Shown in pieces: positions 1 through 56,816 of a stretch of 56,816 nucleotides of DNA. The stretch's first letter is position 1; each line of letters starts with the position of its first letter. The translations under genes and the position numbers were made by a program. The notes beneath the pieces were generated by a model. It was given only the letters and a program-made list of their open reading frames with translations. It searched no databases and was not told the origin of the DNA. Origin of the DNA: a virus; the IMG/VR virus record IMGVR_UViG_3300009159_000084, positions 1 to 56,816 of that record; one strand, written 5' to 3'.

Positions 1-157
1 CATTGATGCTTCTGAAAAAACTTCTACTACAGCCGCAACTCCTACGACTATTGCTACAGCAAATATTGCTGATGATGCTGAAATTACTTTTGATATTGAT
101 GTTGCTGGTACTGGTGCTAAAGGGTTGAAAGTAATTCTGTTCTTTAAGAGGCAGTAG
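1..157 (+). CDS. 3' end of a tail-fibre-like protein (partial)
   Basis: The frame is open from base 2 to the TAG at 155-157 and encodes about 51 residues ending IDVAGTGAKGLKVILFFKRQ. The TADDAEIT/DIDVAGTGAKGLKV-type ending is familiar from C-terminal beta-rich domains of phage fibre and collar proteins. The incomplete gene at 56106-56816 ends in LPTVDINVGGTS, which is what normally precedes this tail in the family, so the two are probably one gene split by the window ends. The stop codon overlaps the GTG of the next gene by one base. Confidence 0.7.
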   Translation, partial: IDASEKTSTTAATPTTIATANIADDAEITFDIDVAGTGAKGLKVILFFKRQ

Positions 158-996
158 TGAGTTTCCTACTTAATCCATATATTATCGGCGGCCCAATAGT
201 TGCAACTGGTGGGACAATTTCTATTGTAGGAAATTATAAAGTCCATGTTTTTACAACTAATGGAACATTTACTGTTACTTCCATGCCTGCTGGAGCAACA
301 GCAGAATTTCTTATTGTAGGTGGTGGAGGTGGAGGCGGCTCTCGCCACGGTGGCGGTGGCGCTGGAGGTGGGGTCCTTTACGGGACAGTTAACCTCGCAG
401 TGCAGTCATACTCTGCAACTATTGGTAGCGGAGGGACATCATCACAAACAGATCCAGGCACTGGGTCTGTTGGCACTAATGGGGGCAACACAATTTTTGA
501 CACGTTTACTGCTCTTGGCGGTGGAGGCGGTGGCTCGTACACAGCAGGAGTCCCTACAGGTGGAGGCTCTGGCGGTGGTGGCGGTGGTGGAAATAATACT
601 GGGGCAGGATCTGCAAACCAAACTAGCAGTAGTCCATTAACTGCATATAAAAACAATGGTGGTAACGGGGGCGGTGGCAATGGTGGTGGTGGCGGCGGTG
701 GTGCAGGCGCAGTAGGTAACAATGCTGCTGGTGATGATACTGGTGGCAATGGCGGCAACGGTTACATTTTTAATTTCTTAGGTACAAATGATACTTACGC
801 TGGTGGTGGCGGCGGCGGTGGTTCAGGTGGTGGAGGTTCAGGAGGAACTGGTGGCGGCGGAACAGGTAGCAATAACAGCGCAACTGCTGGAACAAATGGT
901 CTTGGCGGCGGTGGCGGTGGAGCAAGATCATCAGATACATCAGCCCGTGGTGGCAATGGTGGCACTGGAGTAGTGCTTGTAAGGTATTTGCTATGA
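157..996 (+). CDS. Glycine-rich tail-fibre-associated protein, copy 1
   Basis: This 279-residue protein begins with a GTG that shares a base with the preceding TAG. The N-terminus MSFLLNPYIIGGPIVATGG is followed by a beta-type segment (VHVFTTNGTFTV...AEFLIVGGGGGGG) and then long runs of Gly with Ser, Thr and Asn, ending in GTGVVLVRYLL. This is the glycine-rich domain layout seen in phage tail adhesins, where polyglycine helices can form a receptor-binding tip. It overlaps the next gene by ATGA and is clearly paralogous to it. Role as an adhesin tip is inferred from family and position. Confidence 0.8.
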   Translation: MSFLLNPYIIGGPIVATGGTISIVGNYKVHVFTTNGTFTVTSMPAGATAEFLIVGGGGGGGSRHGGGGAGGGVLYGTVNLAVQSYSATIGSGGTSSQTDPGTGSVGTNGGNTIFDTFTALGGGGGGSYTAGVPTGGGSGGGGGGGNNTGAGSANQTSSSPLTAYKNNGGNGGGGNGGGGGGGAGAVGNNAAGDDTGGNGGNGYIFNFLGTNDTYAGGGGGGGSGGGGSGGTGGGGTGSNNSATAGTNGLGGGGGGARSSDTSARGGNGGTGVVLVRYLL

Positions 997-1871
997 GTTT
1001 TCTTCTTAACCCATACATTATTGGTGGTCCTGTAGTTGCGACAGGCGGCACTATCACAACAGTTTCTAATTACAACGGCACTGGTGAGACATGGAAAGTG
1101 CATACATTTACAACCGTTGGTGCGAGTGCATTTGTCGTATCGTCACCGGGAAATGTTTCATATCTTCTGGTAGCGGGTGGCGGTGGTGCTGGATCACGAC
1201 ATGCTGGTGGTGGCGGAGGCGGTGGGTTGCTAACGGGAACGCTTAATGTAACGTCTCAGTCTTATGCAACAACGGTTGGTAACGGAGGCGCAGGTGCGGG
1301 TGGTGGATCAGGGCATGGCACGAATGGGGATAACTCGACAGCGTTTGGCTTGACCGCTCTGGGTGGTGGATATGGCGGTGGCTATGTTGATGCAGGAGGT
1401 CAAGCACCCGGTGGCTCAGGCGGATCAGGCGGCGGCGGCGCGGGCGCTAGTGGGATTGCTGGTGGTACGGGTGACGGGGGTGCTGGCACATCGGGACAGG
1501 GGCTTGGCGGTGCGCGTGGATCGGACGTAAATGCCCAATGGTGCGGTGGCGGTGGAGGTGGCGCAGGTCAAGCAGGTGCGCGTAACTCTGGGAACGTCGG
1601 AGGTAAGGGCGGTGATGGTTTATCTTCTAGCATCTCAGGAAGTGCGCTGGTTTATGCGGGTGGAGGCGGCGGCGCAGGAGACGGCAACGTAGACGGAAAT
1701 GGTGGTGCAGGAGGATCTGGTGGAGGCGGACGAGGAACGGGTGCGTATGCGCCTGCCCCGGGAATAGCAGGAACTAACGGATTAGGTGGCGGAGGCGGAG
1801 GCGCACGAGATACAGGTGTTGGCGGCGCGGGTGGCAGTGGAATTATTGTCATTGCTTACAAGATCGGATAA
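993..1871 (+). CDS. Glycine-rich tail-fibre-associated protein, copy 2
   Basis: This 292-residue protein has an N-terminus (MSFLLNPYIIGGPVVATGG) that differs from copy 1 at one position in the first 19 residues. The layout is the same: a beta segment with WKVHTFTTVGASAFVV, then LLVAGGGGAGSRHAGGGGGGG and long Gly/Ala/Ser tracts, closing with GIIVIAYKIG. It is translationally coupled to copy 1 by ATGA. The bodies of the two proteins are much more diverged than their N-termini, consistent with an anchoring N-terminal peptide and a fast-evolving distal part. Adhesin function is inferred. Confidence 0.8.
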   Translation: MSFLLNPYIIGGPVVATGGTITTVSNYNGTGETWKVHTFTTVGASAFVVSSPGNVSYLLVAGGGGAGSRHAGGGGGGGLLTGTLNVTSQSYATTVGNGGAGAGGGSGHGTNGDNSTAFGLTALGGGYGGGYVDAGGQAPGGSGGSGGGGAGASGIAGGTGDGGAGTSGQGLGGARGSDVNAQWCGGGGGGAGQAGARNSGNVGGKGGDGLSSSISGSALVYAGGGGGAGDGNVDGNGGAGGSGGGGRGTGAYAPAPGIAGTNGLGGGGGGARDTGVGGAGGSGIIVIAYKIG

Positions 1872-1873
1872 TC

Positions 1874-1933
1874 ATGAGTTTTCTTCTTAACCCATATTTA
1901 AGTGGAATGTTATTGCAACCAAAACTGGTGTAA
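1874..1933 (+). pseudogene. Truncated remnant of a third glycine-rich copy
   Basis: An ATG two bases after the stop of copy 2 encodes MSFLLNPY, the same first eight residues as copies 1 and 2, then diverges and stops after 19 residues. The first 23 bases match the start of copy 2 exactly. The downstream 80 bases contain no glycine-rich coding sequence. This looks like the 5' stub left by recombination among the tandem copies; a functional 19-residue peptide is less likely. Confidence 0.6.
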
Positions 1934-2013
1934 CTTTAACTTCTTCACGCAATACCTACATGCCTGATTACACGCTCGATATTTGAAATATTCATGGGAG
2001 AAAGGAAACCCAA

Positions 2014-2280
2014 ATGGCACATGCAGCAAAAATTGAGAATGGTCTAGTGACGCAAGTTATTGTTATCGGAAATGATGACATTGGTGGCGATGGGTTTAGT
2101 CCTGAAATTGAGGCTAATGCTCAGGCTTTCATTAACTCTCTCGCCGGCTTGGAGGGGGAGTGGCGGCTAACGTCGTATAATAATAATTTTCGTGGTAAGT
2201 ATGCAGGGATTGGCGACACGTTCGATGAAGCACTGGATGAGTTTGTGTCACCCGTAGTTACGCCTGTCGTACCTAAATAG
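2014..2280 (+). CDS. Small conserved phage protein (YNNNFRGKYAGIG family)
   Basis: This 88-residue protein starts MAHAAKIENGLVTQVIVIGNDD and carries WRLTSYNNNFRGKYAGIGDTFDEALDEF. That pattern is common in small proteins lying beside tail-fibre genes in environmental phages. No biochemical role is known to me. A good Shine-Dalgarno (GGGAGAAAGG) lies upstream of the ATG. It sits among the fibre genes and is probably virion-associated or a fibre accessory protein, which is inference from position. Confidence 0.75.
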   Translation: MAHAAKIENGLVTQVIVIGNDDIGGDGFSPEIEANAQAFINSLAGLEGEWRLTSYNNNFRGKYAGIGDTFDEALDEFVSPVVTPVVPK

Positions 2281-2293
2281 TTAGGATTAAAAA

Positions 2294-2716
2294 ATGGCTA
2301 CAACGCGAGCGTTAAGTACCGCAAATATTGTTGCGTCTAATGCGTTAAAGGCTGACATTATGAGCGAGCCTGTTACTGATTACACGGTGAGTGCGAGTGT
2401 GGTCACGTTTAATCTGACTAATGGCAACGTTGGGTATTTGTCTGCTTCAGCGTCTTCAAACTATACGTTGAATGTGACGAATCCTTCTACTACTGATGGC
2501 CGTTCTACGACGGTTACGTTGTTTGCTTTGCAGGGGGCGACGGGGTATATCCCTAGCGCAGTTCAGGTTTCTGGTTCGGCTCAGACGATTAAGTGGGCCG
2601 GTGGTACTGCTCCTACTCCGACTTCTACTTCGGGAAAGATTGACGTATTCTCCTTTAGCCTTATACGTCGTTCAAGCGCGTGGACTGTGCTCGGTACTAG
2701 CCTGTTGAATTTCTGA
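2294..2716 (+). CDS. Putative tail-fibre accessory protein
   Basis: The 140-residue protein is rich in Ser, Thr, Val and Ala with alternating patterns typical of beta-structure, and ends in GKIDVFSFSLIRRSSAWTVLGTSLLNF. This style of ending (IDVxSFxLIRRxxxWTVLG) recurs in phage fibre modules. No catalytic motif is visible. A short Shine-Dalgarno (AGGA) precedes the ATG, and the TGA stop overlaps the next ATG by one base, so it is co-translated with the glycine-rich gene that follows. Confidence 0.7.
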   Translation: MATTRALSTANIVASNALKADIMSEPVTDYTVSASVVTFNLTNGNVGYLSASASSNYTLNVTNPSTTDGRSTTVTLFALQGATGYIPSAVQVSGSAQTIKWAGGTAPTPTSTSGKIDVFSFSLIRRSSAWTVLGTSLLNF

Positions 2717-3498
2717 TGCCTAGGTGGGGAAGCACGGGAAAGATTTTTGGGCCGGATGGTGGAATCAGCAGAGCGTCATACAACAACGCTACTGGTGGAA
2801 CTATCACCACATTTGTTTCTACAGGTCAGGCCGGTACTACCACAGGTAGAACGTATCGTGTCCATTCATTTACAACTACCGGTGCAAACTCTTTAGTGGT
2901 TACTGCCGCTATTAACCCTTTTGATTGGCTTGTTGTTGGCGGCGGCGGTAGTAATGGTGGGGGAAATGGTGGTGGCGGTGGCGCTGGCGCTTTCAAACAA
3001 ACTTATGCAGGAACGCTCACAGTCCAGACGTATTCGCTAACGGTCGGCGCTGTCGCGGGATCATCAGTATTTAACGGAATTACTTCCGGTGCTGGAGGCG
3101 GCGGTGGCGGCGAAGGCAGTGGCGGAGGCGGAGGGTCTAACGGCTCTTCTGGCGGCGGCGGCGGTATGCAACCATCAGCACGAGGAGACTGGATTCCCGG
3201 TGGGTCCGGCAGCAGTCCCGGAACTAATGGTGGACAAGGTTCTATGGGTTGGGACTACGACTCAAACGGTGCTGGTGGCGGTGGAGGTGGTTCTACTTCT
3301 GGCGGTGGCAATGGCGGATACCGTAGCGGTGGTGGCGGTGGTGCCGGAACAAGTAGCGCAATACGCGGAACTGCTTACACATACTGCTCTGGCGGTAATG
3401 GAATGGGCACAGATGGCCCCGGTGGTGGTACAGGTACATATGGTTCAGGTGGAGCAACACAAGGTATTGTAGTCGTCCGTTATGAGGTAGCGCCGTGA
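2716..3498 (+). CDS. Glycine-rich tail-fibre-associated protein, copy 3
   Basis: This 260-residue protein has a distinct N-terminus (MPRWGSTGKIFGPDGG) but the same body as the others: a beta segment (YRVHSFTTTGANSLVV), then FDWLVVGGGGSNGGGNGGGGG and long Gly tracts, ending GGATQGIVVVRYEVAP. It lacks the MSFLLNPY start, so it may attach to a different partner. It overlaps the sulfotransferase gene by four bases (GTGA). Assignment to the phage glycine-rich adhesin group is by composition and layout. Confidence 0.8.
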   Translation: MPRWGSTGKIFGPDGGISRASYNNATGGTITTFVSTGQAGTTTGRTYRVHSFTTTGANSLVVTAAINPFDWLVVGGGGSNGGGNGGGGGAGAFKQTYAGTLTVQTYSLTVGAVAGSSVFNGITSGAGGGGGGEGSGGGGGSNGSSGGGGGMQPSARGDWIPGGSGSSPGTNGGQGSMGWDYDSNGAGGGGGGSTSGGGNGGYRSGGGGGAGTSSAIRGTAYTYCSGGNGMGTDGPGGGTGTYGSGGATQGIVVVRYEVAP

Positions 3499-4193
3499 TT
3501 AATTATGAATGGAATCAAGACTTACTTAACTGGCAAGAAGGAACCCCAAGTACCGTTCCCGTAATTCGCGCATACGATTGGGAAACAAGTAGCGATGAAC
3601 CCCCATTCATGGCATACATTGCCATTCCTAAAACTGGCACAAGTTCTATCTTTGAACAGTTAGCCATGCCAAAAGTATGCACTTCTCGGCATCAGACAAG
3701 GCATGTTCCAGCGGTTGCTACTTTAGATCACAATCATGATCATTCATTGATTACTTTTATTCGTGAACCGTTTCAACTGTATTGCTCATTCTACATTTTT
3801 ATGAAATGGCGCATAGATAACGGTTTCATTGGCAGCCCTATGCAAATGTTCCACGCTAATACAGAAAACGTAGCACTTATCCAATCAGGCGCAACACTTG
3901 AAGAATTTCTTCTCCAATGCCCTGTTGGTCAGTTCTATCCATATTTTGTTAATCCTTTAACAGCGCAAGATTTTGATTTCATTGGCAACATTGACCGCTT
4001 TGAAGAATCAATCGTTGCTTTTAATGCAATGTTTAATTTGTCGTTAGATGTAGTTCATTACAATAAAGGACAACAGGATTCTCCTTATGTTGTGAGTGAT
4101 GAGGTTGTTGCGGCTTTTAAGTCACGTCAATCTGAGGAATATGTTGTGTATAACGATTTGTTGTTGGCTTCGAATTTGATGCTGGAAAATTAA
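3495..4193 (+). CDS. Sulfotransferase-family protein
   Basis: The 232-residue protein contains AIPKTGTSSIF at about residues 43-53, matching the 5'-phosphosulfate-binding loop (PKxGTTxL-type) of PAPS-dependent sulfotransferases. TFIREPFQLYCSFY at about 87-100 resembles the 3'-phosphate-binding RxPxxRxxSxY element. FDFIGNIDRFEES fits the conserved late FIGxxExF-type motif. It is co-translated with a glycine-rich tail protein and precedes sugar-modifying genes. A role sulfating a glycan on host or virion is inferred. The start is GTG, overlapping the preceding stop. Confidence 0.75.
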   Translation: MINYEWNQDLLNWQEGTPSTVPVIRAYDWETSSDEPPFMAYIAIPKTGTSSIFEQLAMPKVCTSRHQTRHVPAVATLDHNHDHSLITFIREPFQLYCSFYIFMKWRIDNGFIGSPMQMFHANTENVALIQSGATLEEFLLQCPVGQFYPYFVNPLTAQDFDFIGNIDRFEESIVAFNAMFNLSLDVVHYNKGQQDSPYVVSDEVVAAFKSRQSEEYVVYNDLLLASNLMLEN

Positions 4194-4235
4194 AAATAAC
4201 ACTTTCAGGCAAAGATTCCCCGCCACCTATTCCAT

Positions 4236-4264
4236 GTTAAACGGGTGTTTGATAGGTTGTGGTT
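4236..4264 (+). promoter_or_regulatory. Promoter of the repeated family, leaderless-type
   Basis: An extended -10, TGATAGGTT (TAGGTT at 4253-4258), is preceded by AAACGGGTGTT, resembling the AAACCGGGGTT box of the promoter at 28.1 kb. The -10 ends exactly 6 bases before ATG 4265. That spacing places transcription start at or next to the start codon and recurs at several other genes here. Confidence 0.5.
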
Positions 4265-4927
4265 ATGCGCGTAGCCCTGATTACTGCCGTCTATAACGGC
4301 TATGACCCTGTAAAAGATTTGCCTGCCGATCACGGATTTGATGAAGTGATCTGTGTCACAGATGGGGAGAGTCCTGTTGGTGAGGGCTGGGACATTGTGT
4401 TTGAGCCGTCCAATTTACATCCCCGGCTTGCTGCTAAGCGGCCTAAAATGATGCCTTGGTTGTATACGGATTGTGATGCAGCGGTGTGGCTTGATGCCTC
4501 GTTTAGTGTGAAATCTGCTGATTTTTCTCGGTGGGCGCGGCAACTGCTTGCGATGAGTGATTTTATTGTGTGGCCCCATCCTGAGAACAGGTATTGCATT
4601 ACGCAAGAGGCGCCTGTGTGTTGGGATTGGGAGAAATATAAGGATTGGGATATGCGGGGTCAGTTGCAGCATTATCTTGATGATGGGATGCCTCGTGATT
4701 GGGGTTTGTTTGCGTGTGGAACGGTGGGCTACCGGTTTACTGATGAGGTTAAAGATTTTGGTGAGCAGTGGTATGCGGAGCAGGCCCGGTGGAGTATTCA
4801 GGATCAGGTATCTTTGCCGTATTTGTTGTGGAAGAACGGCAAGCGGTTTGGTTTATGGCCTGCTCATGAGTATAAGAATGATTTTGTGGAGTTGCATTGG
4901 GCGGATCGTCCTAATCCTTCGCAGTGA
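4265..4927 (+). CDS. DUF616/glycosyltransferase-like protein
   Basis: The product (220 residues from ATG 4265) begins MRVALITAVYNGYD, a start typical of nucleotide-sugar-binding folds, and has KRPKMMPWLYTDCDAAVWLDASF. This fits the K..PH.....D..IWLDAS region of DUF616-type glycosyltransferases, with the aspartates likely binding metal and sugar nucleotide. ATG 4265 is preferred over GTG 4259 because a -10 lies 6 nt upstream of it and no Shine-Dalgarno is present. It converges with, and overlaps by 17 bases, the reverse-strand SDR gene. Substrate unknown. Confidence 0.7.
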   Translation: MRVALITAVYNGYDPVKDLPADHGFDEVICVTDGESPVGEGWDIVFEPSNLHPRLAAKRPKMMPWLYTDCDAAVWLDASFSVKSADFSRWARQLLAMSDFIVWPHPENRYCITQEAPVCWDWEKYKDWDMRGQLQHYLDDGMPRDWGLFACGTVGYRFTDEVKDFGEQWYAEQARWSIQDQVSLPYLLWKNGKRFGLWPAHEYKNDFVELHWADRPNPSQ

Positions 4928-5603
4928 TGAGCGAGTCGATGTGTTCGTGTAGGTCGATGAGCGGTCGCCAACTCGGCACGGGTTCGTGTGGATAACATGG
5001 AATAGCGGTCGGGTATTCCGGGTAATCGTTTGCAGTGAGTTCGTATTGGGCGGCAAGTTCTTTGGGGCTGATTGGTTGCCATGTTGCCGCCGCGTAAACG
5101 CCTCTGGGGGCCGCTAGAGCCGCTATTAGGGCCCTTGCTACGTCATTGACGTGAATGAAGTCTCGTGGCTGCTCCGATAGCCCGGTGAGTTCCCTGACCC
5201 CGTTGAGTGCCTGTACGAGTTGAGGCACGAATCCGCGTCCCGGTCTTGCCTCGTCTCCGTAGATTGAATAGGGGATGACGTGGGTTGCCGTGCGAAATAT
5301 TTGCTGTTGTTGGTTCTTTAAGTGGGTGTAAAGCAGGTCTTTACAGTTACCTTCAGCGTCTTGCCACCATGATCCGACGACTATGATTTTTGAGATCCGG
5401 TGGGCCCGAAGGTAATTGGCGAGGTCGAGGTTGAAGTCAGTGAAGGCTCCGACGGCTACGGGGTCGCGGTAATTTGGTGCGGCGCAGTGAATGACTGCAT
5501 TGACTGCATGTTCGGGGAGTTCGCGGCCAATGGGGTAGGGGTTGTCGAGCATTTCCATGAGCACTGTTCCGAGGTGCCCGGTGGCTCCTGTGACGCCGAT
5601 CAC
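4911..5603 (-). CDS. NAD(P)-dependent epimerase/dehydratase-like SDR
   Basis: The 230-residue protein opens with the Rossmann motif GVTGATGHLG (residues 3-12). It has a YTHLK segment (Y92/K96) fitting the YxxxK catalytic pair of extended short-chain dehydrogenases, and VIPYSIYG followed by RDFIHVNDVARA, as in nucleotide-sugar epimerases and dTDP-sugar reductases. At 230 residues it is shorter than the usual 300 or so. It follows the GT2 gene on the reverse strand with a four-base overlap, suggesting that the pair makes and transfers one sugar. Exact substrate cannot be told. Confidence 0.8.
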   Translation of the reverse strand: MIGVTGATGHLGTVLMEMLDNPYPIGRELPEHAVNAVIHCAAPNYRDPVAVGAFTDFNLDLANYLRAHRISKIIVVGSWWQDAEGNCKDLLYTHLKNQQQQIFRTATHVIPYSIYGDEARPGRGFVPQLVQALNGVRELTGLSEQPRDFIHVNDVARALIAALAAPRGVYAAATWQPISPKELAAQYELTANDYPEYPTAIPCYPHEPVPSWRPLIDLHEHIDSLITAKD

Positions 5604-6283
5604 GGCAGGCTCTTAATGAGTTCGGCTATTTCGTTGTCTGCCTGTTGCCGAATGGTGGTGTCGAGATTAATGCCGGACATGGTTTCGTGTGTCTCACCGA
5701 TGTCAAAAATTGCGGTAATAAATTGGCTGTGATACGGGACGGCGTGGGGCGTGGCGTGTAACCAAAATCCCCAATCGGACCATCTCACATCGGGATAGCC
5801 GCCGGCCTTTTCCCATAATGATCGCTTATATGGGGAGTGAGCGGGCAGGGTATTGAATTGTTGAAGCGCGATGGTGTTCCATGCGCCCATCCACCGGTGC
5901 CCGTTTGACATGAGTAGGTTACCGACCATGAGGTTGGCGCCGAGTTCTTCAGCACGGTTGAGGTCAGCAAAGGCATCGGGCATCATTTGATCATCAATAC
6001 CGCAGTAGGCGACCCATTCAGAGTCCGCTGCCTTGACGGCGGCGTTGAAGTATTCGACCCCGAACCCGCTACTCAATGGCACGAACTTTACGGGTATGTC
6101 ATACCCGGTGGGTACAGTTGTTATGACTTGCGCGTGATCCTCATAATGGTGGGTTATCACGATTTGACTTGGGCGAGGATTTATGAGGAGGACGGCATTC
6201 CACCATCGTGGGATAAAATGCGCGTAGGCGGCTGACTCTGCAATTGTAAAAAGCGTGACGGTGGGTGTACTAACGGGGGTCAT
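5600..6283 (-). CDS. Family 2-like glycosyltransferase
   Basis: The 227-residue protein has the GT-A signature CGIDDQMMPDAF (about residues 94-105), where the DD pair binds metal and sugar nucleotide. WSDWGFWLHA lies near where GT2 enzymes place the acceptor-side acidic motif. It is the first gene of a two-gene reverse-strand operon with the SDR. Upstream on the minus strand, GATACT ends about 7 bases before the ATG and there is no clear Shine-Dalgarno, so it may be leaderless. Likely role is decoration of host or virion glycans; acceptor unknown. Confidence 0.75.
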   Translation of the reverse strand: MTPVSTPTVTLFTIAESAAYAHFIPRWWNAVLLINPRPSQIVITHHYEDHAQVITTVPTGYDIPVKFVPLSSGFGVEYFNAAVKAADSEWVAYCGIDDQMMPDAFADLNRAEELGANLMVGNLLMSNGHRWMGAWNTIALQQFNTLPAHSPYKRSLWEKAGGYPDVRWSDWGFWLHATPHAVPYHSQFITAIFDIGETHETMSGINLDTTIRQQADNEIAELIKSLP

Positions 6284-6333
6284 GGACTGTAGTATCGCAG
6301 TTAAGCCCCGTAAAGCAAGATTGGACCCCGCGT

Positions 6334-7386
6334 ATGTCGAGTGTGGCGTTTATCAGTACTGACTTCAATCCTGCCGTCAACCCGCCTGAGCCTAATGGGT
6401 GCGCGTGGTATCGGCTTGTGCTTCCTTCGCGGGAGGTTCAAAAGTTTGGGTGGGAAACCGGCGTCGGTATGCCTAGGGCAACGGCGGACATGGGTTTTGG
6501 TATTGCTCACGGTGATGGCGCCTATTTTGGGTGGGATGTCACGGTTTTGAAATTGTTGATGCACTCAAGCACCCCGGACATGATTCGTGTCATGCAATCC
6601 AAGGGTCAGCGCGTCATTGTGGACGTAGACGATTTTCATTTTGGGATCCACCCGGAAAACATTGCTGCCCGCAATACTGACCCGAACATTAACCCTGAAA
6701 CTAATCGCATGTTTTTTGAGATGGGGATCCGGGCGGCGGATACGGTCACGGTTTCTACAGAATTTCTTGCTAACTTTTATGAGCAACGCTGTCGAGATGT
6801 GCGGTTGATTCGTAACGCTATCGACGTGGACCGATTCACTATGGTCACACAGCCCGATGTGCCAACGTTTGGGTGGGTTGGCGCCACCATGTGGCGTTCG
6901 GGTGACATTGAAATGCTTGCGGATTGGTTGCCTGAATTCGCTCGCGTAAACAATGTCCCCGTCCACCATTCGGGCCACATCCCGGGAGACTCACGACACT
7001 TCGCTGTAAGGGCCGGCATGAAGCGAGTTAATACCGTGATGATGCAACCTATTACGAAGTACCCGTCACTGTTGCAGCACATCAATGTTGGCCTTGTGCC
7101 CTTGGTGCGTACTGATTTTAATGAAGCAAAATCAAACTTAAAGGGACTTGAGTATGCCGCTTCAGGCATCCCCTTTATTGCTACGCCTACAAAAGAATAC
7201 GAATTGCTCGCTAAGGATGGGGTGGGGCGGTTAGCGTCTAGTCCTGAAGAGTGGGCATTCCATGCTACTCAATTGCTTGATCCTGAGGTGCGCCGTGTAG
7301 AGGCTGAATATGCACGCAAAGTCGTAGAAGAAAAATACAACATCACGGTGAGAGGTGAGCAATGGGTTACCGCGCTGAATGGATAA
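6334..7386 (+). CDS. GT4-like glycosyltransferase
   Basis: The 350-residue protein has a two-Rossmann layout. The N-terminal half contains VIVDVDDFHFG and a VTVSTEFLANFY/VRLIRNAIDVDRF linker, and the C-terminal half contains FGWVGATMWRSGD and NEAKSNLKGLEYAASGIPFIA. The last resembles the ExxxxxxxE nucleotide-sugar motif of GT4 enzymes (E-AKSNLKGLE-YAASGIP). It is divergent from the GT2/SDR pair and overlaps the methyltransferase gene by 25 bases. No convincing Shine-Dalgarno precedes the ATG. Acceptor unknown. Confidence 0.8.
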   Translation: MSSVAFISTDFNPAVNPPEPNGCAWYRLVLPSREVQKFGWETGVGMPRATADMGFGIAHGDGAYFGWDVTVLKLLMHSSTPDMIRVMQSKGQRVIVDVDDFHFGIHPENIAARNTDPNINPETNRMFFEMGIRAADTVTVSTEFLANFYEQRCRDVRLIRNAIDVDRFTMVTQPDVPTFGWVGATMWRSGDIEMLADWLPEFARVNNVPVHHSGHIPGDSRHFAVRAGMKRVNTVMMQPITKYPSLLQHINVGLVPLVRTDFNEAKSNLKGLEYAASGIPFIATPTKEYELLAKDGVGRLASSPEEWAFHATQLLDPEVRRVEAEYARKVVEEKYNITVRGEQWVTALNG

Positions 7387-7988
7387 CGCATCAAGGAAAC
7401 GTGTCGGTTCATTCGGAGGTGATGCTGCACGCTGTTGATCGTTTTTTGCAACGGAAACCGTTGCGGGTGCTCATTCTTGGTGTTGGCAATGGCGGATCAA
7501 TGCAGGTGTGGGAGAAAGTTTTACCTGAGGGTTCGACATTGCATGGCGTTGATATGAATCCCGCTTGCATCGATTTGGGTTTGAATGTTGTAGTTGGAGA
7601 TGCAAAAGATCGGACATGGGTAAGTCAGACGTTCAAAGGAAAATGGTTTGATTTAATTATTGATTCGACCGGGGAAATGGTGAATCACCTTTGGCCATAT
7701 TTAACGGTTAACGGACTCATGGTGTACGAGAATTATATCTTTAAGGATATGATCGAACTTGCTCACGCTATTGAGAATGAAAGTAAATCGTGGTTGCCTG
7801 TTGAAGAAATAATGCAGATCATGTGGTTCCCAAAAATTGCGGCTATTGAGAAACGAAATCCTCGGGTTGTCCCCTATCTTGATATTATTGTTGGAGCCCA
7901 TGATCCCATTGTTCCCGTGAGCAATTACATTGCGCGTGGAGCAAAACGTATTGCTCCAATAAAACCGGAGGCTGTTACTCCCGAGTAG
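7362..7988 (+). CDS. Class I SAM-dependent methyltransferase
   Basis: The 208-residue protein carries the SAM-binding loop LILGVGNGGSMQVW (residues 37-50), then GVDMNP (62-67), VVVGDAKD and FDLIIDST. This order matches class I methyltransferases, and the GVGNGGSMxxW form is typical of sugar- or antibiotic-modifying O-methyltransferase/CmcI-type proteins. GAGAGGTGAG upstream is a good Shine-Dalgarno within the end of the glycosyltransferase gene, so the two are coupled. It probably methylates the sugar handled by its neighbours, which is inference. Confidence 0.75.
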   Translation: MGYRAEWITHQGNVSVHSEVMLHAVDRFLQRKPLRVLILGVGNGGSMQVWEKVLPEGSTLHGVDMNPACIDLGLNVVVGDAKDRTWVSQTFKGKWFDLIIDSTGEMVNHLWPYLTVNGLMVYENYIFKDMIELAHAIENESKSWLPVEEIMQIMWFPKIAAIEKRNPRVVPYLDIIVGAHDPIVPVSNYIARGAKRIAPIKPEAVTPE

Positions 7989-7999
7989 GTGGGTTCTTC

Positions 8000-8014
8000 T
8001 GGCAAACTAGGGGA
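8000..8014 (+). promoter_or_regulatory. Possible extended -10 of the lysis cassette, leaderless-type
   Basis: TGGCAAACT at 8000-8008 fits TGn plus a one-mismatch -10 (CAAACT), ending exactly 6 bases before ATG 8015. Alternatively AGGGGA directly before the ATG could act as a close Shine-Dalgarno. Weak on its own, but the spacing agrees with other sites. Confidence 0.35.
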
Positions 8015-8422
8015 ATGATTTTCTCATCCGTTGTGTTGGCTGAAGTTGGTTTGCAAGACGGGTTTTCGTGGGAAGACATTGTTGCTTTTTCTATCGGGTT
8101 TATAGCCGTCATTACTGCTCTGGGAATGATTCACCGGGCTGTCGTCAAGCCGGCAATGCGTGAGTTTCGTGAGTTCAAAGATTGGCTTCGCAAATTTCAA
8201 AGAGATTGGGATGGCGAAGAGGCTTCACCGGGTAGAGATCGAGTCCCCGGGGTCATGGAACGCCTTAATCGCGTGGACGGTGAACTGCAGCGCAATGGCG
8301 GAAATTCGGTGAAAGACAAAGTAATTGAGGCGTCGGAACAGATCGGCGTTCTTGAAGAACGTGTCGGTGTCATTGAGGCCCGTCAAATAGAAATACAGGA
8401 AGTAGTAAATAAGAAGTCGTAA
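8015..8422 (+). CDS. DUF2746-like membrane protein with coiled coil
   Basis: The 135-residue protein has one membrane segment (about residues 22-42, IVAFSIGFIAVITALGMIH), a basic linker and a C-terminal coiled-coil-like stretch (EQIGVLEERVGVIEARQIEIQEV). Size, topology and place at the head of the lysis genes match DUF2746 proteins of actinobacteriophages, which may assist holin or envelope disruption. Its function is not proven in the family as far as I know. Confidence 0.7.
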   Translation: MIFSSVVLAEVGLQDGFSWEDIVAFSIGFIAVITALGMIHRAVVKPAMREFREFKDWLRKFQRDWDGEEASPGRDRVPGVMERLNRVDGELQRNGGNSVKDKVIEASEQIGVLEERVGVIEARQIEIQEVVNKKS

Positions 8423-8423
8423 A

Positions 8424-8451
8424 CACCCCCCGGTATGGGTAGAATCCGGGT
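8424..8451 (+). promoter_or_regulatory. Promoter with CCCCCCGG box, leaderless-type
   Basis: CACCCCCCGGTATGGGTAGAAT contains the family CCGG box and the -10 TAGAAT (8440-8445). The -10 ends exactly 6 bases before GTG 8452, predicting a transcript with no leader. There is no Shine-Dalgarno-like sequence between them. Confidence 0.5.
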
Positions 8452-8778
8452 GTGATTGATGAAACCCCAGAAACAAAGCCCCGCACTGTTAAGGCAAAGC
8501 CCGAGGATCAGCCCGTGAACCGGCGCTCAGAATTGGCATTGAAACTTAAGGGCGGTGGAATATCGTCGGGAGATCGAGGCCATCAGGTCGAAATTGTTCA
8601 GAAAGCCCTACTCACGTTAGGGTTTTATGACGGTCCCGCAGATGGCCGATATGGCATCGTATTAACCAAGGCAGTACGACAATTCCAATCAGCAAACAAT
8701 CTCCGCATTACCGGCGATGTTAATGTCGCAACGTGGGAACGATTGTTTGCTTCTATCGAAAGTGAGACCCATGTTTAG
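8452..8778 (+). CDS. Peptidoglycan-binding domain protein
   Basis: The 108-residue protein consists of a charged N-terminal tail and a PG_binding_1-type fold at about residues 40-102: GDRGHQVEIVQKALLTLGFYDGPADGRYG followed by TKAVRQFQSANNL and G..N..TWERLF. There is no enzymatic domain. It lies just before the holin and endolysin genes, so it may supply in trans the wall-binding function usually fused to an endolysin. No signal peptide is visible. The GTG start is chosen from the leaderless-type promoter directly before it. Confidence 0.85.
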   Translation: MIDETPETKPRTVKAKPEDQPVNRRSELALKLKGGGISSGDRGHQVEIVQKALLTLGFYDGPADGRYGIVLTKAVRQFQSANNLRITGDVNVATWERLFASIESETHV

Positions 8779-9001
8779 TAAACAATTCTGGAGGGACGCC
8801 ACAGAGCGTGCCCTCAAGACCGCAGCGCAAGCAGGCATTCTTGCCCTCGGAGCCGATCAGATTAACGTTCTTGGACTCGATTTGGTCAACATTTTTGGCT
8901 TTATGGTGGGTGGCGCTTTGCTGTCGTACTTGACTTCAATCGTGTCGATCAAGTTCGGCACCCCGGGAACACCGAGTCTTGTAAGCGGAGATAGCGAATG
9001 A
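8771..9001 (+). CDS. Holin (r1t-like)
   Basis: The 76-residue protein MFSKQFWRDATERALKTAAQAG... has a first hydrophobic stretch (ILALGADQINVLGLDLVNIFG), a second (FMVGGALLSYLTSIVSIKFG) and the GTPGTPSL tail typical of r1t-type holins in actinobacteriophages. The ATG at 8771 overlaps the end of the preceding gene by eight bases; an in-frame start further upstream would add an atypical extension. It would form membrane lesions that release the endolysin next door. Confidence 0.85.
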   Translation: MFSKQFWRDATERALKTAAQAGILALGADQINVLGLDLVNIFGFMVGGALLSYLTSIVSIKFGTPGTPSLVSGDSE

Positions 9002-9498
9002 AAACCATCCATGGCTGGGAAGTTATTGAAAAGGGTAACGATCCAAAGTTGAAGAATCTTTTAGTCCCGGGAACCGTCCGCCGGTTGAAGGTCCGCGCTG
9101 ATATTGGCGGTTACCTAATAGCATTCGCTTCAGAATTCCACACGTTGATTTCCCCTATTGACGTTGGTACTTATGACGATTGGGGCTGGTCACCTTTGCG
9201 TGACGGCCGTGCTTCAAGTTCCCCTTCCGATCATTGTGCCGGTGTGGCGATTGATTTGAATGCTACGACTACGGGCTCGCAATCCAAGAGCAATGTGTTC
9301 TGGGCCACTCACCCTAAAAAGGCTTTGGCCATGCGTGCTTTACTCAAAAAATACAACCTCATTGAATGGGGTGGCGATTACAAGCGCGTCTATGACCCTA
9401 TGCACCTGACGTTCAAAGAGGGCGTTAACGCTACAAAGGTAAAGGCCGATATGAAGCGTCTTGGAATTACTCCAAGTGGCATTATCAAAGCAGCCTAA
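8998..9498 (+). CDS. Endolysin, M15 peptidase (D,D- or L,D-carboxypeptidase type)
   Basis: The 166-residue protein has SDHCAGVAIDLN (residues 77-88), matching the SxHxxGxAxD zinc-binding motif (H79, D86) of M15 peptidases, and the downstream third ligand in DPMHLTF (H136). Such enzymes cleave peptidoglycan stem peptides. It is a bare catalytic domain without a wall-binding module; that module is encoded separately two genes upstream. The ATGA overlap with the holin supports coupled translation. It is followed by a strong hairpin. Confidence 0.9.
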   Translation: MKTIHGWEVIEKGNDPKLKNLLVPGTVRRLKVRADIGGYLIAFASEFHTLISPIDVGTYDDWGWSPLRDGRASSSPSDHCAGVAIDLNATTTGSQSKSNVFWATHPKKALAMRALLKKYNLIEWGGDYKRVYDPMHLTFKEGVNATKVKADMKRLGITPSGIIKAA

Positions 9499-9522
9499 CT
9501 GCTATATTTTCTCCGGGAAGCC

Positions 9523-9558
9523 TTGGGGCCCACTGATCTTCGGATTGGTGGGCCTCAA
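9523..9558 (+). terminator. UUCG-tetraloop hairpin after the lysis cassette
   Basis: The 36-base segment folds into a 16-bp stem (5' arm TTGGGGCCCACTGATC, 3' arm GATTGGTGGGCCTCAA, with two G-U wobbles and one mismatch) closed by TTCG. It lies 25 bases after the endolysin stop. The U-tract is poor (TGTATTTA), so termination may be partial or the hairpin may protect mRNA ends. Confidence 0.7.
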
Positions 9559-9567
9559 TGTATTTAG

Positions 9568-9603
9568 GTGGCGGTGCCCCATAAGACCCCAAATGGGACA
9601 CCG
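9568..9603 (+). other. Second hairpin in the lysis/replication boundary
   Basis: GGCGGTG and CACCGCC pair across a loop that also holds CCC/GGG, giving a 7-bp stem plus a short inner stem. A third weaker pairing (AGGCCC with GGGCCT) follows at about 9614-9641. The 9499-9749 gap therefore holds several hairpins and a promoter but no convincing gene. Confidence 0.4.
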
Positions 9604-9677
9604 CCTACTCCGGAGGCCCGTGGGAGAGGGGAGAGGTGGGCCTACAACGAAGTGAGGAAATTGTGTCACACTTCTCC

Positions 9678-9749
9678 ACCCACCCCGCTAGACATGAACA
9701 TAACGGGGGGTGTATGCTCTTGTTAACCCCAAAGCAAGGAGAGGAAAAA
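9678..9749 (+). promoter_or_regulatory. Promoter of the replication/recombination operon
   Basis: CACCCCG (9681-9687) and CGGGGGGTG (9704-9712) form the inverted C/G box seen at other promoters. It is followed by a TATGCT -10-like element at 9713-9718 and by a strong Shine-Dalgarno (AAGGAGAGG) before ATG 9750. It probably drives the forward genes from the Gam-like protein onward. Confidence 0.5.
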
Positions 9750-10304
9750 ATGACTGCAGAAATTAGCATTGACGAATTCGAAACAGAAACAATTCAAGAA
9801 GAGCGCGAACACTTCAAGATTGTTGACGACGCACAGGCCGCATGGGCAATGCGTAAACTGCTCGGCTACCAAAAGAAAATTGAAGAAAACAAAACCATCG
9901 CCGAAGCAGAATTACAACGCATCGACGCATGGCTAGACCACGTCAACTCAAAATTTGACAGCGACATCGGTTACTTTGAAGCCATCCTCGTGCAGTACGC
10001 ACGCAACGAGCGTGTGGTATCTGACCGAAAGACCATTGAAACGCCATATGGCAAGGTCAAGTCCCGTCAGACACAACCCAAGTACACGATTGACGAGACA
10101 GAGTTTCTTCCATGGGCTAAGGTTCATCGCCCTGAGTGGGTACAGACTTTCGAAAAGCCGGTTCTCGCTGAAATCAAAAAGCAGACAGAGATTGAACACA
10201 CAACAACGCTTGGCCCAATCGCCATGACCCCGGATGGAGAAATCGTTCCCGGTGTGCGAGTCGATCCCGCTGCCATTAACTTCACCGTGGAGGTAGACAA
10301 GTGA
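9750..10304 (+). CDS. Gam-like host-nuclease inhibitor
   Basis: The 184-residue acidic, helical protein has AAWAMRKLLGYQKKIEENKTIAEAELQRIDAWL followed by a long helix and an IETPYGKVKSRQTQPKY segment. This is the layout of Mu Gam-type proteins, which bind DNA ends and block RecBCD/AddAB-type nucleases. ATG 9750 is chosen for its strong Shine-Dalgarno. It overlaps by four bases the Rad52-like annealing gene, a natural partner since end protection favours annealing-based recombination. Confidence 0.75.
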   Translation: MTAEISIDEFETETIQEEREHFKIVDDAQAAWAMRKLLGYQKKIEENKTIAEAELQRIDAWLDHVNSKFDSDIGYFEAILVQYARNERVVSDRKTIETPYGKVKSRQTQPKYTIDETEFLPWAKVHRPEWVQTFEKPVLAEIKKQTEIEHTTTLGPIAMTPDGEIVPGVRVDPAAINFTVEVDK

Positions 10305-10933
10305 AAAGTAATCTGACTAGCGAGCAAATTAACGAACTAATTAAGCCCATCGACCCATCTCGCATTGGCCGTGACGGCAAGGGCTTTAGCCACGTCGAAG
10401 CGTGGGACGTGCGTAAGCGCATGATTCAAATCTTTGGGCCCGCTAACTGGAGTTCTGAGGTTTCGGACATGGAACTCATTTATGAGTCAGTCGACGAGTC
10501 AGGTTCTAAGCCACGTTACTCAGTGGCCTACCGGGCTCGCTGTGAGATTCGAGTTGACCGCCATGTCTACGCCGAATGGGCCGCCGGGGATGCCACAAAC
10601 TACCCAAGCCGCGCTGACGCCCACGATCAGGCTATCAAGACCGCTGAGTCGCAGGCTTTCAAACGTGCTTGCGTGAATCTCGGTGACCAATTCGGTCTCA
10701 GCCTGTACAAGGATGGGTCAGCGGAGGCCACAGTAGGCGAAATCGTGGGACAGGAGCACACTGACGCCATAAACGTGCCTATCTGGATGAGTTCCTTCGA
10801 ACAGGCTGAAAGCCTCTCAGGGCTCGATCTGATCACTTCTGAGATCAAGTCCGCTGACCTAGGCAAAAGCGACCGAGAAACCCTCATCGCGGGATTCCGT
10901 GCAGCAAAGGCCCGCATCGAGGCAGGACAGTGA
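10301..10933 (+). CDS. Rad52/22-like single-strand annealing protein
   Basis: The 210-residue protein contains FSHVEAWDVRKRMIQIFGPANWSSEV, YRARCEIRV and YAEWAAGDATNYPSRADAHDQAIKTAESQAFKRACVNLGDQFGLSLY. This is the core of phage Rad52-family annealing proteins, with the basic/aromatic AxxxxxxxAFKRAxxxxGxxxGxxLY region. It anneals complementary single strands during recombination or replication of concatemers. GTG start overlaps the Gam-like stop. The C-terminus (about 150-210) is helical and unassigned. Confidence 0.85.
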   Translation: MKSNLTSEQINELIKPIDPSRIGRDGKGFSHVEAWDVRKRMIQIFGPANWSSEVSDMELIYESVDESGSKPRYSVAYRARCEIRVDRHVYAEWAAGDATNYPSRADAHDQAIKTAESQAFKRACVNLGDQFGLSLYKDGSAEATVGEIVGQEHTDAINVPIWMSSFEQAESLSGLDLITSEIKSADLGKSDRETLIAGFRAAKARIEAGQ

Positions 10934-11682
10934 GCATTCAGCGCGTCCCCGAAACACCATTTGCACAGATCGCCAACGAAGCCCTACGCGACAGCCGCCT
11001 GTCGTTCAAGGCCCGTGGCCTTCTGGCAATGGTGCTCTCACACTCAGGTGAATGGACAGCGACACTTAAATGGTTGCAGTCACAATCAGAGAAAGACGGG
11101 CGCGAAGCGATACAGACGGCACTCAACGAACTTACTGAATATGGGTACCGTGAAGTGTTCAATGAACGCGACACCGATGGGGAAATTCGGACCATTGTTG
11201 TGTGGAGACACACTGCAGAAGTGCGGATTCCCCGGCCAACGGGAAACCCGGCCACCGGAAATCCCGGCCGCCGGGAAACCCGTGGGGCATTAGAACACCA
11301 TCCTTCAGAACACTATTTATCAGAACACAATAAAGAACTCTCCATCATCGACGAGTCGACGACGGCGTTCGAATGTTTCTGGAATATTTATCCCCGCAAG
11401 GTAGGAAAAGACGCAGCAAGAAAAGCATTCCGTAAAGCAGCGACAGGAACTGACTGGAAAATCATTATTGATGGCGCACGCCGCTATGCTGCAGATCCAA
11501 ACCGCGAAGCAGAATTCACGGCACACCCCACAACGTGGATCAACGCCGGACGATGGAGCGACGAACCACTGCCAGCACGAGGCAACAAACAGCCCGCCTA
11601 CACGACGTACGCGCAAGCAGCAAACGACCTATACGACTTCAACGCCATGATCGAGATTGGACCATCAGATGACCCCTTCTGA
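10930..11682 (+). CDS. Replisome-organizer-like winged-helix protein
   Basis: The 250-residue protein has an N-terminal helix-turn-helix domain (RLSFKARGLLAMVLSHSGEW...LTEYGYRE). It then has a Pro/Arg-rich linker and a C-terminal domain with FWNIYPRKVGKDAARKAFRKA and AHPTTWINAGRWSDEP. This two-part layout is standard for phage replication-initiation/helicase-loading proteins: the N-terminal part binds origin DNA and the C-terminal part contacts the host helicase or its loader. GTG start overlaps the previous gene by four bases. Confidence 0.75.
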   Translation: MSIQRVPETPFAQIANEALRDSRLSFKARGLLAMVLSHSGEWTATLKWLQSQSEKDGREAIQTALNELTEYGYREVFNERDTDGEIRTIVVWRHTAEVRIPRPTGNPATGNPGRRETRGALEHHPSEHYLSEHNKELSIIDESTTAFECFWNIYPRKVGKDAARKAFRKAATGTDWKIIIDGARRYAADPNREAEFTAHPTTWINAGRWSDEPLPARGNKQPAYTTYAQAANDLYDFNAMIEIGPSDDPF

Positions 11683-12028
11683 AGCAGCAACAGTCCTTGC
11701 AGTCATCGTCAGCATCGACGCGAGACTCACCGCACGATCCAAAGAGGATGCAGAAAACCGCGCAAAGGCATGGGCACTCACTCTCGACACAGACATGCCC
11801 GTAGAACTCGCACGCGGCCTAGCACTCACTCACTACCGGGAATCAACCGATTCCCTCATGCCAGCATCCCTCAACCGGCTATGGCGCCAGCATCGTAAAA
11901 CCGTTAACGAAGCGCAGCGCATGATCATCGAAGCCGAATCACTACGCGAACAAGCAGAAATTGCCGTACCCATGCCAGAAAACTTCAAGACCCTCATCAA
12001 CGAGGCCATGGAAAAGATCGGACGATGA
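11669..12028 (+). CDS. Putative replication accessory protein
   Basis: The 119-residue helical protein starts MTPSEAATVLAVIVSIDARLTARS and has PVELARGLALTHYRESTDSLMPASLNRLWR. Proteins of this type commonly follow replisome-organizer genes in actinobacteriophages and may act as helicase-loading or primase-associated factors. ATG 11669, inside the end of the upstream gene, is chosen over an upstream TTG. No enzymatic motif is visible, and the function is inferred only from position. Confidence 0.65.
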   Translation: MTPSEAATVLAVIVSIDARLTARSKEDAENRAKAWALTLDTDMPVELARGLALTHYRESTDSLMPASLNRLWRQHRKTVNEAQRMIIEAESLREQAEIAVPMPENFKTLINEAMEKIGR

Positions 12029-12399
12029 AGGTAACCCAATCCGTACGGGATGCTGTACTTGCCAGAGCAAACTACCAATGCGAATACTGTCACGGCTCGC
12101 TGCACGCCATGAGTATCCACCACAGGCAACCACGCCAAATGGGCGGATCCAAAGGATCATTCATTAACGAAGCAGCAAACCTCCTTGCCCTATGCGGATC
12201 AGGAGTAACCGGCTGCCACGGAGAAGTGGAATCCAACAGGGCACGCGCATACGACCTCGGTCTACTCGTACATCGCGGCTACATCCCAGCCCACGTCCCC
12301 TACGCCGACAATCTCGGTCACTGGTGGCTACTCACCGAAGACACAAAAACGCCTATAGAATTCCCATTCATCCACACAACCCCCGGACTAACGAGTTGA
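12025..12399 (+). CDS. HNH endonuclease
   Basis: The 124-residue protein has CEYC (C19, C22), MSIHHRQPRQMGG (H32/H33), N52 and a second cysteine pair (C57, C64) followed by H65. This is a zinc-stabilised HNH fold with catalytic histidine in the HHR segment. ATGA overlap couples it to the preceding gene. Phage HNH enzymes near terminase genes can be required for packaging cleavage; the terminase begins about 2.2 kb downstream, so either packaging or recombination is possible. Confidence 0.85.
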   Translation: MKVTQSVRDAVLARANYQCEYCHGSLHAMSIHHRQPRQMGGSKGSFINEAANLLALCGSGVTGCHGEVESNRARAYDLGLLVHRGYIPAHVPYADNLGHWWLLTEDTKTPIEFPFIHTTPGLTS

Positions 12400-12445
12400 C
12401 CCCCGGTATGAGTAAGATAGCCCAAACCCCTTCGAGAGGAACACA
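12381..12445 (+). promoter_or_regulatory. Promoter before the small HTH gene
   Basis: ACCCCCGG occurs twice as a direct repeat (about 12379-12386 and 12399-12406) around TTGACC. A -10 TAAGAT (12413-12418) preceded by TATGAG follows, then a Shine-Dalgarno (GAGAGGAA) and ATG 12446. It belongs loosely to the CCCCGG promoter family, with the boxes direct rather than inverted. Confidence 0.45.
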
Positions 12446-12715
12446 ATGAGCACGATCCAACCCGCAGAAATGATAGACCTAGAGGAAATCAAATCCCTCA
12501 CCGAACTCATTCGCGGCCACCAACGCGCCATTGAAGAAATCTCTACCATCCGCCGCAACCTCATCCTCGGTGTACGCAATAAACGAATCACCTACCGGGA
12601 AATTGCTGCAGCAATGGAAGTAACCGAGCAATCCGTATACAAAATTCTTCGCCCATCCATCGCAACCGCTAAAGCAGCAGCAAAAGCCCAAGCAGAAGCA
12701 AACACAGGCGAATAA
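12446..12715 (+). CDS. Small helix-turn-helix protein
   Basis: The 89-residue acidic-to-neutral helical protein contains LRKRIT-like NKRITYREIAAAMEVTEQSVYKILRPS, a clear helix-turn-helix (about residues 47-72). An Ala/Lys-rich C-terminal helix follows. It has its own promoter and Shine-Dalgarno, unlike its coupled neighbours, suggesting a regulatory role. Targets unknown. Confidence 0.75.
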   Translation: MSTIQPAEMIDLEEIKSLTELIRGHQRAIEEISTIRRNLILGVRNKRITYREIAAAMEVTEQSVYKILRPSIATAKAAAKAQAEANTGE

Positions 12716-13120
12716 ATGCTCACCTTCACAGTAGACGGCGACCCAAAACCACAAGGATCCAAACGTGGTTTCGTCACCAAAACTGGAAGAGTAGCCATGG
12801 TCGAACAAGCAGGAAAACCCCTCAAAGACTGGCGCGAAAAAATTGCGTACACCGCACGGGCAGCCCGCATCGCCTCACATTGGGAACCATACGCCGACGG
12901 GGCCGTAGAAGTAGAAATAGTTTTCCGCATGAAACGGCCCCTCAAACCCAAGTTCCTCGTCCCAGCGGTACGCCCAGACCTCGACAAACTCGTCCGCTCA
13001 GTATTCGACGCCTGCACCACCGCACACATCTGGACAGACGACTCACAAGTGACCCACCTCACAGCAAGAAAAGAATACGGAACACCCGGAATCACGGTCA
13101 CGGTATGGATCAAGAAATAG
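12716..13120 (+). CDS. RusA-like Holliday junction resolvase
   Basis: The 134-residue protein begins with a beta strand and KPQGSKRGF, and has RPDLDKLVRSVFDA (D88, D90, K91) plus a later acidic pair in IWTDDSQV (D108-D109). These are the catalytic aspartate and lysine positions of RusA resolvases, which cut four-way junctions as dimers. It begins immediately after the HTH stop. It probably resolves replication/recombination intermediates before packaging. Confidence 0.9.
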   Translation: MLTFTVDGDPKPQGSKRGFVTKTGRVAMVEQAGKPLKDWREKIAYTARAARIASHWEPYADGAVEVEIVFRMKRPLKPKFLVPAVRPDLDKLVRSVFDACTTAHIWTDDSQVTHLTARKEYGTPGITVTVWIKK

Positions 13121-13218
13121 TCGTCTACTGCCAACGGTGCAAAGCACCCGAAGCAACCGTCTACAAAGGATGGGCACTCCTATGCCCACAATGCAAAGAA
13201 GACTCAGATGAAGAATAA
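13105..13218 (+). CDS. 37-residue zinc-ribbon protein
   Basis: MDQEIVVYCQRCKAPEATVYKG... ends LLCPQCKEDSDEE. The two CxxC pairs define a rubredoxin-like zinc knuckle. It overlaps the RusA gene by 16 bases and the next ORF by 11, so it belongs to a tightly packed series. Function unknown. Confidence 0.6.
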   Translation: MDQEIVVYCQRCKAPEATVYKGWALLCPQCKEDSDEE

Positions 13219-13342
13219 ACGCACCCTCCTTGAAGAACGCCTCCACCGTGCATCAATCATCAGTTGGATCATCATCGGTACAGTGATCACCACATGGGTA
13301 GGACTCATGATCACACTCATCACAATCAGGGAAAACACATGA
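13208..13342 (+). CDS. 44-residue single-span membrane protein
   Basis: After a basic N-terminus (MKNKRTLLEERLHR), a continuous hydrophobic span follows (ASIISWIIIGTVITTWVGLMITLITI) with a short charged tail. It overlaps its neighbours by ATGA-type junctions. It could be an accessory lysis or signalling peptide; no family recognised. Confidence 0.55.
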   Translation: MKNKRTLLEERLHRASIISWIIIGTVITTWVGLMITLITIRENT

Positions 13343-13425
13343 AAGAATTCTACGGACGCTGGAAATACTCCAAAAAGCGCGGGGCATGGATCTGGAAATG
13401 GAAAAAGCGTAAGGTCAACCCATGA
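13339..13425 (+). CDS. 28-residue basic peptide
   Basis: MKEFYGRWKYSKKRGAWIWK plus KKRKVNP is strongly basic and Trp-rich. The ORF is bounded by four-base overlaps with both neighbours, which supports it being translated. It could bind nucleic acid or serve only to couple translation to the ParB-domain gene. Confidence 0.45.
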   Translation: MKEFYGRWKYSKKRGAWIWKWKKRKVNP

Positions 13426-14555
13426 GCCTCACCCCCCTACGCGAACTCAAAGCACACCCCGAAAACGCACGCCTAGGAAACGTTGACCTCATCGCCCAAT
13501 CATTAGAACACCACGGGCAATACTCGCCCATCGTTATTAACCAAGACAACGTGATACTCGCCGGGCACCACGTTGCTCAAGCAGCAAAAAAACTTGGCTG
13601 GAAAGACATCGAAACAGTCCAAGTAACCGTCAACGCACAACAAGCCCGCAAAATCCTCCTCGCAGACAACCGCACCTCAGACCTCGCCACCTACAACGAA
13701 ACAATCCTCCTCGAACTCATCGAAGCGCTCCCCGACCTAGAAGGCACAGGATTCGGCCCGGCAGACATCGACGCCCTCGACGCCATCATCCACGGAGACA
13801 TCCCCGAACCCCCCACAAAAGGCGAAGAAACACCACCCACCGACATCGTGCAACTCAAACTCGGCCACGCCTTCCAAACAGACATCCCCCGCGACCACTG
13901 GGAAGCATGGAAAGACACCCACCTCACAGACATGAAACGCGGCAAAGCCCTCACCACCATCAAAACCATGCTCCAACTCCCCACCCCATCAAAACCCGAC
14001 CACACACCACCCAAAATCCCCGGCCTCACCGAAACCGTCCCCATACACGACATCACCCCACACCCCACCAACCCACGAGAAGGCGACATCGGGACAGTAG
14101 CCCAATCCCTCGAAACAAACGGCCAATACAAACCCATCACCGTCAACCGCACAACCGGCCACATCATCAAAGGCAACCACACCTACATGGCCGCACGCTC
14201 ACTAGGCTGGGACCGAATCAGCGTCCACTGGATCGACGTCACACTCGAAGAAGAAACCAAAATCCTCCTCATCGACAACCGCACAAGCGACCTCGCCACA
14301 TACAACACAGAAAACCTCAAAACCCTCCTCACAGAAATCCGCGACCTCACAGGAACCGGATACACGCCAAGCGACGCCCACGACATCCTCAACGGAGGCA
14401 CCACACGCCCCGGACCAAAACCCACAGGCCAAACACAAATGAAACTCGCAGAATACGGATGGCGAATGCCCACCGATCTCTACGAACAATGGGCCAACGC
14501 ACTAACCCTCCAAGATGTGATAGAACTACTCCAACTACACACACAACCCCAGTAG
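13422..14555 (+). CDS. Tandem ParB/Srx-domain protein
   Basis: This 377-residue protein holds two ParB-N-like domains. The first (about residues 1-120) has LKAHPENARLGNVDLIAQSLEHHGQ, ILAGHH and ILLADNRTSDLATYNE. The second (about 207-330) has ITPHPTNPREGDIGTVAQSLETNGQ, IIKGNHTYMAARSLGW and ILLIDNRTSDLATYNTE. Single-domain phage relatives are usual; an intramolecular duplication is not. Such domains bind or cut DNA, or use CTP in the ParB family. The gene is very C-rich and poor in G. It ends shortly before the terminase promoter. Confidence 0.8.
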   Translation: MSLTPLRELKAHPENARLGNVDLIAQSLEHHGQYSPIVINQDNVILAGHHVAQAAKKLGWKDIETVQVTVNAQQARKILLADNRTSDLATYNETILLELIEALPDLEGTGFGPADIDALDAIIHGDIPEPPTKGEETPPTDIVQLKLGHAFQTDIPRDHWEAWKDTHLTDMKRGKALTTIKTMLQLPTPSKPDHTPPKIPGLTETVPIHDITPHPTNPREGDIGTVAQSLETNGQYKPITVNRTTGHIIKGNHTYMAARSLGWDRISVHWIDVTLEEETKILLIDNRTSDLATYNTENLKTLLTEIRDLTGTGYTPSDAHDILNGGTTRPGPKPTGQTQMKLAEYGWRMPTDLYEQWANALTLQDVIELLQLHTQPQ

Positions 14556-14570
14556 GGATACAATCCTAAA
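14545..14570 (+). promoter_or_regulatory. Terminase promoter, leaderless-type
   Basis: GGGATACAAT with -10 TACAAT at 14559-14564 ends exactly 6 bases before ATG 14571, after an ACCCC tract. No Shine-Dalgarno is present, so the terminase operon is predicted to begin as a leaderless message. Confidence 0.5.
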
Positions 14571-15065
14571 ATGGCAATCGAAACCCCCAACGGAAAAAAG
14601 GTCGGCCGCAAAACCGACCTCACCCCCGAACTGCAAGAAAAAATCGTCGGCTACATTCAAGGCGGAAACTACGTTGAAACAGCCGTAGCAGCAGCCGGGA
14701 TAGGCAAGACATCTTTCTATAATTGGATGGACCGAGGAAAAACAATCCAAGACCAAATGAAAGCCGACCCCGAATACACACCCTCAGTTTATGAACTCCC
14801 GTTTGTGGAATTTGTGAACGCTATAGAGGAAGCGCAAGCAAAAGCAGAAGCCCTCCACGTTGCAGTCATCCAAAAGGCCGCAATAACCGGCACATGGCAG
14901 GCATCGTCATGGTGGTTAGAGCGCACGCGGGCTAAGAAGTTTGCTCGTATGGAAAAGACCGAACTGACCGGAGCAGACGGCGGCGCCGTACGCATCGACG
15001 TGTCAACTGAAGATCTTGAGCGTAAAGTGTCCAAGGTTCTGGAGAAGAGAGAAGAAACCCAATGA
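14571..15065 (+). CDS. terS: Terminase small subunit
   Basis: The 164-residue protein has an N-terminal helix-turn-helix (LTPELQEKIVGYIQGGNYVETAVAAAGIGKTSFYNWMDRGK). It continues with a helical oligomerisation region and WLERTRAKKFARMEKTELTGADGG, a segment common at the C-terminal side of small terminases. It would recognise the packaging site and present DNA to the large subunit one gene downstream. It overlaps the next gene by four bases. Confidence 0.8.
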   Translation: MAIETPNGKKVGRKTDLTPELQEKIVGYIQGGNYVETAVAAAGIGKTSFYNWMDRGKTIQDQMKADPEYTPSVYELPFVEFVNAIEEAQAKAEALHVAVIQKAAITGTWQASSWWLERTRAKKFARMEKTELTGADGGAVRIDVSTEDLERKVSKVLEKREETQ

Positions 15066-15352
15066 GCGTAGTAGCAGCCCGTAAAAAGCCCATCGTTGTA
15101 CAGGCCATGCAGTGGACCGAAGACAACACTGAAGCAATGCAGGAATGGGTAGGCGTCGGTATCGACGGGAAAAGTAAGTTTATGATCGTGCAGCCAATGC
15201 CCGGCATTAAAACGCCGCCCGCATCCATTTGGAACAAATTCCATGACTGGATCGCCGTGTATCAAAACGATTGGATCATTGAAGGCGTAGAAGGCGACTA
15301 CTACCCATGTGACGCCGTGACGTTCGAGGCGACCTATGAGGTAGCCAACTAG
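15062..15352 (+). CDS. Small conserved phage protein (DWIIxGVxGDYYPC type)
   Basis: The 96-residue protein begins MSVVAARKKPIVVQAMQWT and ends NDWIIEGVEGDYYPCDAVTFEATYE. This pattern is widespread in small phage proteins of unknown function. It lies between the two terminase subunits and overlaps the first by ATGA. It might be carried in the packaging operon without a packaging role. Confidence 0.7.
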   Translation: MSVVAARKKPIVVQAMQWTEDNTEAMQEWVGVGIDGKSKFMIVQPMPGIKTPPASIWNKFHDWIAVYQNDWIIEGVEGDYYPCDAVTFEATYEVAN

Positions 15353-15355
15353 CCA

Positions 15356-16975
15356 ATGCGCCTCGTCGACAAAGTGCTCTCCGCTACCACGCAAGAGCGC
15401 TATGAAATCTATGCGGCCCTCTCACCTCAAGAGAAGGCCGCCCTCAACATGCTCTTAGAGTCCGAGATTGATAACCCGTGGGCCATGTATGAGGGTCTAC
15501 CCGTCGAGTTCATTGAGCAGGGCCTAGGGGAAACGCTATGGTCTAAGCAGATCGAGATCGCTCACAGTGTCGTAAAGAACCAGAGAACCGCCGTGAGCGC
15601 CTGTCACGCCCCCGGAAAGAGTCACCTGTCTGCTCGTATCGTGTCGTGGTGGATCGCCTCCCACGCACCCGGTACAGCCCTCGCAATCACCATCGCACCA
15701 ACACACCGTCAGGTCCGCAACATTATCTGGCCCCACATTCGCCGCTGTGCTTACATCGCCAAACTCCCCGGCGAAGTCCTCACACAGACATGGAAAATCA
15801 ACGGCGACCTCGTGGCCTACGGATTCTCCCCGTCCCCATACGATGAAGCAGCCACACAGGGCATCCACGCACCAAACCTCCTCATCGTCGTTGACGAAGC
15901 CGGCGGTATCGGTGAAGTGGTAGGCCGCGCCCTCGAAGCCCTCATGACCGGCGGTAACACGCGCCTCCTACTGCTCGGTAACCCACCAACCGATCAAGAA
16001 GATTCATGGTTCGAACGGTGCTACACGAGTCCCCTGTACCACACGATCCAAATCGGTGCCTACGACACACCAAACTTCACAGGCGAAACCGTGGGAATCT
16101 GTAAAACATGCCCACCACAAGTGTCAGAGCATTTGATCACCAAACACCTCGTGGATCAAAGATGGGTCGATGATGTCATTAGCGAATTTGGTGCAGATTC
16201 CCCATTCGTTGAAGCCCGCGTGTGGGCACGGTTCCCGCGCTCAACAGCGAACAAAGTCATCCCGTTCTCATGGTGCGAGAAATCCATTGAAAACAATGAC
16301 CCCATTCCCTCCGAGGCAATCAGGCTCGGTATCGACATTGCGGCAGACGGCGGTGACGAATTCGTGATCGCTGAAGCAGACGGTTACGTCACTAAAGTTA
16401 TTCACCGCTCTTCAGGATCCGCTAATGAGAATGCCGTGGACGTAGCAAAAATGTGCATGGACCAGATACATGCAGCGGAGGCTAAACACGTTGAGCGGGG
16501 CGTCCTTGAGCCGGTAAAGGTCAAGATTGACACTATCGGCGTTGGTTGGGGTGTCGTGTCCATGTTGCAGAAATGGTCAGATGAAGGCCGCCACAAGGGC
16601 AAGATCATTCCCGTTAACGTTGCCGAGCGTGCCAAGGATCCCGAAAAGTTTCGTAATATTCGTGCTGAATTGTGGTGGAACGGGCGTGCCTTGCTGCAGC
16701 CACGTCAGGACGGATCTCAGGATGTCCGCCTCGATAATGACCGCAAGGTTATGTCACAACTTGCCGGCCCTACTTTCAAGTCAGATAGCAGCGGGCGTAT
16801 ACAGATCGAATCTAAAGTCGATATGAAACGCCGTGGGGTATCAAGCCCTGATCGGGCGGAAGCCGTGCTGCTCGCCCTGTATGAGCCTCCGGGTAAAAAC
16901 ATTCCTAACGTGTCACCGATCACTATTGGTCAAGACAACCAATTCAGTAACCTCAACTTCTCGCCATCGTTCTAA
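15356..16975 (+). CDS. terL: Terminase large subunit
   Basis: The 539-residue protein has an ATPase half with a Walker A-like SACHAPGKSH (81-90), Walker B LLIVVDEA (175-182) and coupling motif LLLLGNPP (204-211). It also has an RNase H-like nuclease half starting at GIDIAADGGDEF (about 324-335), with later acidic residues. The Walker A lacks the usual GxGKT order (HAPGKS), as in several terminase groups. It drives DNA into the prohead and cuts genome units. The start ATG lies four bases after the preceding stop. Confidence 0.92.
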   Translation: MRLVDKVLSATTQERYEIYAALSPQEKAALNMLLESEIDNPWAMYEGLPVEFIEQGLGETLWSKQIEIAHSVVKNQRTAVSACHAPGKSHLSARIVSWWIASHAPGTALAITIAPTHRQVRNIIWPHIRRCAYIAKLPGEVLTQTWKINGDLVAYGFSPSPYDEAATQGIHAPNLLIVVDEAGGIGEVVGRALEALMTGGNTRLLLLGNPPTDQEDSWFERCYTSPLYHTIQIGAYDTPNFTGETVGICKTCPPQVSEHLITKHLVDQRWVDDVISEFGADSPFVEARVWARFPRSTANKVIPFSWCEKSIENNDPIPSEAIRLGIDIAADGGDEFVIAEADGYVTKVIHRSSGSANENAVDVAKMCMDQIHAAEAKHVERGVLEPVKVKIDTIGVGWGVVSMLQKWSDEGRHKGKIIPVNVAERAKDPEKFRNIRAELWWNGRALLQPRQDGSQDVRLDNDRKVMSQLAGPTFKSDSSGRIQIESKVDMKRRGVSSPDRAEAVLLALYEPPGKNIPNVSPITIGQDNQFSNLNFSPSF

Positions 16976-16987
16976 TACACTGGCCTC
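16971..16987 (+). promoter_or_regulatory. -10 element for the 64-residue gene, leaderless-type
   Basis: TACACT at 16976-16981 ends exactly 6 bases before ATG 16988 and overlaps the terL stop region. No Shine-Dalgarno is seen. Confidence 0.45.
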
Positions 16988-17182
16988 ATGCAAACAATCA
17001 AAAAGTACAGCACGGTGCATGTAAAAATGCTCACTGGGCGTATCCGTCACATGGTGATTGAAACTGTCACCGATCAGAACACGATCAGTGGGCGAGTCGG
17101 ATCGAACACCAACGGGGTTGACGTAAACGCAACCCGGGCCGTCTCAACGACAACCCGGGGTAAGCAGTTCAATCAGGTCTAA
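16988..17182 (+). CDS. Hypothetical 64-residue protein
   Basis: The basic, beta-leaning protein starts MQTIKKYSTVHVKMLTGRIRH and ends in TTRGKQFNQV. No family is recognised. It follows terL and converges with the reverse-strand operon, their stops overlapping by four bases. Its own leaderless-type -10 argues for separate expression. Confidence 0.6.
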   Translation: MQTIKKYSTVHVKMLTGRIRHMVIETVTDQNTISGRVGSNTNGVDVNATRAVSTTTRGKQFNQV

Positions 17183-17361
17183 AGATCAATGTCGTGGTTG
17201 TCGTATAAGTACTGGAGCAGAGTGGCGGCGCCACCTGTGATCTCAAGCGCGAGTAAACGTAAGGTTTCAACGTCGTCGTTTTTCAATGCGGTGTCTGCTT
17301 GACGGATGCACTCTCGGACGTAGCGCCAATCTGAGCGGACTTGAGTTTTCGTGGTGTTCAT
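17179..17361 (-). CDS. Hypothetical 60-residue helical protein
   Basis: The product MNTTKTQVRSDWRYVRECIR... is helical with DDVETLRLLALEITGGAATLLQYLY. No family is recognised. It has its own promoter of the repeated family and a strong Shine-Dalgarno (AGAGAGGAAA) on the minus strand, so it is likely expressed independently of the other minus-strand genes. Confidence 0.65.
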   Translation of the reverse strand: MNTTKTQVRSDWRYVRECIRQADTALKNDDVETLRLLALEITGGAATLLQYLYDNHDIDL

Positions 17362-17412
17362 GGGGTTTCCTCTCTCCGTTGTATTCTCAGTATACCATAA
17401 CCGGGGTTAGGT
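17362..17412 (-). promoter_or_regulatory. Minus-strand promoter of the repeated family
   Basis: Read on the minus strand, ACACCTAACCCCGGTTATGG leads into the extended -10 TGGTATACT, followed by a Shine-Dalgarno and the ATG at 17361. The ACCTAACCCCGG box is nearly the same as at the 20.8-kb plus-strand promoter, so the family works in both orientations. Confidence 0.65.
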
Positions 17413-17425
17413 GTTTGTATTGGGG

Positions 17426-17668
17426 TCACTCCTCCACATCGCGTGTCGCAGTACCAAACTTAAAATCACGCTCAAAAAGATCCCGCACAACCAACCACTC
17501 ACTACGGCTATCCCCACGAACAGCGCGATAATTAAGGCTAGGAATAGAAACAGACTCAGACCCGTTCCAATACGAGCCATCCTCCTGTGAAGCATGAAGA
17601 GCAGCACGGCGCACAGCCGCATACTTAGTTTTGAAAGTAGTAATAACGACAACCGTTGAAGTGGACAT
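17426..17668 (-). CDS. Hypothetical 80-residue protein
   Basis: MSTSTVVVITTFKTKYAAVRRAALHASQED... with EWLVVRDLFERDFKFGT. No family recognised. This frame is preferred over a hydrophobic overlapping one because AGGAAAGGAAC is correctly placed before its ATG. It follows the 112-residue gene in the reverse operon. Confidence 0.65.
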   Translation of the reverse strand: MSTSTVVVITTFKTKYAAVRRAALHASQEDGSYWNGSESVSIPSLNYRAVRGDSRSEWLVVRDLFERDFKFGTATRDVEE

Positions 17669-17682
17669 GAATTGTTCCTTTC

Positions 17683-18021
17683 CTAGAACTCGTGAAACCC
17701 AAGGTCATGAAGATCTTCCCGAATGTTGCCCCGCTTAATTTCCCAAGCGGTCAACCGAGCAATCCCCTGATCAATCTGCTTAGCGGACCCCGTGCCATTG
17801 ACTAACCAATAGCGTGTCTGCTTGTAATACTCAGTGGCTTTCTTATCGGCTTCGACCCACCGCTTAACAAGCGATTGGGCTTTCTTGATCGCTGCCCACT
17901 GTTGCTTGGTGATTGTCGGTCCGGCGTAAGTAGCGCCGTTCTTGATGATGTTGGTGACAACGTGTTCGCCGAATTCTTCGACTTTGGTGTATGTCCCGGA
18001 TACGTCCAAAAAGTTGCTCAT
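17683..18021 (-). CDS. Hypothetical 112-residue protein
   Basis: The product MSNFLDVSGTYTKVEEFGEH... is mostly helical and basic (KKAQSLVKRWVEADKKATEYYKQTRYWL). No enzymatic motif is visible. Its ATG overlaps the TGA of the upstream 56-residue gene, so the two are coupled. Function unknown; position suggests an early host-interaction role. Confidence 0.65.
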   Translation of the reverse strand: MSNFLDVSGTYTKVEEFGEHVVTNIIKNGATYAGPTITKQQWAAIKKAQSLVKRWVEADKKATEYYKQTRYWLVNGTGSAKQIDQGIARLTAWEIKRGNIREDLHDLGFHEF

Positions 18022-18188
18022 AGTGACCCCTTCACAACGAAGACAAGATGATTATTAACGGAGACTCGGACATTTTCCCCCTGAGTCTCAAGTTCCAGCG
18101 TCACCTTCTCGCCTCGTGCTAAGTGATCGGCTAGCCGACCAATCGCCTCGGCTACTGCGTAATTAGGCTGCTCTCCCGATATTTTCAT
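18018..18188 (-). CDS. Hypothetical 56-residue protein, first gene of the reverse operon
   Basis: MKISGEQPNYAVAEAIGRLA continues as an amphipathic helix and two beta strands (KVTLELETQ, VRVSVNNHLVFVVKG). The Shine-Dalgarno GAGAGGAAAG precedes the ATG, and a family promoter lies directly upstream. It overlaps the 112-residue gene by four bases. No family recognised. Confidence 0.65.
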   Translation of the reverse strand: MKISGEQPNYAVAEAIGRLADHLARGEKVTLELETQGENVRVSVNNHLVFVVKGSL

Positions 18189-18245
18189 TTTCTTTCCTCT
18201 CTCTCGCTACATGAAAAGCATATCATGCCCCGGGTTAGGTTCATG
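18189..18245 (-). promoter_or_regulatory. Minus-strand promoter of the reverse operon
   Basis: On the minus strand ACCTAACCCGGGGCATGATATGCT gives the family box and the extended -10 TGATATGCT, then a Shine-Dalgarno and ATG 18188. It is back to back with the plus-strand promoter at 18253-18310, with a C-rich tract shared between them. Confidence 0.6.
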
Positions 18246-18252
18246 TATTGGG

Positions 18253-18310
18253 GGGGTGTGTCGGACACTAAATCGGGGTATGGTAAACTATGTTCTGGAA
18301 GGGAGAACAC
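18253..18310 (+). promoter_or_regulatory. Plus-strand promoter of the metalloprotease gene
   Basis: GACACTAAATCGGGGTATGG runs into the extended -10 TGGTAAACT (TAAACT 18284-18289), then GGAAGGGAGAACAC and ATG 18311. The final element is a weaker version of the GGGAGACCC start-associated sequence. Confidence 0.65.
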
Positions 18311-18883
18311 ATGAGACCACGCGACACACAGCGATCTCGCGTCTATGAGGCCGACAGAGCAATTGCCACATGGGCACAAGAAATATCAAACAACGAACTA
18401 CAAGCCTTCGTTGACAAAGCACTAGACAAACGAGCAATCCGAGCACGATGGGGAGCACGCAAGGTCTACGTCGAACTGGGCAGAGGCGGAGCGCACGGTA
18501 ACTACAATCGAATCAGCCTCGGTGTGCAGACACGAAACCCGCACATTATTTGTCACGAACTTGCGCACTCGCTGACCTCAAATAAGTACGCGGCTCACGG
18601 CCCCGAATACTGCGGCGTATACCTGTTTATTGCCAACGTAATTATTGGGCCGGAATTTGCAAAACAACTTCGTGCGGCGTTCAAAGCGCAAAAAGTTAAA
18701 GTCAACAGAAAAGGCATTCCTCCAATTACTGGCACGGTGGTTGAATCTCGATCCGCAGTTGATCGTCTTGCTCGTCAGCGGGCTAAAGCCGAAGCAACGG
18801 CCAAGATTAAGAAATGGATTGAGACCGGGGTGATTAGCAAAGCGGAAGCGAAGCGCGTGGTTGATTCCGCGACACGCCGATAA
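18311..18883 (+). CDS. SprT-like zinc metalloprotease
   Basis: The 190-residue protein has ICHELAHSLTSNKYAAHGPEY (HELAH at 82-86, third ligand probably H96), the HExxH-plus-HG pattern of SprT/WLM-like proteases. N- and C-terminal parts are basic and helical and could bind DNA. Cellular SprT/Spartan proteases degrade DNA-crosslinked proteins; in a phage it could also inactivate a host factor. ATG 18311 is chosen over an upstream ATG because a Shine-Dalgarno is correctly spaced. It has its own promoter. Confidence 0.75.
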   Translation: MRPRDTQRSRVYEADRAIATWAQEISNNELQAFVDKALDKRAIRARWGARKVYVELGRGGAHGNYNRISLGVQTRNPHIICHELAHSLTSNKYAAHGPEYCGVYLFIANVIIGPEFAKQLRAAFKAQKVKVNRKGIPPITGTVVESRSAVDRLARQRAKAEATAKIKKWIETGVISKAEAKRVVDSATRR

Positions 18884-18887
18884 GTAA

Positions 18888-18955
18888 TGCACCCCCGGTT
18901 GTAACACTAAACCGGGGGTGTGCTAAACTGGTTATATCAAGGGACGGGAGACCCA
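18888..18955 (+). promoter_or_regulatory. Model promoter with perfect inverted repeat and start-associated 14-mer
   Basis: CACCCCCGGTT (18890-18900) and AACCGGGGGTG (18910-18920) are perfect 11-base inverted arms with a 9-base spacer. They are followed at once by the extended -10 TGCTAAACT (18921-18929) and by GGGACGGGAGACCC (18941-18954) one base before ATG 18956. The inverted repeat could be an operator, or a hairpin in read-through transcripts. Confidence 0.75.
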
Positions 18956-19828
18956 ATGAGCATCAAAAACCTCGCAGTACAGGTAGACGAACGCCTAGCC
19001 GAATTGCTGTTCGCACGCGAGGAACACCAAATAAAATCCAACTACGCCCGAGACGCCATCCGCCGTGCAGCCGGACAAAAGTCCGACTACCGCACCGGAC
19101 AATGGGACGGCGACTTCCAAACAGCCCTCACCGTTTTGAAAAACGATCCAAGCGAATACAAGCAGCGCCCAATTGCTGAATGGGAAAACCAAAACCGTCA
19201 ACTACTGCAGATCTCTTTCGAGATCGAAGAACTCAGCGAAGTATGGGAAGAAGAACGCTGGACCCGCGCCTTCCTAGTCATCAACGGCAACGGCCACATT
19301 CACTCAACCACCGGCTGCTCAACTTGCTTCCCGACTACCAAGTTCGAATGGCTCACCCAATACAGTGCCGATCTTGAAATTGAGATCGTGGAACTGGCCG
19401 GCGAAACTGCCTGCACGATCTGCTACCCATCGGCTCCCGCCGAGATCTTGAACCGCCCAGCAACGATCCAATCCAAGAACCGCACCGAGCGCGAAGCAAA
19501 CCGCTTGAAAGCCGCTGCCGCTAAAGCCGCCCGTGATGCTAAGCGCATCGCTAGCGCACCAACAGCCGACGGATCCACGTTGTCAGTGCCATCTCGCTGG
19601 AACGGGCGCAACGAAAAAATCAAGACGGAACGGACAGCGATTTCTTTCTGGTACGAGTGTGAAGATGACATTCAATGGAAGTGTGCAGTTGACCGTACGG
19701 ACAAGACTGAGAAGGCAATCGAGGCTCAAACGATCATTGAAGAGGCACTTGCCGGCAAGAACGGGATCACTGCTCTTGAGCAGCGAGAGATCTTGCAGGT
19801 CAAGTACGCCAAGCGACGTAAGAATTAG
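18956..19828 (+). CDS. Conserved actinophage-type protein with two CxxC pairs
   Basis: The 290-residue protein has a helical N-terminus and a central WTRAFLVINGNGHIHSTTGCSTCFPTTKFEWL segment. This is followed by VELAGETACTICYPSAPAEIL, giving two CxxC pairs that likely bind zinc, and then a Lys/Ala-rich helical region. This combination is frequent in actinobacteriophage early regions; its function is unknown to me. It starts at the ATG directly after the 14-base start-associated sequence rather than at an in-frame codon upstream. Confidence 0.75.
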   Translation: MSIKNLAVQVDERLAELLFAREEHQIKSNYARDAIRRAAGQKSDYRTGQWDGDFQTALTVLKNDPSEYKQRPIAEWENQNRQLLQISFEIEELSEVWEEERWTRAFLVINGNGHIHSTTGCSTCFPTTKFEWLTQYSADLEIEIVELAGETACTICYPSAPAEILNRPATIQSKNRTEREANRLKAAAAKAARDAKRIASAPTADGSTLSVPSRWNGRNEKIKTERTAISFWYECEDDIQWKCAVDRTDKTEKAIEAQTIIEEALAGKNGITALEQREILQVKYAKRRKN

Positions 19829-19839
19829 GAGTAAAAACA

Positions 19840-20007
19840 ATGAATGATCCACAAGATATTTTAGGAATTATTTCTGCTTGGGAATACGAAGGCGCATATC
19901 CCGAGGCAATGGAAAAGGCTCGCAAAAAACTGCGTAAAGAATGGCCGGTATTGGCTAGCGCGCTCGATAATGCGGCTAAGCAAAACAGACGAGGAGAACA
20001 GCAATGA
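19840..20007 (+). CDS. Hypothetical 55-residue protein
   Basis: MNDPQDILGIISAWEYEGAY continues as a charged helix (EKARKKLRKEWPVLASALDN). TAGGAG is placed before the ATG and the stop overlaps the next ATG by four bases. No family recognised. Confidence 0.6.
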   Translation: MNDPQDILGIISAWEYEGAYPEAMEKARKKLRKEWPVLASALDNAAKQNRRGEQQ

Positions 20008-20228
20008 TTCAGGTGCCAGCCGTAGGTCAAGTAATCCCCCTTGAGACAGGGGACGCCACCGTCCTAGACATTCGTAGCAGATACGGAGATCTCACCGTGC
20101 TTGCCGGCCGCGATCACCCGGTGCATCCGTTTGCCACATGGAAGTTAGACACTGTGAATGGGGCGCTCTTTGGGGGGCGCTATTTTGTCAAGTTGGCTGA
20201 AGCCGAACTAGACTTCAGTCAGCGCTAA
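20004..20228 (+). CDS. Hypothetical 74-residue beta-rich protein
   Basis: The protein MIQVPAVGQVIPLETGDATV... has short strands and a compact size suggestive of an SH3-like barrel (GDLTVLAGRDHPVHPFATWKL, FVKLAEAELDF). It is coupled to the preceding gene. No family recognised. Confidence 0.6.
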   Translation: MIQVPAVGQVIPLETGDATVLDIRSRYGDLTVLAGRDHPVHPFATWKLDTVNGALFGGRYFVKLAEAELDFSQR

Positions 20229-20285
20229 CCCCCATGTAAGCAATTGGGGTACAATTTTCTAAACCCGGGTAACTAGGGAGGTAGG
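20226..20285 (+). promoter_or_regulatory. Promoter region with a split CCCGGG box
   Basis: AACCCCCATGTAAGCAATTG is followed by GGGGTACAAT (TACAAT 20250-20255). An ACCCGGGT palindrome then lies downstream of the -10, and GGGAGGTAGG precedes ATG 20286. The order of box and -10 is reversed relative to other sites, which might place an operator over the transcription start. Confidence 0.45.
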
Positions 20286-20774
20286 ATGAAAGTTCCATGC
20301 AAGGTGTGTGCTCAATTCCTTGACCCCGTATGGGTCGAAGTAGGAGTCGACGCTCACCCATCATGTGAGTCTGATTTCGAATGTCCCCATGGTGTTGAAC
20401 GCGGACCTCGCTATTGCCCTTTCTGCCGGAAAACCAATCCGGGCCTCACCGCTCCAATAGCCCTAGAAAAGGCTAGGAAGCCGGTAGAGCGCCAAGTCGT
20501 GCTAGTTGGGGCCGAACACCCTCAGTCCTCGCAACTGGCAGCCCAGAGGGCCCTGCCGTCCTCGGGCTCAAAGCGCCGTCTCGTACTTGACGCGATCCGT
20601 GAGTCAGGAGACGGGCTTTGCGACTGGCAGTTAGAACGCTTACTGGAGTGGAAGCATGAGTCAGCGTCAGCCTGTAGGCGTAGCCTTGTGAAGGATGGGT
20701 GGGTGCAGGATTCTGGGAGAGTCCGGCCCGTGCCTGATACGGGTAATGCGGCGATTGTTTGGGTTACTGCCTGA
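20286..20774 (+). CDS. Zinc-finger plus winged-helix-like protein
   Basis: The 162-residue protein begins with cysteine pairs (CKVC at 5-8; CPHG...YCPFCRK at about 33-48). It has a basic linker and then RRLVLDAIRESGDGLCDWQLERLLEWKHESASACRRSLVKDGWV, a winged-helix-like fold. Such zinc-plus-winged-helix proteins occur in actinobacteriophage early regions and may be DNA-binding regulators. A strong Shine-Dalgarno precedes the ATG. Confidence 0.7.
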   Translation: MKVPCKVCAQFLDPVWVEVGVDAHPSCESDFECPHGVERGPRYCPFCRKTNPGLTAPIALEKARKPVERQVVLVGAEHPQSSQLAAQRALPSSGSKRRLVLDAIRESGDGLCDWQLERLLEWKHESASACRRSLVKDGWVQDSGRVRPVPDTGNAAIVWVTA

Positions 20775-20838
20775 CCCCCCTGTAAACACCTAACCCCGGG
20801 TGTGCTAAAATAAAGTTGTCTAGGAGAGGAGACACAAA
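20773..20838 (+). promoter_or_regulatory. Promoter of the repeated family
   Basis: TGTAAACACCTAACCCCGGG leads to the extended -10 TGCTAAAAT (TAAAAT 20806-20811), then AGGAGAGGAGACACAAA before ATG 20839. The last element resembles, but does not match, GGGACGGGAGACCC. Confidence 0.65.
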
Positions 20839-20964
20839 ATGAACGAAATCCAATGCGCAACGTGCGACGGAAAAGGTTATTGGCTCGTATGGGGCAGTGA
20901 CGGAAAAGAGATCAAAGACTGCTACAACTGTGGCGGCCACGGCACCGTCAAGGCTCGGTCATGA
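20839..20964 (+). CDS. DnaJ-like zinc-finger miniprotein (41 residues)
   Basis: Two CxxCxGxG-type knuckles are visible: CATCDGKG and CYNCGGHG, as in one DnaJ zinc finger. The protein has its own promoter and overlaps the next gene by four bases. It may bind a protein partner or nucleic acid; no known phage role. Confidence 0.7.
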   Translation: MNEIQCATCDGKGYWLVWGSDGKEIKDCYNCGGHGTVKARS

Positions 20965-21383
20965 GAGACGCAGCCCAAAATGTGCGCTTCAAATTTGCCC
21001 AACTGGTCAATGAATTTGGCACCGAATGGGAAATAGTTCAACACAGCCCCACAGGCCCAAACGACGGAGAATGCTGGACCCGGGCTTGGAACCGCTCCAA
21101 CACAGAAGGCTTGGAGTACGCCGAGGGATTCGCTGTAACCCCACAAACTCTTGTCATCCACGGATTTAGTGTCAAAAAGAGCCTGCTCGGTGAAACAGTT
21201 ATTGAATCTACCGAGGGATTCGAAAAAGCCTTGGCCTATAAGGGTTTTGTCATAAACACGCAGCATCCGCATGTAATCAAGGTAATTGATTTGCATCGCA
21301 GGGCCGGAGATCCAAATTCAAGCGTTTTGGAAACCATTTTGTACTCGCAGCCTTGGGAGCGAGTGCGGGAGGTAATCAAATGA
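20961..21383 (+). CDS. Hypothetical 140-residue protein
   Basis: MRDAAQNVRFKFAQLVNEFG is followed by a mixed alpha/beta body (WEIVQHSPTG, LVIHGFSVKKSLLGETVIES). No motif recognised. It is coupled by four-base overlaps to genes on both sides. Confidence 0.6.
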   Translation: MRDAAQNVRFKFAQLVNEFGTEWEIVQHSPTGPNDGECWTRAWNRSNTEGLEYAEGFAVTPQTLVIHGFSVKKSLLGETVIESTEGFEKALAYKGFVINTQHPHVIKVIDLHRRAGDPNSSVLETILYSQPWERVREVIK

Positions 21384-21580
21384 AAGCCCACGATCCGCGT
21401 ACTGTGATAGCCATCACATTAGCCGGTGTGTTGCCCGATAACTGTTCAATTTCAACGTTTTCTTTGCAAATTGCCGAGCAACTGGCACACTGGCTAACTA
21501 TGAAAGCCGAAGAATTTGATGCGCTCGATGATCGAGCCCCCGGCTATCACGAATTAGCACAGCGCCTAACAGCCCGCTAA
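21380..21580 (+). CDS. Hypothetical 66-residue protein
   Basis: The helical protein MKAHDPRTVIAITLAGVLPD... contains SLQIAEQLAHWLTMKAEEFDAL and ends ELAQRLTAR. ATG 21380 overlapping the preceding stop is preferred. No family recognised. Confidence 0.6.
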   Translation: MKAHDPRTVIAITLAGVLPDNCSISTFSLQIAEQLAHWLTMKAEEFDALDDRAPGYHELAQRLTAR

Positions 21581-21612
21581 TTCTGTCCCTGTCCCCGAGT
21601 GATCGGATAATC

Positions 21613-22116
21613 ATGCTCGAAACTCTTGTATTGGCTGCTGCATTGATTGCAACGCCTGAAATGAAGCAAGTCCCATCTACCCCGCCGGCAGTGGTGGCCA
21701 CTAGGCAAGACCCAAATCAAACAGGAATCAAAGACAGCGCCTACAAGGGTAAGTTCTACCTTAAAGGCCGATTCGAGCCGTATCGCAAATGCGTAGCCTT
21801 TCGAGAAGGGCGCGGCCAATACTGGGGAACCGGATCACACGGCTTATACCAATCCACTTACCAAATGACAGCACCGCTAGTCAGGGGCGCCGCTTGGATG
21901 ATGGGCCCAGAACTGCGCCGCATGTTCGGCGTCAAGCAAGGCAACGTCATCCAATACCGCCTCCTACACACCAAGGGAAGCAAGTGGAGCCGTTTCTACA
22001 TGGACATGGGGTTCTACACCATTCTCAACTGGAAAGGCCCCGGAGAGGGCGATAAACACTGGCACGGAGGCCGCTACGGCTGCAGCCTGCGAGCAAAAAC
22101 ATGGAAGGTGGCCTAA
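21613..22116 (+). CDS. Secreted lysozyme/transglycosylase-like protein
   Basis: The 167-residue protein starts with a short hydrophobic segment (MLETLVLAAALIATPE) that could be a signal peptide. It contains RKCVAFREGRGQYWGTGSHGLYQSTYQMT, like the catalytic-Glu segment of Rpf/lysozyme-type muralytic domains (E in FREGR), then WMMGPELRRMFG, FYMDMGFYTILNW and WHGGRYGCSL. It lies far from the lysis cassette among early genes. A wall-remodelling or host-waking role is speculative. No clear Shine-Dalgarno. Confidence 0.65.
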   Translation: MLETLVLAAALIATPEMKQVPSTPPAVVATRQDPNQTGIKDSAYKGKFYLKGRFEPYRKCVAFREGRGQYWGTGSHGLYQSTYQMTAPLVRGAAWMMGPELRRMFGVKQGNVIQYRLLHTKGSKWSRFYMDMGFYTILNWKGPGEGDKHWHGGRYGCSLRAKTWKVA

Positions 22117-22226
22117 TGGCAGACCCCACAAAAGTCACCACCTGCCCACGATGTGGGCAACCTGTCTGGTCACCGACACTAGAAAACAAAGGCTGCCCGA
22201 TTTGTAAGGCTCTCGACGGCCGCTGA
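22116..22226 (+). CDS. 36-residue zinc-ribbon protein
   Basis: TTCPRCGQPVWSPTLENKGCPICK contains two CxxC pairs. Its ATG overlaps the previous stop by one base. Likely a zinc knuckle; function unknown. Confidence 0.6.
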   Translation: MADPTKVTTCPRCGQPVWSPTLENKGCPICKALDGR

Positions 22227-22243
22227 TCCTCTACCCTTGGCAC
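22227..22243 (+). promoter_or_regulatory. -10 element, leaderless-type
   Basis: TACCCT at 22232-22237 ends exactly 6 bases before ATG 22244, with no Shine-Dalgarno. Weak alone; supported by the same spacing at five other genes. Confidence 0.4.
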
Positions 22244-22501
22244 ATGGGTAAAAAGCAGGAACCTGAAGAGCCGGTCACGTTTGAAGACCGACTCATGCAG
22301 GCCCTTGCCTCACTGCTACCCGATGAAGGGCCAATCATGGTCACTTCATGGATCGCATTCCTTGAATACGTCAACGAAGACGGGCACCCACAACTAGCAG
22401 CCTTCGCTTCACAAATGCCGCCGTGGCGCATGACCGGCATGATCGACGCGGGCGCCGAACTGCTCGCTGAAGAATTCGAATACGACGATTACGACGAATA
22501 A
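22244..22501 (+). CDS. Hypothetical acidic 85-residue protein
   Basis: The protein MGKKQEPEEPVTFEDRLMQA... is helical and ends in a strongly acidic tail (EEFEYDDYDE). No family recognised. An acidic tail suggests a DNA mimic or interaction with a basic partner, but this is speculation. Confidence 0.6.
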   Translation: MGKKQEPEEPVTFEDRLMQALASLLPDEGPIMVTSWIAFLEYVNEDGHPQLAAFASQMPPWRMTGMIDAGAELLAEEFEYDDYDE

Positions 22502-22567
22502 CACCCCGGGTGTTGAAAAGTAAACCCCTATACGCAACAATGGGTCATCATTTTCGAACGGGGAATA

Positions 22568-22876
22568 GTGGACTTTGAAACAGCCCCATGCGTAGGGCAA
22601 GACCCGGCACTGTTCGACCACTACACATTCCCATCTGCCGCGAGCGGCGTCGCTATCTGCAGCACCTGCCATCTCACCGTGGAATGCCTAGATTGGGTAC
22701 GGCCACAAAAAAGTTTCTTCGATGGGGTTGCCGGGAAACTTGTTTGGCGTAACGGGTATCGTGTTCGACCTGACAACAGCACGCGAGAAGACCGCATCAT
22801 TCGGCTACGCAAAGAACGGGAGAACACAATTCGTGGCATTTCATCAGATCATCCCGAAGGGTTACCCAAATTTTAA
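22568..22876 (+). CDS. WhiB-like regulator 1
   Basis: The 102-residue protein has the four-cysteine pattern C8-x22-C31-x2-C34-x5-C40, expected to ligate a [4Fe-4S] cluster. A GVAGKLVW-type turn takes the place of the usual G[VI]WGG, followed by a basic C-terminus (RIIRLRKEREN). WhiB proteins bind the principal sigma factor and are confined to actinobacteria and their phages. GTG start with ACGGGGA upstream. It overlaps the second WhiB gene by 44 bases. Confidence 0.8.
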   Translation: MDFETAPCVGQDPALFDHYTFPSAASGVAICSTCHLTVECLDWVRPQKSFFDGVAGKLVWRNGYRVRPDNSTREDRIIRLRKERENTIRGISSDHPEGLPKF

Positions 22877-23120
22877 TGGGGAACAACTTTGCAGCCAAAC
22901 AGACCCGGATTTGTTTTACAACGACAAACCGGATTCAAACGTTACAAAACAACTTCGTCTCATATGTGCGAGGTGCCCAAAACTTGTGGATTGCAGAGAA
23001 TATGCGATACACAATGAAAGAGATGGTTTCTGGGGTGGACTTACTGCCCGGGAACGTCAAGGAGTACGCAAGAGAATCAACATTATTATCAAAAATCAGC
23101 AGCGCATGTCTGCCGCCTAA
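22833..23120 (+). CDS. WhiB-like regulator 2
   Basis: From GTG 22833 the 95-residue protein shows C20-x24-C45-x2-C48-x5-C54 and the canonical GFWGGLT turn (65-71), then a basic helix ending RKRINIIIKNQQRM. This is a textbook WhiB layout. The GTG is chosen because GGGAG lies 10 bases upstream and longer starts in this frame would run back through most of WhiB 1. It probably redirects host transcription through sigma-A. Confidence 0.88.
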   Translation: MAFHQIIPKGYPNFNGEQLCSQTDPDLFYNDKPDSNVTKQLRLICARCPKLVDCREYAIHNERDGFWGGLTARERQGVRKRINIIIKNQQRMSAA

Positions 23121-23135
23121 AGAAAAGAGAAAACA

Positions 23136-23555
23136 ATGAGCACAACCGTTACGTTAACTGGACGCCTTGGTGCGGATCCTGAACTTCGTTTTACTGCAGG
23201 TGGGAAACCTGTTGTGTCATTCACTATGGTGACATCGAAGTCAGTGAAGAATAAAGACACCGAGCAGTGGGAAGAGAGTGAGACCACTTGGTGGCGTTGT
23301 ACCGCATGGGATCAGATGGCCGAAAACATTACTGAAGCGTTTTCTAAAGGTGACGCCGTAATTGTTGTGGGCCGTGCCTATTCGGAGAAGTATACGACTA
23401 AAGAAGGTGTTGAACGTCAGACTCTTTCAGTGCAGGTGTATAACGCTGGCCCGGATTTGCGGATGGCTAAAGCCGTGAAGCGTTCGGCGCCGTCTGTTGC
23501 TGCAGTGAATGATCCATGGGCTACTAGCCCGGTTGGTGATGAGCCGCCTTTCTGA
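23136..23555 (+). CDS. ssb: Single-stranded DNA-binding protein
   Basis: The 139-residue protein has the SSB OB-fold pattern (MSTTVTLTGRLGADPELRFT, PVVSFTMVTS, WWRCTAWDQMAENI, GDAVIVVGRAYSEKY). It also has a short linker and the acidic tip DEPPF that recruits partner proteins. AAAGAGAAAA precedes the ATG. It fits with the Rad52-like and Gam-like proteins in replication/recombination. Confidence 0.93.
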   Translation: MSTTVTLTGRLGADPELRFTAGGKPVVSFTMVTSKSVKNKDTEQWEESETTWWRCTAWDQMAENITEAFSKGDAVIVVGRAYSEKYTTKEGVERQTLSVQVYNAGPDLRMAKAVKRSAPSVAAVNDPWATSPVGDEPPF

Positions 23556-23643
23556 TCCAAGCGAGGATGCGGGTCTTGAGTACATTGCATGGCTTGAGAC
23601 CCGCTACCGCTGGGAATGTGACGACACGCTACCCCCGGTGTAA
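23539..23643 (+). CDS. Possible 34-residue peptide after ssb
   Basis: MSRLSDPSEDAGLEYIAWLE continues TRYRWECDDTLPPV. It overlaps the end of ssb and its final codons contain the left arm of the next promoter's inverted repeat. The LEYIAWLETRY helix looks protein-like, but there is no other support. Confidence 0.3.
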   Translation: MSRLSDPSEDAGLEYIAWLETRYRWECDDTLPPV

Positions 23644-23713
23644 AGAACTAATCCGGGGTATGGTACGCTTACTTATGTAAGAGAGGGAAAGGCCCTCGGG
23701 ACGGGAGACCCAA
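23630..23713 (+). promoter_or_regulatory. Promoter with inverted repeat and start-associated 14-mer
   Basis: TACCCCCGG (23630-23638) and CCGGGGTA (23653-23660) flank TGTAAAGAACTAAT. The extended -10 TGGTACGCT (TACGCT 23664-23669) follows, and GGGACGGGAGACCC (23698-23711) sits two bases before ATG 23714. Confidence 0.75.
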
Positions 23714-24154
23714 ATGAGCACAGCGACTATCGCAACCAAAGTTTTGCCTGACGACATCGCTCAGGTATTTATTGAAGCCCGCGCCGCTGCAGAAACAGCA
23801 GCCGCAGCATGTGTACCAACACCAATCGTCGTCGGTACAGCAAAGTCAATATTCGGCGAAGGCAGCAACGACATCGACTACGCCAAGAAAACCTATTACG
23901 TCCCTAGCGGCGTTTGCGGTTTTGCCGGCGTCAAGATCCGCCCAGCACGCGGCAAGATCGTGACATGGCTCAAGGGCAAGGGCATCGGTCGCCCAGATTC
24001 ATACGCGGGCGGCTACTACATCGCCTCGTACGAATTCGCCACCAGCACTCGTGGATCTCAATCCTACGAAGTTGCGTGCGCTGCCGCTCGTGGAGCAGCC
24101 AGCCTATTGGCCTCCTACGGATTGAAAGTAAGCGTCGAGTCACGTCTCGACTAA
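23714..24154 (+). CDS. Hypothetical 146-residue protein
   Basis: The protein has an Ala-rich N-terminal helix (VFIEARAAAETAAAACV), then KTYYVPSGVCGFAGVKIRPARGKIVTWLKGKGIGR with YYIASYEF and an Ala-rich helix (YEVACAAARGAASLLASYG). No family recognised. It stands alone behind one of the strongest family promoters, implying high or tightly timed expression. Confidence 0.65.
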   Translation: MSTATIATKVLPDDIAQVFIEARAAAETAAAACVPTPIVVGTAKSIFGEGSNDIDYAKKTYYVPSGVCGFAGVKIRPARGKIVTWLKGKGIGRPDSYAGGYYIASYEFATSTRGSQSYEVACAAARGAASLLASYGLKVSVESRLD

Positions 24155-24289
24155 AAGACTCCGGCGTTAGATCGTGACCCCCATCCGATTTAGCGCCGGA
24201 CCCCGCCCGGGGGTTATGCGACCGCTAGTTCTCCCCCGTTCTAGCAGCGACTCGCTACCCCCGGGCACCAAACTATCTAGGGAGAATCA
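24155..24289 (+). other. Hairpin-rich gap
   Basis: TCCGGCG and CGCCGGA can pair across about 26 bases, and CCCC-GCCC-GGGG forms a compact hairpin next to it. Further CCCCCG boxes follow, then AGGGAGAATC before ATG 24290. A terminator for the 146-residue gene followed by a weak promoter is likely. Confidence 0.4.
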
Positions 24290-24472
24290 ATGTGGGTAAA
24301 GCACACTCAACGCATCGAACCAACAATCGCTATAGAACGCGGTTCAACATTCGAGATCACTATTACGTTCAGCCCGGATCTGAAAATCTTATTGTCTTAC
24401 GAGGAAGGGAGACGGTTGTGTCACAAACTCGAAACAGCATTAGCCGATCACGAAATCAACGACGGGGAGTAA
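24290..24472 (+). CDS. Hypothetical 60-residue protein
   Basis: MWVKHTQRIEPTIAIERGST is followed by two strands and a helix (GRRLCHKLETALADHEIN). Good Shine-Dalgarno (AGGGAG). No family recognised. The next gene begins inside it. Confidence 0.55.
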   Translation: MWVKHTQRIEPTIAIERGSTFEITITFSPDLKILLSYEEGRRLCHKLETALADHEINDGE

Positions 24473-24591
24473 GGCTTACACCTCGGGGTTGGTTTGTGTT
24501 GTATCTGGGCATTATTGTGGTTGCTATTGTTGCAAACATTCTGCTCCGTGATTTCTGTTGGGGCGGTCCATGCGTTTGGGAGGAACAATGA
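24418..24591 (+). CDS. 57-residue single-span membrane protein
   Basis: From GTG 24418, preceded by GGAAGGGAG, the product has a basic N-terminus (SQTRNSISRSRNQRRGVRL), one membrane span (GWFVLYLGIIVVAIVANILL) and a short CWGGPCVW tail. It overlaps the preceding gene by 55 bases in another frame, which is unusually long for this phage, but the Shine-Dalgarno and topology are convincing. Confidence 0.55.
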   Translation: MSQTRNSISRSRNQRRGVRLTPRGWFVLYLGIIVVAIVANILLRDFCWGGPCVWEEQ

Positions 24592-24809
24592 TTAAAAATA
24601 AAGATCAGGCTCAAGTGCAAAGAAATTACGCATGGGCCGTTGCCGAATGGCTTCGTGACACTGATGAATATGATATTTACGCGGCCGATATTTTAGATTG
24701 TTTAGCCTGTTTAGGGTTTACCTTAATTCCTTCAACAACAGACGAAGCAGACGCAATGACCCTCGCATACATCATGGAATTGGATTTATATGTCGAAAAG
24801 GATTCCTAA
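24588..24809 (+). CDS. Hypothetical 73-residue protein
   Basis: MIKNKDQAQVQRNYAWAVAE is helical and acidic. ATG 24588 follows GGGAGGAAC and overlaps the previous stop by four bases. No family recognised. Confidence 0.6.
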   Translation: MIKNKDQAQVQRNYAWAVAEWLRDTDEYDIYAADILDCLACLGFTLIPSTTDEADAMTLAYIMELDLYVEKDS

Positions 24810-25011
24810 ATACAGCGAAGATTTTATTCGCAATTTTTGTGAAGAATTTGAATGGACACGCCCACGACATAGCGGCCTCTGTTCAGTCGCCGCACCCATT
24901 TTCAATCTATCGCCTAGGACCGTTGCAAAATACCTTACTTACGGCAAAACCAATTTTGGGATAGTTGTTTCTCACGTTGATGACTCAACTAGGGCTAGGC
25001 TCTCCGCATGA
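24790..25011 (+). CDS. Small HTH-like protein (73 residues)
   Basis: The basic protein contains SVAAPIFNLSPRTVAKYLTYGKT, which resembles the turn and recognition helix of a helix-turn-helix. It overlaps the previous gene by 20 bases and the next by four. A DNA-binding role is tentative. Confidence 0.55.
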   Translation: MSKRIPKYSEDFIRNFCEEFEWTRPRHSGLCSVAAPIFNLSPRTVAKYLTYGKTNFGIVVSHVDDSTRARLSA

Positions 25012-25160
25012 TTGACATGGCTATCATCATTGCGTTTGGGCTTATCTGTTTCACGGTTGGCTACATCATTGGAAAGATCTTTGCTGTAGCAGATTCTGTA
25101 ACAAATACGGGGAAGGGGAAAAATGACCACCCACACCGCAAATTTTCGTCCCGATCATGA
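25008..25160 (+). CDS. 50-residue single-span membrane protein
   Basis: MIDMAIIIAFGLICFTVGYI forms a membrane span, followed by a basic tail (GKGKNDHPHRKFSSRS). It overlaps the genes on both sides. No family recognised. Confidence 0.5.
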   Translation: MIDMAIIIAFGLICFTVGYIIGKIFAVADSVTNTGKGKNDHPHRKFSSRS

Positions 25161-25332
25161 TGAACTATGTGGTCGTGGTCAGGGGGGAAGTTCCAATACC
25201 GGGTGTGATAAATGTTTAGGCATTAAGATCGCACGCGACGAAGGATTCAAGCGCGGTTACAAGGCCGCTCTTGGAGACGTGGAGGCAATACAGAAACGGT
25301 TGTGGGAAGAGGTTATTGATGAAAAATCATGA
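25123..25332 (+). CDS. Small HDELC-type cysteine protein
   Basis: The 69-residue product has RPDHDELCGRGQGGSSNTGC and CDKC, then a charged helix (ARDEGFKRGYKAALGDVEAIQKRL). The HDxLC start is shared with the next two genes. Zinc binding is likely. GGGGAAGGGG precedes the ATG. Confidence 0.6.
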   Translation: MTTHTANFRPDHDELCGRGQGGSSNTGCDKCLGIKIARDEGFKRGYKAALGDVEAIQKRLWEEVIDEKS

Positions 25333-25510
25333 TCCGTTATGCCCGGCCCCTCATCCGCAATTGATTCTTCCAACGATCTGCACTTACTGCCAACTCATTG
25401 ATCAAGTGGTTGAACGTGAATCAAAAAATAGTGGCATTGATGGCAAATGGTTTTATACCGATACCGAACAATTACAGAATGCTCTTGAAAGGTTTTTCAG
25501 TGACTCATGA
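25319..25510 (+). CDS. Small HDPLC-type cysteine protein
   Basis: The 63-residue product MKNHDPLCPAPHPQLILPTI has CTYC, then a helical C-terminus. ATG 25319 lies inside the previous gene. The HDPLC...CxxC pattern is common among small actinobacteriophage proteins. Probably a zinc knuckle. Confidence 0.6.
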   Translation: MKNHDPLCPAPHPQLILPTICTYCQLIDQVVERESKNSGIDGKWFYTDTEQLQNALERFFSDS

Positions 25511-25826
25511 CCCGTTGTGCCGTTTGCAGAATGATGAACTTTGCGATTGCGCGTTCATTACCGAGATTCGCGAGAATGAGCGTGAGGCAATGACTGAAGG
25601 TATTCAGTCGCTTGATGCGTTCAAGGTGGGTCAGGAGGCTTATGCAATGGGCCGTGAGGATGCTATCCGTGGGGTGCAGTCGGTGAAGGTAACCGGGATT
25701 GCTGTGTTTCAGGAGGATACGCCGTTGACCCTCGCTGAGCGGGTGAAGACGCGGTGTTTGGATGCGGCTATTGGGCGTGCGCCGGTCGACACGCTGATTT
25801 TGCCGGGGTCAATACAACAGACTTAA
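25500..25826 (+). CDS. HDPLC-type cysteine protein, 108 residues
   Basis: From GTG 25500 (GAAAGG upstream) the product begins MTHDPLCRLQNDELCDC and continues as a charged helix (ITEIRENEREAMTEGIQSLDAF). It is the third consecutive gene with an HDxLC N-terminus, implying duplication. Function unknown. Confidence 0.6.
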   Translation: MTHDPLCRLQNDELCDCAFITEIRENEREAMTEGIQSLDAFKVGQEAYAMGREDAIRGVQSVKVTGIAVFQEDTPLTLAERVKTRCLDAAIGRAPVDTLILPGSIQQT

Positions 25827-25876
25827 CCGGGGTATGCTAAACTGGGGTTGTACCGAGAGAGAGGGAGACCCCAGAA
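25806..25876 (+). promoter_or_regulatory. Promoter of the repeated family
   Basis: CAGACTTAACCGGGGTATGC runs into the extended -10 TGCTAAACT (TAAACT 25838-25843). GAGAGAGGGAGACCCC, a variant of the start-associated sequence, lies before ATG 25877. Confidence 0.65.
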
Positions 25877-26029
25877 ATGAAAAGCATTGTTGGAACCAAA
25901 GAGTGGGAAGAAGCCTGCGCCGAATACGTCGCCGCTTTGGACAAGGCCGCAGAAACCGGATACAAGGGCTGGGAACACGCAAGTTGTGACCACGCTTACG
26001 GCTACTGCACCGAGGGCGGTTACAAATGA
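25877..26029 (+). CDS. Hypothetical 50-residue protein
   Basis: MKSIVGTKEWEEACAEYVAA is helical, with a Cys/His/Tyr-rich end (ASCDHAYGYC). It overlaps the next gene by four bases. No family recognised. Confidence 0.55.
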   Translation: MKSIVGTKEWEEACAEYVAALDKAAETGYKGWEHASCDHAYGYCTEGGYK

Positions 26030-26139
26030 GCGCCTTAGAGACCATCGCCGTTGCTTGCGGAATCATCATCGGCTTACTGGCCACCGGATCAATTCTGTCA
26101 TTTGCGTTAACCGCCGCGATTGAAGGAGAGCAATCATGA
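26026..26139 (+). CDS. 37-residue membrane peptide
   Basis: MSALETIAVACGIIIGLLAT continues GSILSFALTAAIEGEQS, essentially one membrane span. Both ends overlap neighbours by ATGA, which supports translation. Function unknown. Confidence 0.5.
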   Translation: MSALETIAVACGIIIGLLATGSILSFALTAAIEGEQS

Positions 26140-26462
26140 GCACCGAATACATTGCCAAGACCATCCAAAAGCAAATCGGCACCGATGCTTGGTTAGCGGT
26201 ATCAGCCCGCAACGCATCATTCTGTGAAGTCCCTGAAGGCGTCCAACTACGCTTCCGTTACGGCTCAAGTCACGGGCTTGCCCAATGGTGCGAGATCACC
26301 TACAACCGTGGCAGCGACGACTACGCGATCTGGGCATACAAAATCAATCGCAAGGGTGAGCGCGTAGAACTCGACTACGACAAGCGCATTGCTAAGTTCG
26401 AAGGCATTTACTTCGACACCCTGCCATGGCTTATCCGCGACATCAATTCGGAGGCAGCATGA
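26136..26462 (+). CDS. Hypothetical 108-residue protein
   Basis: The product has a mixed alpha/beta character (VQLRFRYGSSHGLAQWCEITYNRG, YAIWAYKINRKGERVELDYD). GGAGAG precedes the ATG and both ends overlap neighbours. No family recognised. Confidence 0.6.
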   Translation: MSTEYIAKTIQKQIGTDAWLAVSARNASFCEVPEGVQLRFRYGSSHGLAQWCEITYNRGSDDYAIWAYKINRKGERVELDYDKRIAKFEGIYFDTLPWLIRDINSEAA

Positions 26463-26587
26463 ACACATGCGCCGTTTGCGGCGGGCCACTCCCTGAAGAG
26501 CGCCCAAAATACATCACGACCTGTTCACCTGAGTGCCGCCAAGAGCGCACCGCACAAATCATTTTCGGAAAGGAATCATCAAAATGA
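26459..26587 (+). CDS. 42-residue zinc-finger protein
   Basis: MNTCAVCGGPLPEERPKYIT continues TCSPECRQER: two cysteine pairs in the CxxC...CxxxC arrangement of MYND/zinc-knuckle-like minidomains often found in small phage proteins. Overlaps both neighbours by four bases. Confidence 0.65.
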   Translation: MNTCAVCGGPLPEERPKYITTCSPECRQERTAQIIFGKESSK

Positions 26588-26793
26588 GCGTTGACTACAA
26601 AACCCTAAAGATCGGCGATGTTCTCGAATATGAAGATCGCGCAAATCCGCCACAGCAATACGTTGTGCTCAAGCCCTATGTCACCAATTTTGGTTCTGAA
26701 TGGGAACTTATCGGATGGGAAGAAAATAAACCGGTAAAGAAATATTCGGATTGCCGTCAAGCGGGCTGGAAACTTGTATCGGAGGAATCATGA
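26584..26793 (+). CDS. Hypothetical 69-residue protein
   Basis: MSVDYKTLKIGDVLEYEDRA, with strands around QQYVVLKPYV and WELIGWEENK, suggests a small barrel. GGAAAGG precedes the ATG. No family recognised. Confidence 0.6.
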   Translation: MSVDYKTLKIGDVLEYEDRANPPQQYVVLKPYVTNFGSEWELIGWEENKPVKKYSDCRQAGWKLVSEES

Positions 26794-27122
26794 GCGACAA
26801 CAGCACAAAAGAATACGCACAACACCTAGCCGACACAGTATTTCAAGCATCAGAAACAGGTGACCCATACGAATTCGTTTCAGATGTCCTAGACATACGA
26901 CGCACCTACTCCAGCAGTGGCGACCTGTTTAGTGTGTCGCTACTCGTAACCTTCGGTGGCCCTAATGCTTGGCTCCATGTCCAAAGCAACGGCATCGAGG
27001 TAGAAGTATCTTGGTATTCAGATCCAGCGGTTAAGTGGGTTTATTGCCCTGACTTCGCTGACTCGATCCTTGAATTGTTTAATGACTGGGACATGGACGC
27101 TGCTCGTGGAGTGAGGCGATGA
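26790..27122 (+). CDS. Hypothetical 110-residue protein
   Basis: The acidic protein has an N-terminal helix (AQHLADTVFQASETGDPYEFV), a strand-rich middle with FSVSLLVTFGGPNAWLHVQS, and an acidic C-terminal helix. ATG 26790 overlaps the preceding stop. No family recognised. Confidence 0.6.
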   Translation: MSDNSTKEYAQHLADTVFQASETGDPYEFVSDVLDIRRTYSSSGDLFSVSLLVTFGGPNAWLHVQSNGIEVEVSWYSDPAVKWVYCPDFADSILELFNDWDMDAARGVRR

Positions 27123-27154
27123 ATGACTTGCGTCTGACCAAGGAGGAATCATGA
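27119..27154 (+). other. Possible 11-codon coupling ORF
   Basis: An ATG overlapping the previous stop opens an 11-codon frame (MNDLRLTKEES) that ends by ATGA overlap with the HD gene. Its AAGGAGG segment is also the Shine-Dalgarno of that gene. Probably a coupling device rather than a functional peptide. Confidence 0.3.
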
Positions 27155-27687
27155 ACTACGACCTCAGCACCGTTGAAGGTGCCCTGCAATTAGTAATTGA
27201 AGCCCACGCCGGGCAGGTGGATAAGCAAGGCCACCCATACATCCTGCACCTTGTTCGAGTCGGTGCATCACTTTGGCGGTTCGGTGATGACGCTGTTATT
27301 GCCGGATTGTTGCATGACGTAGTGGAAGACAGCGCGGTCACGTTGCAAGATCTCGCAAATTATGGCGCTTCACCTGCCGTAGTGAGCGCGGTTGCCTCGG
27401 TTACAAAACACACCTCAGAAGCCAATTGGGAGGACTATGAGGTCAGTATCCGTAAGGCTCTGGCCGATCCGGTGGGCAAGTGGGTTAAGGCCGCTAACGT
27501 GGCTGACAATGCCGGGCGTTTGGATGGGATCCCGTGGGGTCCGTTGCATAAGCGTTTGGAATCCAAGTATGAGAAGGCTGTTGCGTTGATTGCTACGGTG
27601 ATTCCGGGTTATCGGATTGATTTGGAGTTGCGTCCCGCGCGAGACATTTTTGATGATTTGTCGGATGCGGATTTCCGAGATCTATAG
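27151..27687 (+). CDS. HD-domain hydrolase resembling (p)ppGpp hydrolases
   Basis: The 178-residue protein has EAHAGQVDKQGHPYILHLVRVG (H19, H33), AGLLHDVVEDS (HD at 55-56, ED at 59-60), VTKHTS and WVKAANVADNAGRL (D119). This is the order of the metal-binding HD fold in RelA/SpoT hydrolase domains and single-domain small alarmone hydrolases. It may remove (p)ppGpp or a toxic alarmone made by the host. The substrate is inferred from family. Confidence 0.8.
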   Translation: MNYDLSTVEGALQLVIEAHAGQVDKQGHPYILHLVRVGASLWRFGDDAVIAGLLHDVVEDSAVTLQDLANYGASPAVVSAVASVTKHTSEANWEDYEVSIRKALADPVGKWVKAANVADNAGRLDGIPWGPLHKRLESKYEKAVALIATVIPGYRIDLELRPARDIFDDLSDADFRDL

Positions 27688-27690
27688 CGC

Positions 27691-27766
27691 GACACACCCC
27701 CCGGTAATTGATACATAACCCGGGTGTGGTACACTGAAAGTACACAACAGGGACGGGAGACCCAAA
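27691..27766 (+). promoter_or_regulatory. Promoter with inverted repeat and start-associated 14-mer
   Basis: CACACCCCCCGGT (27693-27705) and ACCCGGGTGTG (27718-27728) are near-inverted arms. The second runs into the extended -10 TGGTACACT (TACACT 27730-27735). GGGACGGGAGACCC (27750-27763) is three bases before ATG 27767. Confidence 0.75.
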
Positions 27767-28078
27767 ATGAGCACTGCAATCGACATCAAGCCCGGCACGA
27801 TCTTCAAATCGTCATGGGGATATGACCAAACAAACATTGATTTCTACAAAGTCGTCAAGACCTCGGCAAAGTCTGTGTGGCTGATCAAGGTCGGTCAAGA
27901 AATCCTGAGCGAATCAATCTATGGCGAGGAAGTAGTTCCCGCCGATGGCTACGAAATCGGTAAGACGTTTGTTCGTCGCCCACAGTTCTACGGCGAAGAT
28001 CCTTACGTTTCAATTTCTAGTTATGCCGGTGCTTCAGTCTGGAACGGCAAGCCTGCTACTCAAACTCACACGCATTAA
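27767..28078 (+). CDS. Hypothetical 103-residue protein
   Basis: MSTAIDIKPGTIFKSSWGYD continues with NIDFYKVVKTSAKSVWLIKVGQE, a beta-rich body that recalls small barrel proteins in phage early regions. It is a one-gene unit between two 14-mer promoters. No catalytic residues stand out. Confidence 0.65.
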   Translation: MSTAIDIKPGTIFKSSWGYDQTNIDFYKVVKTSAKSVWLIKVGQEILSESIYGEEVVPADGYEIGKTFVRRPQFYGEDPYVSISSYAGASVWNGKPATQTHTH

Positions 28079-28085
28079 GTTGCAA

Positions 28086-28160
28086 CACGCCCACCCCGGT
28101 GCGTGACACCAAACCGGGGTTTGATATACTGGTTATACAACGAGGGACGGGAGACCCAAA
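28086..28160 (+). promoter_or_regulatory. Promoter with perfect 8-bp inverted repeat and start-associated 14-mer
   Basis: ACCCCGGT (28093-28100) and ACCGGGGT (28113-28120) are perfect inverted arms. The extended -10 TGATATACT (TATACT 28125-28130) follows, and GGGACGGGAGACCC (28144-28157) sits three bases before ATG 28161. Confidence 0.75.
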
Positions 28161-28553
28161 ATGACCACAATTCGCACCCCAGAAATCACCAAGCACGACA
28201 AAGAAAACCGCTCAATCGAAGCAATCTGGCACTCAACAATTCCCACACTGAGCGGGAAAGAAGGCCAAGCAGCCATCGTGCTAAACACTCACCACATCAA
28301 ACAAGCCAAGCGCGTAGTCACAACTCTGAAATACGTCGAAATCGTTGAAAGCCCCGGCTACCGCGTAGTCAGGTGGGAAACCGGCTGGCCCATCGTCCGC
28401 ATCGGCGACGAAAAGATCGCACGTTACTCAGTCAAGGAACTTGAAGAAATCTTTCAATTCCACATCGAAAACATTTCCTCCTACGCTCGCGGCAGCAACG
28501 TCGGAGAACTCGTAGCAGCCATCCAACTCACAGAACAGGCGGTAGCATCATGA
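28161..28553 (+). CDS. Hypothetical 130-residue protein
   Basis: MTTIRTPEITKHDKENRSIE with a mixed body (GQAAIVLNTHHIKQAKRVVTTLKYVEIVE) and a C-terminal helix. No family recognised. It is coupled to the next gene by ATGA. Confidence 0.65.
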   Translation: MTTIRTPEITKHDKENRSIEAIWHSTIPTLSGKEGQAAIVLNTHHIKQAKRVVTTLKYVEIVESPGYRVVRWETGWPIVRIGDEKIARYSVKELEEIFQFHIENISSYARGSNVGELVAAIQLTEQAVAS

Positions 28554-28723
28554 AACAACTCGTCACTCAAATCATTGAATACGAATCCGGCGAACTTTCC
28601 AACGTAGAAATCGTTGAACTGTTCCAAGAACTCGTCGACACCGGAGTCCTGCACCAACTGCAGGGAAGTTACCAGCGCACAGCCCGACAACTATTCGAAG
28701 AAGGATTCTTAGTCACCCCATAA
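28550..28723 (+). CDS. Small conserved phage protein (ELFQELVDTGxxxQLQGSY family)
   Basis: The 57-residue product contains IIEYESGELSNVEIVELFQE followed by LVDTGVLHQLQGSYQRTA. This is a very common small phage protein of unknown function found across diverse tailed phages. It overlaps the preceding gene by four bases. Confidence 0.75.
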   Translation: MKQLVTQIIEYESGELSNVEIVELFQELVDTGVLHQLQGSYQRTARQLFEEGFLVTP

Positions 28724-28742
28724 CGCACACCAACGGCCCTCA

Positions 28743-28760
28743 CCCCGGTACACTGACACG
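28743..28760 (+). promoter_or_regulatory. Promoter with CCCCGG box, leaderless-type
   Basis: ACCCCGG directly abuts TACACT (28749-28754), which ends exactly 6 bases before ATG 28761. It probably starts the structural operon as a leaderless transcript. Confidence 0.5.
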
Positions 28761-28919
28761 ATGGACAGTGACGCCGGGGTGATCGCTAATCTGACGCCGC
28801 TCGGAATATGGGCAGCACAGATACACGAGTTTTACACGGCATTGCAGGACGCAGGCTTTACAGAAACTGAAGCACTAACATTAGTGACCGGGATGCTCGC
28901 GCAGCCCGACAACGACTAG
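28761..28919 (+). CDS. Hypothetical 52-residue protein before the portal
   Basis: MDSDAGVIANLTPLGIWAAQ leads into IHEFYTALQDAGFTETEALTLV. The DAGFTEtEAL helix pair is typical of small phage proteins beside packaging or portal genes. It is first in the head operon. Function unknown. Confidence 0.6.
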   Translation: MDSDAGVIANLTPLGIWAAQIHEFYTALQDAGFTETEALTLVTGMLAQPDND

Positions 28920-28934
28920 CGTGGCGGGAGATTC

Positions 28935-30455
28935 ATGGCACCCCGGGTTGATCTAGGAGAACTAGGCACCTCTGGTCTTAAGCGGACCAGCGGATTTGTC
29001 TATGACGAATTCCTCACCCGACTACGCGGAATTCAGGGTGTACGCACCTACCGCGAAATGTCGGACAACGATCCCGTCATTGGCGCCGTGCTGTATGCCA
29101 TCGAGAAAGTTATTACCCGCCTTGAATGGCGCGTCGATCCCTACCGCGACAACACCCCTGACGGTGAACCAGACACAAACGATGTAGAAACCGCTGAGTT
29201 CATTGAATCATGCCTCAACGACATGAGCGACTCATGGGACTCAACGCTGTCACAAATTCTTTCCATGTGCATTTACGGTTGGTCATTCCACGAAATCGTA
29301 TACAAGCGCCGCATTGACCCCGAACAAAAAGATCCATCAAAGCGTTCAAAATACACCGACGGTAAAATTGGTTGGCGCAAGTGGGCTATCCGTGGCCAAG
29401 AAACACTCTACCTATGGACGTTTGATAAAGACGGCGGCATTCAAGGAATGCAGCAAGTCGATCAATACAGTGGACACGGCAACGTAGAGATCCCTATCGA
29501 AAAGGCTCTGTTATTCCGCACCACTGCAGCAAAAAACAACCCTGAAGGCCGCTCACTGTTGCGTAACGCTTTCCGCCCTTGGTGGTACAAGCGTCGCATT
29601 GAAGAAATTGAAGCCATCGGTATCGAGCGTGACCTTGCCGGTCTCCCAATCGCAAGCGTCCCACCGGAATACCTGTCAAGCACTGCCACTGCTGAACAAA
29701 AGCAAGTACTTGCAGCAATTCAGCAAATGGTCACGTCGATTAAACGCAATGAAAACGAGGGCATCGTTTTCCCAATGGTGTACGACGAATCAGGCCACAA
29801 ACTGTTTGACCTGACCCTGTTGAGTAGTGGCGGATCACGCCAATTCGACACAGACAAAATCATTTCCCGCATGGATGCCCGCATTGCTATGAGCGTCCTA
29901 TCGGACTTCATTCTCCTCGGTCAAGATCGCGTGGGTTCATTCGCTCTCGGTGCAACAAAAATGGATCTATGGTCCATGTCCGTTGACTCTATTGCTAAAA
30001 CCATTGCAGATACCGTCAATCAGCACGCCATCCCTCGCCTACTACGCTTGAATGGCATGGACGCTAGCCGTCCGCCCGTGCTGCAATACAGCGAAGTCGC
30101 GCACGTTGATCTTGCTGAGATCGCGGACTTCGTGGCGAAGATGACAACCGCTGGAGTGCTCGCACCGGATCCCGCTCTGGAAGATCACTTGCGTGAAGTT
30201 GCCGGTCTTCCACCCGCTTCGCATGACTTCCAAGACAGCGGATCGGGGCAGATGAGTGCCGATGACGTGAAGAACCTCATGGCCCTCCCGCCCGCTCAAC
30301 GTATCGTGGCTGAACGTACCGGTATTGTTCCCGATAAGCCTGCATTCCCCGGCGCACTGCCGAACGTGCAAAGCAAGAATCAGGAAAACAAACCGTCGTT
30401 CCCGGGTTCAGGTAACAACACTGAAAAGCCGGGCACTGATACCGCAACGGAGTAG
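28935..30455 (+). CDS. Portal protein (DUF935/Mu gp29-like)
   Basis: The 506-residue protein has DNDPVIGAVLYAIEKVITRLEWRVDPY, a FxxIL...YGWSFHEIVYKRR segment and LLFRTTAAKNNPEGRSLLRNAFRPWWYKRRIEE, matching the core of DUF935-type portals. It also has DTDKIISRMDARIAMSVLSDFILLG. The Pro/Gly-rich tail is disordered. It would form the dodecameric DNA channel contacting terminase. GGCGGGAG precedes ATG 28935. It is followed by MuF, the usual order. Confidence 0.9.
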   Translation: MAPRVDLGELGTSGLKRTSGFVYDEFLTRLRGIQGVRTYREMSDNDPVIGAVLYAIEKVITRLEWRVDPYRDNTPDGEPDTNDVETAEFIESCLNDMSDSWDSTLSQILSMCIYGWSFHEIVYKRRIDPEQKDPSKRSKYTDGKIGWRKWAIRGQETLYLWTFDKDGGIQGMQQVDQYSGHGNVEIPIEKALLFRTTAAKNNPEGRSLLRNAFRPWWYKRRIEEIEAIGIERDLAGLPIASVPPEYLSSTATAEQKQVLAAIQQMVTSIKRNENEGIVFPMVYDESGHKLFDLTLLSSGGSRQFDTDKIISRMDARIAMSVLSDFILLGQDRVGSFALGATKMDLWSMSVDSIAKTIADTVNQHAIPRLLRLNGMDASRPPVLQYSEVAHVDLAEIADFVAKMTTAGVLAPDPALEDHLREVAGLPPASHDFQDSGSGQMSADDVKNLMALPPAQRIVAERTGIVPDKPAFPGALPNVQSKNQENKPSFPGSGNNTEKPGTDTATE

Positions 30456-30457
30456 TT

Positions 30458-31576
30458 ATGGCGTTGACCATTGGTGGCAAGGGTCGCAATCCCGGCGGCT
30501 CTGGCCCTCAGGCCCCGCTTACCCCGTTGGAGCAGTCGCTCACTGAGCGTGTTGCTGCAGCATTGCGGGTATTGGGCACACAGATGGATCCCGATGCTTA
30601 CGCACGCGCTATAACGGCTCTTGATCCCGATCTGTTGGAACGTTTGCTTGCAAACATCAACATGGATCGCATTGACATGCTTATGCGTGACACGATGCGG
30701 GGCATTGTTATTAAGGGCGGCACTGAAGAGGCTCGCCGTATTTTGCGTTCTAATCCTCGAGCACAGTTCAACATGGATTCCGCTCTTGCCTATACAGGCC
30801 AGAAACTTGAATCAGGCATTATCCTGCCGGGTAGTCAACTGCCACCCCCTCCCGGTATCGAGTTTGCTCTTGAAACCCCCGTTGAGCGAATGTTTAACAC
30901 GATCAGCACCCGGGCGACCGATTATGCGACAACACGATCAGCGCAACTCGTGCGCGAGATCACTGACGCTAACCGTCTCGCTATTCGTCAAGTAATCTCA
31001 CAGGCATTCACAAAACCTCGGACAGTGGACGCTACAGCCCGTGAACTACGGCAAATTGTTGGCCTTCATCCACGGTGGGCTCGTGCCGTGCTGAATTTTG
31101 ATGAAAAGAATTTCACGGCCATGGTGAAGGCCGGTGTGTCACTCGATGATGCCCGTGCCCGTACCGATAACTTGACGAAAAAGTATCGAGATAAGTTGAT
31201 TCGTCGCCGCGCTGAAATGATTGCCCGCACTGAAGTGCAACAGGCTCAAAACTTTGGTCGCGCTGCATCATGGGAGGCGTCAGATAAAGCCGGTCTCGTG
31301 GATCCCACCTCGATGAAAGAATGGCGCACGGCGCCTCGTGGGTCGAGTTACGGGGAGCCATGTGACGAATGTGCTGCTATGCGGGGCACGCGGGTACCTT
31401 GGAACGGAACGTTTGGTAATGGTGACGTAATGCCACCGGCTCATCCTCATTGCCGCTGTACAGCCGTTCTTGTCCCGCCTACTCGTGGGCTTGAAGGATT
31501 ACCTTCTCAGGATCTTGGTTCATGGATTACTCAATTGGATGCGTTGGAAGCGCAAGATGCGGCGGTTACCTCATGA
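30458..31576 (+). CDS. MuF-like minor head protein
   Basis: The 372-residue protein has AEMIARTEVQQAQNFGRAASWEAS, then KEWRTAPRGSSYGEPCDECAAMRG and DVMPPAHPHCRCTAVLV. The ARTE...W...C..C...G...PPAHPxCRC pattern defines the phage Mu protein F family. MuF proteins sit inside the head and can carry toxin extensions; here the toxin-like domains are in the separate genes that follow. ATGA overlap couples it to the next gene. Confidence 0.9.
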   Translation: MALTIGGKGRNPGGSGPQAPLTPLEQSLTERVAAALRVLGTQMDPDAYARAITALDPDLLERLLANINMDRIDMLMRDTMRGIVIKGGTEEARRILRSNPRAQFNMDSALAYTGQKLESGIILPGSQLPPPPGIEFALETPVERMFNTISTRATDYATTRSAQLVREITDANRLAIRQVISQAFTKPRTVDATARELRQIVGLHPRWARAVLNFDEKNFTAMVKAGVSLDDARARTDNLTKKYRDKLIRRRAEMIARTEVQQAQNFGRAASWEASDKAGLVDPTSMKEWRTAPRGSSYGEPCDECAAMRGTRVPWNGTFGNGDVMPPAHPHCRCTAVLVPPTRGLEGLPSQDLGSWITQLDALEAQDAAVTS

Positions 31577-33399
31577 CCGAAATCTATTTTGAGCCCGGTC
31601 TTACTCCCGTTTTGAAGCATCCCGGTCATTCCGATCAAAAAGTTCATGGGCGGCGCGGCCCCGGCGTGTCAGTAAAACCTGAAGTCGCTGGATCCATCCT
31701 TGAGCGGGTAAAAGCCAATGGTGGCTTGTCGGTGAACATGCTTGACGGGTCGGAGCCAACTACTGGGTTCATGGTCGCTAAGGGCGGCACTAAGGGCGAC
31801 ATCGTTGATGCGGATGAATTCTTTGACGCTAAGAAAGGTCCGGCTCATCTTTCATCATTTTTGAAGACACATAAAGCGTCCCTAACTAAGGGTTCATACC
31901 TCGGGTTATGGCACAACACTGAAGATGGTAAGGTCTACCTCGACGTATCCGACAACATCAAGGATCGTGGGAAAGCAATAACTGCAGGGAAACGGCGTAA
32001 CCAGATTAGTATTTGGGACGTCGCTAATTTTAAGGAGATCGGTACAGGTGGCACAGGAGAACTCGCCAAAGAAATTGCAGGCAGTGGAGTTGCCGGATTT
32101 GTCGACGGCTACGGACGAAGAGATCGACAAGTACGCGCAACAGATCTGGGAGAAGTTCGCTCAGACTCAGTAGTCGTAAAGTTTGCTCCCGGTCTTGTTC
32201 CTTTGTTGAAGCACGGTGATCTTTCACGCCCCGGGTATGCGGCAATGCACCCCGATAGTCAAGGACGAATCGGTGTACACACCGGTCGACGCACTGACGC
32301 AAAAAATCAAGCAAAAGCAGATGCAAACCTTATTCATGAGGCGACCTCGCTGGAGGCGCTACCTGCCGATATGCAAGGTCGAGTCAACGAAGGTCTCACA
32401 ACCCTCGGTATTACATCAGATCAAATGGATGCAAACATTGAAGCAACCCTCAGTCGAGCCAATATCGACGGAGCAGATCCCGCTGGACAAAACTGGTACG
32501 GCGACGCAAACGCCGCATCTAAAGACATATCAGAACGATATGGCGTAACTCATGAACAATCCGCCGGGATGATTGCAGCGACAAGCCCACAGCAACCGTG
32601 GGGCGATAACGTTACAGCGGTTGAATACATGGCTAAAGCAACAAAAGAAAACCACGAAATTCAAACTGGCGCCCTCATGGATCACCAACGCACTAAAGGC
32701 AAGGGCGATACTCGATCACTTTACGAATGGGCAAAATCGGAAGTAGATGGCCGCACTATGGATGGCGAAATACACAACATGCCGGCCATTGCAGAACTAC
32801 AGGGCAAGCGCATGTCGGACATTAAAGATCCTTATGTGCGGGCCGCTTTGATGAAGGCTCAAGCCCAAATGGGTTACCGTGTTTCAGGTATCGGCACAAA
32901 TAAAGATGGGCAATCGTTGAAAACGGTTGACGATCTCACCGGTCTTGTAGCCCCCGTCAAATTTACTTGCGGCGTTCAACATCTTGGCCGTGCGGTGAGG
33001 ATTTCTGATGGAGAGCAACCGGACATGGTGCTTAATGGGCATAAAGTTCGTTCGTTCTATAACAACATTCGCAATCCTAAAAGTAAGCACGATGACATTA
33101 CGGTTGATTCTCATGCTTTCAGTATTGCGATGGGTAAAAAGTACGGTTCGGGGTCCGATGAATACAAGTATTTCAGCGGTTCGGGTTGGAAGGCACGCGG
33201 TGCCTCACCGGTTTCGAACAAAACGCTTGGGGTTTCGGGTCTTTATCCCGCGTTTGCTGACTCTTATCGCCGGGTAGCAGCAAAACATGGACTGTCAGCG
33301 CATCAAGTGCAATCCATAACGTGGGTTCAATGGCGTAAAGACAACCCCGATCAAACTCGTGGTGGACAAATGGCTAGGGAGGCCGCAAATGCCGGATAA
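31573..33399 (+). CDS. Large modular head-module protein with KHPGHSDQ motif
   Basis: The 608-residue protein starts MTEIYFEPGLTPVLKHPGHS and has KHPGHSDQKVHGRRG at residues 15-29. Module A (about 35-190) has GFMVAKGGTKGDIVDADEFF and ISIWDVANFKEI. After a second linker-like LKHGDLSRPG (about 213-222), module B (about 240-608) has NWYGDANAASKDISERYGVTHEQSAGMIAATSPQ, a pattern I associate with uncharacterised phage DUF7178-like domains. No catalytic site is certain. It lies between MuF and the zeta-domain protein, so injected effector modules are plausible. ATG 31573 overlaps the MuF stop. Confidence 0.75.
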   Translation: MTEIYFEPGLTPVLKHPGHSDQKVHGRRGPGVSVKPEVAGSILERVKANGGLSVNMLDGSEPTTGFMVAKGGTKGDIVDADEFFDAKKGPAHLSSFLKTHKASLTKGSYLGLWHNTEDGKVYLDVSDNIKDRGKAITAGKRRNQISIWDVANFKEIGTGGTGELAKEIAGSGVAGFVDGYGRRDRQVRATDLGEVRSDSVVVKFAPGLVPLLKHGDLSRPGYAAMHPDSQGRIGVHTGRRTDAKNQAKADANLIHEATSLEALPADMQGRVNEGLTTLGITSDQMDANIEATLSRANIDGADPAGQNWYGDANAASKDISERYGVTHEQSAGMIAATSPQQPWGDNVTAVEYMAKATKENHEIQTGALMDHQRTKGKGDTRSLYEWAKSEVDGRTMDGEIHNMPAIAELQGKRMSDIKDPYVRAALMKAQAQMGYRVSGIGTNKDGQSLKTVDDLTGLVAPVKFTCGVQHLGRAVRISDGEQPDMVLNGHKVRSFYNNIRNPKSKHDDITVDSHAFSIAMGKKYGSGSDEYKYFSGSGWKARGASPVSNKTLGVSGLYPAFADSYRRVAAKHGLSAHQVQSITWVQWRKDNPDQTRGGQMAREAANAG

Positions 33400-33550
33400 C
33401 ACAATTGATACACGCACTAACCCGGAAGAACTTGGTGACCTTGTAGCCCCATGGGATCGCTTTCTTGACGGTGAATCTGCAGCATTCTATGACTTAAGTG
33501 AGGAAGAGCAAAGAAATGCAAAAGCAAACTTCCCTTTGCTCTGTCCATAA
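33389..33550 (+). CDS. Small acidic protein between two toxin-like genes
   Basis: From ATG 33389 the 53-residue product MPDNTIDTRTNPEELGDLVA continues PWDRFLDGESAAFYDLSEEE and is strongly acidic. It overlaps the end of the upstream modular protein by 11 bases. Position between two toxin-like multidomain genes and acidity would fit an immunity or chaperone peptide, but no family supports that. Confidence 0.55.
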   Translation: MPDNTIDTRTNPEELGDLVAPWDRFLDGESAAFYDLSEEEQRNAKANFPLLCP

Positions 33551-33598
33551 CGCGGTAACCTTAGACAGACCAAACCCTGATTTGAATGAGGCCAGAGC

Positions 33599-36571
33599 GT
33601 GACTGATACAGCGACCCGTCTTGCGGGGCTCTCGGATGAGCGCCTCATGTCCCTACACAAAGCAGCGGACAAAAAAGCCCCTGTCGACGCGGCCCAAATT
33701 GAAGCACATCACCTTATTGCTACAGAATTGTTGAAGCGCGGACTAGAACACGGCCATAATGACGATTCTTGGGCCTCTGCAGTCATCATTAAAGACACTG
33801 TAGGCATTTCCTCACCGGAAGAAATTGACGCCCCAGAGGGCATGGAAAAGGCTTGGGCTGAAACGCTGAAAGATGGCGGCACGGTCTCAATTTTGCTCAC
33901 AGTTGACGGTTACGTCCTCAAAGCAGATCCAACTGTCTCCGATGTCCACGTCGATGCCGTAATGGGGGGCCGTCGCCGTCGCCCATTAGACAAAGCCGAA
34001 TGGAAAGAGGGAGACTTCGCGGTCTGGGGTTCCTCCGGCGGATCAGCCAGAGGACAGATCGAGCACATCATGCGGGAAGGAGTCCTCGGTATACCCGATA
34101 GCGACTTTAGTATTGAAGCCACGGAAGATGATCCGGCTGTTCTGCTGCGGATCTTCCGTAAAGGTCCTAAAGGTTGGGCTGCAACAGAGACCCTCGTAGG
34201 TCACAAGATGTCTGCCCTTAACCCCATCGAAGACTTGATTAAGGAAGCGGGCTATCAAGTACCCGAAGGGGTGCAATCCGCTGCTAAAACTGCCCTCAAG
34301 TGGATCGCTGATGGTCAATCGGGTGACGGGTTCACGTCAGTTGGTAGAAATAGAGCCGATCAACTCGCCTCCGGTGGAACTGTAAGTCGCGCAACCCTCG
34401 TTAAGATGAGGGCCTATTTCGCTCGACATTTTGTGGATAAAGAGGCTGAGGGATGGGGAGACCGCACTGATCCAACCCCCGGTATGGTTGCTTGGTATGC
34501 GTGGGGCGGTGACGCTGGCCGCACATGGGCGAACACAATACTAGGCAAGGTCGAGAAGCGCGCCATCCCAGAAGCGATCACAGATCTACACATAAACATT
34601 GAAAACCGTCAGCACGCTATAGACGAATATTTGTATGGCCCAATGAATCCTGAGGAGCCCGGTGACTACTGGGAGCGACTGGGCGCAGTTTGGGATGTTT
34701 CCGCAGAAGAGGCTTTCACAACCCACTGCGGAAATTGCTCTGCCTTCAACATCACGCCAGAAATCCGCACCGCTATCGCTGACGCTATCGGGGAAGGCGG
34801 CGAAGAGGTAGTAACCTCCGCCGACCTCGGCTACTGCGAACTGTTTCAGTTCAAATGTGCTGCCGCCCGTTCCTGCTCCGCTTGGCTGGTTGGGGGGCCA
34901 ATTGGATTATCCGACGAAGAAGAAGATGGGGAGATTGAACTTCTTGCCTCCATGGATCAACAAGATCTTACAGATTTTGCTAGTTACGCCTACCTCGCTG
35001 ACGAAAACAGCATAGACAAGGCTGGTAACCCTGAATCGTTGCGCGATTATTGGCGCGGCGGCGGCAAGGGCAAAGTGTCATGGGGTGCCGGTGGAGATTT
35101 TACTTCATGTGTCGCCGCTGTAGGCAAGTACATGAGCAGCGAGCAGGCTAAGGGCTATTGCGCTATTCGTCACCGTGAGGTTACGGGAATGTGGCCGGGA
35201 GATAAGCGCAACCGTATGAAGAAAGAATCAACCGTTGTGTTGAAGCATCCGGGTCACAGTGATCAAAAAGTTCATGGCGGTCATGGTGGTGGCGCGGGTA
35301 CTGATCTTTCCCCTGAAGGCAAGACTCTTATCAAGCAGAATCTTTCACGCGGCAATCTTGTCGAGTCCTACGGTGCGTCATATGATCACGGCAAGGCGGC
35401 AAAAGCATTTGGTCAAGATCACGTCGACCGTAAAGTAAGCGAGTCCGTTGGTAAGCGCGATGCGTTGATCAGTCAACACGCCGGTAAGACACGTTCTCAC
35501 GCTACTGAAGGTGCGGCGTTTTCTGTTGCCTCACATCAAGGTTTCATTGATGGGGCCATGGGACGTAAAGCACAGTTTGCTCGGTCACATAACTTTGGTG
35601 AAACTGTCGCTGGATTCTTTGGCGCTGGCCTATCTGGTGCGACTAAGGCTCGTGAACCGTTCGAGAAACATCCGGGTCACTCTGATCAGTCAGTCCATGG
35701 CCGTAAGGGTGGAGGATCTGCAAGCGCTGGGGCTAAGGCTCCCGCAAAGGTCGAACCTAAGACTGGTGTTAAGCGTCCCGGTATGGGCGACGGTACAAAA
35801 GTAAGCGACGAAGATTTTGCTAAATTAAAAGACGGATCCGCTGGGGCGCATATTATTGGGCGCGACAAAAACGGCGCTCCTATTTTCACCCCGGAACGTC
35901 AAGCGCTCCACGATAAAATTGTTCTTGACTCAGTAACAGGGGTGCCTACTTCAAAAGATTTGACTTACAGTATGCTCGGGGGAGGCCCCGCTGCTGGAAA
36001 GTCAAGCATGGAATCCAAAGTTATTGGTGACTATAGAGGGAAAGCCGTTGCCGTTAATTCAGACAACGTAAAAGTGCAACTTCCTGAATTTCAAGCAAAA
36101 ATTGACAGCGGCACTACTGGTTCTGAAGCCGCAGCGTTTGTGCATGAAGAATCTTCATACGTTGCAAAACGTGTTCAACAAGCCGCATTTGAGCGTCGTC
36201 AAGACGTTGTGCTTGATGGCACGGGTGATTCAAGCGCTGAAGGTTTGCAGGGAAAAATAGATAAAGCGCATAAACTTGGTTATACAGTCAATGGATATTA
36301 CGCGACTCTTCCAACTGAGACTGCCGTTCGGTTAGCGAAACAACGCGAAGCAGAAACTGGTAGAGGTGTTCCTGAACACACTATTAGAGGGACACATAAA
36401 TCAGTTTCGCAAGTTTTTCCAACTGCGGTTAAAGGTATGGACAAAATTCAATTATTTGATACGTCTGATTTTTCGGCAGGCCCTAAATTGATTGCCGAGG
36501 GAAGTAAAGGCCGTTTAATTATCCGCGACGCGGATGCTTACGAGTCTTTCTTAAATAAGGGGAATGAATAA
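33599..36571 (+). CDS. 990-residue modular head protein ending in a zeta-toxin kinase domain
   Basis: Domains in order. Residues about 130-210 form a small Tudor/HVA1-like barrel (EGDFAVWGSSGGSARGQIEHI). Residues 223-320 form a helical region (RADQLASGGTVSRATLVKMR; WYAWGGDAGRTWAN). Residues 339-430 form a Cys-rich region (CGNCSAF; CELFQFKCAAARSC). Residues 490-540 include CAIRHREVTGMW. KHPGHSDQKVHG occurs at about 549 and KHPGHSDQSVHG at about 690. The zeta-toxin-like domain (about 750-990) has Walker A LGGGPAAGKSSM (792-803), HEESSYVAKR and DVVLDGTGD. Zeta toxins phosphorylate UDP-N-acetylglucosamine. The first regions recur in phage head proteins. GTG start with weak Shine-Dalgarno. Confidence 0.8.
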   Translation: MTDTATRLAGLSDERLMSLHKAADKKAPVDAAQIEAHHLIATELLKRGLEHGHNDDSWASAVIIKDTVGISSPEEIDAPEGMEKAWAETLKDGGTVSILLTVDGYVLKADPTVSDVHVDAVMGGRRRRPLDKAEWKEGDFAVWGSSGGSARGQIEHIMREGVLGIPDSDFSIEATEDDPAVLLRIFRKGPKGWAATETLVGHKMSALNPIEDLIKEAGYQVPEGVQSAAKTALKWIADGQSGDGFTSVGRNRADQLASGGTVSRATLVKMRAYFARHFVDKEAEGWGDRTDPTPGMVAWYAWGGDAGRTWANTILGKVEKRAIPEAITDLHINIENRQHAIDEYLYGPMNPEEPGDYWERLGAVWDVSAEEAFTTHCGNCSAFNITPEIRTAIADAIGEGGEEVVTSADLGYCELFQFKCAAARSCSAWLVGGPIGLSDEEEDGEIELLASMDQQDLTDFASYAYLADENSIDKAGNPESLRDYWRGGGKGKVSWGAGGDFTSCVAAVGKYMSSEQAKGYCAIRHREVTGMWPGDKRNRMKKESTVVLKHPGHSDQKVHGGHGGGAGTDLSPEGKTLIKQNLSRGNLVESYGASYDHGKAAKAFGQDHVDRKVSESVGKRDALISQHAGKTRSHATEGAAFSVASHQGFIDGAMGRKAQFARSHNFGETVAGFFGAGLSGATKAREPFEKHPGHSDQSVHGRKGGGSASAGAKAPAKVEPKTGVKRPGMGDGTKVSDEDFAKLKDGSAGAHIIGRDKNGAPIFTPERQALHDKIVLDSVTGVPTSKDLTYSMLGGGPAAGKSSMESKVIGDYRGKAVAVNSDNVKVQLPEFQAKIDSGTTGSEAAAFVHEESSYVAKRVQQAAFERRQDVVLDGTGDSSAEGLQGKIDKAHKLGYTVNGYYATLPTETAVRLAKQREAETGRGVPEHTIRGTHKSVSQVFPTAVKGMDKIQLFDTSDFSAGPKLIAEGSKGRLIIRDADAYESFLNKGNE

Positions 36572-36573
36572 AG

Positions 36574-37440
36574 ATGGCTAAAGCAAGTGATATTTTTTCA
36601 ATTACCGCAGAAATAGTGCGTGGCAAAGAAAAAACAGATAGTTTGGTTCCGTTGGATTCTGAATTATCTGAATTATGGGATTTGATTGCGGCAGATGTTG
36701 CTGCATCTCCTGAAACTATTTGGGATATTCCAAGCGAAAATCCTGATATCGATACGGATGATCTTGCATATATGGATGAGCCTGCAACAAAAAGTATCGG
36801 TATCGAGTCAGATGAATTAACGCTCGTATCTAAAGCCGTGCCAGAGCGTATGTTCACCCTTGGCCCGATGTACATCCCCAATCGCATGGATGCACACGCC
36901 GAATGGACAGACCCCGATGAACTACAGAAAGCCGTTTGGGAATACGTCCGCAAGGGTGACCGTCGCATCAGGCTGCAACACAACCGCGATGTAGTAGCAG
37001 GTGAGTTCGTTGAAGTCATGGCATGGCCGTATCCCGTTGAAGTACCCATGGTGCAAAAAAGCGGTGCTACAACAAACATGACTTTCCCCGCTAACACTGT
37101 TTTCCTTGGTGTCGTGTGGGAGCCATGGGCATGGGAGTTAGTGAAGAACGATAAGTTACGCGGCTACTCAATCGGCGGCCGTGCCGAGCGCCTTCTCGCT
37201 GACCTTCCTGAAGAGTACGTCGGTAAGGCTATGGCACCGTTTGAAGACGCTATCCGCATTGAGGCTGAAGATTCACCTCAGCAACCAATCGACATTGGGC
37301 AGCAGATCGCTACCGCTGTCGCTGAAGCAATGAAATCAATTAGTCCTACCGTTAATGTCGTCATGCCTGAAGACAAGCCTAAGATTAGGCGCGTCGAACG
37401 TGATGATCACGGCAATATTTTACGAATCGTTGAGGAGTGA
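36574..37440 (+). CDS. XkdF-like capsid maturation protease
   Basis: The 288-residue protein has VPERMFTLGPMYIPNRMDAHAEW, ELQKAVWEYVRKGDRRIRLQHN, VAGEFVEVMAWPYPVEV and NTVFLGVVWEPWAWELVKNDKLRGYSIGG. This order is characteristic of XkdF-type putative serine proteases, which cleave scaffold and capsid during maturation. The acidic N-terminal 80 residues may be a propeptide. AAGGGGAATG precedes the ATG. The scaffold follows about 1.9 kb downstream. Confidence 0.8.
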   Translation: MAKASDIFSITAEIVRGKEKTDSLVPLDSELSELWDLIAADVAASPETIWDIPSENPDIDTDDLAYMDEPATKSIGIESDELTLVSKAVPERMFTLGPMYIPNRMDAHAEWTDPDELQKAVWEYVRKGDRRIRLQHNRDVVAGEFVEVMAWPYPVEVPMVQKSGATTNMTFPANTVFLGVVWEPWAWELVKNDKLRGYSIGGRAERLLADLPEEYVGKAMAPFEDAIRIEAEDSPQQPIDIGQQIATAVAEAMKSISPTVNVVMPEDKPKIRRVERDDHGNILRIVEE

Positions 37441-37796
37441 CAGTGGGCTTAGTAAACGATGGAAAAAATCTTATGCTGACCGGGTTCACCGGATCGGTGC
37501 GATATGTTTCTTTGCACACGGGCGACCCTTCCACTAATGGTGCTAACGAAGTTACGGGCGGATCGTATACCCGTGAGAGTGTGGTGTGGGCCGCCGCTGC
37601 GAGTGGATCTGTTTCTAGCGCGTCCGTTATTGTTTTCGATGTCCCCGGTTCGAACACGATCACTTACCTTGGGTATTGGTCGGCTGTGACGGCGGGAACG
37701 TTTTATGGTTCACGCGCTTTAGATACGTCTCAGTCCTTTGCCACAGCGGGTACTTACACAATCGCTACCGGAAACCTGACTGAATCACTTTCATAG
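37437..37796 (+). CDS. Hypothetical structural protein (tail-fibre-like beta fold)
   Basis: The 119-residue protein has VRYVSLHTGDPSTNGANEVTGGSYTRESVVW and a strand-rich C-terminus (YWSAVTAGTFYGSRAL). This HTGDPxxxGxxEVxGGxYxR pattern is frequent in small phage virion proteins, including fibre and head-decoration types. GTG start overlaps the protease stop. Confidence 0.7.
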   Translation: MTVGLVNDGKNLMLTGFTGSVRYVSLHTGDPSTNGANEVTGGSYTRESVVWAAAASGSVSSASVIVFDVPGSNTITYLGYWSAVTAGTFYGSRALDTSQSFATAGTYTIATGNLTESLS

Positions 37797-37798
37797 CC

Positions 37799-38392
37799 AT
37801 GGGCGGTTTCGATACTCCGATCACCTATGACGACCCGCGAATTCTTTACGGGTCAGCAAACGTTTCCTATGACGGAAATCCTTTACTCACCGGTTCAGTG
37901 TATGGCGTTTCGACTGCAGTCATTGCGGTCACGCTGTCTCCAAACTTAAACGGGGCTGCTACCGGATCAACTGGATCTGCGGGTCTTGCGACCGGAATCA
38001 TGGGCCACTCGGGTTCAGTAACAGGATCAACTGCCACTTCAGGATCAAATAGAGGGGCCCCACGGTTCACGGGAGTTATCTCCGGGGCAACGACTAGCAA
38101 CGGATCTGTTGCGGGCTACGAAGGCGATTCAGGGCTTATTTCCGGGTCAACGGTGAGCACCGGGCTGGTCATCGGTACGCCTTACATCCCAGAACCACCC
38201 GCACCGCCTGAGCCGAATCAAACATCAGGCACTTTGCCACTCATGTTTTCTCCCGAGCAATCAAAGGCCCCATATCTCACCTTCACTGCGACCCTTAGTG
38301 GTATTAGTATTGTTACTGGCGGAGTAGCGGGCATGAAGCGAATCCGTGAAGACGATGATGTTGAAGTGTTCACATTGCTGGGATTGCTTTAA
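37799..38392 (+). CDS. Repeat-rich hypothetical virion protein
   Basis: The 197-residue protein has an N-terminal FDTPITYDDPRILYGSANVSYDG segment, then about seven imperfect repeats near 20 residues with a G-x-x-x-G-S-T-x-S-x-G theme, a Pro-rich linker (PEPPAPPEP) and a basic/acidic tail (MKRIREDDDVE). Similar Gly/Ser/Thr repeats occur in decoration proteins. No family assigned. Confidence 0.65.
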   Translation: MGGFDTPITYDDPRILYGSANVSYDGNPLLTGSVYGVSTAVIAVTLSPNLNGAATGSTGSAGLATGIMGHSGSVTGSTATSGSNRGAPRFTGVISGATTSNGSVAGYEGDSGLISGSTVSTGLVIGTPYIPEPPAPPEPNQTSGTLPLMFSPEQSKAPYLTFTATLSGISIVTGGVAGMKRIREDDDVEVFTLLGLL

Positions 38393-38397
38393 GTGTG

Positions 38398-38444
38398 CTT
38401 GTAGACTTACCTAGCGGGTAAGGTACTTTACTAGAGGAGTAACA
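38398..38444 (+). promoter_or_regulatory. Promoter/operator of the Dps-like gene
   Basis: CTTACC-TAGCG-GGTAAG is a 6-bp inverted repeat just before GGTACTTT (-10 TACTTT 38424-38429), followed by AGAGGAG before ATG 38445. GTAGACTTACC (38401-38411) is repeated exactly at 45253-45263. Confidence 0.5.
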
Positions 38445-38960
38445 ATGTTTCTGTCCAATGACAATGGGGTAAGTACCTCATTCGCTAAGCAGGCCACGCC
38501 AATGTTTAAGGCAGCCCCTGAAGTTGTGGCAGTACTACGCCCCTTGCTCGCTGACGTGTACGCCATGCAGACCGCTGTTCAGGGCGCTCACTGGAACGTG
38601 CAGGGCACTGACTTTGCTCAATACCATGAACTCTTCGCTGAGATCTATAGCGATGTCGCGGACAGCATTGACCCGCTCGCTGAGAACATCCTTAAGGCCG
38701 GCGGGCTCGCTGTAGCGTCCCTGACCGACATGCAGGCCCTCCGTACCACCACTGACCCGGTAGAGTCCCGCGATGCACGCCAATTGGCTATCGGTCTTGC
38801 TGCAATGAATGACGCCGTGCTCGTGCGGATCAATGCCGCATTCCTTGTGGCCGAGTCACAGAATGAGCCGGGCATCTCGAATTTCCTTGCTGACCGTGAC
38901 GACATGCACAAGAAGTGGCGCTGGCAGTTGCGTGCATCTCTTGGTGAGCCTGTTGGCTAA
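38445..38960 (+). CDS. dps: Dps/ferritin-like protein
   Basis: The 171-residue protein has the Dps signature AHWNVQGTDFAQYHELFAEIYSDVADSIDPLAE, giving ferroxidase ligands H49, H61, D76 and E80, with QAVQ... helices typical of the four-helix bundle. Length matches bacterial Dps (about 150-180). Dps 12-mers bind iron and protect DNA from oxidative damage. It has its own promoter and Shine-Dalgarno in the middle of the head genes. It could protect packaged or replicating DNA, or the host under stress. Confidence 0.88.
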   Translation: MFLSNDNGVSTSFAKQATPMFKAAPEVVAVLRPLLADVYAMQTAVQGAHWNVQGTDFAQYHELFAEIYSDVADSIDPLAENILKAGGLAVASLTDMQALRTTTDPVESRDARQLAIGLAAMNDAVLVRINAAFLVAESQNEPGISNFLADRDDMHKKWRWQLRASLGEPVG

Positions 38961-39153
38961 CCCCCTGCCTGATGATCTGCCTCCGCTGTTGCGGGCGTGG
39001 ATTGAGCAGTTGCTGTCCGATGACGTGGTGAAGTTTGTTCGGGCGTTTCCTGATGCTCAGGTTGACGTGCGGTTGTCTGCCGTTAAAGGAAAAGTTCGTG
39101 CGCGTCCTACTGTTGTAATCAATGGTGGTCCGCAAACAATGCTGGAAATCTGA
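38944..39153 (+). CDS. Hypothetical 69-residue protein
   Basis: Probably starting at GTG 38944 inside the Dps gene, the product has ANPLPDDLPPLLRAWIEQLL, VVKFVRAFPDAQVDVRLSAVKGKV and a short tail. The exact start is unsure (GTG 38932 and TTG 38953 are alternatives). No family recognised. Confidence 0.5.
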   Translation: MSLLANPLPDDLPPLLRAWIEQLLSDDVVKFVRAFPDAQVDVRLSAVKGKVRARPTVVINGGPQTMLEI

Positions 39154-39204
39154 CCCCACATATTTCACGGCCGTAAGTAACGTAAAAATTGGATAACTAA
39201 ACTC

Positions 39205-39310
39205 ACTTCCCCAACCGGGGTCGTGCTAATCTTCTGTTAGTCGAGACCTGCGGGTCGTCGCCCACTTAACGTGGATGGCGGCTCGCTTTTTAATGCAGGG
39301 AGGAACTGGT
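39205..39310 (+). promoter_or_regulatory. Promoter of the scaffold/capsid genes
   Basis: CCAACCGGGGTCG leads to the extended -10 TGCTAATCT (TAATCT 39227-39232). About 60 bases of leader with possible small hairpins follow, then GGGAGGAA before ATG 39311. It shows that the early-region promoter family also serves late structural genes. Confidence 0.6.
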
Positions 39311-40108
39311 ATGTCACGACCGGCTCGCAAGATGGTCAATCTATCCATCGAAGAGACATCCGGTGTCGATCATCCGGCACACCTGCATGAGGGATGGCTA
39401 GTAATGAAAGCAGCCTCGGATGACGCGGTATTAGAAGCACTGGATGACAGTGTTGAGTCGCCGAGTGACGTAACCGAAAAGTCAACCGAGGAGGTTCCCA
39501 TGGAGACCACTGAAGAAGTAAAGGCTGAAAAGCCTTCGTACGAAGATCTTGAAAAGGCCCTTGCAGAAGCGACTGAGAAGATCGCTGAAATGGCAAAGGC
39601 CGCAGAGCCAGAAGAAACAGAAGCAGACGCTGAAGACATCATGAAGTCAGCACCTGAAGAATTCCGTAAGGCTTTCGAATCAATGCAGAAGTCAATCGAC
39701 GACGCTGTTGCAGCGAAGGAAGCCACTGAGGCTGAACTTCGCAAGGAACGTGGCGAACGTGCTGACGCTGATGCAATCGTGAAGGCACGCGATGCTTTCG
39801 CACACCTCGGCCTCGACGCCGAGCAGGTTGGCCCGGCCCTGCGCCGTTTGGCTGAAACCGATTCTGATCTCGCTAAGTCCGTTGAAGACGTACTCACCGC
39901 TGCTAACGCAAAGGTCGAGTCGGCTGACATTTTTAGTGAGATCGGTAAGTCTGCCCGTCCGTCGGGAAGTTCTTACGAGCAAGCCGAAGCAATGGCTAAG
40001 GCTGCAGTTGCAGGCGGAAAGTCCGCAACATTTGAGCAGGCTTTGGCAGCCGTGTACACGGAGCAGCCAGAACTGTACAACCAATACCTCGCCGAGCAAG
40101 GGAAGTGA
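39311..40108 (+). CDS. Scaffold/prohead core protein
   Basis: The 265-residue acidic protein starts MSRPARKMVNLSIEETSGVD and is dominated by Glu/Ala/Lys helices (EDLEKALAEATEKIAEMAKAAEPEETEAD). A coiled-coil region and a small C-terminal domain (ATFEQALAAVYTEQPELYNQYLAEQGK) follow; that ending is common in scaffold and capsid proteins. Composition, size and position just before the capsid genes fit a scaffold. ATG 39311 is selected by its strong Shine-Dalgarno. Confidence 0.8.
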   Translation: MSRPARKMVNLSIEETSGVDHPAHLHEGWLVMKAASDDAVLEALDDSVESPSDVTEKSTEEVPMETTEEVKAEKPSYEDLEKALAEATEKIAEMAKAAEPEETEADAEDIMKSAPEEFRKAFESMQKSIDDAVAAKEATEAELRKERGERADADAIVKARDAFAHLGLDAEQVGPALRRLAETDSDLAKSVEDVLTAANAKVESADIFSEIGKSARPSGSSYEQAEAMAKAAVAGGKSATFEQALAAVYTEQPELYNQYLAEQGK

Positions 40109-40117
40109 GCCTAAACC

Positions 40118-40516
40118 ATGGCCTACGAATTCAGTAATTACGCAATTAAGACCACGCTCGTCGCGGGCGCGGATCTTTCATCCTCACAGTACAAGTTTGT
40201 GAAGATTGACAACGCAACCGGTTATGCGGTCATTGTCAGTGGAGCAACCGACCGCCCAGTTGGTGTTCTTCAGAACAGCCCAACTTCAGGTCAAGAAGCA
40301 GAAGTTCTTATCTCGGGCGGCACCAAGGTGTACGCCGGCGGTACCGCTTCAGCAGGACAGCCGCTGTTTGCATCGGCTTCAGCAACTGCCGTAACGCTTG
40401 CGTTCGGTACCACCGGGTCCGCCGCGTATGCAGTGGGAACCTTCATCACTACCGGCGCTGCTGGCAACGTTGTGACTGCGGTCATCAACTGCGGCAACGC
40501 AGGTCGCGGACTCTAA
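40118..40516 (+). CDS. Head decoration protein (DUF2190-like)
   Basis: The 132-residue Gly/Ala/Thr-rich protein contains GADLSSSQYKFVKIDNATGYAVIVSGATDRPVGVLQNSPTSG and GTKVYAGGTASAGQPL. This is the pattern of DUF2190/capsid-cement proteins that sit on the mature shell. It lies between scaffold and major capsid protein, the usual order. Confidence 0.8.
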   Translation: MAYEFSNYAIKTTLVAGADLSSSQYKFVKIDNATGYAVIVSGATDRPVGVLQNSPTSGQEAEVLISGGTKVYAGGTASAGQPLFASASATAVTLAFGTTGSAAYAVGTFITTGAAGNVVTAVINCGNAGRGL

Positions 40517-40529
40517 GGAGAACTGAGAA

Positions 40530-41510
40530 ATGCCACAGCCAACAATCAGCAGCGTCCATATTGATGCGATCCTGACTAACGTCTCGATTGCATATATGCA
40601 GCAGGCTCAGAACTTTATCGCAGATAAGGTTTTCCCTATCGTTCCTGTCGATAAGAAGTCAAACAAGTACTTCACCTACTCAAAGAACGATTGGTTCCGT
40701 GACGAGGCTCAGCGCCGCGCTCCGGGTACTGAATCAGCCGGTGGCGGTTACACGCTTTCGACCGATTCATACAGTGCAGATGTGTGGGCATTCCATAAGG
40801 ATGTCGACGATCAGACACTCGCTAACGCTGACACCCCTCTAAACCCTCTTCGTGAGGCTGCAGAGTTTGTCACCTCCCGTTTGCTGCTCCGTCGTGAAGT
40901 TCAGTTCATTACTGACTACATGGCTGCAGGCGTATGGGGCACCACCGCATCGGGTGTTTCTTCCGCTAGCCCATCTACAAATGAGTTCACTCAGTGGAGC
41001 GATTACGCTAACTCGGATCCAATCGAGACCATTGAAGCAGCAAAGGCAACAATTCTTAGCAGCACAGGCTACGAGGCCAATACCCTCGTACTTGGCTACG
41101 ACGTGTTCCGCAAGTTGAAGAATCACCCTGACGTAATTGATCGTTACAAGTACACGACCGCTAACGTCATCACTGAAGACATGCTTGCACGTCTGTTCGG
41201 TGTTGACCGTATCCTCGTGGCTAAGTCAGTGCGTGCAACCAACGCTGAAGGCGCTACTGCGGCTTACGGTTTCAACTTCGGCAAGGCTGCTTGCTTGCTC
41301 CACGTTGCACCAAATCCGGGCTTGATGACGCCATCCGCTGGCTACATCTTCGCTTGGACCGGTGTTTCAGGTGGCCTCGGTTCAACCATCGGTACTTCAC
41401 AGTTCCGTATGGAATACTTGAAGGCAAGCCGTGTTGAGGCTGAAGTTGCGTTCGACAACAAGGTTGTCGCCACGGACCTCGGTTACTTCATGACCACTGC
41501 GGTTGCTTAA
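40530..41510 (+). CDS. Major capsid protein
   Basis: The 326-residue protein has NFIADKVFPIVPVDKKSNKYFTYSKNDWFRDEAQRRAPGTESAGGGYTLS and LREAAEFVTSRLLLRREVQF. It continues with VLGYDVFRKLKNHPDVIDRYKYT and a strand-rich C-terminus. This matches E-type (lambda gpE-related) HK97-fold major capsid proteins. AAGGAGAAC precedes the ATG. A strong hairpin follows the stop. Confidence 0.9.
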   Translation: MPQPTISSVHIDAILTNVSIAYMQQAQNFIADKVFPIVPVDKKSNKYFTYSKNDWFRDEAQRRAPGTESAGGGYTLSTDSYSADVWAFHKDVDDQTLANADTPLNPLREAAEFVTSRLLLRREVQFITDYMAAGVWGTTASGVSSASPSTNEFTQWSDYANSDPIETIEAAKATILSSTGYEANTLVLGYDVFRKLKNHPDVIDRYKYTTANVITEDMLARLFGVDRILVAKSVRATNAEGATAAYGFNFGKAACLLHVAPNPGLMTPSAGYIFAWTGVSGGLGSTIGTSQFRMEYLKASRVEAEVAFDNKVVATDLGYFMTTAVA

Positions 41511-41530
41511 CGTTTAACGCAATACCCTGA

Positions 41531-41569
41531 CGAAAGGGGTCGGCGGGTGATCCCTGCTGGCCCCTTTCG
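41531..41569 (+). terminator. Hairpin after the major capsid gene
   Basis: CGAAAGGGG (41531-41539) pairs perfectly with CCCCTTTCG (41561-41569). An inner region (CGGCGGG with CCCTGCTGG) extends the stem. There is little U-tract (CTATTAAG). It probably terminates part of the transcripts so that capsid mRNA exceeds connector mRNA. Confidence 0.7.
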
Positions 41570-41586
41570 CCTATTAAGGAGAAGAA

Positions 41587-42021
41587 ATGGCTTGGACTTA
41601 TAGCGGCGATCCTGCAAATTCAACTAAGGATGCTGTTCGTTTTCTTATTGGTGACACGGATACAACCGATCAGTTGCTGAATGATGCTGAAGTGAATTTC
41701 TGCATTGTTCAAGCGGGCGAGTCGATCTATCAGTCTGCTCATGATTGTTGCTATTCAATTGCTTCAAAGTTTTCGCGCATGGCTACAAGCAAAACCGTCG
41801 GTGACCTTTCATTGTCGTATTCGGATCGCGCTAAAGCGTTTTTTGAGTTGGCTAATGAATTGCTTGAACTTAGTGCCCGCCGTGAGCCGCCGATTCCTTG
41901 GGCTTCACCTGCCAATATGCAACGCACCGATGAGAAGAGCGTGCCTCCTACTAACGGTACTGATTTCTGGACCGGGCAAATGGATTACAACCGTGGCAAT
42001 TACTGGAGGAATACTCCATGA
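41587..42021 (+). CDS. Head-tail connector (gp6-like adaptor)
   Basis: The 144-residue protein has STKDAVRFLIGDTDTTDQLLNDAEVNFCI, then helices (DCCYSIASKFSRMA, ELANELLELSARR). The xVRFLIGDTDxxDxLLxDAEI start is characteristic of connector adaptor proteins that attach below the portal. AAGGAGAAG precedes the ATG. ATGA overlap with the next gene. Confidence 0.8.
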   Translation: MAWTYSGDPANSTKDAVRFLIGDTDTTDQLLNDAEVNFCIVQAGESIYQSAHDCCYSIASKFSRMATSKTVGDLSLSYSDRAKAFFELANELLELSARREPPIPWASPANMQRTDEKSVPPTNGTDFWTGQMDYNRGNYWRNTP

Positions 42022-42350
42022 CAATTGAGCGTGATTTTGCGGAGATGATGCAACAGGTTGCCATCTTTGCTAATCAAGCGTCAATTGATAAGTACGGTAA
42101 GCAAACCTTCTCTGCATCACCAACTTCGTATTCTGCGCGGCTCATGTATGGGCAGCGAATTATTCGCGATAAAGATGGTCGTGAAATTGTTGAGGCAGGC
42201 AAGGCCATCATTTATGGTGTGCTACCTGATGCTGTTACGACGTTGAGCAAGATTGTGTTACCCGATGGAACAAGCCCAAAGATCCTTTACGTCAGTACAA
42301 TTCAGGATGAGCACGGCGATCATCACACGTCGGTAACGTTCGGACAGTAG
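42018..42350 (+). CDS. Head-closure/stopper protein
   Basis: The 110-residue protein has GKQTFSASPTSYSARLMYGQRIIRDKDGREIVEAGKAIIYG and LPDGTSPKILYVSTIQDEHGDHHTSVTFG. This is the beta-barrel pattern of phage head-closure (gp7/gp16-type) proteins. Position between adaptor and tail-completion genes agrees. Confidence 0.7.
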   Translation: MTIERDFAEMMQQVAIFANQASIDKYGKQTFSASPTSYSARLMYGQRIIRDKDGREIVEAGKAIIYGVLPDAVTTLSKIVLPDGTSPKILYVSTIQDEHGDHHTSVTFGQ

Positions 42351-42358
42351 GAGGGGCC

Positions 42359-42772
42359 ATGGCTAGCGCTATAAAGGTGAAGAACCTTGAGGCTTTGCAA
42401 CATGCGTTTGTTCGCGCCGGTAGCAAGGCCCCACAGTTTGCGGCCAAGGCTTTGTTTGAAGAGGCTCAAGAGGCGTTTGTTCTCTCGCAGTCCGTGGTTC
42501 CCGTGCGGTATGGAAATTTGCGGGCGTCCGGTGAAGTATCTGGCCCGCGAGTGAGCGGTACTCGTGCATATTGCGAGATCAATTACGGTGGGCCCGCTAC
42601 CCCATACGCAATTTTTGTGCATGAGTTGCCACCATCGAGAGCCCGCCATGATCCACCGACCCGGTGGAAGTACCTCGAAAATCCTGTTCGTTTGTACGCT
42701 CAAGACATGGGTGCGCGGATGACCGTTCGCGTACTTGACATGATCGCTAAAGAATTCGAGATCGGTTCATGA
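42359..42772 (+). CDS. Tail completion protein (HK97 gp10-like)
   Basis: The 137-residue protein has VPVRYGNLRASGEVSGPRV and INYGGPATPYAIFVHELPPSRARHDPPTRWKYLENP. The VPxxTGxLRxS...Y..xVH....HxPPTxxKFLE arrangement is that of HK97 gp10-type tail completion proteins. AGGAGGGG precedes the ATG. Confidence 0.82.
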   Translation: MASAIKVKNLEALQHAFVRAGSKAPQFAAKALFEEAQEAFVLSQSVVPVRYGNLRASGEVSGPRVSGTRAYCEINYGGPATPYAIFVHELPPSRARHDPPTRWKYLENPVRLYAQDMGARMTVRVLDMIAKEFEIGS

Positions 42773-43170
42773 ATACTATTCTGGAAGCAGTTGGCGACTA
42801 TCTTGTGAGCGCAAGTGTAGGGACGCTTGGCACGAATATGTTTCTCGCAGTCATGCCGGAAACCCCTGACACGTTGATTACGATCTACGAAAATGCCGGA
42901 AATCGTCCATCTTTCACAATGGGCGCCGGGGTGACCGCTATTGATCGACCTCTTATTCAAGTGATCTGTCGTGCTGGTCGTGGAGATTATCCAACTGCCC
43001 GAGATCAGGCCGAAACTATTCGCCAATTGTTGGGTGCCGTTGTCGAGCAAACAATAAGTGGCGTGAACGTTATGCGAATTGAGCCTCAGGGATCAATCGT
43101 TCCAATGGGTGAAGACGAAAACCTACGACCTATGGTGTCGGTGAATTTTGAGTGCATGGTCCGGCCGTGA
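42769..43170 (+). CDS. Tail terminator/minor capsid-type protein
   Basis: The 133-residue protein begins MNTILEAVGDYLVSASVGTL and has TLITIYENAG, IDRPLIQVICRAGRGDYPTARDQAETIRQLL and a strand-rich C-terminus. This is the layout of gpU/minor-capsid-like tail terminators. ATGA overlaps with the preceding gene. It would cap the tail tube before joining the head. Confidence 0.75.
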   Translation: MNTILEAVGDYLVSASVGTLGTNMFLAVMPETPDTLITIYENAGNRPSFTMGAGVTAIDRPLIQVICRAGRGDYPTARDQAETIRQLLGAVVEQTISGVNVMRIEPQGSIVPMGEDENLRPMVSVNFECMVRP

Positions 43171-43307
43171 GCGACGCCTACGGCAGAACTGTTGTGACAG
43201 ATGATCACCCGAGGTGCTGGAGATGCAATAGAGTTCTAGCGTTGCTGGCAACGAGACCTTGGGCGATCTTGTGTTCTCGGTGCAAAGCAGAAAACCGTAG
43301 CCAATAG
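43167..43307 (+). CDS. Com-like zinc-ribbon protein (46 residues)
   Basis: From a GTG overlapping the previous stop, the product has CWRCNRVLALLATRPWAILC followed by SRCKAEN. This CxxC...CxxC pattern recalls the small Com regulators of Mu-like phages, which act on mRNA, and other phage zinc ribbons. Function in this phage is unknown. Confidence 0.5.
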   Translation: MSDAYGRTVVTDDHPRCWRCNRVLALLATRPWAILCSRCKAENRSQ

Positions 43308-43318
43308 TAGGAGATAAA

Positions 43319-43576
43319 ATGTCAAACTTTGATGACGATATTGATGCACTACTGGCATCACCGCAACAAGTTCGTTTGGGAGTTTGCAAAGTCAAATATA
43401 TTTTACAAACCGTGACCCCGGTGCAGTCTGAAAAGATTCAGAAACTTGTTGATGCTGGGGTGATTGCGGGGCCGCAGTTAGCGCGTATCTTGCAAAAGCA
43501 CGGGTTTGAAATCACCGACAAAGCCATTAACCGTCATCGTCGTAGGCTTACCGGTGGAGGGTGTTCATGCCCGTAA
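43319..43576 (+). CDS. Small DNA-binding-like protein
   Basis: The 85-residue protein has an acidic start (SNFDDDIDALL), then VIAGPQLARILQKHGFEITDKAINRHRRRLTGG, which looks like a helix-turn-helix with basic recognition end, and CSC at the C-terminus. Its acidic start resembles that of the metallophosphoesterase two genes on (SLDDDLDAL). TAGGAG precedes the ATG. Confidence 0.6.
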   Translation: MSNFDDDIDALLASPQQVRLGVCKVKYILQTVTPVQSEKIQKLVDAGVIAGPQLARILQKHGFEITDKAINRHRRRLTGGGCSCP

Positions 43577-43830
43577 CAAAAAATACGGTTGTTGTGTTAG
43601 CGATTGATGACCGTATTTGGTTTGATGCAATAACTCTTGTGGATTATTTGCGGGATCTTGAAAAGCAAGCGCAAGGCCACATGGAACAGGCTAAAGAAGA
43701 GCAAGATTACGACCGTGCTCTAGCGGCTTACTCTGCTAGTGAATCTATCCGTCAAATTACTGATGGGTTTGTGTTGTCGTCTATCACTGCTGCCGAAACT
43801 ATTAGAGGACGCCGTGAGTCTCGACGATGA
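43567..43830 (+). CDS. Hypothetical 87-residue protein
   Basis: MPVTKNTVVVLAIDDRIWFD is followed by a long charged helix (YLRDLEKQAQGHMEQAKEEQDYDRALAAYSA). No family recognised. It overlaps the genes on both sides; ATG 43567 fits the upstream GGAGGG spacing. Confidence 0.6.
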   Translation: MPVTKNTVVVLAIDDRIWFDAITLVDYLRDLEKQAQGHMEQAKEEQDYDRALAAYSASESIRQITDGFVLSSITAAETIRGRRESRR

Positions 43831-45004
43831 TTTGGATGCTTTAACTAGCCCGGGTGCTATCAATGACTATCGCCCAAACGTAGCAATGAAACATCCTTCG
43901 GGGTGGGAGCCGGGTGTTGCTTGGGATGGCAATGCCGGCACTTTGACGACTCAACCGTTAGATGCTCGCCCCAATGATTGGGCGGATCTGTTGGCGGTGT
44001 GGGATCTTGACGCTGATCAGTTTGAGGTGATTGAGCCGGTTCAGTACAGGGCGTGGGATGCGCCGGATCCTGAGGGTGGTTTGCGGCGTTTGTACTATTA
44101 CAAGGCTGCTATTCGTAAGCGTTCGGTCAGTACCGCCTCTGTGGAAGAGTTGCTAGCCGTTTTGAAGGGCCGTAAGCCTAAAACTCCGGTGCCTTCTACC
44201 GGTGAGGGCATGATCTATTGCGTTCCCGCTGGAGATCTGCAGATCGGTAAACCCGACGGTGACGGCACCGAGGGAACCATTAACCGGTTCCTGACTAAGA
44301 CGGACGCCGCTGTAGCCCGCTTGAAGGAACTTCGCAAGATGGGCCGCAAGGTCGACGGGATCCTGTTGCCGTGGCTTGGTGACTGCATGGAAGGTCTCGT
44401 GAGTCAGGGCGGCGCTCTAGCGATGGCCGGTCGCTTGGATCTCACTATGACTGAGCAGTTGCGGGTCTACCGACGCCTCATGCTGCATCAAATTCAATGT
44501 TTTGCGCCGCTCTCCGACAATATCATCATCCCCATCGTGCCCGGCAACCATGATGAAGTGCAGCGCGTAGGCAAGGTACAGCGACGATACGACGACTCAT
44601 GGGCCATAGAAGGGGCTGTAGCGGTCGCTGACGCCCTAAAACTAGCCCCGGGCTACGAACACATATCTTTCGTGTTTCCCGGGCACGATGAACTCACAAT
44701 CACGTTAAACGTCGGTGGGACGGACGTAGGGTTCGCTCACGGTCATCAATTTGGGCGTGACCCCATGAAATGGTGGGCTAATCAATCCCACGGAATGCAA
44801 CCCATCGGTGGAGCAACCCTTCTCCTCGGTGCTCACCTGCATCACCTACGGGTAGAACAGTCCGGTGCTAAATCATTCATGCAAATCCCCGCCCTCGACG
44901 GTGGCTCGACGTGGTGGCGTCACCGGACAGGACAAGATGCCCCCTCGGGTATGGTCTCCATGTTGATCGGCCACGGCGGCTGGTCGGATTTGGCTGTGCT
45001 ATGA
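43814..45004 (+). CDS. Calcineurin-like metallophosphoesterase
   Basis: From GTG 43814 (396 residues) the protein has an N-terminal region of about 130 residues, then the phosphoesterase motifs AGDLQIGK (about 138-145), WLGDCMEG, VPGNHDE (about 241-247), FAHGHQFG (about 307-314) and GAHLHHLR (about 339-346). This order binds two metal ions. Phage members may be nucleases, phosphatases or DNA-repair factors. It lies unexpectedly among connector and tail genes. An upstream in-frame ATG is rejected as it would read through the preceding gene. Confidence 0.85.
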   Translation: MSLDDDLDALTSPGAINDYRPNVAMKHPSGWEPGVAWDGNAGTLTTQPLDARPNDWADLLAVWDLDADQFEVIEPVQYRAWDAPDPEGGLRRLYYYKAAIRKRSVSTASVEELLAVLKGRKPKTPVPSTGEGMIYCVPAGDLQIGKPDGDGTEGTINRFLTKTDAAVARLKELRKMGRKVDGILLPWLGDCMEGLVSQGGALAMAGRLDLTMTEQLRVYRRLMLHQIQCFAPLSDNIIIPIVPGNHDEVQRVGKVQRRYDDSWAIEGAVAVADALKLAPGYEHISFVFPGHDELTITLNVGGTDVGFAHGHQFGRDPMKWWANQSHGMQPIGGATLLLGAHLHHLRVEQSGAKSFMQIPALDGGSTWWRHRTGQDAPSGMVSMLIGHGGWSDLAVL

Positions 45005-45243
45005 CGAGTGAAGAGTTTGCTGACAGGGTTGAGAATGCCGTCCGGGCTGTACGCGGCCGGGTTCTAGGGGTCGGGCAAGAACAATACGACGATGGTTCAG
45101 GGGTGCAACGTTTCGAGGGCCGGTCAATAGATCAGATCCTTGTGGATGCCCTTGAAGAGGTTGAAGATCTCATTGTTTACGGCGTGCAAATGCAGATTCA
45201 AATAAACAAATTACGAGAAGAAATTAAACTCGCACTTACTTAG
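45001..45243 (+). CDS. Small conserved actinophage-type protein (80 residues)
   Basis: MTSEEFADRVENAVRAVRGR continues VLGVGQEQYDDGSGVQRFEG and a helix (IDQILVDALEEVEDLIVYGVQMQIQI). The GRVLGVGxEQYxxG...QxFE pattern is a common small protein in actinobacteriophage genomes. Function unknown. It overlaps the phosphoesterase gene by four bases. Confidence 0.7.
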   Translation: MTSEEFADRVENAVRAVRGRVLGVGQEQYDDGSGVQRFEGRSIDQILVDALEEVEDLIVYGVQMQIQINKLREEIKLALT

Positions 45244-45252
45244 GTTTCTACC

Positions 45253-45263
45253 GTAGACTTACC
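45253..45263 (+). repeat. GTAGACTTACC repeat shared with the dps promoter
   Basis: This 11-mer matches 38401-38411 exactly. Both copies lie in intergenic leaders ahead of structural genes, so it may be a promoter element or a regulator site. Two copies only. Confidence 0.35.
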
Positions 45264-45323
45264 GTGTAGTTGATCGTACCCCAAGTGGGTCCAATCCGTC
45301 GCTACATTCGTGGCCCTAGTGGT

Positions 45324-45359
45324 CCCTGAGGCGGTGCGGATTCCGCGCTGCCTTCAGGG
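45324..45359 (+). promoter_or_regulatory. Leader hairpin before the tail-tube genes
   Basis: CCCTGAGGCGGTGCGG pairs with CCGCGCTGCCTTCAGGG around an ATT loop (about 16 bp with one bulge and wobbles). Its 3' arm runs into AGGGAGG, the Shine-Dalgarno of the next gene. It could hide the ribosome site or stabilise a processed tail-gene message. Confidence 0.55.
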
Positions 45360-45367
45360 AGGAAACC

Positions 45368-45541
45368 GTGCCGTACAAGGTACTTACCGGACTGTCATAT
45401 CCGCCAGACAAGAACGCTGAAGTTGGCGATGTCGTCAACGATCTTCCACCTACCTCAGTCAAGTGGCTCCTTGATCAAGGACACATTGAGGCACTCGGCG
45501 ATACGCCCGCGCCTTCCAACAACAAAAAGGATGGTGAGTAA
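45368..45541 (+). CDS. Small tail-module protein (57 residues)
   Basis: The GTG-initiated product MPYKVLTGLSYPPDKNAEVG continues DVVNDLPPTSVKWLLDQGHI with a polar tail. The YxVLTGLSYPPxxxAExGDVVxDLPxxSxxWLLxQG pattern is common in actinobacteriophages near tail genes. A strong Shine-Dalgarno (GGGAGG) precedes it. The stop overlaps the tail-tube ATG. Confidence 0.7.
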   Translation: MPYKVLTGLSYPPDKNAEVGDVVNDLPPTSVKWLLDQGHIEALGDTPAPSNNKKDGE

Positions 45542-46257
45542 TGGCCTTCCGCCACGGAAAGAGCGCGGCTGTTTTCTACAACGGCACCAATTTGACGAGT
45601 TACCTCAACGAGGCATCCGTCAGCAACTCAGTCGAAACGGCTGAAACCACAACTTTTGGCAACGACGCTAAGACCTACGTCACCGGCCTGAAGGACGGCA
45701 CGATCAGCGCCGCAGGCATGTTCGATGGTTCTGCCAGCGCTGTTGATCAAACTCTCACAAACACCCTTGGCGCTACCGCAGCGGACGTAATCACCTACGC
45801 ACCTGACGGCGCTGTTATTGGTCGCCGGTCATACTCAGCCGCAGTGCGTGAGACTTCATACGAAGTAACTTCTCCTGTTGGCGATGTCGTGGCAGTTAGC
45901 CTTGAAGTACAGGCCGATGGTGGAGTTAACCCGGGTTACCTTTTGGGTGCGGCGACCACCGTTGCCGCTTCAGGTGTCGGTACCTCAATCGACAACACCA
46001 CATCAAGCACAGACGGAGTCGGATACGTTCACTTCTATTCAAACAGTCGAGATGGCTCAAGCACGTTCAAGGTGCAGCACTCATCCGACAACTCAACCTT
46101 CGTTGATCTGATTACGTTCACAAGCGTGTCAGCGTCAACGACGGGCGGCGAGAGAATTGCCGTCTCAGGTGCGGTCAACCGTTATGTCCGCGCCTCGCAC
46201 GTCCCCGGAGGAACTTCCGGGTCAGTCACCTACACAATGGCGTTTGCCCGGAAGTAA
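45541..46257 (+). CDS. Tail-tube-like protein A, with extra C-terminal domain
   Basis: The first 130 residues (MAFRHGKSAAVFYNGTNLTSYLNEASVSNSVETAETTTFGNDAKTYVTGL type) match tail-tube protein B closely in pattern. Residues about 150-238 (GVGYVHFYSNSRDGSSTFKV, RYVRASHV) add a beta-sandwich like the Ig-type decoration domains on tail tubes. The tube domain would polymerise into the tail; the extra domain would face outward. Confidence 0.75.
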   Translation: MAFRHGKSAAVFYNGTNLTSYLNEASVSNSVETAETTTFGNDAKTYVTGLKDGTISAAGMFDGSASAVDQTLTNTLGATAADVITYAPDGAVIGRRSYSAAVRETSYEVTSPVGDVVAVSLEVQADGGVNPGYLLGAATTVAASGVGTSIDNTTSSTDGVGYVHFYSNSRDGSSTFKVQHSSDNSTFVDLITFTSVSASTTGGERIAVSGAVNRYVRASHVPGGTSGSVTYTMAFARK

Positions 46258-46271
46258 GAAGGAGTATCACA

Positions 46272-46700
46272 ATGGCATTTGTTCACGGTAAGAAGGCCGT
46301 ATTCAAGATCGACAACTCAGCAGGCACCCCTACTGACATCAGCGCATACTGTGAAGAGGTCAGCCTCTCTCGCAGCATTGAGACCGCTGAAACCACCACG
46401 TTCGGTAACGACTCAAAGACTTACATCACCGGTCTTACCGATGCCACCGTTAGCCTGAGCGGCAAGTTTGATGCAGCAAACGCATCTGCTGTCGACGCAG
46501 TGCTGACCGGCATCCTCGGCTCGGCTTCAACCGTGTCGTGGGCGTACCGCACCAGCAGCGCATCAACCAGCACATCCAACCCTGAGTACCAAGGCGAGGG
46601 CATCCTCACCTCATACGAAGTGGCTGCAACTGTGGGTGACGCTGTGACCTTCAGTGCTGAACTTCAGGTCTCGGGTGCTGTTACCCGCGCCACCGCATAA
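46272..46700 (+). CDS. Tail-tube-like protein B (major tail protein candidate)
   Basis: The 142-residue protein has MAFVHGKKAVFKIDNSAGTP, ISAYCEEVSLSRSIETAETTTFGNDSKTYITGL and a GEGILTSYEVAATVGDAVTFSAELQVSG ending. This is the short form of protein A without the extra domain. AAGGAG precedes the ATG. Which copy forms the bulk of the tube is not clear; mixed tubes are known in other phages. Confidence 0.75.
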   Translation: MAFVHGKKAVFKIDNSAGTPTDISAYCEEVSLSRSIETAETTTFGNDSKTYITGLTDATVSLSGKFDAANASAVDAVLTGILGSASTVSWAYRTSSASTSTSNPEYQGEGILTSYEVAATVGDAVTFSAELQVSGAVTRATA

Positions 46701-46760
46701 GGTTTCACTTAGCAGTATCAATCGTGGGCCTTTGTGCCCCCTTACGGAAGTGAGTACCAA

Positions 46761-47132
46761 GTGTCTCTACGCGACAAGATCCTCGCAGCGGATGACATCC
46801 AATCCGAGGCAGTGGAAGTCCCTGAATGGGGCGTCACTCTTGAGGTTCGCGGCATGAACGGTGCAGACCGTTCCCGCATCCTTGAGGCCGCTTCTGCCTC
46901 GGACGACGGCAAGATCAGTATCGGCAATATGTATGTCGAGACTGTGATTGCAAGCACCTACGACCCGGAAACGGGTTTGCGTGTGTTCTCAGAAAATGAT
47001 CGTGATGCACTCATGGGTAAGAGTGCTTCAGCGATTGACCGTCTAGCAACGGTAGGTATGCGCCTATCAGCGATGGATGGGAAAGCGACGGACACCGCGA
47101 AGGTGACGTTTCCTGAAGAATCCGCATCGTAG
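46761..47132 (+). CDS. Tail assembly chaperone, short form (gpG-like)
   Basis: From GTG 46761 (GGAAGTGAG upstream) the 123-residue protein has VPEWGVTLEVRGMNGADRSRILEAASASDDGKI and a helical C-terminus ending in PEESAS. Size, position before the tape measure and the overlapping second frame match G/GT-type tail assembly chaperones, which coat the tape measure during assembly. GTG 46734 is an alternative start. Confidence 0.8.
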   Translation: MSLRDKILAADDIQSEAVEVPEWGVTLEVRGMNGADRSRILEAASASDDGKISIGNMYVETVIASTYDPETGLRVFSENDRDALMGKSASAIDRLATVGMRLSAMDGKATDTAKVTFPEESAS

Positions 47133-47301
47133 GTTTCTGTTCGAGTTAGCCGAAAAACTAGGTAGGACAGTCGGTGAACTCTTGTATGGCTCAGGTTCTC
47201 ACCGGCCGATCTCTTCGTTTGAATTGACGGAGTGGTCGGCCGTGTGGGAATTGAGAGCGTATGAGCAAGAACAGGCAATGAAGAAAAGATCAAGAAAGTA
47301 A
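47107..47301 (+). CDS. Frameshift extension of the tail assembly chaperone (gpT-like)
   Basis: A frame shifted by +1 (or -2) relative to the short form is open from 47107 to TAA 47299-47301. It encodes RRFLFELAEKLGRTVGELLY, then SFELTEWSAVWELRAYEQEQAMKKR. The ELAExLGxTVGELL...SxxELxEWxAxxxLRAxEQE segment is the hallmark of GT C-termini. It has no good start or Shine-Dalgarno, so it is probably reached by ribosomal frameshifting within 47107-47132, with UUU-C as a candidate slip site. Confidence 0.75.
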   Translation, partial: RFLKNPHRRFLFELAEKLGRTVGELLYGSGSHRPISSFELTEWSAVWELRAYEQEQAMKKRSRK

Positions 47302-47316
47302 CTTGGAGGTGGCGAC

Positions 47317-50300
47317 GTGGCTCAGGTAACTGTAACCGCGCAGTATGTTGCCGACACTACCTCGTATGTTAATAACGTACGCAAGGCCACGGACGCCACC
47401 AACTCTTTTGCAGCATCATTACCCAACGCGGCACGTTCTCAAGACGCTGTTAAAACATCAACAATTGCTCTCGGTACAGCGATGGGCACTCTTGGCGCTT
47501 CAGTTCTTGCTAAAGCCGCTGCCGCTGTAAAAAACTTCGCTATGCAGGGCATTCGCGCTGCTGCTCAATATGAACAAACCGTAATTTCCATGAAAGGAAT
47601 CTTCCAAGGTTCCGGCATGGACGTGCAGGAGGCTGCAAAGAAAACCGAATCCTACCTCGGTGAATTGCGTGACTTCGCTGCCAAGACTCCGTTTGAATTA
47701 CCTCAAACCCTTGACGCTGTTAAGCGACTTCTATCTATCGGCTATGCCGCTGACGATGTAAAAGACCGTTTGCTGCCTGCCATTGGTGACATCACTTCCG
47801 CCCTCGGCCAACCTGCTTCAGCAATTAACGGTGTGGTGTATGCGTTTGGACAGATGAAATCTGCTGGACGTGTCATGTCTCAGGACTTGATGCAGATAGG
47901 TAATCAACTTCCCGGCTTTAACGCAAAAATGACCCTTACTAAGGAACTGTTCAACGGTGACGTTGGGGCGATGGCTAAGGCGATGGAGTCCGGGTCTTTG
48001 GATTCGACTAAGGCTATTGACGTTTTGATTGAGGGAATGAAGAAATTCCCGGGTGCTGCCGGCGCTATGGAACGTCAATCTAAATCGCTTAATGGTGTTA
48101 TCTCGACGTTTAAGGACACAGTAAACAATGCGTTGATTGATGGCATCATGCCGGCAATTCCGGCTTTGTCTGGAACGCTTGAGGGTCTTATCCCACCGGT
48201 TGAGGCTGCAGCAAAAGCCTTTGGCGATAACCTTGGTCCATTGTTGATTCAAGCCGCTGAAATTATGAGCGCGTTTGGTCCTATTGTTACTGCCGTTATT
48301 CCTCCTTTGATGCAATTGACTTCGGCCACCGGTGGTATCACCGTAATTTTGAAGGCCCTTTCTCCGGTCATTGTTGCCGCCGGTAACGCCTTGGGGATTA
48401 TTGCTAGTGCGTTTAACATTTTGCCGGGACCAATCAAGGACGCTATCGGTGTCATGATTGCCTTGCGTTTAATCATGTTCAAACTAAATGTTGATGCAGC
48501 AAAAATGTCGGCAGGAATGACTGCGGCCTTTGCCAAAATTTTCATGGTATTCAAAATGACAATGAATGGCATGAAAACCCAAATGATTGCGTCTACAACG
48601 CAAATGGGTGCTTTGGGTGCTGCCGCTAAATTCCTTGGCATGGGAGTAGTAAATTCGTTCCGCACCATGGTTATTGCTGCTAAATCATTTATGGTTTCTC
48701 TTGGCCCTATAGGCTGGGCATTGATTGCCGCTTCTGCCGCAATGGAATTCTTCATGGGCAAGAGCGCCGCTACCGATGCCGCCGTGTCTCAGTTGAAAGA
48801 AACTATTGACGCTACCACCGGAGCACTCAATGAAATGGGTGTGCAATACATATCTTCTGAGTTCCGAACCAATATTAGTCAAGAAGATTTAGACATTCTT
48901 AAAAAGTACGGCATCACCATGGAAGAAATGATTGCTGCAGCCGATCAGGGCGGCGATGCTATGGAATCATTTAAGACCAAAATGGCCGGAATAGATGCTA
49001 AAGATTTTGGTTTGCTCTCGGCAACGATCATGGATCCGGTTAAAACTATTCAAAATACTGTCGAAGGTATGAACGAGTATGTTACCGCTGCTAGAGAAAA
49101 GTCTGGTATCGATAAACAAGCCGCTAGAGACGCAAAATCTTACACAGGTGCTTTAAGCGGTCAAACTGCTGAGGTAAAAAAATCTAATACTGAAATTTAT
49201 CTTGCCGCTGTTTACGCAAGACGAGGCACGGATGCTACGCAGGTTTTAACAACTGCAATTAATGGTGCAACGTTTGCTTACAAAAAGTTTAATGACACGT
49301 TGAGTGTTCAAGAGCAATGGGATAACGCAATAAGTTCAAGTAATGATCTTGCTGACACCCTGAAAAAGAATGGTCAGCAGTTTGATAACACCACAAAAAA
49401 GGGTCTTGAAAATCGTGCTGCTATTCGTGACACGGCTAAGGCTTGGATTGAGTACGCTGATGCTGCTAACGATCCGATTATTAAACAGAAACGTCTTGCT
49501 GAGGGTGAAGCGGCAATGCGTAGAGCGCTTAAAGGTAAATTTGATTCTAAGGAACTTGGTGTTGTTCAAGCGTTTAAGAATGCACAGAAAGAAACTAATC
49601 TCGGTGCTGATGCTTGGGATAAGGAAAAGAAGGCGGCGTCTGGCGCGGGTATTGATGTTGGAACAAACTTTGTTAACGGTATTGCTGAAGCATTAAAGGC
49701 CAAGAAGCAAGAAGTGGAAACCGCTGCTGGCGAGACCGGTACAGCAATGCTTACCGGTGCTAATAACGCTATCGCTGCTAAATCTCCTTCTCGTGAGGCA
49801 ATGAAAGTTTCCGGTAACTTTATTGACGGCATCGTGGTTGGCCTTAAAGCCCGTACAGGTTTGGTACTTAAAGGAAGCGCGGCAGTTGGTCAAGAACTGT
49901 TGGCCGGTGTTAAGGATGCCCTGAAGTCCGGAGGAAATATTTCGGGTTTGCTTTCCGGTGTGTTTGGTTCAATGCCTGAAATTCCTACCCCGCTTGAGGC
50001 TGCTCTTGGTAAGAAGGGTGCGGAGAGTTACCTGAAGAAGCATAAGAAGGAACTTTCTGCATTGCAGCAAGCCTTTGGTGATATGGACAAACTTAACGAG
50101 ACCATGAAGACAGCGAAGGCTGCTTTGATGGAGATCGGTGACGCAAGCAAGCAGATTTCTGGCGTGTACAGGGGTGCGACTCTCACTGAGGCCGGTTCGG
50201 ACATTATTAGTGCGCTCGGTAAAGAGGGCAATCTTTCGAGTGCGATGTCGATGCTCGCTCAATTGGGCGCATCGGCTGACGCTGCTTATGATTCTTTGAT

Positions 50301-51813
50301 TTCTGTTGCTAAGGGTGGGCAGAAGAAGGCGCTTGTCGGTGGGAAGAACGCGACAAGCAAGTATGTCGAGGCGATGAAGAGTGAAGTCGCTGGTTTGATG
50401 ATTCGCCGTCAGGAAATTGAAACTGCTCTTGGCGCTATCGAGAAAACCTACAACGACAAGACGGACGCTATCGCTGCCGCTTACGATCCGTTGGAGAAGG
50501 CCGCTGAAAATAGTTTGAAGTCGTTGAAGGATAAGTGGGATGCCGCTATTCCTCCGTTGGAGAAGGCTCTTGAGGCCGCTAATGCCGCATTCGATAAAGA
50601 GAATGAGGTATTGAAGACTCTGATTTCTGATCGTGATTCATTCTTGAAGAGCATTGGTGACGGTTTCCGTTCGTTTGCGAACAATCTATCTAATACCACG
50701 AAGTCTGTAATTAAGATCACTCAGGATCTTGGTAACGGGATGACGTTGACTACCGATAAGGAAGTCACTGACGCGAGTTCATTCCGCACAAATCTTGAAG
50801 ATCGCCTCGCTTCGATCAGGGAATTTGGCGCGAACATCCGTAGCCTGCTTGCGCGTGGTCTTGATGCTTCGCTTGTTAAGGATTTTGTTTCTGCGGGTGT
50901 TGATTCTGCGGGTTCGACTGTTGCCGCTCTTGCGGGTTCTGCTGATTCTGAGTTGGCTGCTATCAATGCCGCTCAGACTGCTCTTGCTGCTGAAGTTTCT
51001 TCGTTCCAAAGCACTGCCTCGGCTCAGTGGTTTAATGCGGGTATCGCTCAACAGGAGGCTGTGGTTGCTCCGTTGCGTGCCGCTGCTGCTGCTGCTCAGT
51101 CCGCTCTGGATCTTGCTACGCAAACTCGTGACAGGGAGTTGAAAGATACTCAGGCTCATTTGGATGCGTTGAAGGCTGCCCGTGAGACTGAACTTGCGTC
51201 CGCTTTGTCTGATTACAATAATCAGAAGGTTGTGTTGCAGGCGGAAATGAACGCAATTGATAGTGATCTTGCTACTCGTGCCGCGAGCATTCAGAAGTAC
51301 TTTACTGATTTGATGGACCCTAAGACGGGTCTTCCTCCTCAGATGCTGTTGGTCGGTAAGGCCGCTATGAATGGTCTTATTGCGGGTATTGATTCTCGTA
51401 AGGATGCCGTGTTGGCGTCGGTGCGGGCTATCGCTACCGCCGCCAAGGTCGAGATGGAGAAGGTGTGGTTAATCAATTCGCCTTCTCGTGTGGCCGCGAC
51501 TATTGGTGAGCAGATCGCTGATGGTTTGATTCAGGGTCTTGCGGGCAGTGAAGGCGCCGTACGGGCCGCTGCTAGTAGCCTTGCAGCAAACGTCATGCTC
51601 CCTACCGATGTGCCGTCTATGACCTCTCTAGCCCCTTCAATGGGTGCCATGGGAATCTCTAGCGGTGTTGGTGGCGGGGTCATGATCCAAAACAGTTACG
51701 AGGTCAACGTGCAGTCGCTGGCAGGAGATAAGCGTCAGATTGGTCGTGAGGTAGTTGAGGCTATCCGCGCCTTTGAGCGCACCTCAGGCCCTGTCTACAT
51801 GCCGGCAGGTTAA
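47317..51813 (+). CDS. Tape measure protein
   Basis: The 1498-residue protein is the longest product. It has an N-terminal tape-measure domain (AAQYEQTVISMKGIFQGSGMDVQEAAKKTESYLGELRDFAAKTPFELPQ; MKSAGRVMSQDLMQIGNQLPGFN). Several hydrophobic stretches follow (about residues 290-480), then long Ala/Lys/Glu helices and KSPSREAMKVSG/INSPSRVAATIGEQIADGLIQG motifs typical of tail-length determinants. By the usual 1.5 angstrom per residue the tail would be roughly 0.2 micrometres. GTG start with GGAGGTGG upstream. Confidence 0.93.
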   Translation: MAQVTVTAQYVADTTSYVNNVRKATDATNSFAASLPNAARSQDAVKTSTIALGTAMGTLGASVLAKAAAAVKNFAMQGIRAAAQYEQTVISMKGIFQGSGMDVQEAAKKTESYLGELRDFAAKTPFELPQTLDAVKRLLSIGYAADDVKDRLLPAIGDITSALGQPASAINGVVYAFGQMKSAGRVMSQDLMQIGNQLPGFNAKMTLTKELFNGDVGAMAKAMESGSLDSTKAIDVLIEGMKKFPGAAGAMERQSKSLNGVISTFKDTVNNALIDGIMPAIPALSGTLEGLIPPVEAAAKAFGDNLGPLLIQAAEIMSAFGPIVTAVIPPLMQLTSATGGITVILKALSPVIVAAGNALGIIASAFNILPGPIKDAIGVMIALRLIMFKLNVDAAKMSAGMTAAFAKIFMVFKMTMNGMKTQMIASTTQMGALGAAAKFLGMGVVNSFRTMVIAAKSFMVSLGPIGWALIAASAAMEFFMGKSAATDAAVSQLKETIDATTGALNEMGVQYISSEFRTNISQEDLDILKKYGITMEEMIAAADQGGDAMESFKTKMAGIDAKDFGLLSATIMDPVKTIQNTVEGMNEYVTAAREKSGIDKQAARDAKSYTGALSGQTAEVKKSNTEIYLAAVYARRGTDATQVLTTAINGATFAYKKFNDTLSVQEQWDNAISSSNDLADTLKKNGQQFDNTTKKGLENRAAIRDTAKAWIEYADAANDPIIKQKRLAEGEAAMRRALKGKFDSKELGVVQAFKNAQKETNLGADAWDKEKKAASGAGIDVGTNFVNGIAEALKAKKQEVETAAGETGTAMLTGANNAIAAKSPSREAMKVSGNFIDGIVVGLKARTGLVLKGSAAVGQELLAGVKDALKSGGNISGLLSGVFGSMPEIPTPLEAALGKKGAESYLKKHKKELSALQQAFGDMDKLNETMKTAKAALMEIGDASKQISGVYRGATLTEAGSDIISALGKEGNLSSAMSMLAQLGASADAAYDSLISVAKGGQKKALVGGKNATSKYVEAMKSEVAGLMIRRQEIETALGAIEKTYNDKTDAIAAAYDPLEKAAENSLKSLKDKWDAAIPPLEKALEAANAAFDKENEVLKTLISDRDSFLKSIGDGFRSFANNLSNTTKSVIKITQDLGNGMTLTTDKEVTDASSFRTNLEDRLASIREFGANIRSLLARGLDASLVKDFVSAGVDSAGSTVAALAGSADSELAAINAAQTALAAEVSSFQSTASAQWFNAGIAQQEAVVAPLRAAAAAAQSALDLATQTRDRELKDTQAHLDALKAARETELASALSDYNNQKVVLQAEMNAIDSDLATRAASIQKYFTDLMDPKTGLPPQMLLVGKAAMNGLIAGIDSRKDAVLASVRAIATAAKVEMEKVWLINSPSRVAATIGEQIADGLIQGLAGSEGAVRAAASSLAANVMLPTDVPSMTSLAPSMGAMGISSGVGGGVMIQNSYEVNVQSLAGDKRQIGREVVEAIRAFERTSGPVYMPAG

Positions 51814-51816
51814 CCG

Positions 51817-53076
51817 ATGGCTGGTTTTGATCCACGGATTGACTACACAAATGCTTTCGCTTTTGATTCTGAGCGCCTGTATGACGGGTTTCATTATTTT
51901 GGCGATAACCCGGGGCCTTGGAAAGTAGAGATTGCTTTCGACCTTTCCGCTAACGGTGTCGGGAACTGGTTTACGTTAGATGATTCCGTTAAGGGTCTCC
52001 TTAACAATGCGACGTATCTGCTTGCGGGAGACATTTTCACTGACGTCACTCGGTGGGTTCGTTCTATTCAGATTCGTCGTGGACGTTCACGGCAGTTGGA
52101 AAAGTTTGTTGCCGGTCAGTGTGAAATTGTTTTTGATAACCGTGACCGTATTTATGATCCAACAATGCAGGGGTCACCGTTCTACGGATCCATCGTACCC
52201 CGTAAGCAAGTCCGTATTACTTACGATGGTTACCCCGTGTGGGCCGGAAATACACAGGACTGGGATTTTGATTACGATCTTCGTAAGAATGATGCGACCG
52301 CGATTATGCGTGGCCTTGACGGTTTTGCCTACATGGCTACTCAGTTAGTGGCGGCGCAAACTTTCACTACACAGTTGACGGGTGCTCGCATTAATACGGT
52401 TTTGACTCAACTGGGTTGGCCTTCGACGCAGCGTGATATTGATTCTGGTACCGCTTCAGTTGCCGCCGATACTGTGGCGACCGGTGGTACGAACGCTTTG
52501 GGGTATTTGCAGAAAGTGGAAACTTCACAAAATGGTTTGTTTTTCATGAATTCTGAGGGTCTAATCAGGTTTGTTGCGAACGCTAACGGTAACCCTACTG
52601 GTTTCATTGTGAGCCAAGACGCTATCGGCATGGTCGATTATGAAGTTGTATATGGCGCTGAAGAATTGTGGAATAAAGTCAACGTCACTTACTACAGTGG
52701 ATCCGTTGAGGCAACGGTCACGGCAAATGACACGATAAGCCAAGGCAAGTATGGCGTGTTTGAGTCAACCTACGACACGTTGCTTTCGGGTAGCGCCCAA
52801 TCTGCGAGTCTTGCTACGGCGTTGGTGACTAAATATTCTGAGCCCCGTTACCGTATCAATAAGGTTGTTTTTGATATGCGTGGACTTGATGTTTCTTCTA
52901 AGGCACAAGTTTTGTCTATGGAGATGGGTGACTCTTTGACGGTTGAATATACTCCTTCTAACGTTGGTGCCCCTTTGGATAGAGTGTGTTTGATTGACGC
53001 TATTGAACATCAGGCGAGTGCGGCTCCGTTGCGTCACACTGTCACGCTGGCTCTTACGGATCTTGGGGCCGCATAA
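51817..53076 (+). CDS. Distal tail / tail-hub-like minor tail protein
   Basis: The 419-residue protein has LLAGDIFTDVTRWVRSIQIRRGRSRQLEKFVAGQCEIVFDNRDRIYDP followed by YGSIVPRKQVRITYDGYPVWAGNTQDWDFDY. This pattern is typical of minor tail proteins placed right after the tape measure in actinobacteriophages. The rest is beta-rich, like hub proteins that build the tail tip. No enzymatic motif. Confidence 0.8.
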   Translation: MAGFDPRIDYTNAFAFDSERLYDGFHYFGDNPGPWKVEIAFDLSANGVGNWFTLDDSVKGLLNNATYLLAGDIFTDVTRWVRSIQIRRGRSRQLEKFVAGQCEIVFDNRDRIYDPTMQGSPFYGSIVPRKQVRITYDGYPVWAGNTQDWDFDYDLRKNDATAIMRGLDGFAYMATQLVAAQTFTTQLTGARINTVLTQLGWPSTQRDIDSGTASVAADTVATGGTNALGYLQKVETSQNGLFFMNSEGLIRFVANANGNPTGFIVSQDAIGMVDYEVVYGAEELWNKVNVTYYSGSVEATVTANDTISQGKYGVFESTYDTLLSGSAQSASLATALVTKYSEPRYRINKVVFDMRGLDVSSKAQVLSMEMGDSLTVEYTPSNVGAPLDRVCLIDAIEHQASAAPLRHTVTLALTDLGAA

Positions 53077-53091
53077 TTATGAGGAGAAATC

Positions 53092-53457
53092 ATGACTAAC
53101 TTTATTTCGGGTACGGCGTTGACTGCTGCTGCTTTGAACTCCGCTTTTAATCAGTTGTCGATCAATGCCCAGACCGGCGCTTATACGTTGGTTTTGGCGG
53201 ATCAGGGGGGCGGTGTGATGGTCACTTCTTCATCGGCTAATGCGCTCACAATTCCCCCTAACTCTTCAGTGGCCCTTCCTGTGGGGACGACGGTGATTGT
53301 TGCTCAATTGGGCACCGGTATCACGACACTAACCCCCGGTGCGGGAGTGAGCATTGTTGGTACCCCCGGTTTGAAACTCCGTGCCCGTTATTCAGGAGCG
53401 ACACTTATTCAGACCGCTGCAAATACTTGGCTAGCCATTGGCGACCTCAGTGCCTAG
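53092..53457 (+). CDS. Tail protein, fibre-base type
   Basis: The 121-residue protein has TGAYTLVLADQGGGVMVTSSSANALTIPPNSSVALPVGTTVIVAQLGTG and GVSIVGTPGLKLRARYSGATLI...NTWLAIGDLSA. This repeated-strand pattern is widespread in phage fibre modules and tailspike stems. GAGGAGAAA precedes the ATG. It overlaps the next gene by eight bases. Confidence 0.75.
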   Translation: MTNFISGTALTAAALNSAFNQLSINAQTGAYTLVLADQGGGVMVTSSSANALTIPPNSSVALPVGTTVIVAQLGTGITTLTPGAGVSIVGTPGLKLRARYSGATLIQTAANTWLAIGDLSA

Positions 53458-53923
53458 TCCGGCTTTCTTCGCGGTCTTGAACGGTGGCAGCGGGGTCACG
53501 GCAACCAAACCGACGATGACATATACCTCGACGGGAACGTTTACGGTCACGAACTACGACAGCCAACTTGCGTACACGGCAGGCGGCACGGGTGCGATCT
53601 CAACAAGCACGTTCACGGTTTCGGCGACTACGGGTTCGGGCACGTTGTTTGCAACATCACCGAAAGGTTCTGCTGGTTCTACGACTACGGCCTACCGGCA
53701 GGCAGTCACACAGACCTTCACACAAACCGGCGACCCTTACGTTGACTATTCGCCTTCCCCTAACGGCGGCACCTACTACGCCACGAATCAATGGAATCCA
53801 ACCGACGGATCACCTGCCGGTTATTACGCGGTGATCACTCCGGGCTACTACACAAACGATTCCTACACTGGATCCGGTTACACCTTCAGTTCGACGTATA
53901 ATGAGTGGTATAAAATCGTATGA
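53450..53923 (+). CDS. Hypothetical Thr/Tyr-rich tail protein
   Basis: Probably starting at GTG 53450, the 157-residue product is rich in Thr, Ser, Gly and Tyr (YTSTGTFTVTNYDSQLAYTAGGTGAIS; TNDSYTGSGYTFSSTYNEWYKIV). It resembles short fibre or decoration domains. No family recognised. Confidence 0.65.
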   Translation: MPSPAFFAVLNGGSGVTATKPTMTYTSTGTFTVTNYDSQLAYTAGGTGAISTSTFTVSATTGSGTLFATSPKGSAGSTTTAYRQAVTQTFTQTGDPYVDYSPSPNGGTYYATNQWNPTDGSPAGYYAVITPGYYTNDSYTGSGYTFSSTYNEWYKIV

Positions 53924-53947
53924 GAATTGAGCCTTTAGGAGCGCATC

Positions 53948-54991
53948 GTGGCAACTAACTACCCGGGCGCCATCGACTCTTTAACAAATCCGGCGTCCAC
54001 CGACCCGATGACATCACCGGCTCACGCCGCTCAACACTCTAACGCTAACGACGCCATTGAGGCTATCGAAACTATTCTAGGTGCATCCCCTCAATCTTCA
54101 GCGTCAACTGTGAGTGCCCGTATCGCCAGCATGGAAGCGTACATTCCTTCGATATCTGCGTCTGTCACTGCCGCTGCCCTTTCCGCTTCACAGGCTTCTA
54201 CCTCTGCAGCCGCCGCTGCTGCTTATGAGTTGAGTGCCTCGCAGTATTCCGCTTCAGCAAATACGGCCTACACCGCTACCGCTGCCCTATACGACACTTT
54301 CGATGATCGTTACTTGGGCGCCAAGGCTTCTGATCCCACTTTAGACAACGACGGCAACGCCCTAGCGGTCGGCGCTTTATACTTCAACACGGTTAGTAGC
54401 GTGATGCGTGTCTACACGGGGACCGTGTGGATTAACGCGGTCGATACGCCATACAACTGGTCCGGTCCTATCGCCATCTCGGCCTCTTCGGCGTCCCCTG
54501 CCTTACAGATCACGCAACTCGGTACCGGCGATGTTATTAAACTCCTCGACGAGGCCGGTGACACTAGCCCATTCGTGTTGACCGCTGCCGGTGCAATCCT
54601 CACCTACTCCGCAGTGACTGCTTCAGGTGCCTCAGGGCGCTTCCAAGGACACGGTGCTGTCACTCAATGCACCTCCTCAACACGTCCGGGTTCACCGCTT
54701 GAGGGCGACATTATTTACGAAACAGACACGGACCTGTTTTACGGCTACAACGGCGCGGCATGGGCTTCAATTGGTGGTGGATCTATCGCCTACCAAACCT
54801 CGGCGCCCACGGTAAACTTGTCGACAGGTACTCTATGGGTCGACTCGGATGGTTCTTCCGATGTAGTGAACGCTAACGACTACTACACAAAGACTTTAAC
54901 GTACGCTAAAACTGAAACCTATTCACAGGCCGAAGTCACTGCCCTCGTGGCAACGGCAGGCTACACACCGTTTTTCCTGATGGGAGCATGA
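53948..54991 (+). CDS. Tail fibre protein with Ala/Ser coiled coil
   Basis: The 347-residue protein has MATNYPGAIDSLTNPASTDPM near the start (as in fibre baseplate-attachment regions), an Ala/Ser-rich helical stretch (about 70-120) and FDDRYLGAKASDPTLDNDGNALAVGALYFNT. A beta-rich distal part has RPGSPLEGDIIYETDTDLFYGYNGAAWASIG. These features are typical of phage tail fibres. GTG start with AGGAGCG upstream. Confidence 0.82.
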   Translation: MATNYPGAIDSLTNPASTDPMTSPAHAAQHSNANDAIEAIETILGASPQSSASTVSARIASMEAYIPSISASVTAAALSASQASTSAAAAAAYELSASQYSASANTAYTATAALYDTFDDRYLGAKASDPTLDNDGNALAVGALYFNTVSSVMRVYTGTVWINAVDTPYNWSGPIAISASSASPALQITQLGTGDVIKLLDEAGDTSPFVLTAAGAILTYSAVTASGASGRFQGHGAVTQCTSSTRPGSPLEGDIIYETDTDLFYGYNGAAWASIGGGSIAYQTSAPTVNLSTGTLWVDSDGSSDVVNANDYYTKTLTYAKTETYSQAEVTALVATAGYTPFFLMGA

Positions 54992-54992
54992 C

Positions 54993-55334
54993 ATGGCAAT
55001 TACTTACAAGCGCGTGGGCGCGGTTCAACCGGTAGGCACGATCACCACGGCGAGCACCCTATATCTTGCGGCTTCTGCCGCTGGTACGTCGTCCGTGCTT
55101 TCGACTGTTGTGATCTGTAACACAGCGTCGACTTCAGCAACGTACCGTCTAGGTGTATCTACTACAGCATCGTTTGAGACCACGGGTTACCTCGTGTATG
55201 GCGCCACTGTTAACGCCAACGATTCAGTATTCCTAACCCTAGGTGTGTCCCTTGATCCAACAAATCGTTACCTACTCGCAAGCACTTCAGCGAGTACCGT
55301 CGTGTTGAGCGCTTTCGGGGTGGAGAATTCCTAA
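54993..55334 (+). CDS. Small tail-fibre-associated protein
   Basis: The 113-residue protein has YKRVGAVQPVGTITTASTLYLAASAAGTSSVLSTVVICNTASTSATYRLGVS, a jelly-like beta-sandwich pattern found in small proteins beside fibre genes. GGGAG precedes the ATG. The stop overlaps the next ATG by one base. Confidence 0.7.
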   Translation: MAITYKRVGAVQPVGTITTASTLYLAASAAGTSSVLSTVVICNTASTSATYRLGVSTTASFETTGYLVYGATVNANDSVFLTLGVSLDPTNRYLLASTSASTVVLSAFGVENS

Positions 55335-56068
55335 TGGGTCTCGGCGCTGCTGCATCTAGTGGATTATCTTCAGGGGGAAAAGCAAGAAGTGCTGCTCAAG
55401 CGCCATTAAGTATTGGCGTGGGTATTAACGCTAATTTCACTAACACTGCAACTGGCACATATTCTTCAAGTGGCGTAAACTATAAATACGTTACCTATAA
55501 TTCTACAAGTTCAGTCACTTTTGACTCTACTGGTTACGCATCTATGCTTGTTGTCGGCGGTGGCGGCGGTGGTCATTATGACGGAAATACTGCTGGTGCT
55601 ACTGGTGGCGGTGGCGGTGTTCGTGAACACATTTTTTATGTAACTGCTGGAACTTACACCGTAACTATTGGCGCTGGTGGAGGCGTTTCTACCGTTGGTG
55701 GAACTTCTGATCTTGTTAATATACTTAAAGCCGGTGGTGGAGGTGGAGCATTAAGTCAAATTAATGCTACATGCGATCCTTTTTATGATAGACCCGGTGT
55801 TGGCGGTGGAGTTGGTCAAGGAGCCTTTTTTCTTACATATACACAGACTGGTTACGGATCAAATGGTAGTGGTGCAGGTGGAACTATTTACGGATCAACA
55901 GCGCAATCTGGTGTTACAAGTTCTATAAACAACACTTCGACTGAATACGGTAAGGCTGTCACTTACAACGGTGGTGCTGGTGCAGGAGCAGCAAACACTG
56001 GAACTGGTGGCGGTCGTGGTACTGCCGGTGGGTCAGGAATCATTATTGTGCGAGTGAGGACTAACTAA
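55334..56068 (+). CDS. Glycine-rich tail-fibre-associated protein, copy 4
   Basis: The 244-residue protein has YKYVTYNSTSSVTFDSTGYASMLVVGGGGGGHYDGNTAGATGGGGGV, then Gly-rich tracts, ending GGSGIIIVRVRTN. It shares the architecture of the three copies at the other end of the window. Joining the window ends would bring all four into one cluster around the split fibre gene. Confidence 0.8.
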   Translation: MGLGAAASSGLSSGGKARSAAQAPLSIGVGINANFTNTATGTYSSSGVNYKYVTYNSTSSVTFDSTGYASMLVVGGGGGGHYDGNTAGATGGGGGVREHIFYVTAGTYTVTIGAGGGVSTVGGTSDLVNILKAGGGGGALSQINATCDPFYDRPGVGGGVGQGAFFLTYTQTGYGSNGSGAGGTIYGSTAQSGVTSSINNTSTEYGKAVTYNGGAGAGAANTGTGGGRGTAGGSGIIIVRVRTN

Positions 56069-56106
56069 TGCACGATAGTATTAGCCCAGACACGGCGGAG
56101 GAATAA
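56068..56106 (+). other. Possible 12-codon coupling ORF
   Basis: An ATG overlapping the previous stop opens a 12-codon frame (MHDSISPDTAEE) whose TAA overlaps the next ATG. CGGAGGA inside it is the Shine-Dalgarno of the following gene. Likely a coupling element only. Confidence 0.3.
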
Positions 56107-56816
56107 TGGCAACGATTAGTACCGTACCGCGTCCCGCGTATGTCTACGACGCGAGCGCAAGCACTTGGTACCCGATAGGTGGGCAGGCACAAGCCTTCCT
56201 GAGTGTGTATGAATATTCCGCTTCGGCCGGTCAAACCACGTTTTCGGGTGCGGATCTCAACTCAGCGAGCCTGTCATACACTTCTAATGCCCTGTCATTA
56301 TTCCTTAACGGTGTGCTGCTTGCCCCCGGTGATGATTACACGGCTACTTCGGGGTCGTCTGTGGTGTTGGCTTCGGGAGCCGCCGCATCTGACTACTTGA
56401 TCGCTCAAGCAATCACGTCATTCACTGTCGCTAATACTTATACTCAGGCTCAAGTTGATGGCTATCTTGCGTCAAAATCGGCTAGTGCTACTACATATAC
56501 GAGTTCTCAGGTTGATGGTTATCTTGCATTAAAAGCAAATCTTGCTGGGCCTACCTTTACGGGTACGGTAACCATTCCAACAGAATCAGTAACTACTTCA
56601 ACTATTGGAACATTAACTGTATCTACAAAACTTATTGCAGAAGAACAAATGCAGATTGCTCTTTCTGACGAAACAACCGCAATCACAACTGGCACAGGCA
56701 AACTTACAATGCGAGCACCATTTGCATTAACTCTTACGCAAATCCCTAGAGCATCTGTAAATACTGCGTCTTCATCTGGTTTGCCAACAGTTGATATTAA
56801 CGTTGGCGGCACATCA
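56106..56816 (+). CDS. Tail-fibre-like protein, 5' part (partial)
   Basis: The first 237 residues are present and the frame runs off the window. The N-terminus ISTVPRPAYVYDASASTWYP, LNGVLLAPGDDYTATSGSSVVLASGA and repeated YTxxQVDGYLAxK segments are typical of phage fibre and collar proteins. The last residues (ASSSGLPTVDINVGGTS) are normally followed by the kind of sequence found at bases 2-157, so the gene probably continues there after a few missing bases. Confidence 0.8.
   Translation, partial: MATISTVPRPAYVYDASASTWYPIGGQAQAFLSVYEYSASAGQTTFSGADLNSASLSYTSNALSLFLNGVLLAPGDDYTATSGSSVVLASGAAASDYLIAQAITSFTVANTYTQAQVDGYLASKSASATTYTSSQVDGYLALKANLAGPTFTGTVTIPTESVTTSTIGTLTVSTKLIAEEQMQIALSDETTAITTGTGKLTMRAPFALTLTQIPRASVNTASSSGLPTVDINVGGTS

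What the first reader, a model, noticed from the sequence alone, without database searches (positions are those of the whole stretch)
33599..36571. Head-module protein of 990 residues ending in a zeta-toxin kinase domain
The C-terminal 240 residues show Walker A LGGGPAAGKSSM, HEESSYVAKR and DVVLDGTGD, the pattern of zeta toxins (UDP-GlcNAc kinases). The N-terminal 540 residues have a Tudor-like barrel and a Cys-rich domain seen in phage head proteins. The gene sits between MuF and the XkdF-like protease. MuF-linked polymorphic toxins are known in temperate phages; a zeta domain on a separate modular head protein in an apparently non-lysogenic phage is unusual. It may be injected to alter cell-wall precursors, or act as a kinase in assembly.
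Basis: partly seen in the sequence, partly recalled or inferred. Interest (0 to 1): 0.82.

Follow-up and report, generated by a model that had tools for sequence, protein, structure and literature searches.

The report
Phage head kinase with built-in partner
An uncultured phage encodes, among its head-assembly genes, an enzyme related to a bacterial toxin that is probably carried in the virus particle into the next cell, and its matching partner protein is fused to the protease that matures the head, which suggests that the phage ties control of the enzyme to building the particle.

Summary
Residues 729-990 of ORF 33599-36571 are a confident zeta-fold kinase (Pfam E=8e-22; AlphaFold pLDDT 96). 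The catalytic residues are kept in at least 52 of 53 phage relatives, but zeta-toxin contacts for UDP-GlcNAc are replaced by lysines. AvrRxo1, an NAD 3'-kinase, is an equally close fold match. "Cell-wall zeta toxin" is therefore not supported; the substrate is open.

Phage head proteins carrying this kinase are common (176 IMG/VR stretches; MuF, portal and protease fusions), and zeta-MuF fusions were already noted by Iyer 2017. One relative, cyanophage P-SS2 ORF 030, was detected by mass spectrometry in purified virions with 96.5 peptides.

Two features I found in no paper:
(1) A short, disordered "header" peptide, KHPGHxDQKVHG, precedes each cargo module. It recurs in more than 200 phage proteins before unrelated effector domains. 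A second header type is almost mutually exclusive with it and goes with a different portal family.
(2) The kinase has a cognate small partner gene or domain: 67/103 kinase loci, 0/334 kinase-less loci; every partner locus with upstream sequence has the kinase. In this phage the partner is the N-terminus of the XkdF head protease.

Inference: the partner restrains or escorts the kinase until head maturation, and the kinase is then injected.

The parts
33599..36571 (+). 990-aa modular head protein ending in a zeta-superfamily kinase domain
33599..33943 (+). N-terminal alpha/beta domain (res 1-115) with AHH...RGxxHGHxDDxW signature, also N-terminal in L013 and L102
34010..34147 (+). Tudor-like barrel part (res 138-183), weak PF11160 match
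   Evidence: E=5e-4, below cut-off
34244..34561 (+). helical head-protein domain (res 216-321), PHROG 2859, confidently folded
34595..34894 (+). Cys-rich domain (res 333-432)
   Evidence: matches annotated high potential iron-sulfur protein in other phages
35012..35221 (+). small domain (res 472-541), PHROG 6439, shared with Gordonia and Microbacterium phages
35243..35278 (+). class-1 header peptide KHPGHSDQKVHG (res 549-560), in a predicted disordered segment
35279..35665 (+). short module A (res 561-689); its GFIDGAMGRK segment recurs before zeta in L013, L102 and L270; low-confidence, mostly disordered in the model
35666..35701 (+). class-1 header peptide KHPGHSDQSVHG (res 690-701), in a predicted disordered segment
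35783..36568 (+). zeta-superfamily kinase domain (res 729-990); K801, D822, D873, R916, R922 conserved
36574..36762 (+). cognate kinase-partner domain (res 1-63 of the XkdF protease ORF), homologous to the stand-alone small gene downstream of kinases in other phages
36574..37440 (+). XkdF-type head maturation protease (Peptidase_S78_2 at res 84-206) carrying the partner at its N-terminus
31522..33399 (+). second header-bearing protein (625 aa; likely start 31573), DUF7178 module
31615..31650 (+). class-1 header KHPGHSDQKVHG in the 625-aa protein
32209..32259 (+). class-3 header-like peptide KHGDLSRPGYAAMHPDS
30458..31576 (+). MuF protein
28935..30455 (+). portal protein, Portal_Mu type
40530..41510 (+). 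major capsid protein (Phage_cap_E)

Best explanation
This is a virion-cargo effector. SHOWN: the C-terminal domain has a confident zeta-superfamily kinase fold with all essential kinase residues (E116 as Asp); it is joined to head-protein modules by short, disordered, conserved header peptides; the same domain family is part of a protein detected in purified virions of cyanophage P-SS2; and it has a dedicated partner, encoded as a downstream gene, as a C-terminal fusion, or, here, as the N-terminal domain of the adjacent XkdF head protease. INFERRED: the kinase is made late with the head proteins and is bound by the partner, which keeps it inactive or escorts it. The partner-protease fusion and the header bring it into the prohead. 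The protease, active only there, separates partner and cargo modules (perhaps at or near the headers). The freed kinase is ejected with the DNA and phosphorylates a nucleotide-type small molecule in the next host. NAD-like molecules are a better guess than UDP-GlcNAc, because the UNAG-contact residues are missing and the NAD kinase AvrRxo1 is an equally near fold with an inhibitor gene in the same downstream position.
For: Kinase: Pfam E=8e-22; AF2 pLDDT 95.6, pTM 0.91; Foldseek AvrRxo1 E=3e-12, TM 0.70 and zeta 1GVN E=1e-11, TM 0.69; K46, D67, E116, R158, R171 equivalents kept in at least 52/53, E100 to Lys 49/53, T128 to Lys 51/53 (roles from PMC6356619). Head cargo: of 45 nonredundant kinase ORFs 12 are fused to MuF, 3 to S78_2, 3 to portals, 1 to ferritin; P-SS2 ORF 030 (MuF-zeta-ART by its sequence) detected in purified virions with 96.5 peptides on average (PMC2784084). 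Headers: 111 stretches in IMG/VR, and at least 120 for a variant; first header within 80 aa of the upstream stop in 157/223 ORFs against 47 expected; neighbours enriched in MuF, Portal_Mu and S78_2 against control loci; class 1 and class 2 almost never share a locus and go with different portal families; conserved at protein, not codon, level; disordered in the model. Partner: 67/103 kinase loci against 0/334 kinase-less loci; all 14 loci found through the partner that have upstream sequence carry the kinase just upstream; partner-like N-termini on XkdF only where the kinase gene is directly upstream.
Against: No inhibition, cleavage, injection or catalytic activity has been measured. About a third of kinase loci, mostly other clades, show no recognisable partner. 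The partner has no relative among solved structures, epsilon, PezA and the AvrRxo1 inhibitor included. The P-SS2 protein lacks the class-1 header and an XkdF fusion, so it proves virion incorporation only for the kinase family. Cleavage at the headers is conjecture. HEESS invariance is partly built in, because HEESS was a search seed.
Confidence: 0.55

Rival explanations
1. It is a true zeta toxin that phosphorylates UDP-GlcNAc and weakens or blocks cell-wall synthesis in the infected cell.
For: Zeta fold and conserved catalytic core; DGTG motif and R171 equivalent as in zeta; Iyer et al. propose a cell-wall role for zeta-like kinases fused to MuF (PMC5512222).
Against: UNAG-contact positions E100 and T128 are Lys, and the Arg of the GTxR motif is Asp/Asn, in nearly all phage relatives; AvrRxo1, which lacks the UNAG site, is not a significant UNAG kinase (PMC5087710) and matches the whole domain, N- and C-terminal ends included.
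Confidence: 0.15
2. The kinase acts only during assembly (for example phosphorylating head proteins or a cofactor in the prohead); the partner is a folding or incorporation chaperone and nothing acts in the next host.
For: All partners are head-assembly proteins; partner fused to the maturation protease; no toxicity shown.
Against: The same header peptides precede ADP-ribosyltransferases, peptidases, PI3/4-kinase-like, RelA-like, glutamine-amidase-like and nuclease modules, typical host-directed effectors; the kinase is dispensable, since most class-1 phages with the same head module lack it.
Confidence: 0.15
3. Kinase and partner form a toxin-antitoxin pair that works inside the producing cell (superinfection exclusion, or protection against loss of the gene), with the fusion to head proteins incidental.
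For: Tight pairing with a small downstream gene, as in AvrRxo1/Arc1, where Arc1 is the antitoxin (PMC4938570).
Against: The kinase is physically fused to MuF, portal or protease in many phages, and a homologue is abundant in virions; such an architecture is unexpected for a purely intracellular pair.
Confidence: 0.08
4. The headers are recombination joints (DNA-level shuffling seams) and the kinase is a neutral hitchhiker.
For: The same kinase subtype sits behind at least four header types with at least 16 inferred changes on the tree.
Against: Codons inside headers vary about as much as background codons of the same ORFs (0.552 identical against 0.507 expected), so selection is on the peptide; catalytic residues are kept in at least 52/53.
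Confidence: 0.04

Closest known systems
Polyvalent proteins of phages (Iyer et al. 2017, PMC5512222), including MuF-fused zeta-like kinases
   Same: Large multidomain proteins encoded with portal/terminase/head genes, carrying several effector-type domains, predicted to be packaged and injected; zeta-like kinase fused to MuF is named there.
   Different: No header peptides and no cognate partner found in the passages read; processing is there ascribed to built-in zincin peptidases, not to a partner-bearing XkdF protease; kinase function there given as cell-wall directed.
MuF polymorphic toxins (Jamet et al. 2017, PMC5576092)
   Same: Toxin-like C-terminal domain on a head protein, small gene just downstream (immunity-like).
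   Different: Here MuF is a separate gene and the record shows no integrase; in that study known toxin domains occurred only in temperate phages; no zeta domain mentioned.
Epsilon/zeta and PezAT toxin-antitoxin systems
   Same: Kinase fold, Walker A, catalytic D67, E116 (as Asp), R158, R171.
   Different: UNAG-binding residues not kept; partner lies downstream and is unrelated in sequence; joined to head proteins.
AvrRxo1 with its inhibitor Arc1/AvrRxo2 (NAD 3'-kinase)
   Same: Best fold match over the whole domain, HxESS motif, lacks UNAG site, small inhibitor gene downstream of the kinase gene.
   Different: DGTG motif and R171 equivalent follow zeta; partner not detectably homologous to Arc1; phage virion context.
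P-SS2 ORF 030 (gp30), MuF-zeta-ART virion protein (PMC2784084)
   Same: Same kinase subtype (38.9% identity, HEESS and DGTGD), encoded in the head region, found in purified virions.
   Different: Fused to MuF, no class-1 header, no XkdF-partner fusion seen; that phage carries an integrase.
T4 Alt and internal proteins (own knowledge; Alt also in PMC5512222)
   Same: Head-packaged, injected effectors; T4 internal proteins carry N-terminal targeting peptides removed by the head protease.
   Different: Different sequences; header function here is unproven.

Membership tests
Zeta toxins (UNAG kinases, epsilon/zeta) | Zeta P-loop kinase fold | tested here: met
   Pfam E=8e-22; Foldseek 1GVN E=1.3e-11, TM 0.69
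Zeta toxins (UNAG kinases, epsilon/zeta) | Essential residues K46, D67, E116, R158, R171 | tested here: met
   Equivalents K801, D822, D873 (Asp for Glu), R916, R922 in at least 52/53 relatives
Zeta toxins (UNAG kinases, epsilon/zeta) | UNAG-contact residues (E100, T128) | tested here: not met
   Lys at both in 49/53 and 51/53 (roles from PMC6356619)
Zeta toxins (UNAG kinases, epsilon/zeta) | Epsilon/PezA-type antitoxin next to the kinase | tested here: not met
   Partner lies downstream and its profile has no PDB match, epsilon and PezA chains included
Zeta toxins (UNAG kinases, epsilon/zeta) | Phosphorylates UDP-GlcNAc | not testable with these tools
   needs enzyme assay
AvrRxo1-type NAD kinases | Fold and full-domain similarity | tested here: met
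   Foldseek rank 1, E=2.9e-12, TM 0.70; profile match over 31-262 of 268 positions
AvrRxo1-type NAD kinases | Arc1/AvrRxo2-type inhibitor downstream | tested here: inconclusive
   Partner gene in the same place (PMC4938570) but no detectable sequence similarity
AvrRxo1-type NAD kinases | 3'-phosphorylation of NAD | not testable with these tools
   needs enzyme assay
MuF polymorphic toxins | N-terminal MuF domain in the same protein | tested here: not met
   MuF is a separate ORF 30458-31576; 12 of 45 relatives do have the fusion
MuF polymorphic toxins | Temperate phage | tested here: inconclusive
   No PF00589 or PF00239 in the 56.8-kb record, which may be incomplete
MuF polymorphic toxins | Small immunity gene downstream | tested here: inconclusive
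   Partner present but fused to the protease here; stand-alone in relatives; immunity function untested
Polyvalent virion proteins | Several effector or accessory domains in one polypeptide encoded with head/packaging genes | tested here: met
Polyvalent virion proteins | Present in the virion | not tested
   Not tested for this phage; shown by MS for the homologue P-SS2 ORF 030

The most novel reading that the evidence does not exclude
A capsid-coupled toxin-antitoxin system: the kinase's inhibitor is built into the head maturation protease, so the effector is held inactive in the producing cell and becomes armed only when the protease fires inside the prohead. More broadly, phages use a small set of interchangeable, head-module-specific header peptides as an address code that loads unrelated effectors (kinases, ADP-ribosyltransferases, peptidases, nucleases) into the virion.
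Probability: 0.35. Interest if true: 0.92.

Novelty: new variant of a known kind. Interest (0 to 1): 0.78.

Why it matters
Which proteins phages pack into their heads, how they are selected, and how a phage avoids being harmed by its own injected effectors are open questions outside T4 and a few giant phages. The header peptides give a concrete, testable address code: a 12-20 residue sequence that predicts virion cargo across hundreds of uncultured phages. The partner-protease fusion suggests a direct link between effector control and head maturation. The loss of the UNAG site corrects the common annotation 'zeta toxin, cell wall' for a large phage protein family and points to nucleotide or NAD chemistry.

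Tried and rejected
A fourth DNA match to the header (6567) is out of frame in another ORF: chance. The UNAG/cell-wall reading was dropped after mapping residues. The recombination-joint reading of the headers was dropped after the codon test. Short header peptides searched by tblastn in isolate phages gave nothing even at E=10, and full header proteins almost nothing; the short-peptide searches are probably insensitive, so they are no proof of absence. The single genome-contig scan with a strict header gave 4 stretches, of which 1 is clearly real (L116, Rhizocola hellebori). No paper in the held library contains the header sequences, but subscription journals are mostly missing. L013/L319 carry a different N-terminus on XkdF that I could not relate to the partner.

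Full report
WHAT IS THERE. The 990-aa ORF at 33599-36571 is real. It lies in a head module: Portal_Mu-type portal, MuF, a 625-aa protein, this protein, XkdF/S78_2 protease, a ferritin/Dps-like protein and the major capsid protein. The window is a whole IMG/VR record of 56,816 bp with no integrase or resolvase found.

THE KINASE. Pfam Zeta_toxin matches residues 789-942 with E=8e-22. I collected relatives from IMG/VR: a scan found 176 stretches encoding relatives and kept 80 loci. The AlphaFold model of residues 729-990, built with 53 sequences, has pLDDT 95.6 and pTM 0.91. Against the PDB the top matches are AvrRxo1 (E=2.9e-12, TM 0.70) and zeta 1GVN (E=1.3e-11, TM 0.69). A sequence profile finds zeta (1.8e-14), AvrRxo1 over the whole domain (2.3e-11) and PezT (2.8e-8).

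SUBSTRATE. Mutational work on zeta names K46, D67, E116, R158 and R171 as essential and D67, E100, E116 and T128 as contacting UNAG (PMC6356619). Through the alignment these map to K801, D822, D873, R916 and R922, conserved in at least 52 of 53 phage domains, whereas E100 is Lys in 49/53, T128 is Lys in 51/53, and the Arg of GTxR is Asp/Asn in 52/53. AvrRxo1 also keeps ATP-site but not UNAG-site residues and phosphorylates NAD at the 3' position (PMC5087710). So: a competent kinase by sequence, UNAG unlikely, substrate open. HEESS invariance is partly due to the search seed.

HEAD CARGO. Of 45 nonredundant kinase ORFs, 12 carry MuF, 3 S78_2, 3 a portal, 1 ferritin and 1 an ADP-ribosyltransferase. 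PHROGs matches the kinase region to a 'minor head protein' family. Cyanophage P-SS2 gp30 is MuF-zeta-ART by its sequence; in the published virion proteome the same ORF 030 (17648-22147, 1500 aa) was detected with an average of 96.5 peptides (PMC2784084). This is experimental evidence that the kinase family enters virions. Iyer et al. had already noted zeta-like kinases fused to MuF (PMC5512222).

HEADERS. The peptide KHPGHSDQ[KS]VHG occurs at 31615, 35243 and 35666, in each case before a module. A DNA-pattern scan of IMG/VR gave 111 stretches, not all of them true headers, and the variant KHG[ST]H[DN]QxxHG at least 120: together 243 nonredundant ORFs with up to four copies each. Downstream modules include ADP-ribosyltransferases, PI3/4-kinase-like, peptidases, RelA-like, glutamine-amidase-like and DUF7178 (peptidase and some RelA assignments by eye from motifs). 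Headers also follow portals (L028, L035), ClpP-type protease (L040) and S78_2 protease (L102) within one polypeptide. The first header sits within 80 aa of the upstream stop in 157/223 ORFs (47 expected). Positions outside the search pattern are conserved (W at +8 in 237/364). Codons inside headers are about as variable as background, so the peptide, not the DNA, is selected. The whole-protein model puts both headers in very low-confidence, presumably disordered, segments.

A second header, GGPGSGNFGHxGRPGEVGGS, occurs in at least 120 stretches. Class 1 and class 2 almost never share a locus (0/166 and 1/117). Class-1 neighbours are Portal_Mu, MuF, S78_2 and cap_E (control loci); class-2 neighbours and fusions are Phage_portal_3. 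The portal contrast has p=7e-5. The same kinase subtype is found behind four or more header types, with at least 16 changes on its tree. I infer that headers are interchangeable, head-type-specific address or processing signals.

THE PARTNER. Directly downstream of most kinase genes, overlapping by 1-4 bp, lies a conserved gene of about 64-94 aa. An HMM of 18 such genes hits the N-terminal 61 aa of this window's XkdF protease (E=7.9e-9) and a domain fused C-terminally to the kinase in L102 (E=5e-8), neither used in training. Among loci not fetched through the kinase, the partner occurs in 5 of 23 with a kinase and 0 of 334 without. An extended HMM gives 67/103 against 0/334 (the extended training set includes kinase loci, so the independent part is the zero among kinase-less loci). 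A scan of IMG/VR with the partner alone found 15 loci; all 14 with upstream sequence have the kinase immediately before it. XkdF proteases carry a partner-like N-terminus in the window and in L226/L270, L243/L248, L167/L281, L284, L039, L143 and L228 (the more divergent ones judged by eye, then by the extended HMM), all directly downstream of the kinase; 21 XkdF ORFs in kinase-less loci have other N-termini. The partner has no relative among solved structures. The AvrRxo1 antitoxin likewise lies downstream of its kinase and is predicted to occlude the ATP site (PMC4938570).

MODEL. Late in infection the kinase is made on a head protein and bound by its partner. Because the partner is part of the maturation protease, binding would also bring the cargo to the protease in the prohead, and cleavage there could free the kinase. 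It is then delivered with the DNA. Pairing, fusion, conserved catalytic residues and virion presence of a homologue are shown; inhibition, cleavage, injection and substrate are inferred.

NOVELTY. The general kind (head-packaged polyvalent effector) is known. The header code, the cognate partner, its fusion to the head protease and the missing UNAG site are, as far as the held library shows, undescribed.

Noticed in passing
38445-38960: A Dps/ferritin-like gene sits inside the head module; in L013/L319 the same ferritin domain is fused N-terminally to header plus kinase, suggesting that a Dps-like protein is also virion cargo.
   Followed up: partly
31522-33399: The 625-aa neighbour is a second header-bearing protein: class-1 header, a module shared with Rhodococcus phage Jflix2, a class-3 header KHGDLSRPGYAAMHPDS, then DUF7178 with similarity to Roseobacter phage SIO1 gp9.
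   Followed up: partly
L320-L439: A 20-residue, nearly invariant peptide GGPGSGNFGHxGRPGEVGGS recurs up to four times per locus in a different group of phages, in proteins with topoisomerase IB, NUDIX, PBECR, Ntox50, CdiA_C and zeta modules; no paper found.
   Followed up: partly
L102:2780-6679 (+), L149:602-3346 (+), L101:2459-6016 (-): Polyproteins with three to five headers string together ART, GNAT-like, HEXXH peptidase and ParB-like modules; the L149 protein has no match in any isolate phage.
   Followed up: no
L269:6031-7011, L277:5093-6082: The kinase partner is fused to a 'NPxQPRDxxGRF'-type header plus an ADP-ribosyltransferase-like module.
   Followed up: no
L286, L288, L243, L301: Other recurrent module leaders before the same kinase: CGTGAGGFKPGNKC, SAAGRKAALARWG, GHEHKGKGPGGGQF; possibly further header classes.
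   Followed up: no
13422-14555: ParB-like protein with two ParB-type stretches beside the terminase small subunit (14571-15065), as seen in PHROG matches.
   Followed up: no
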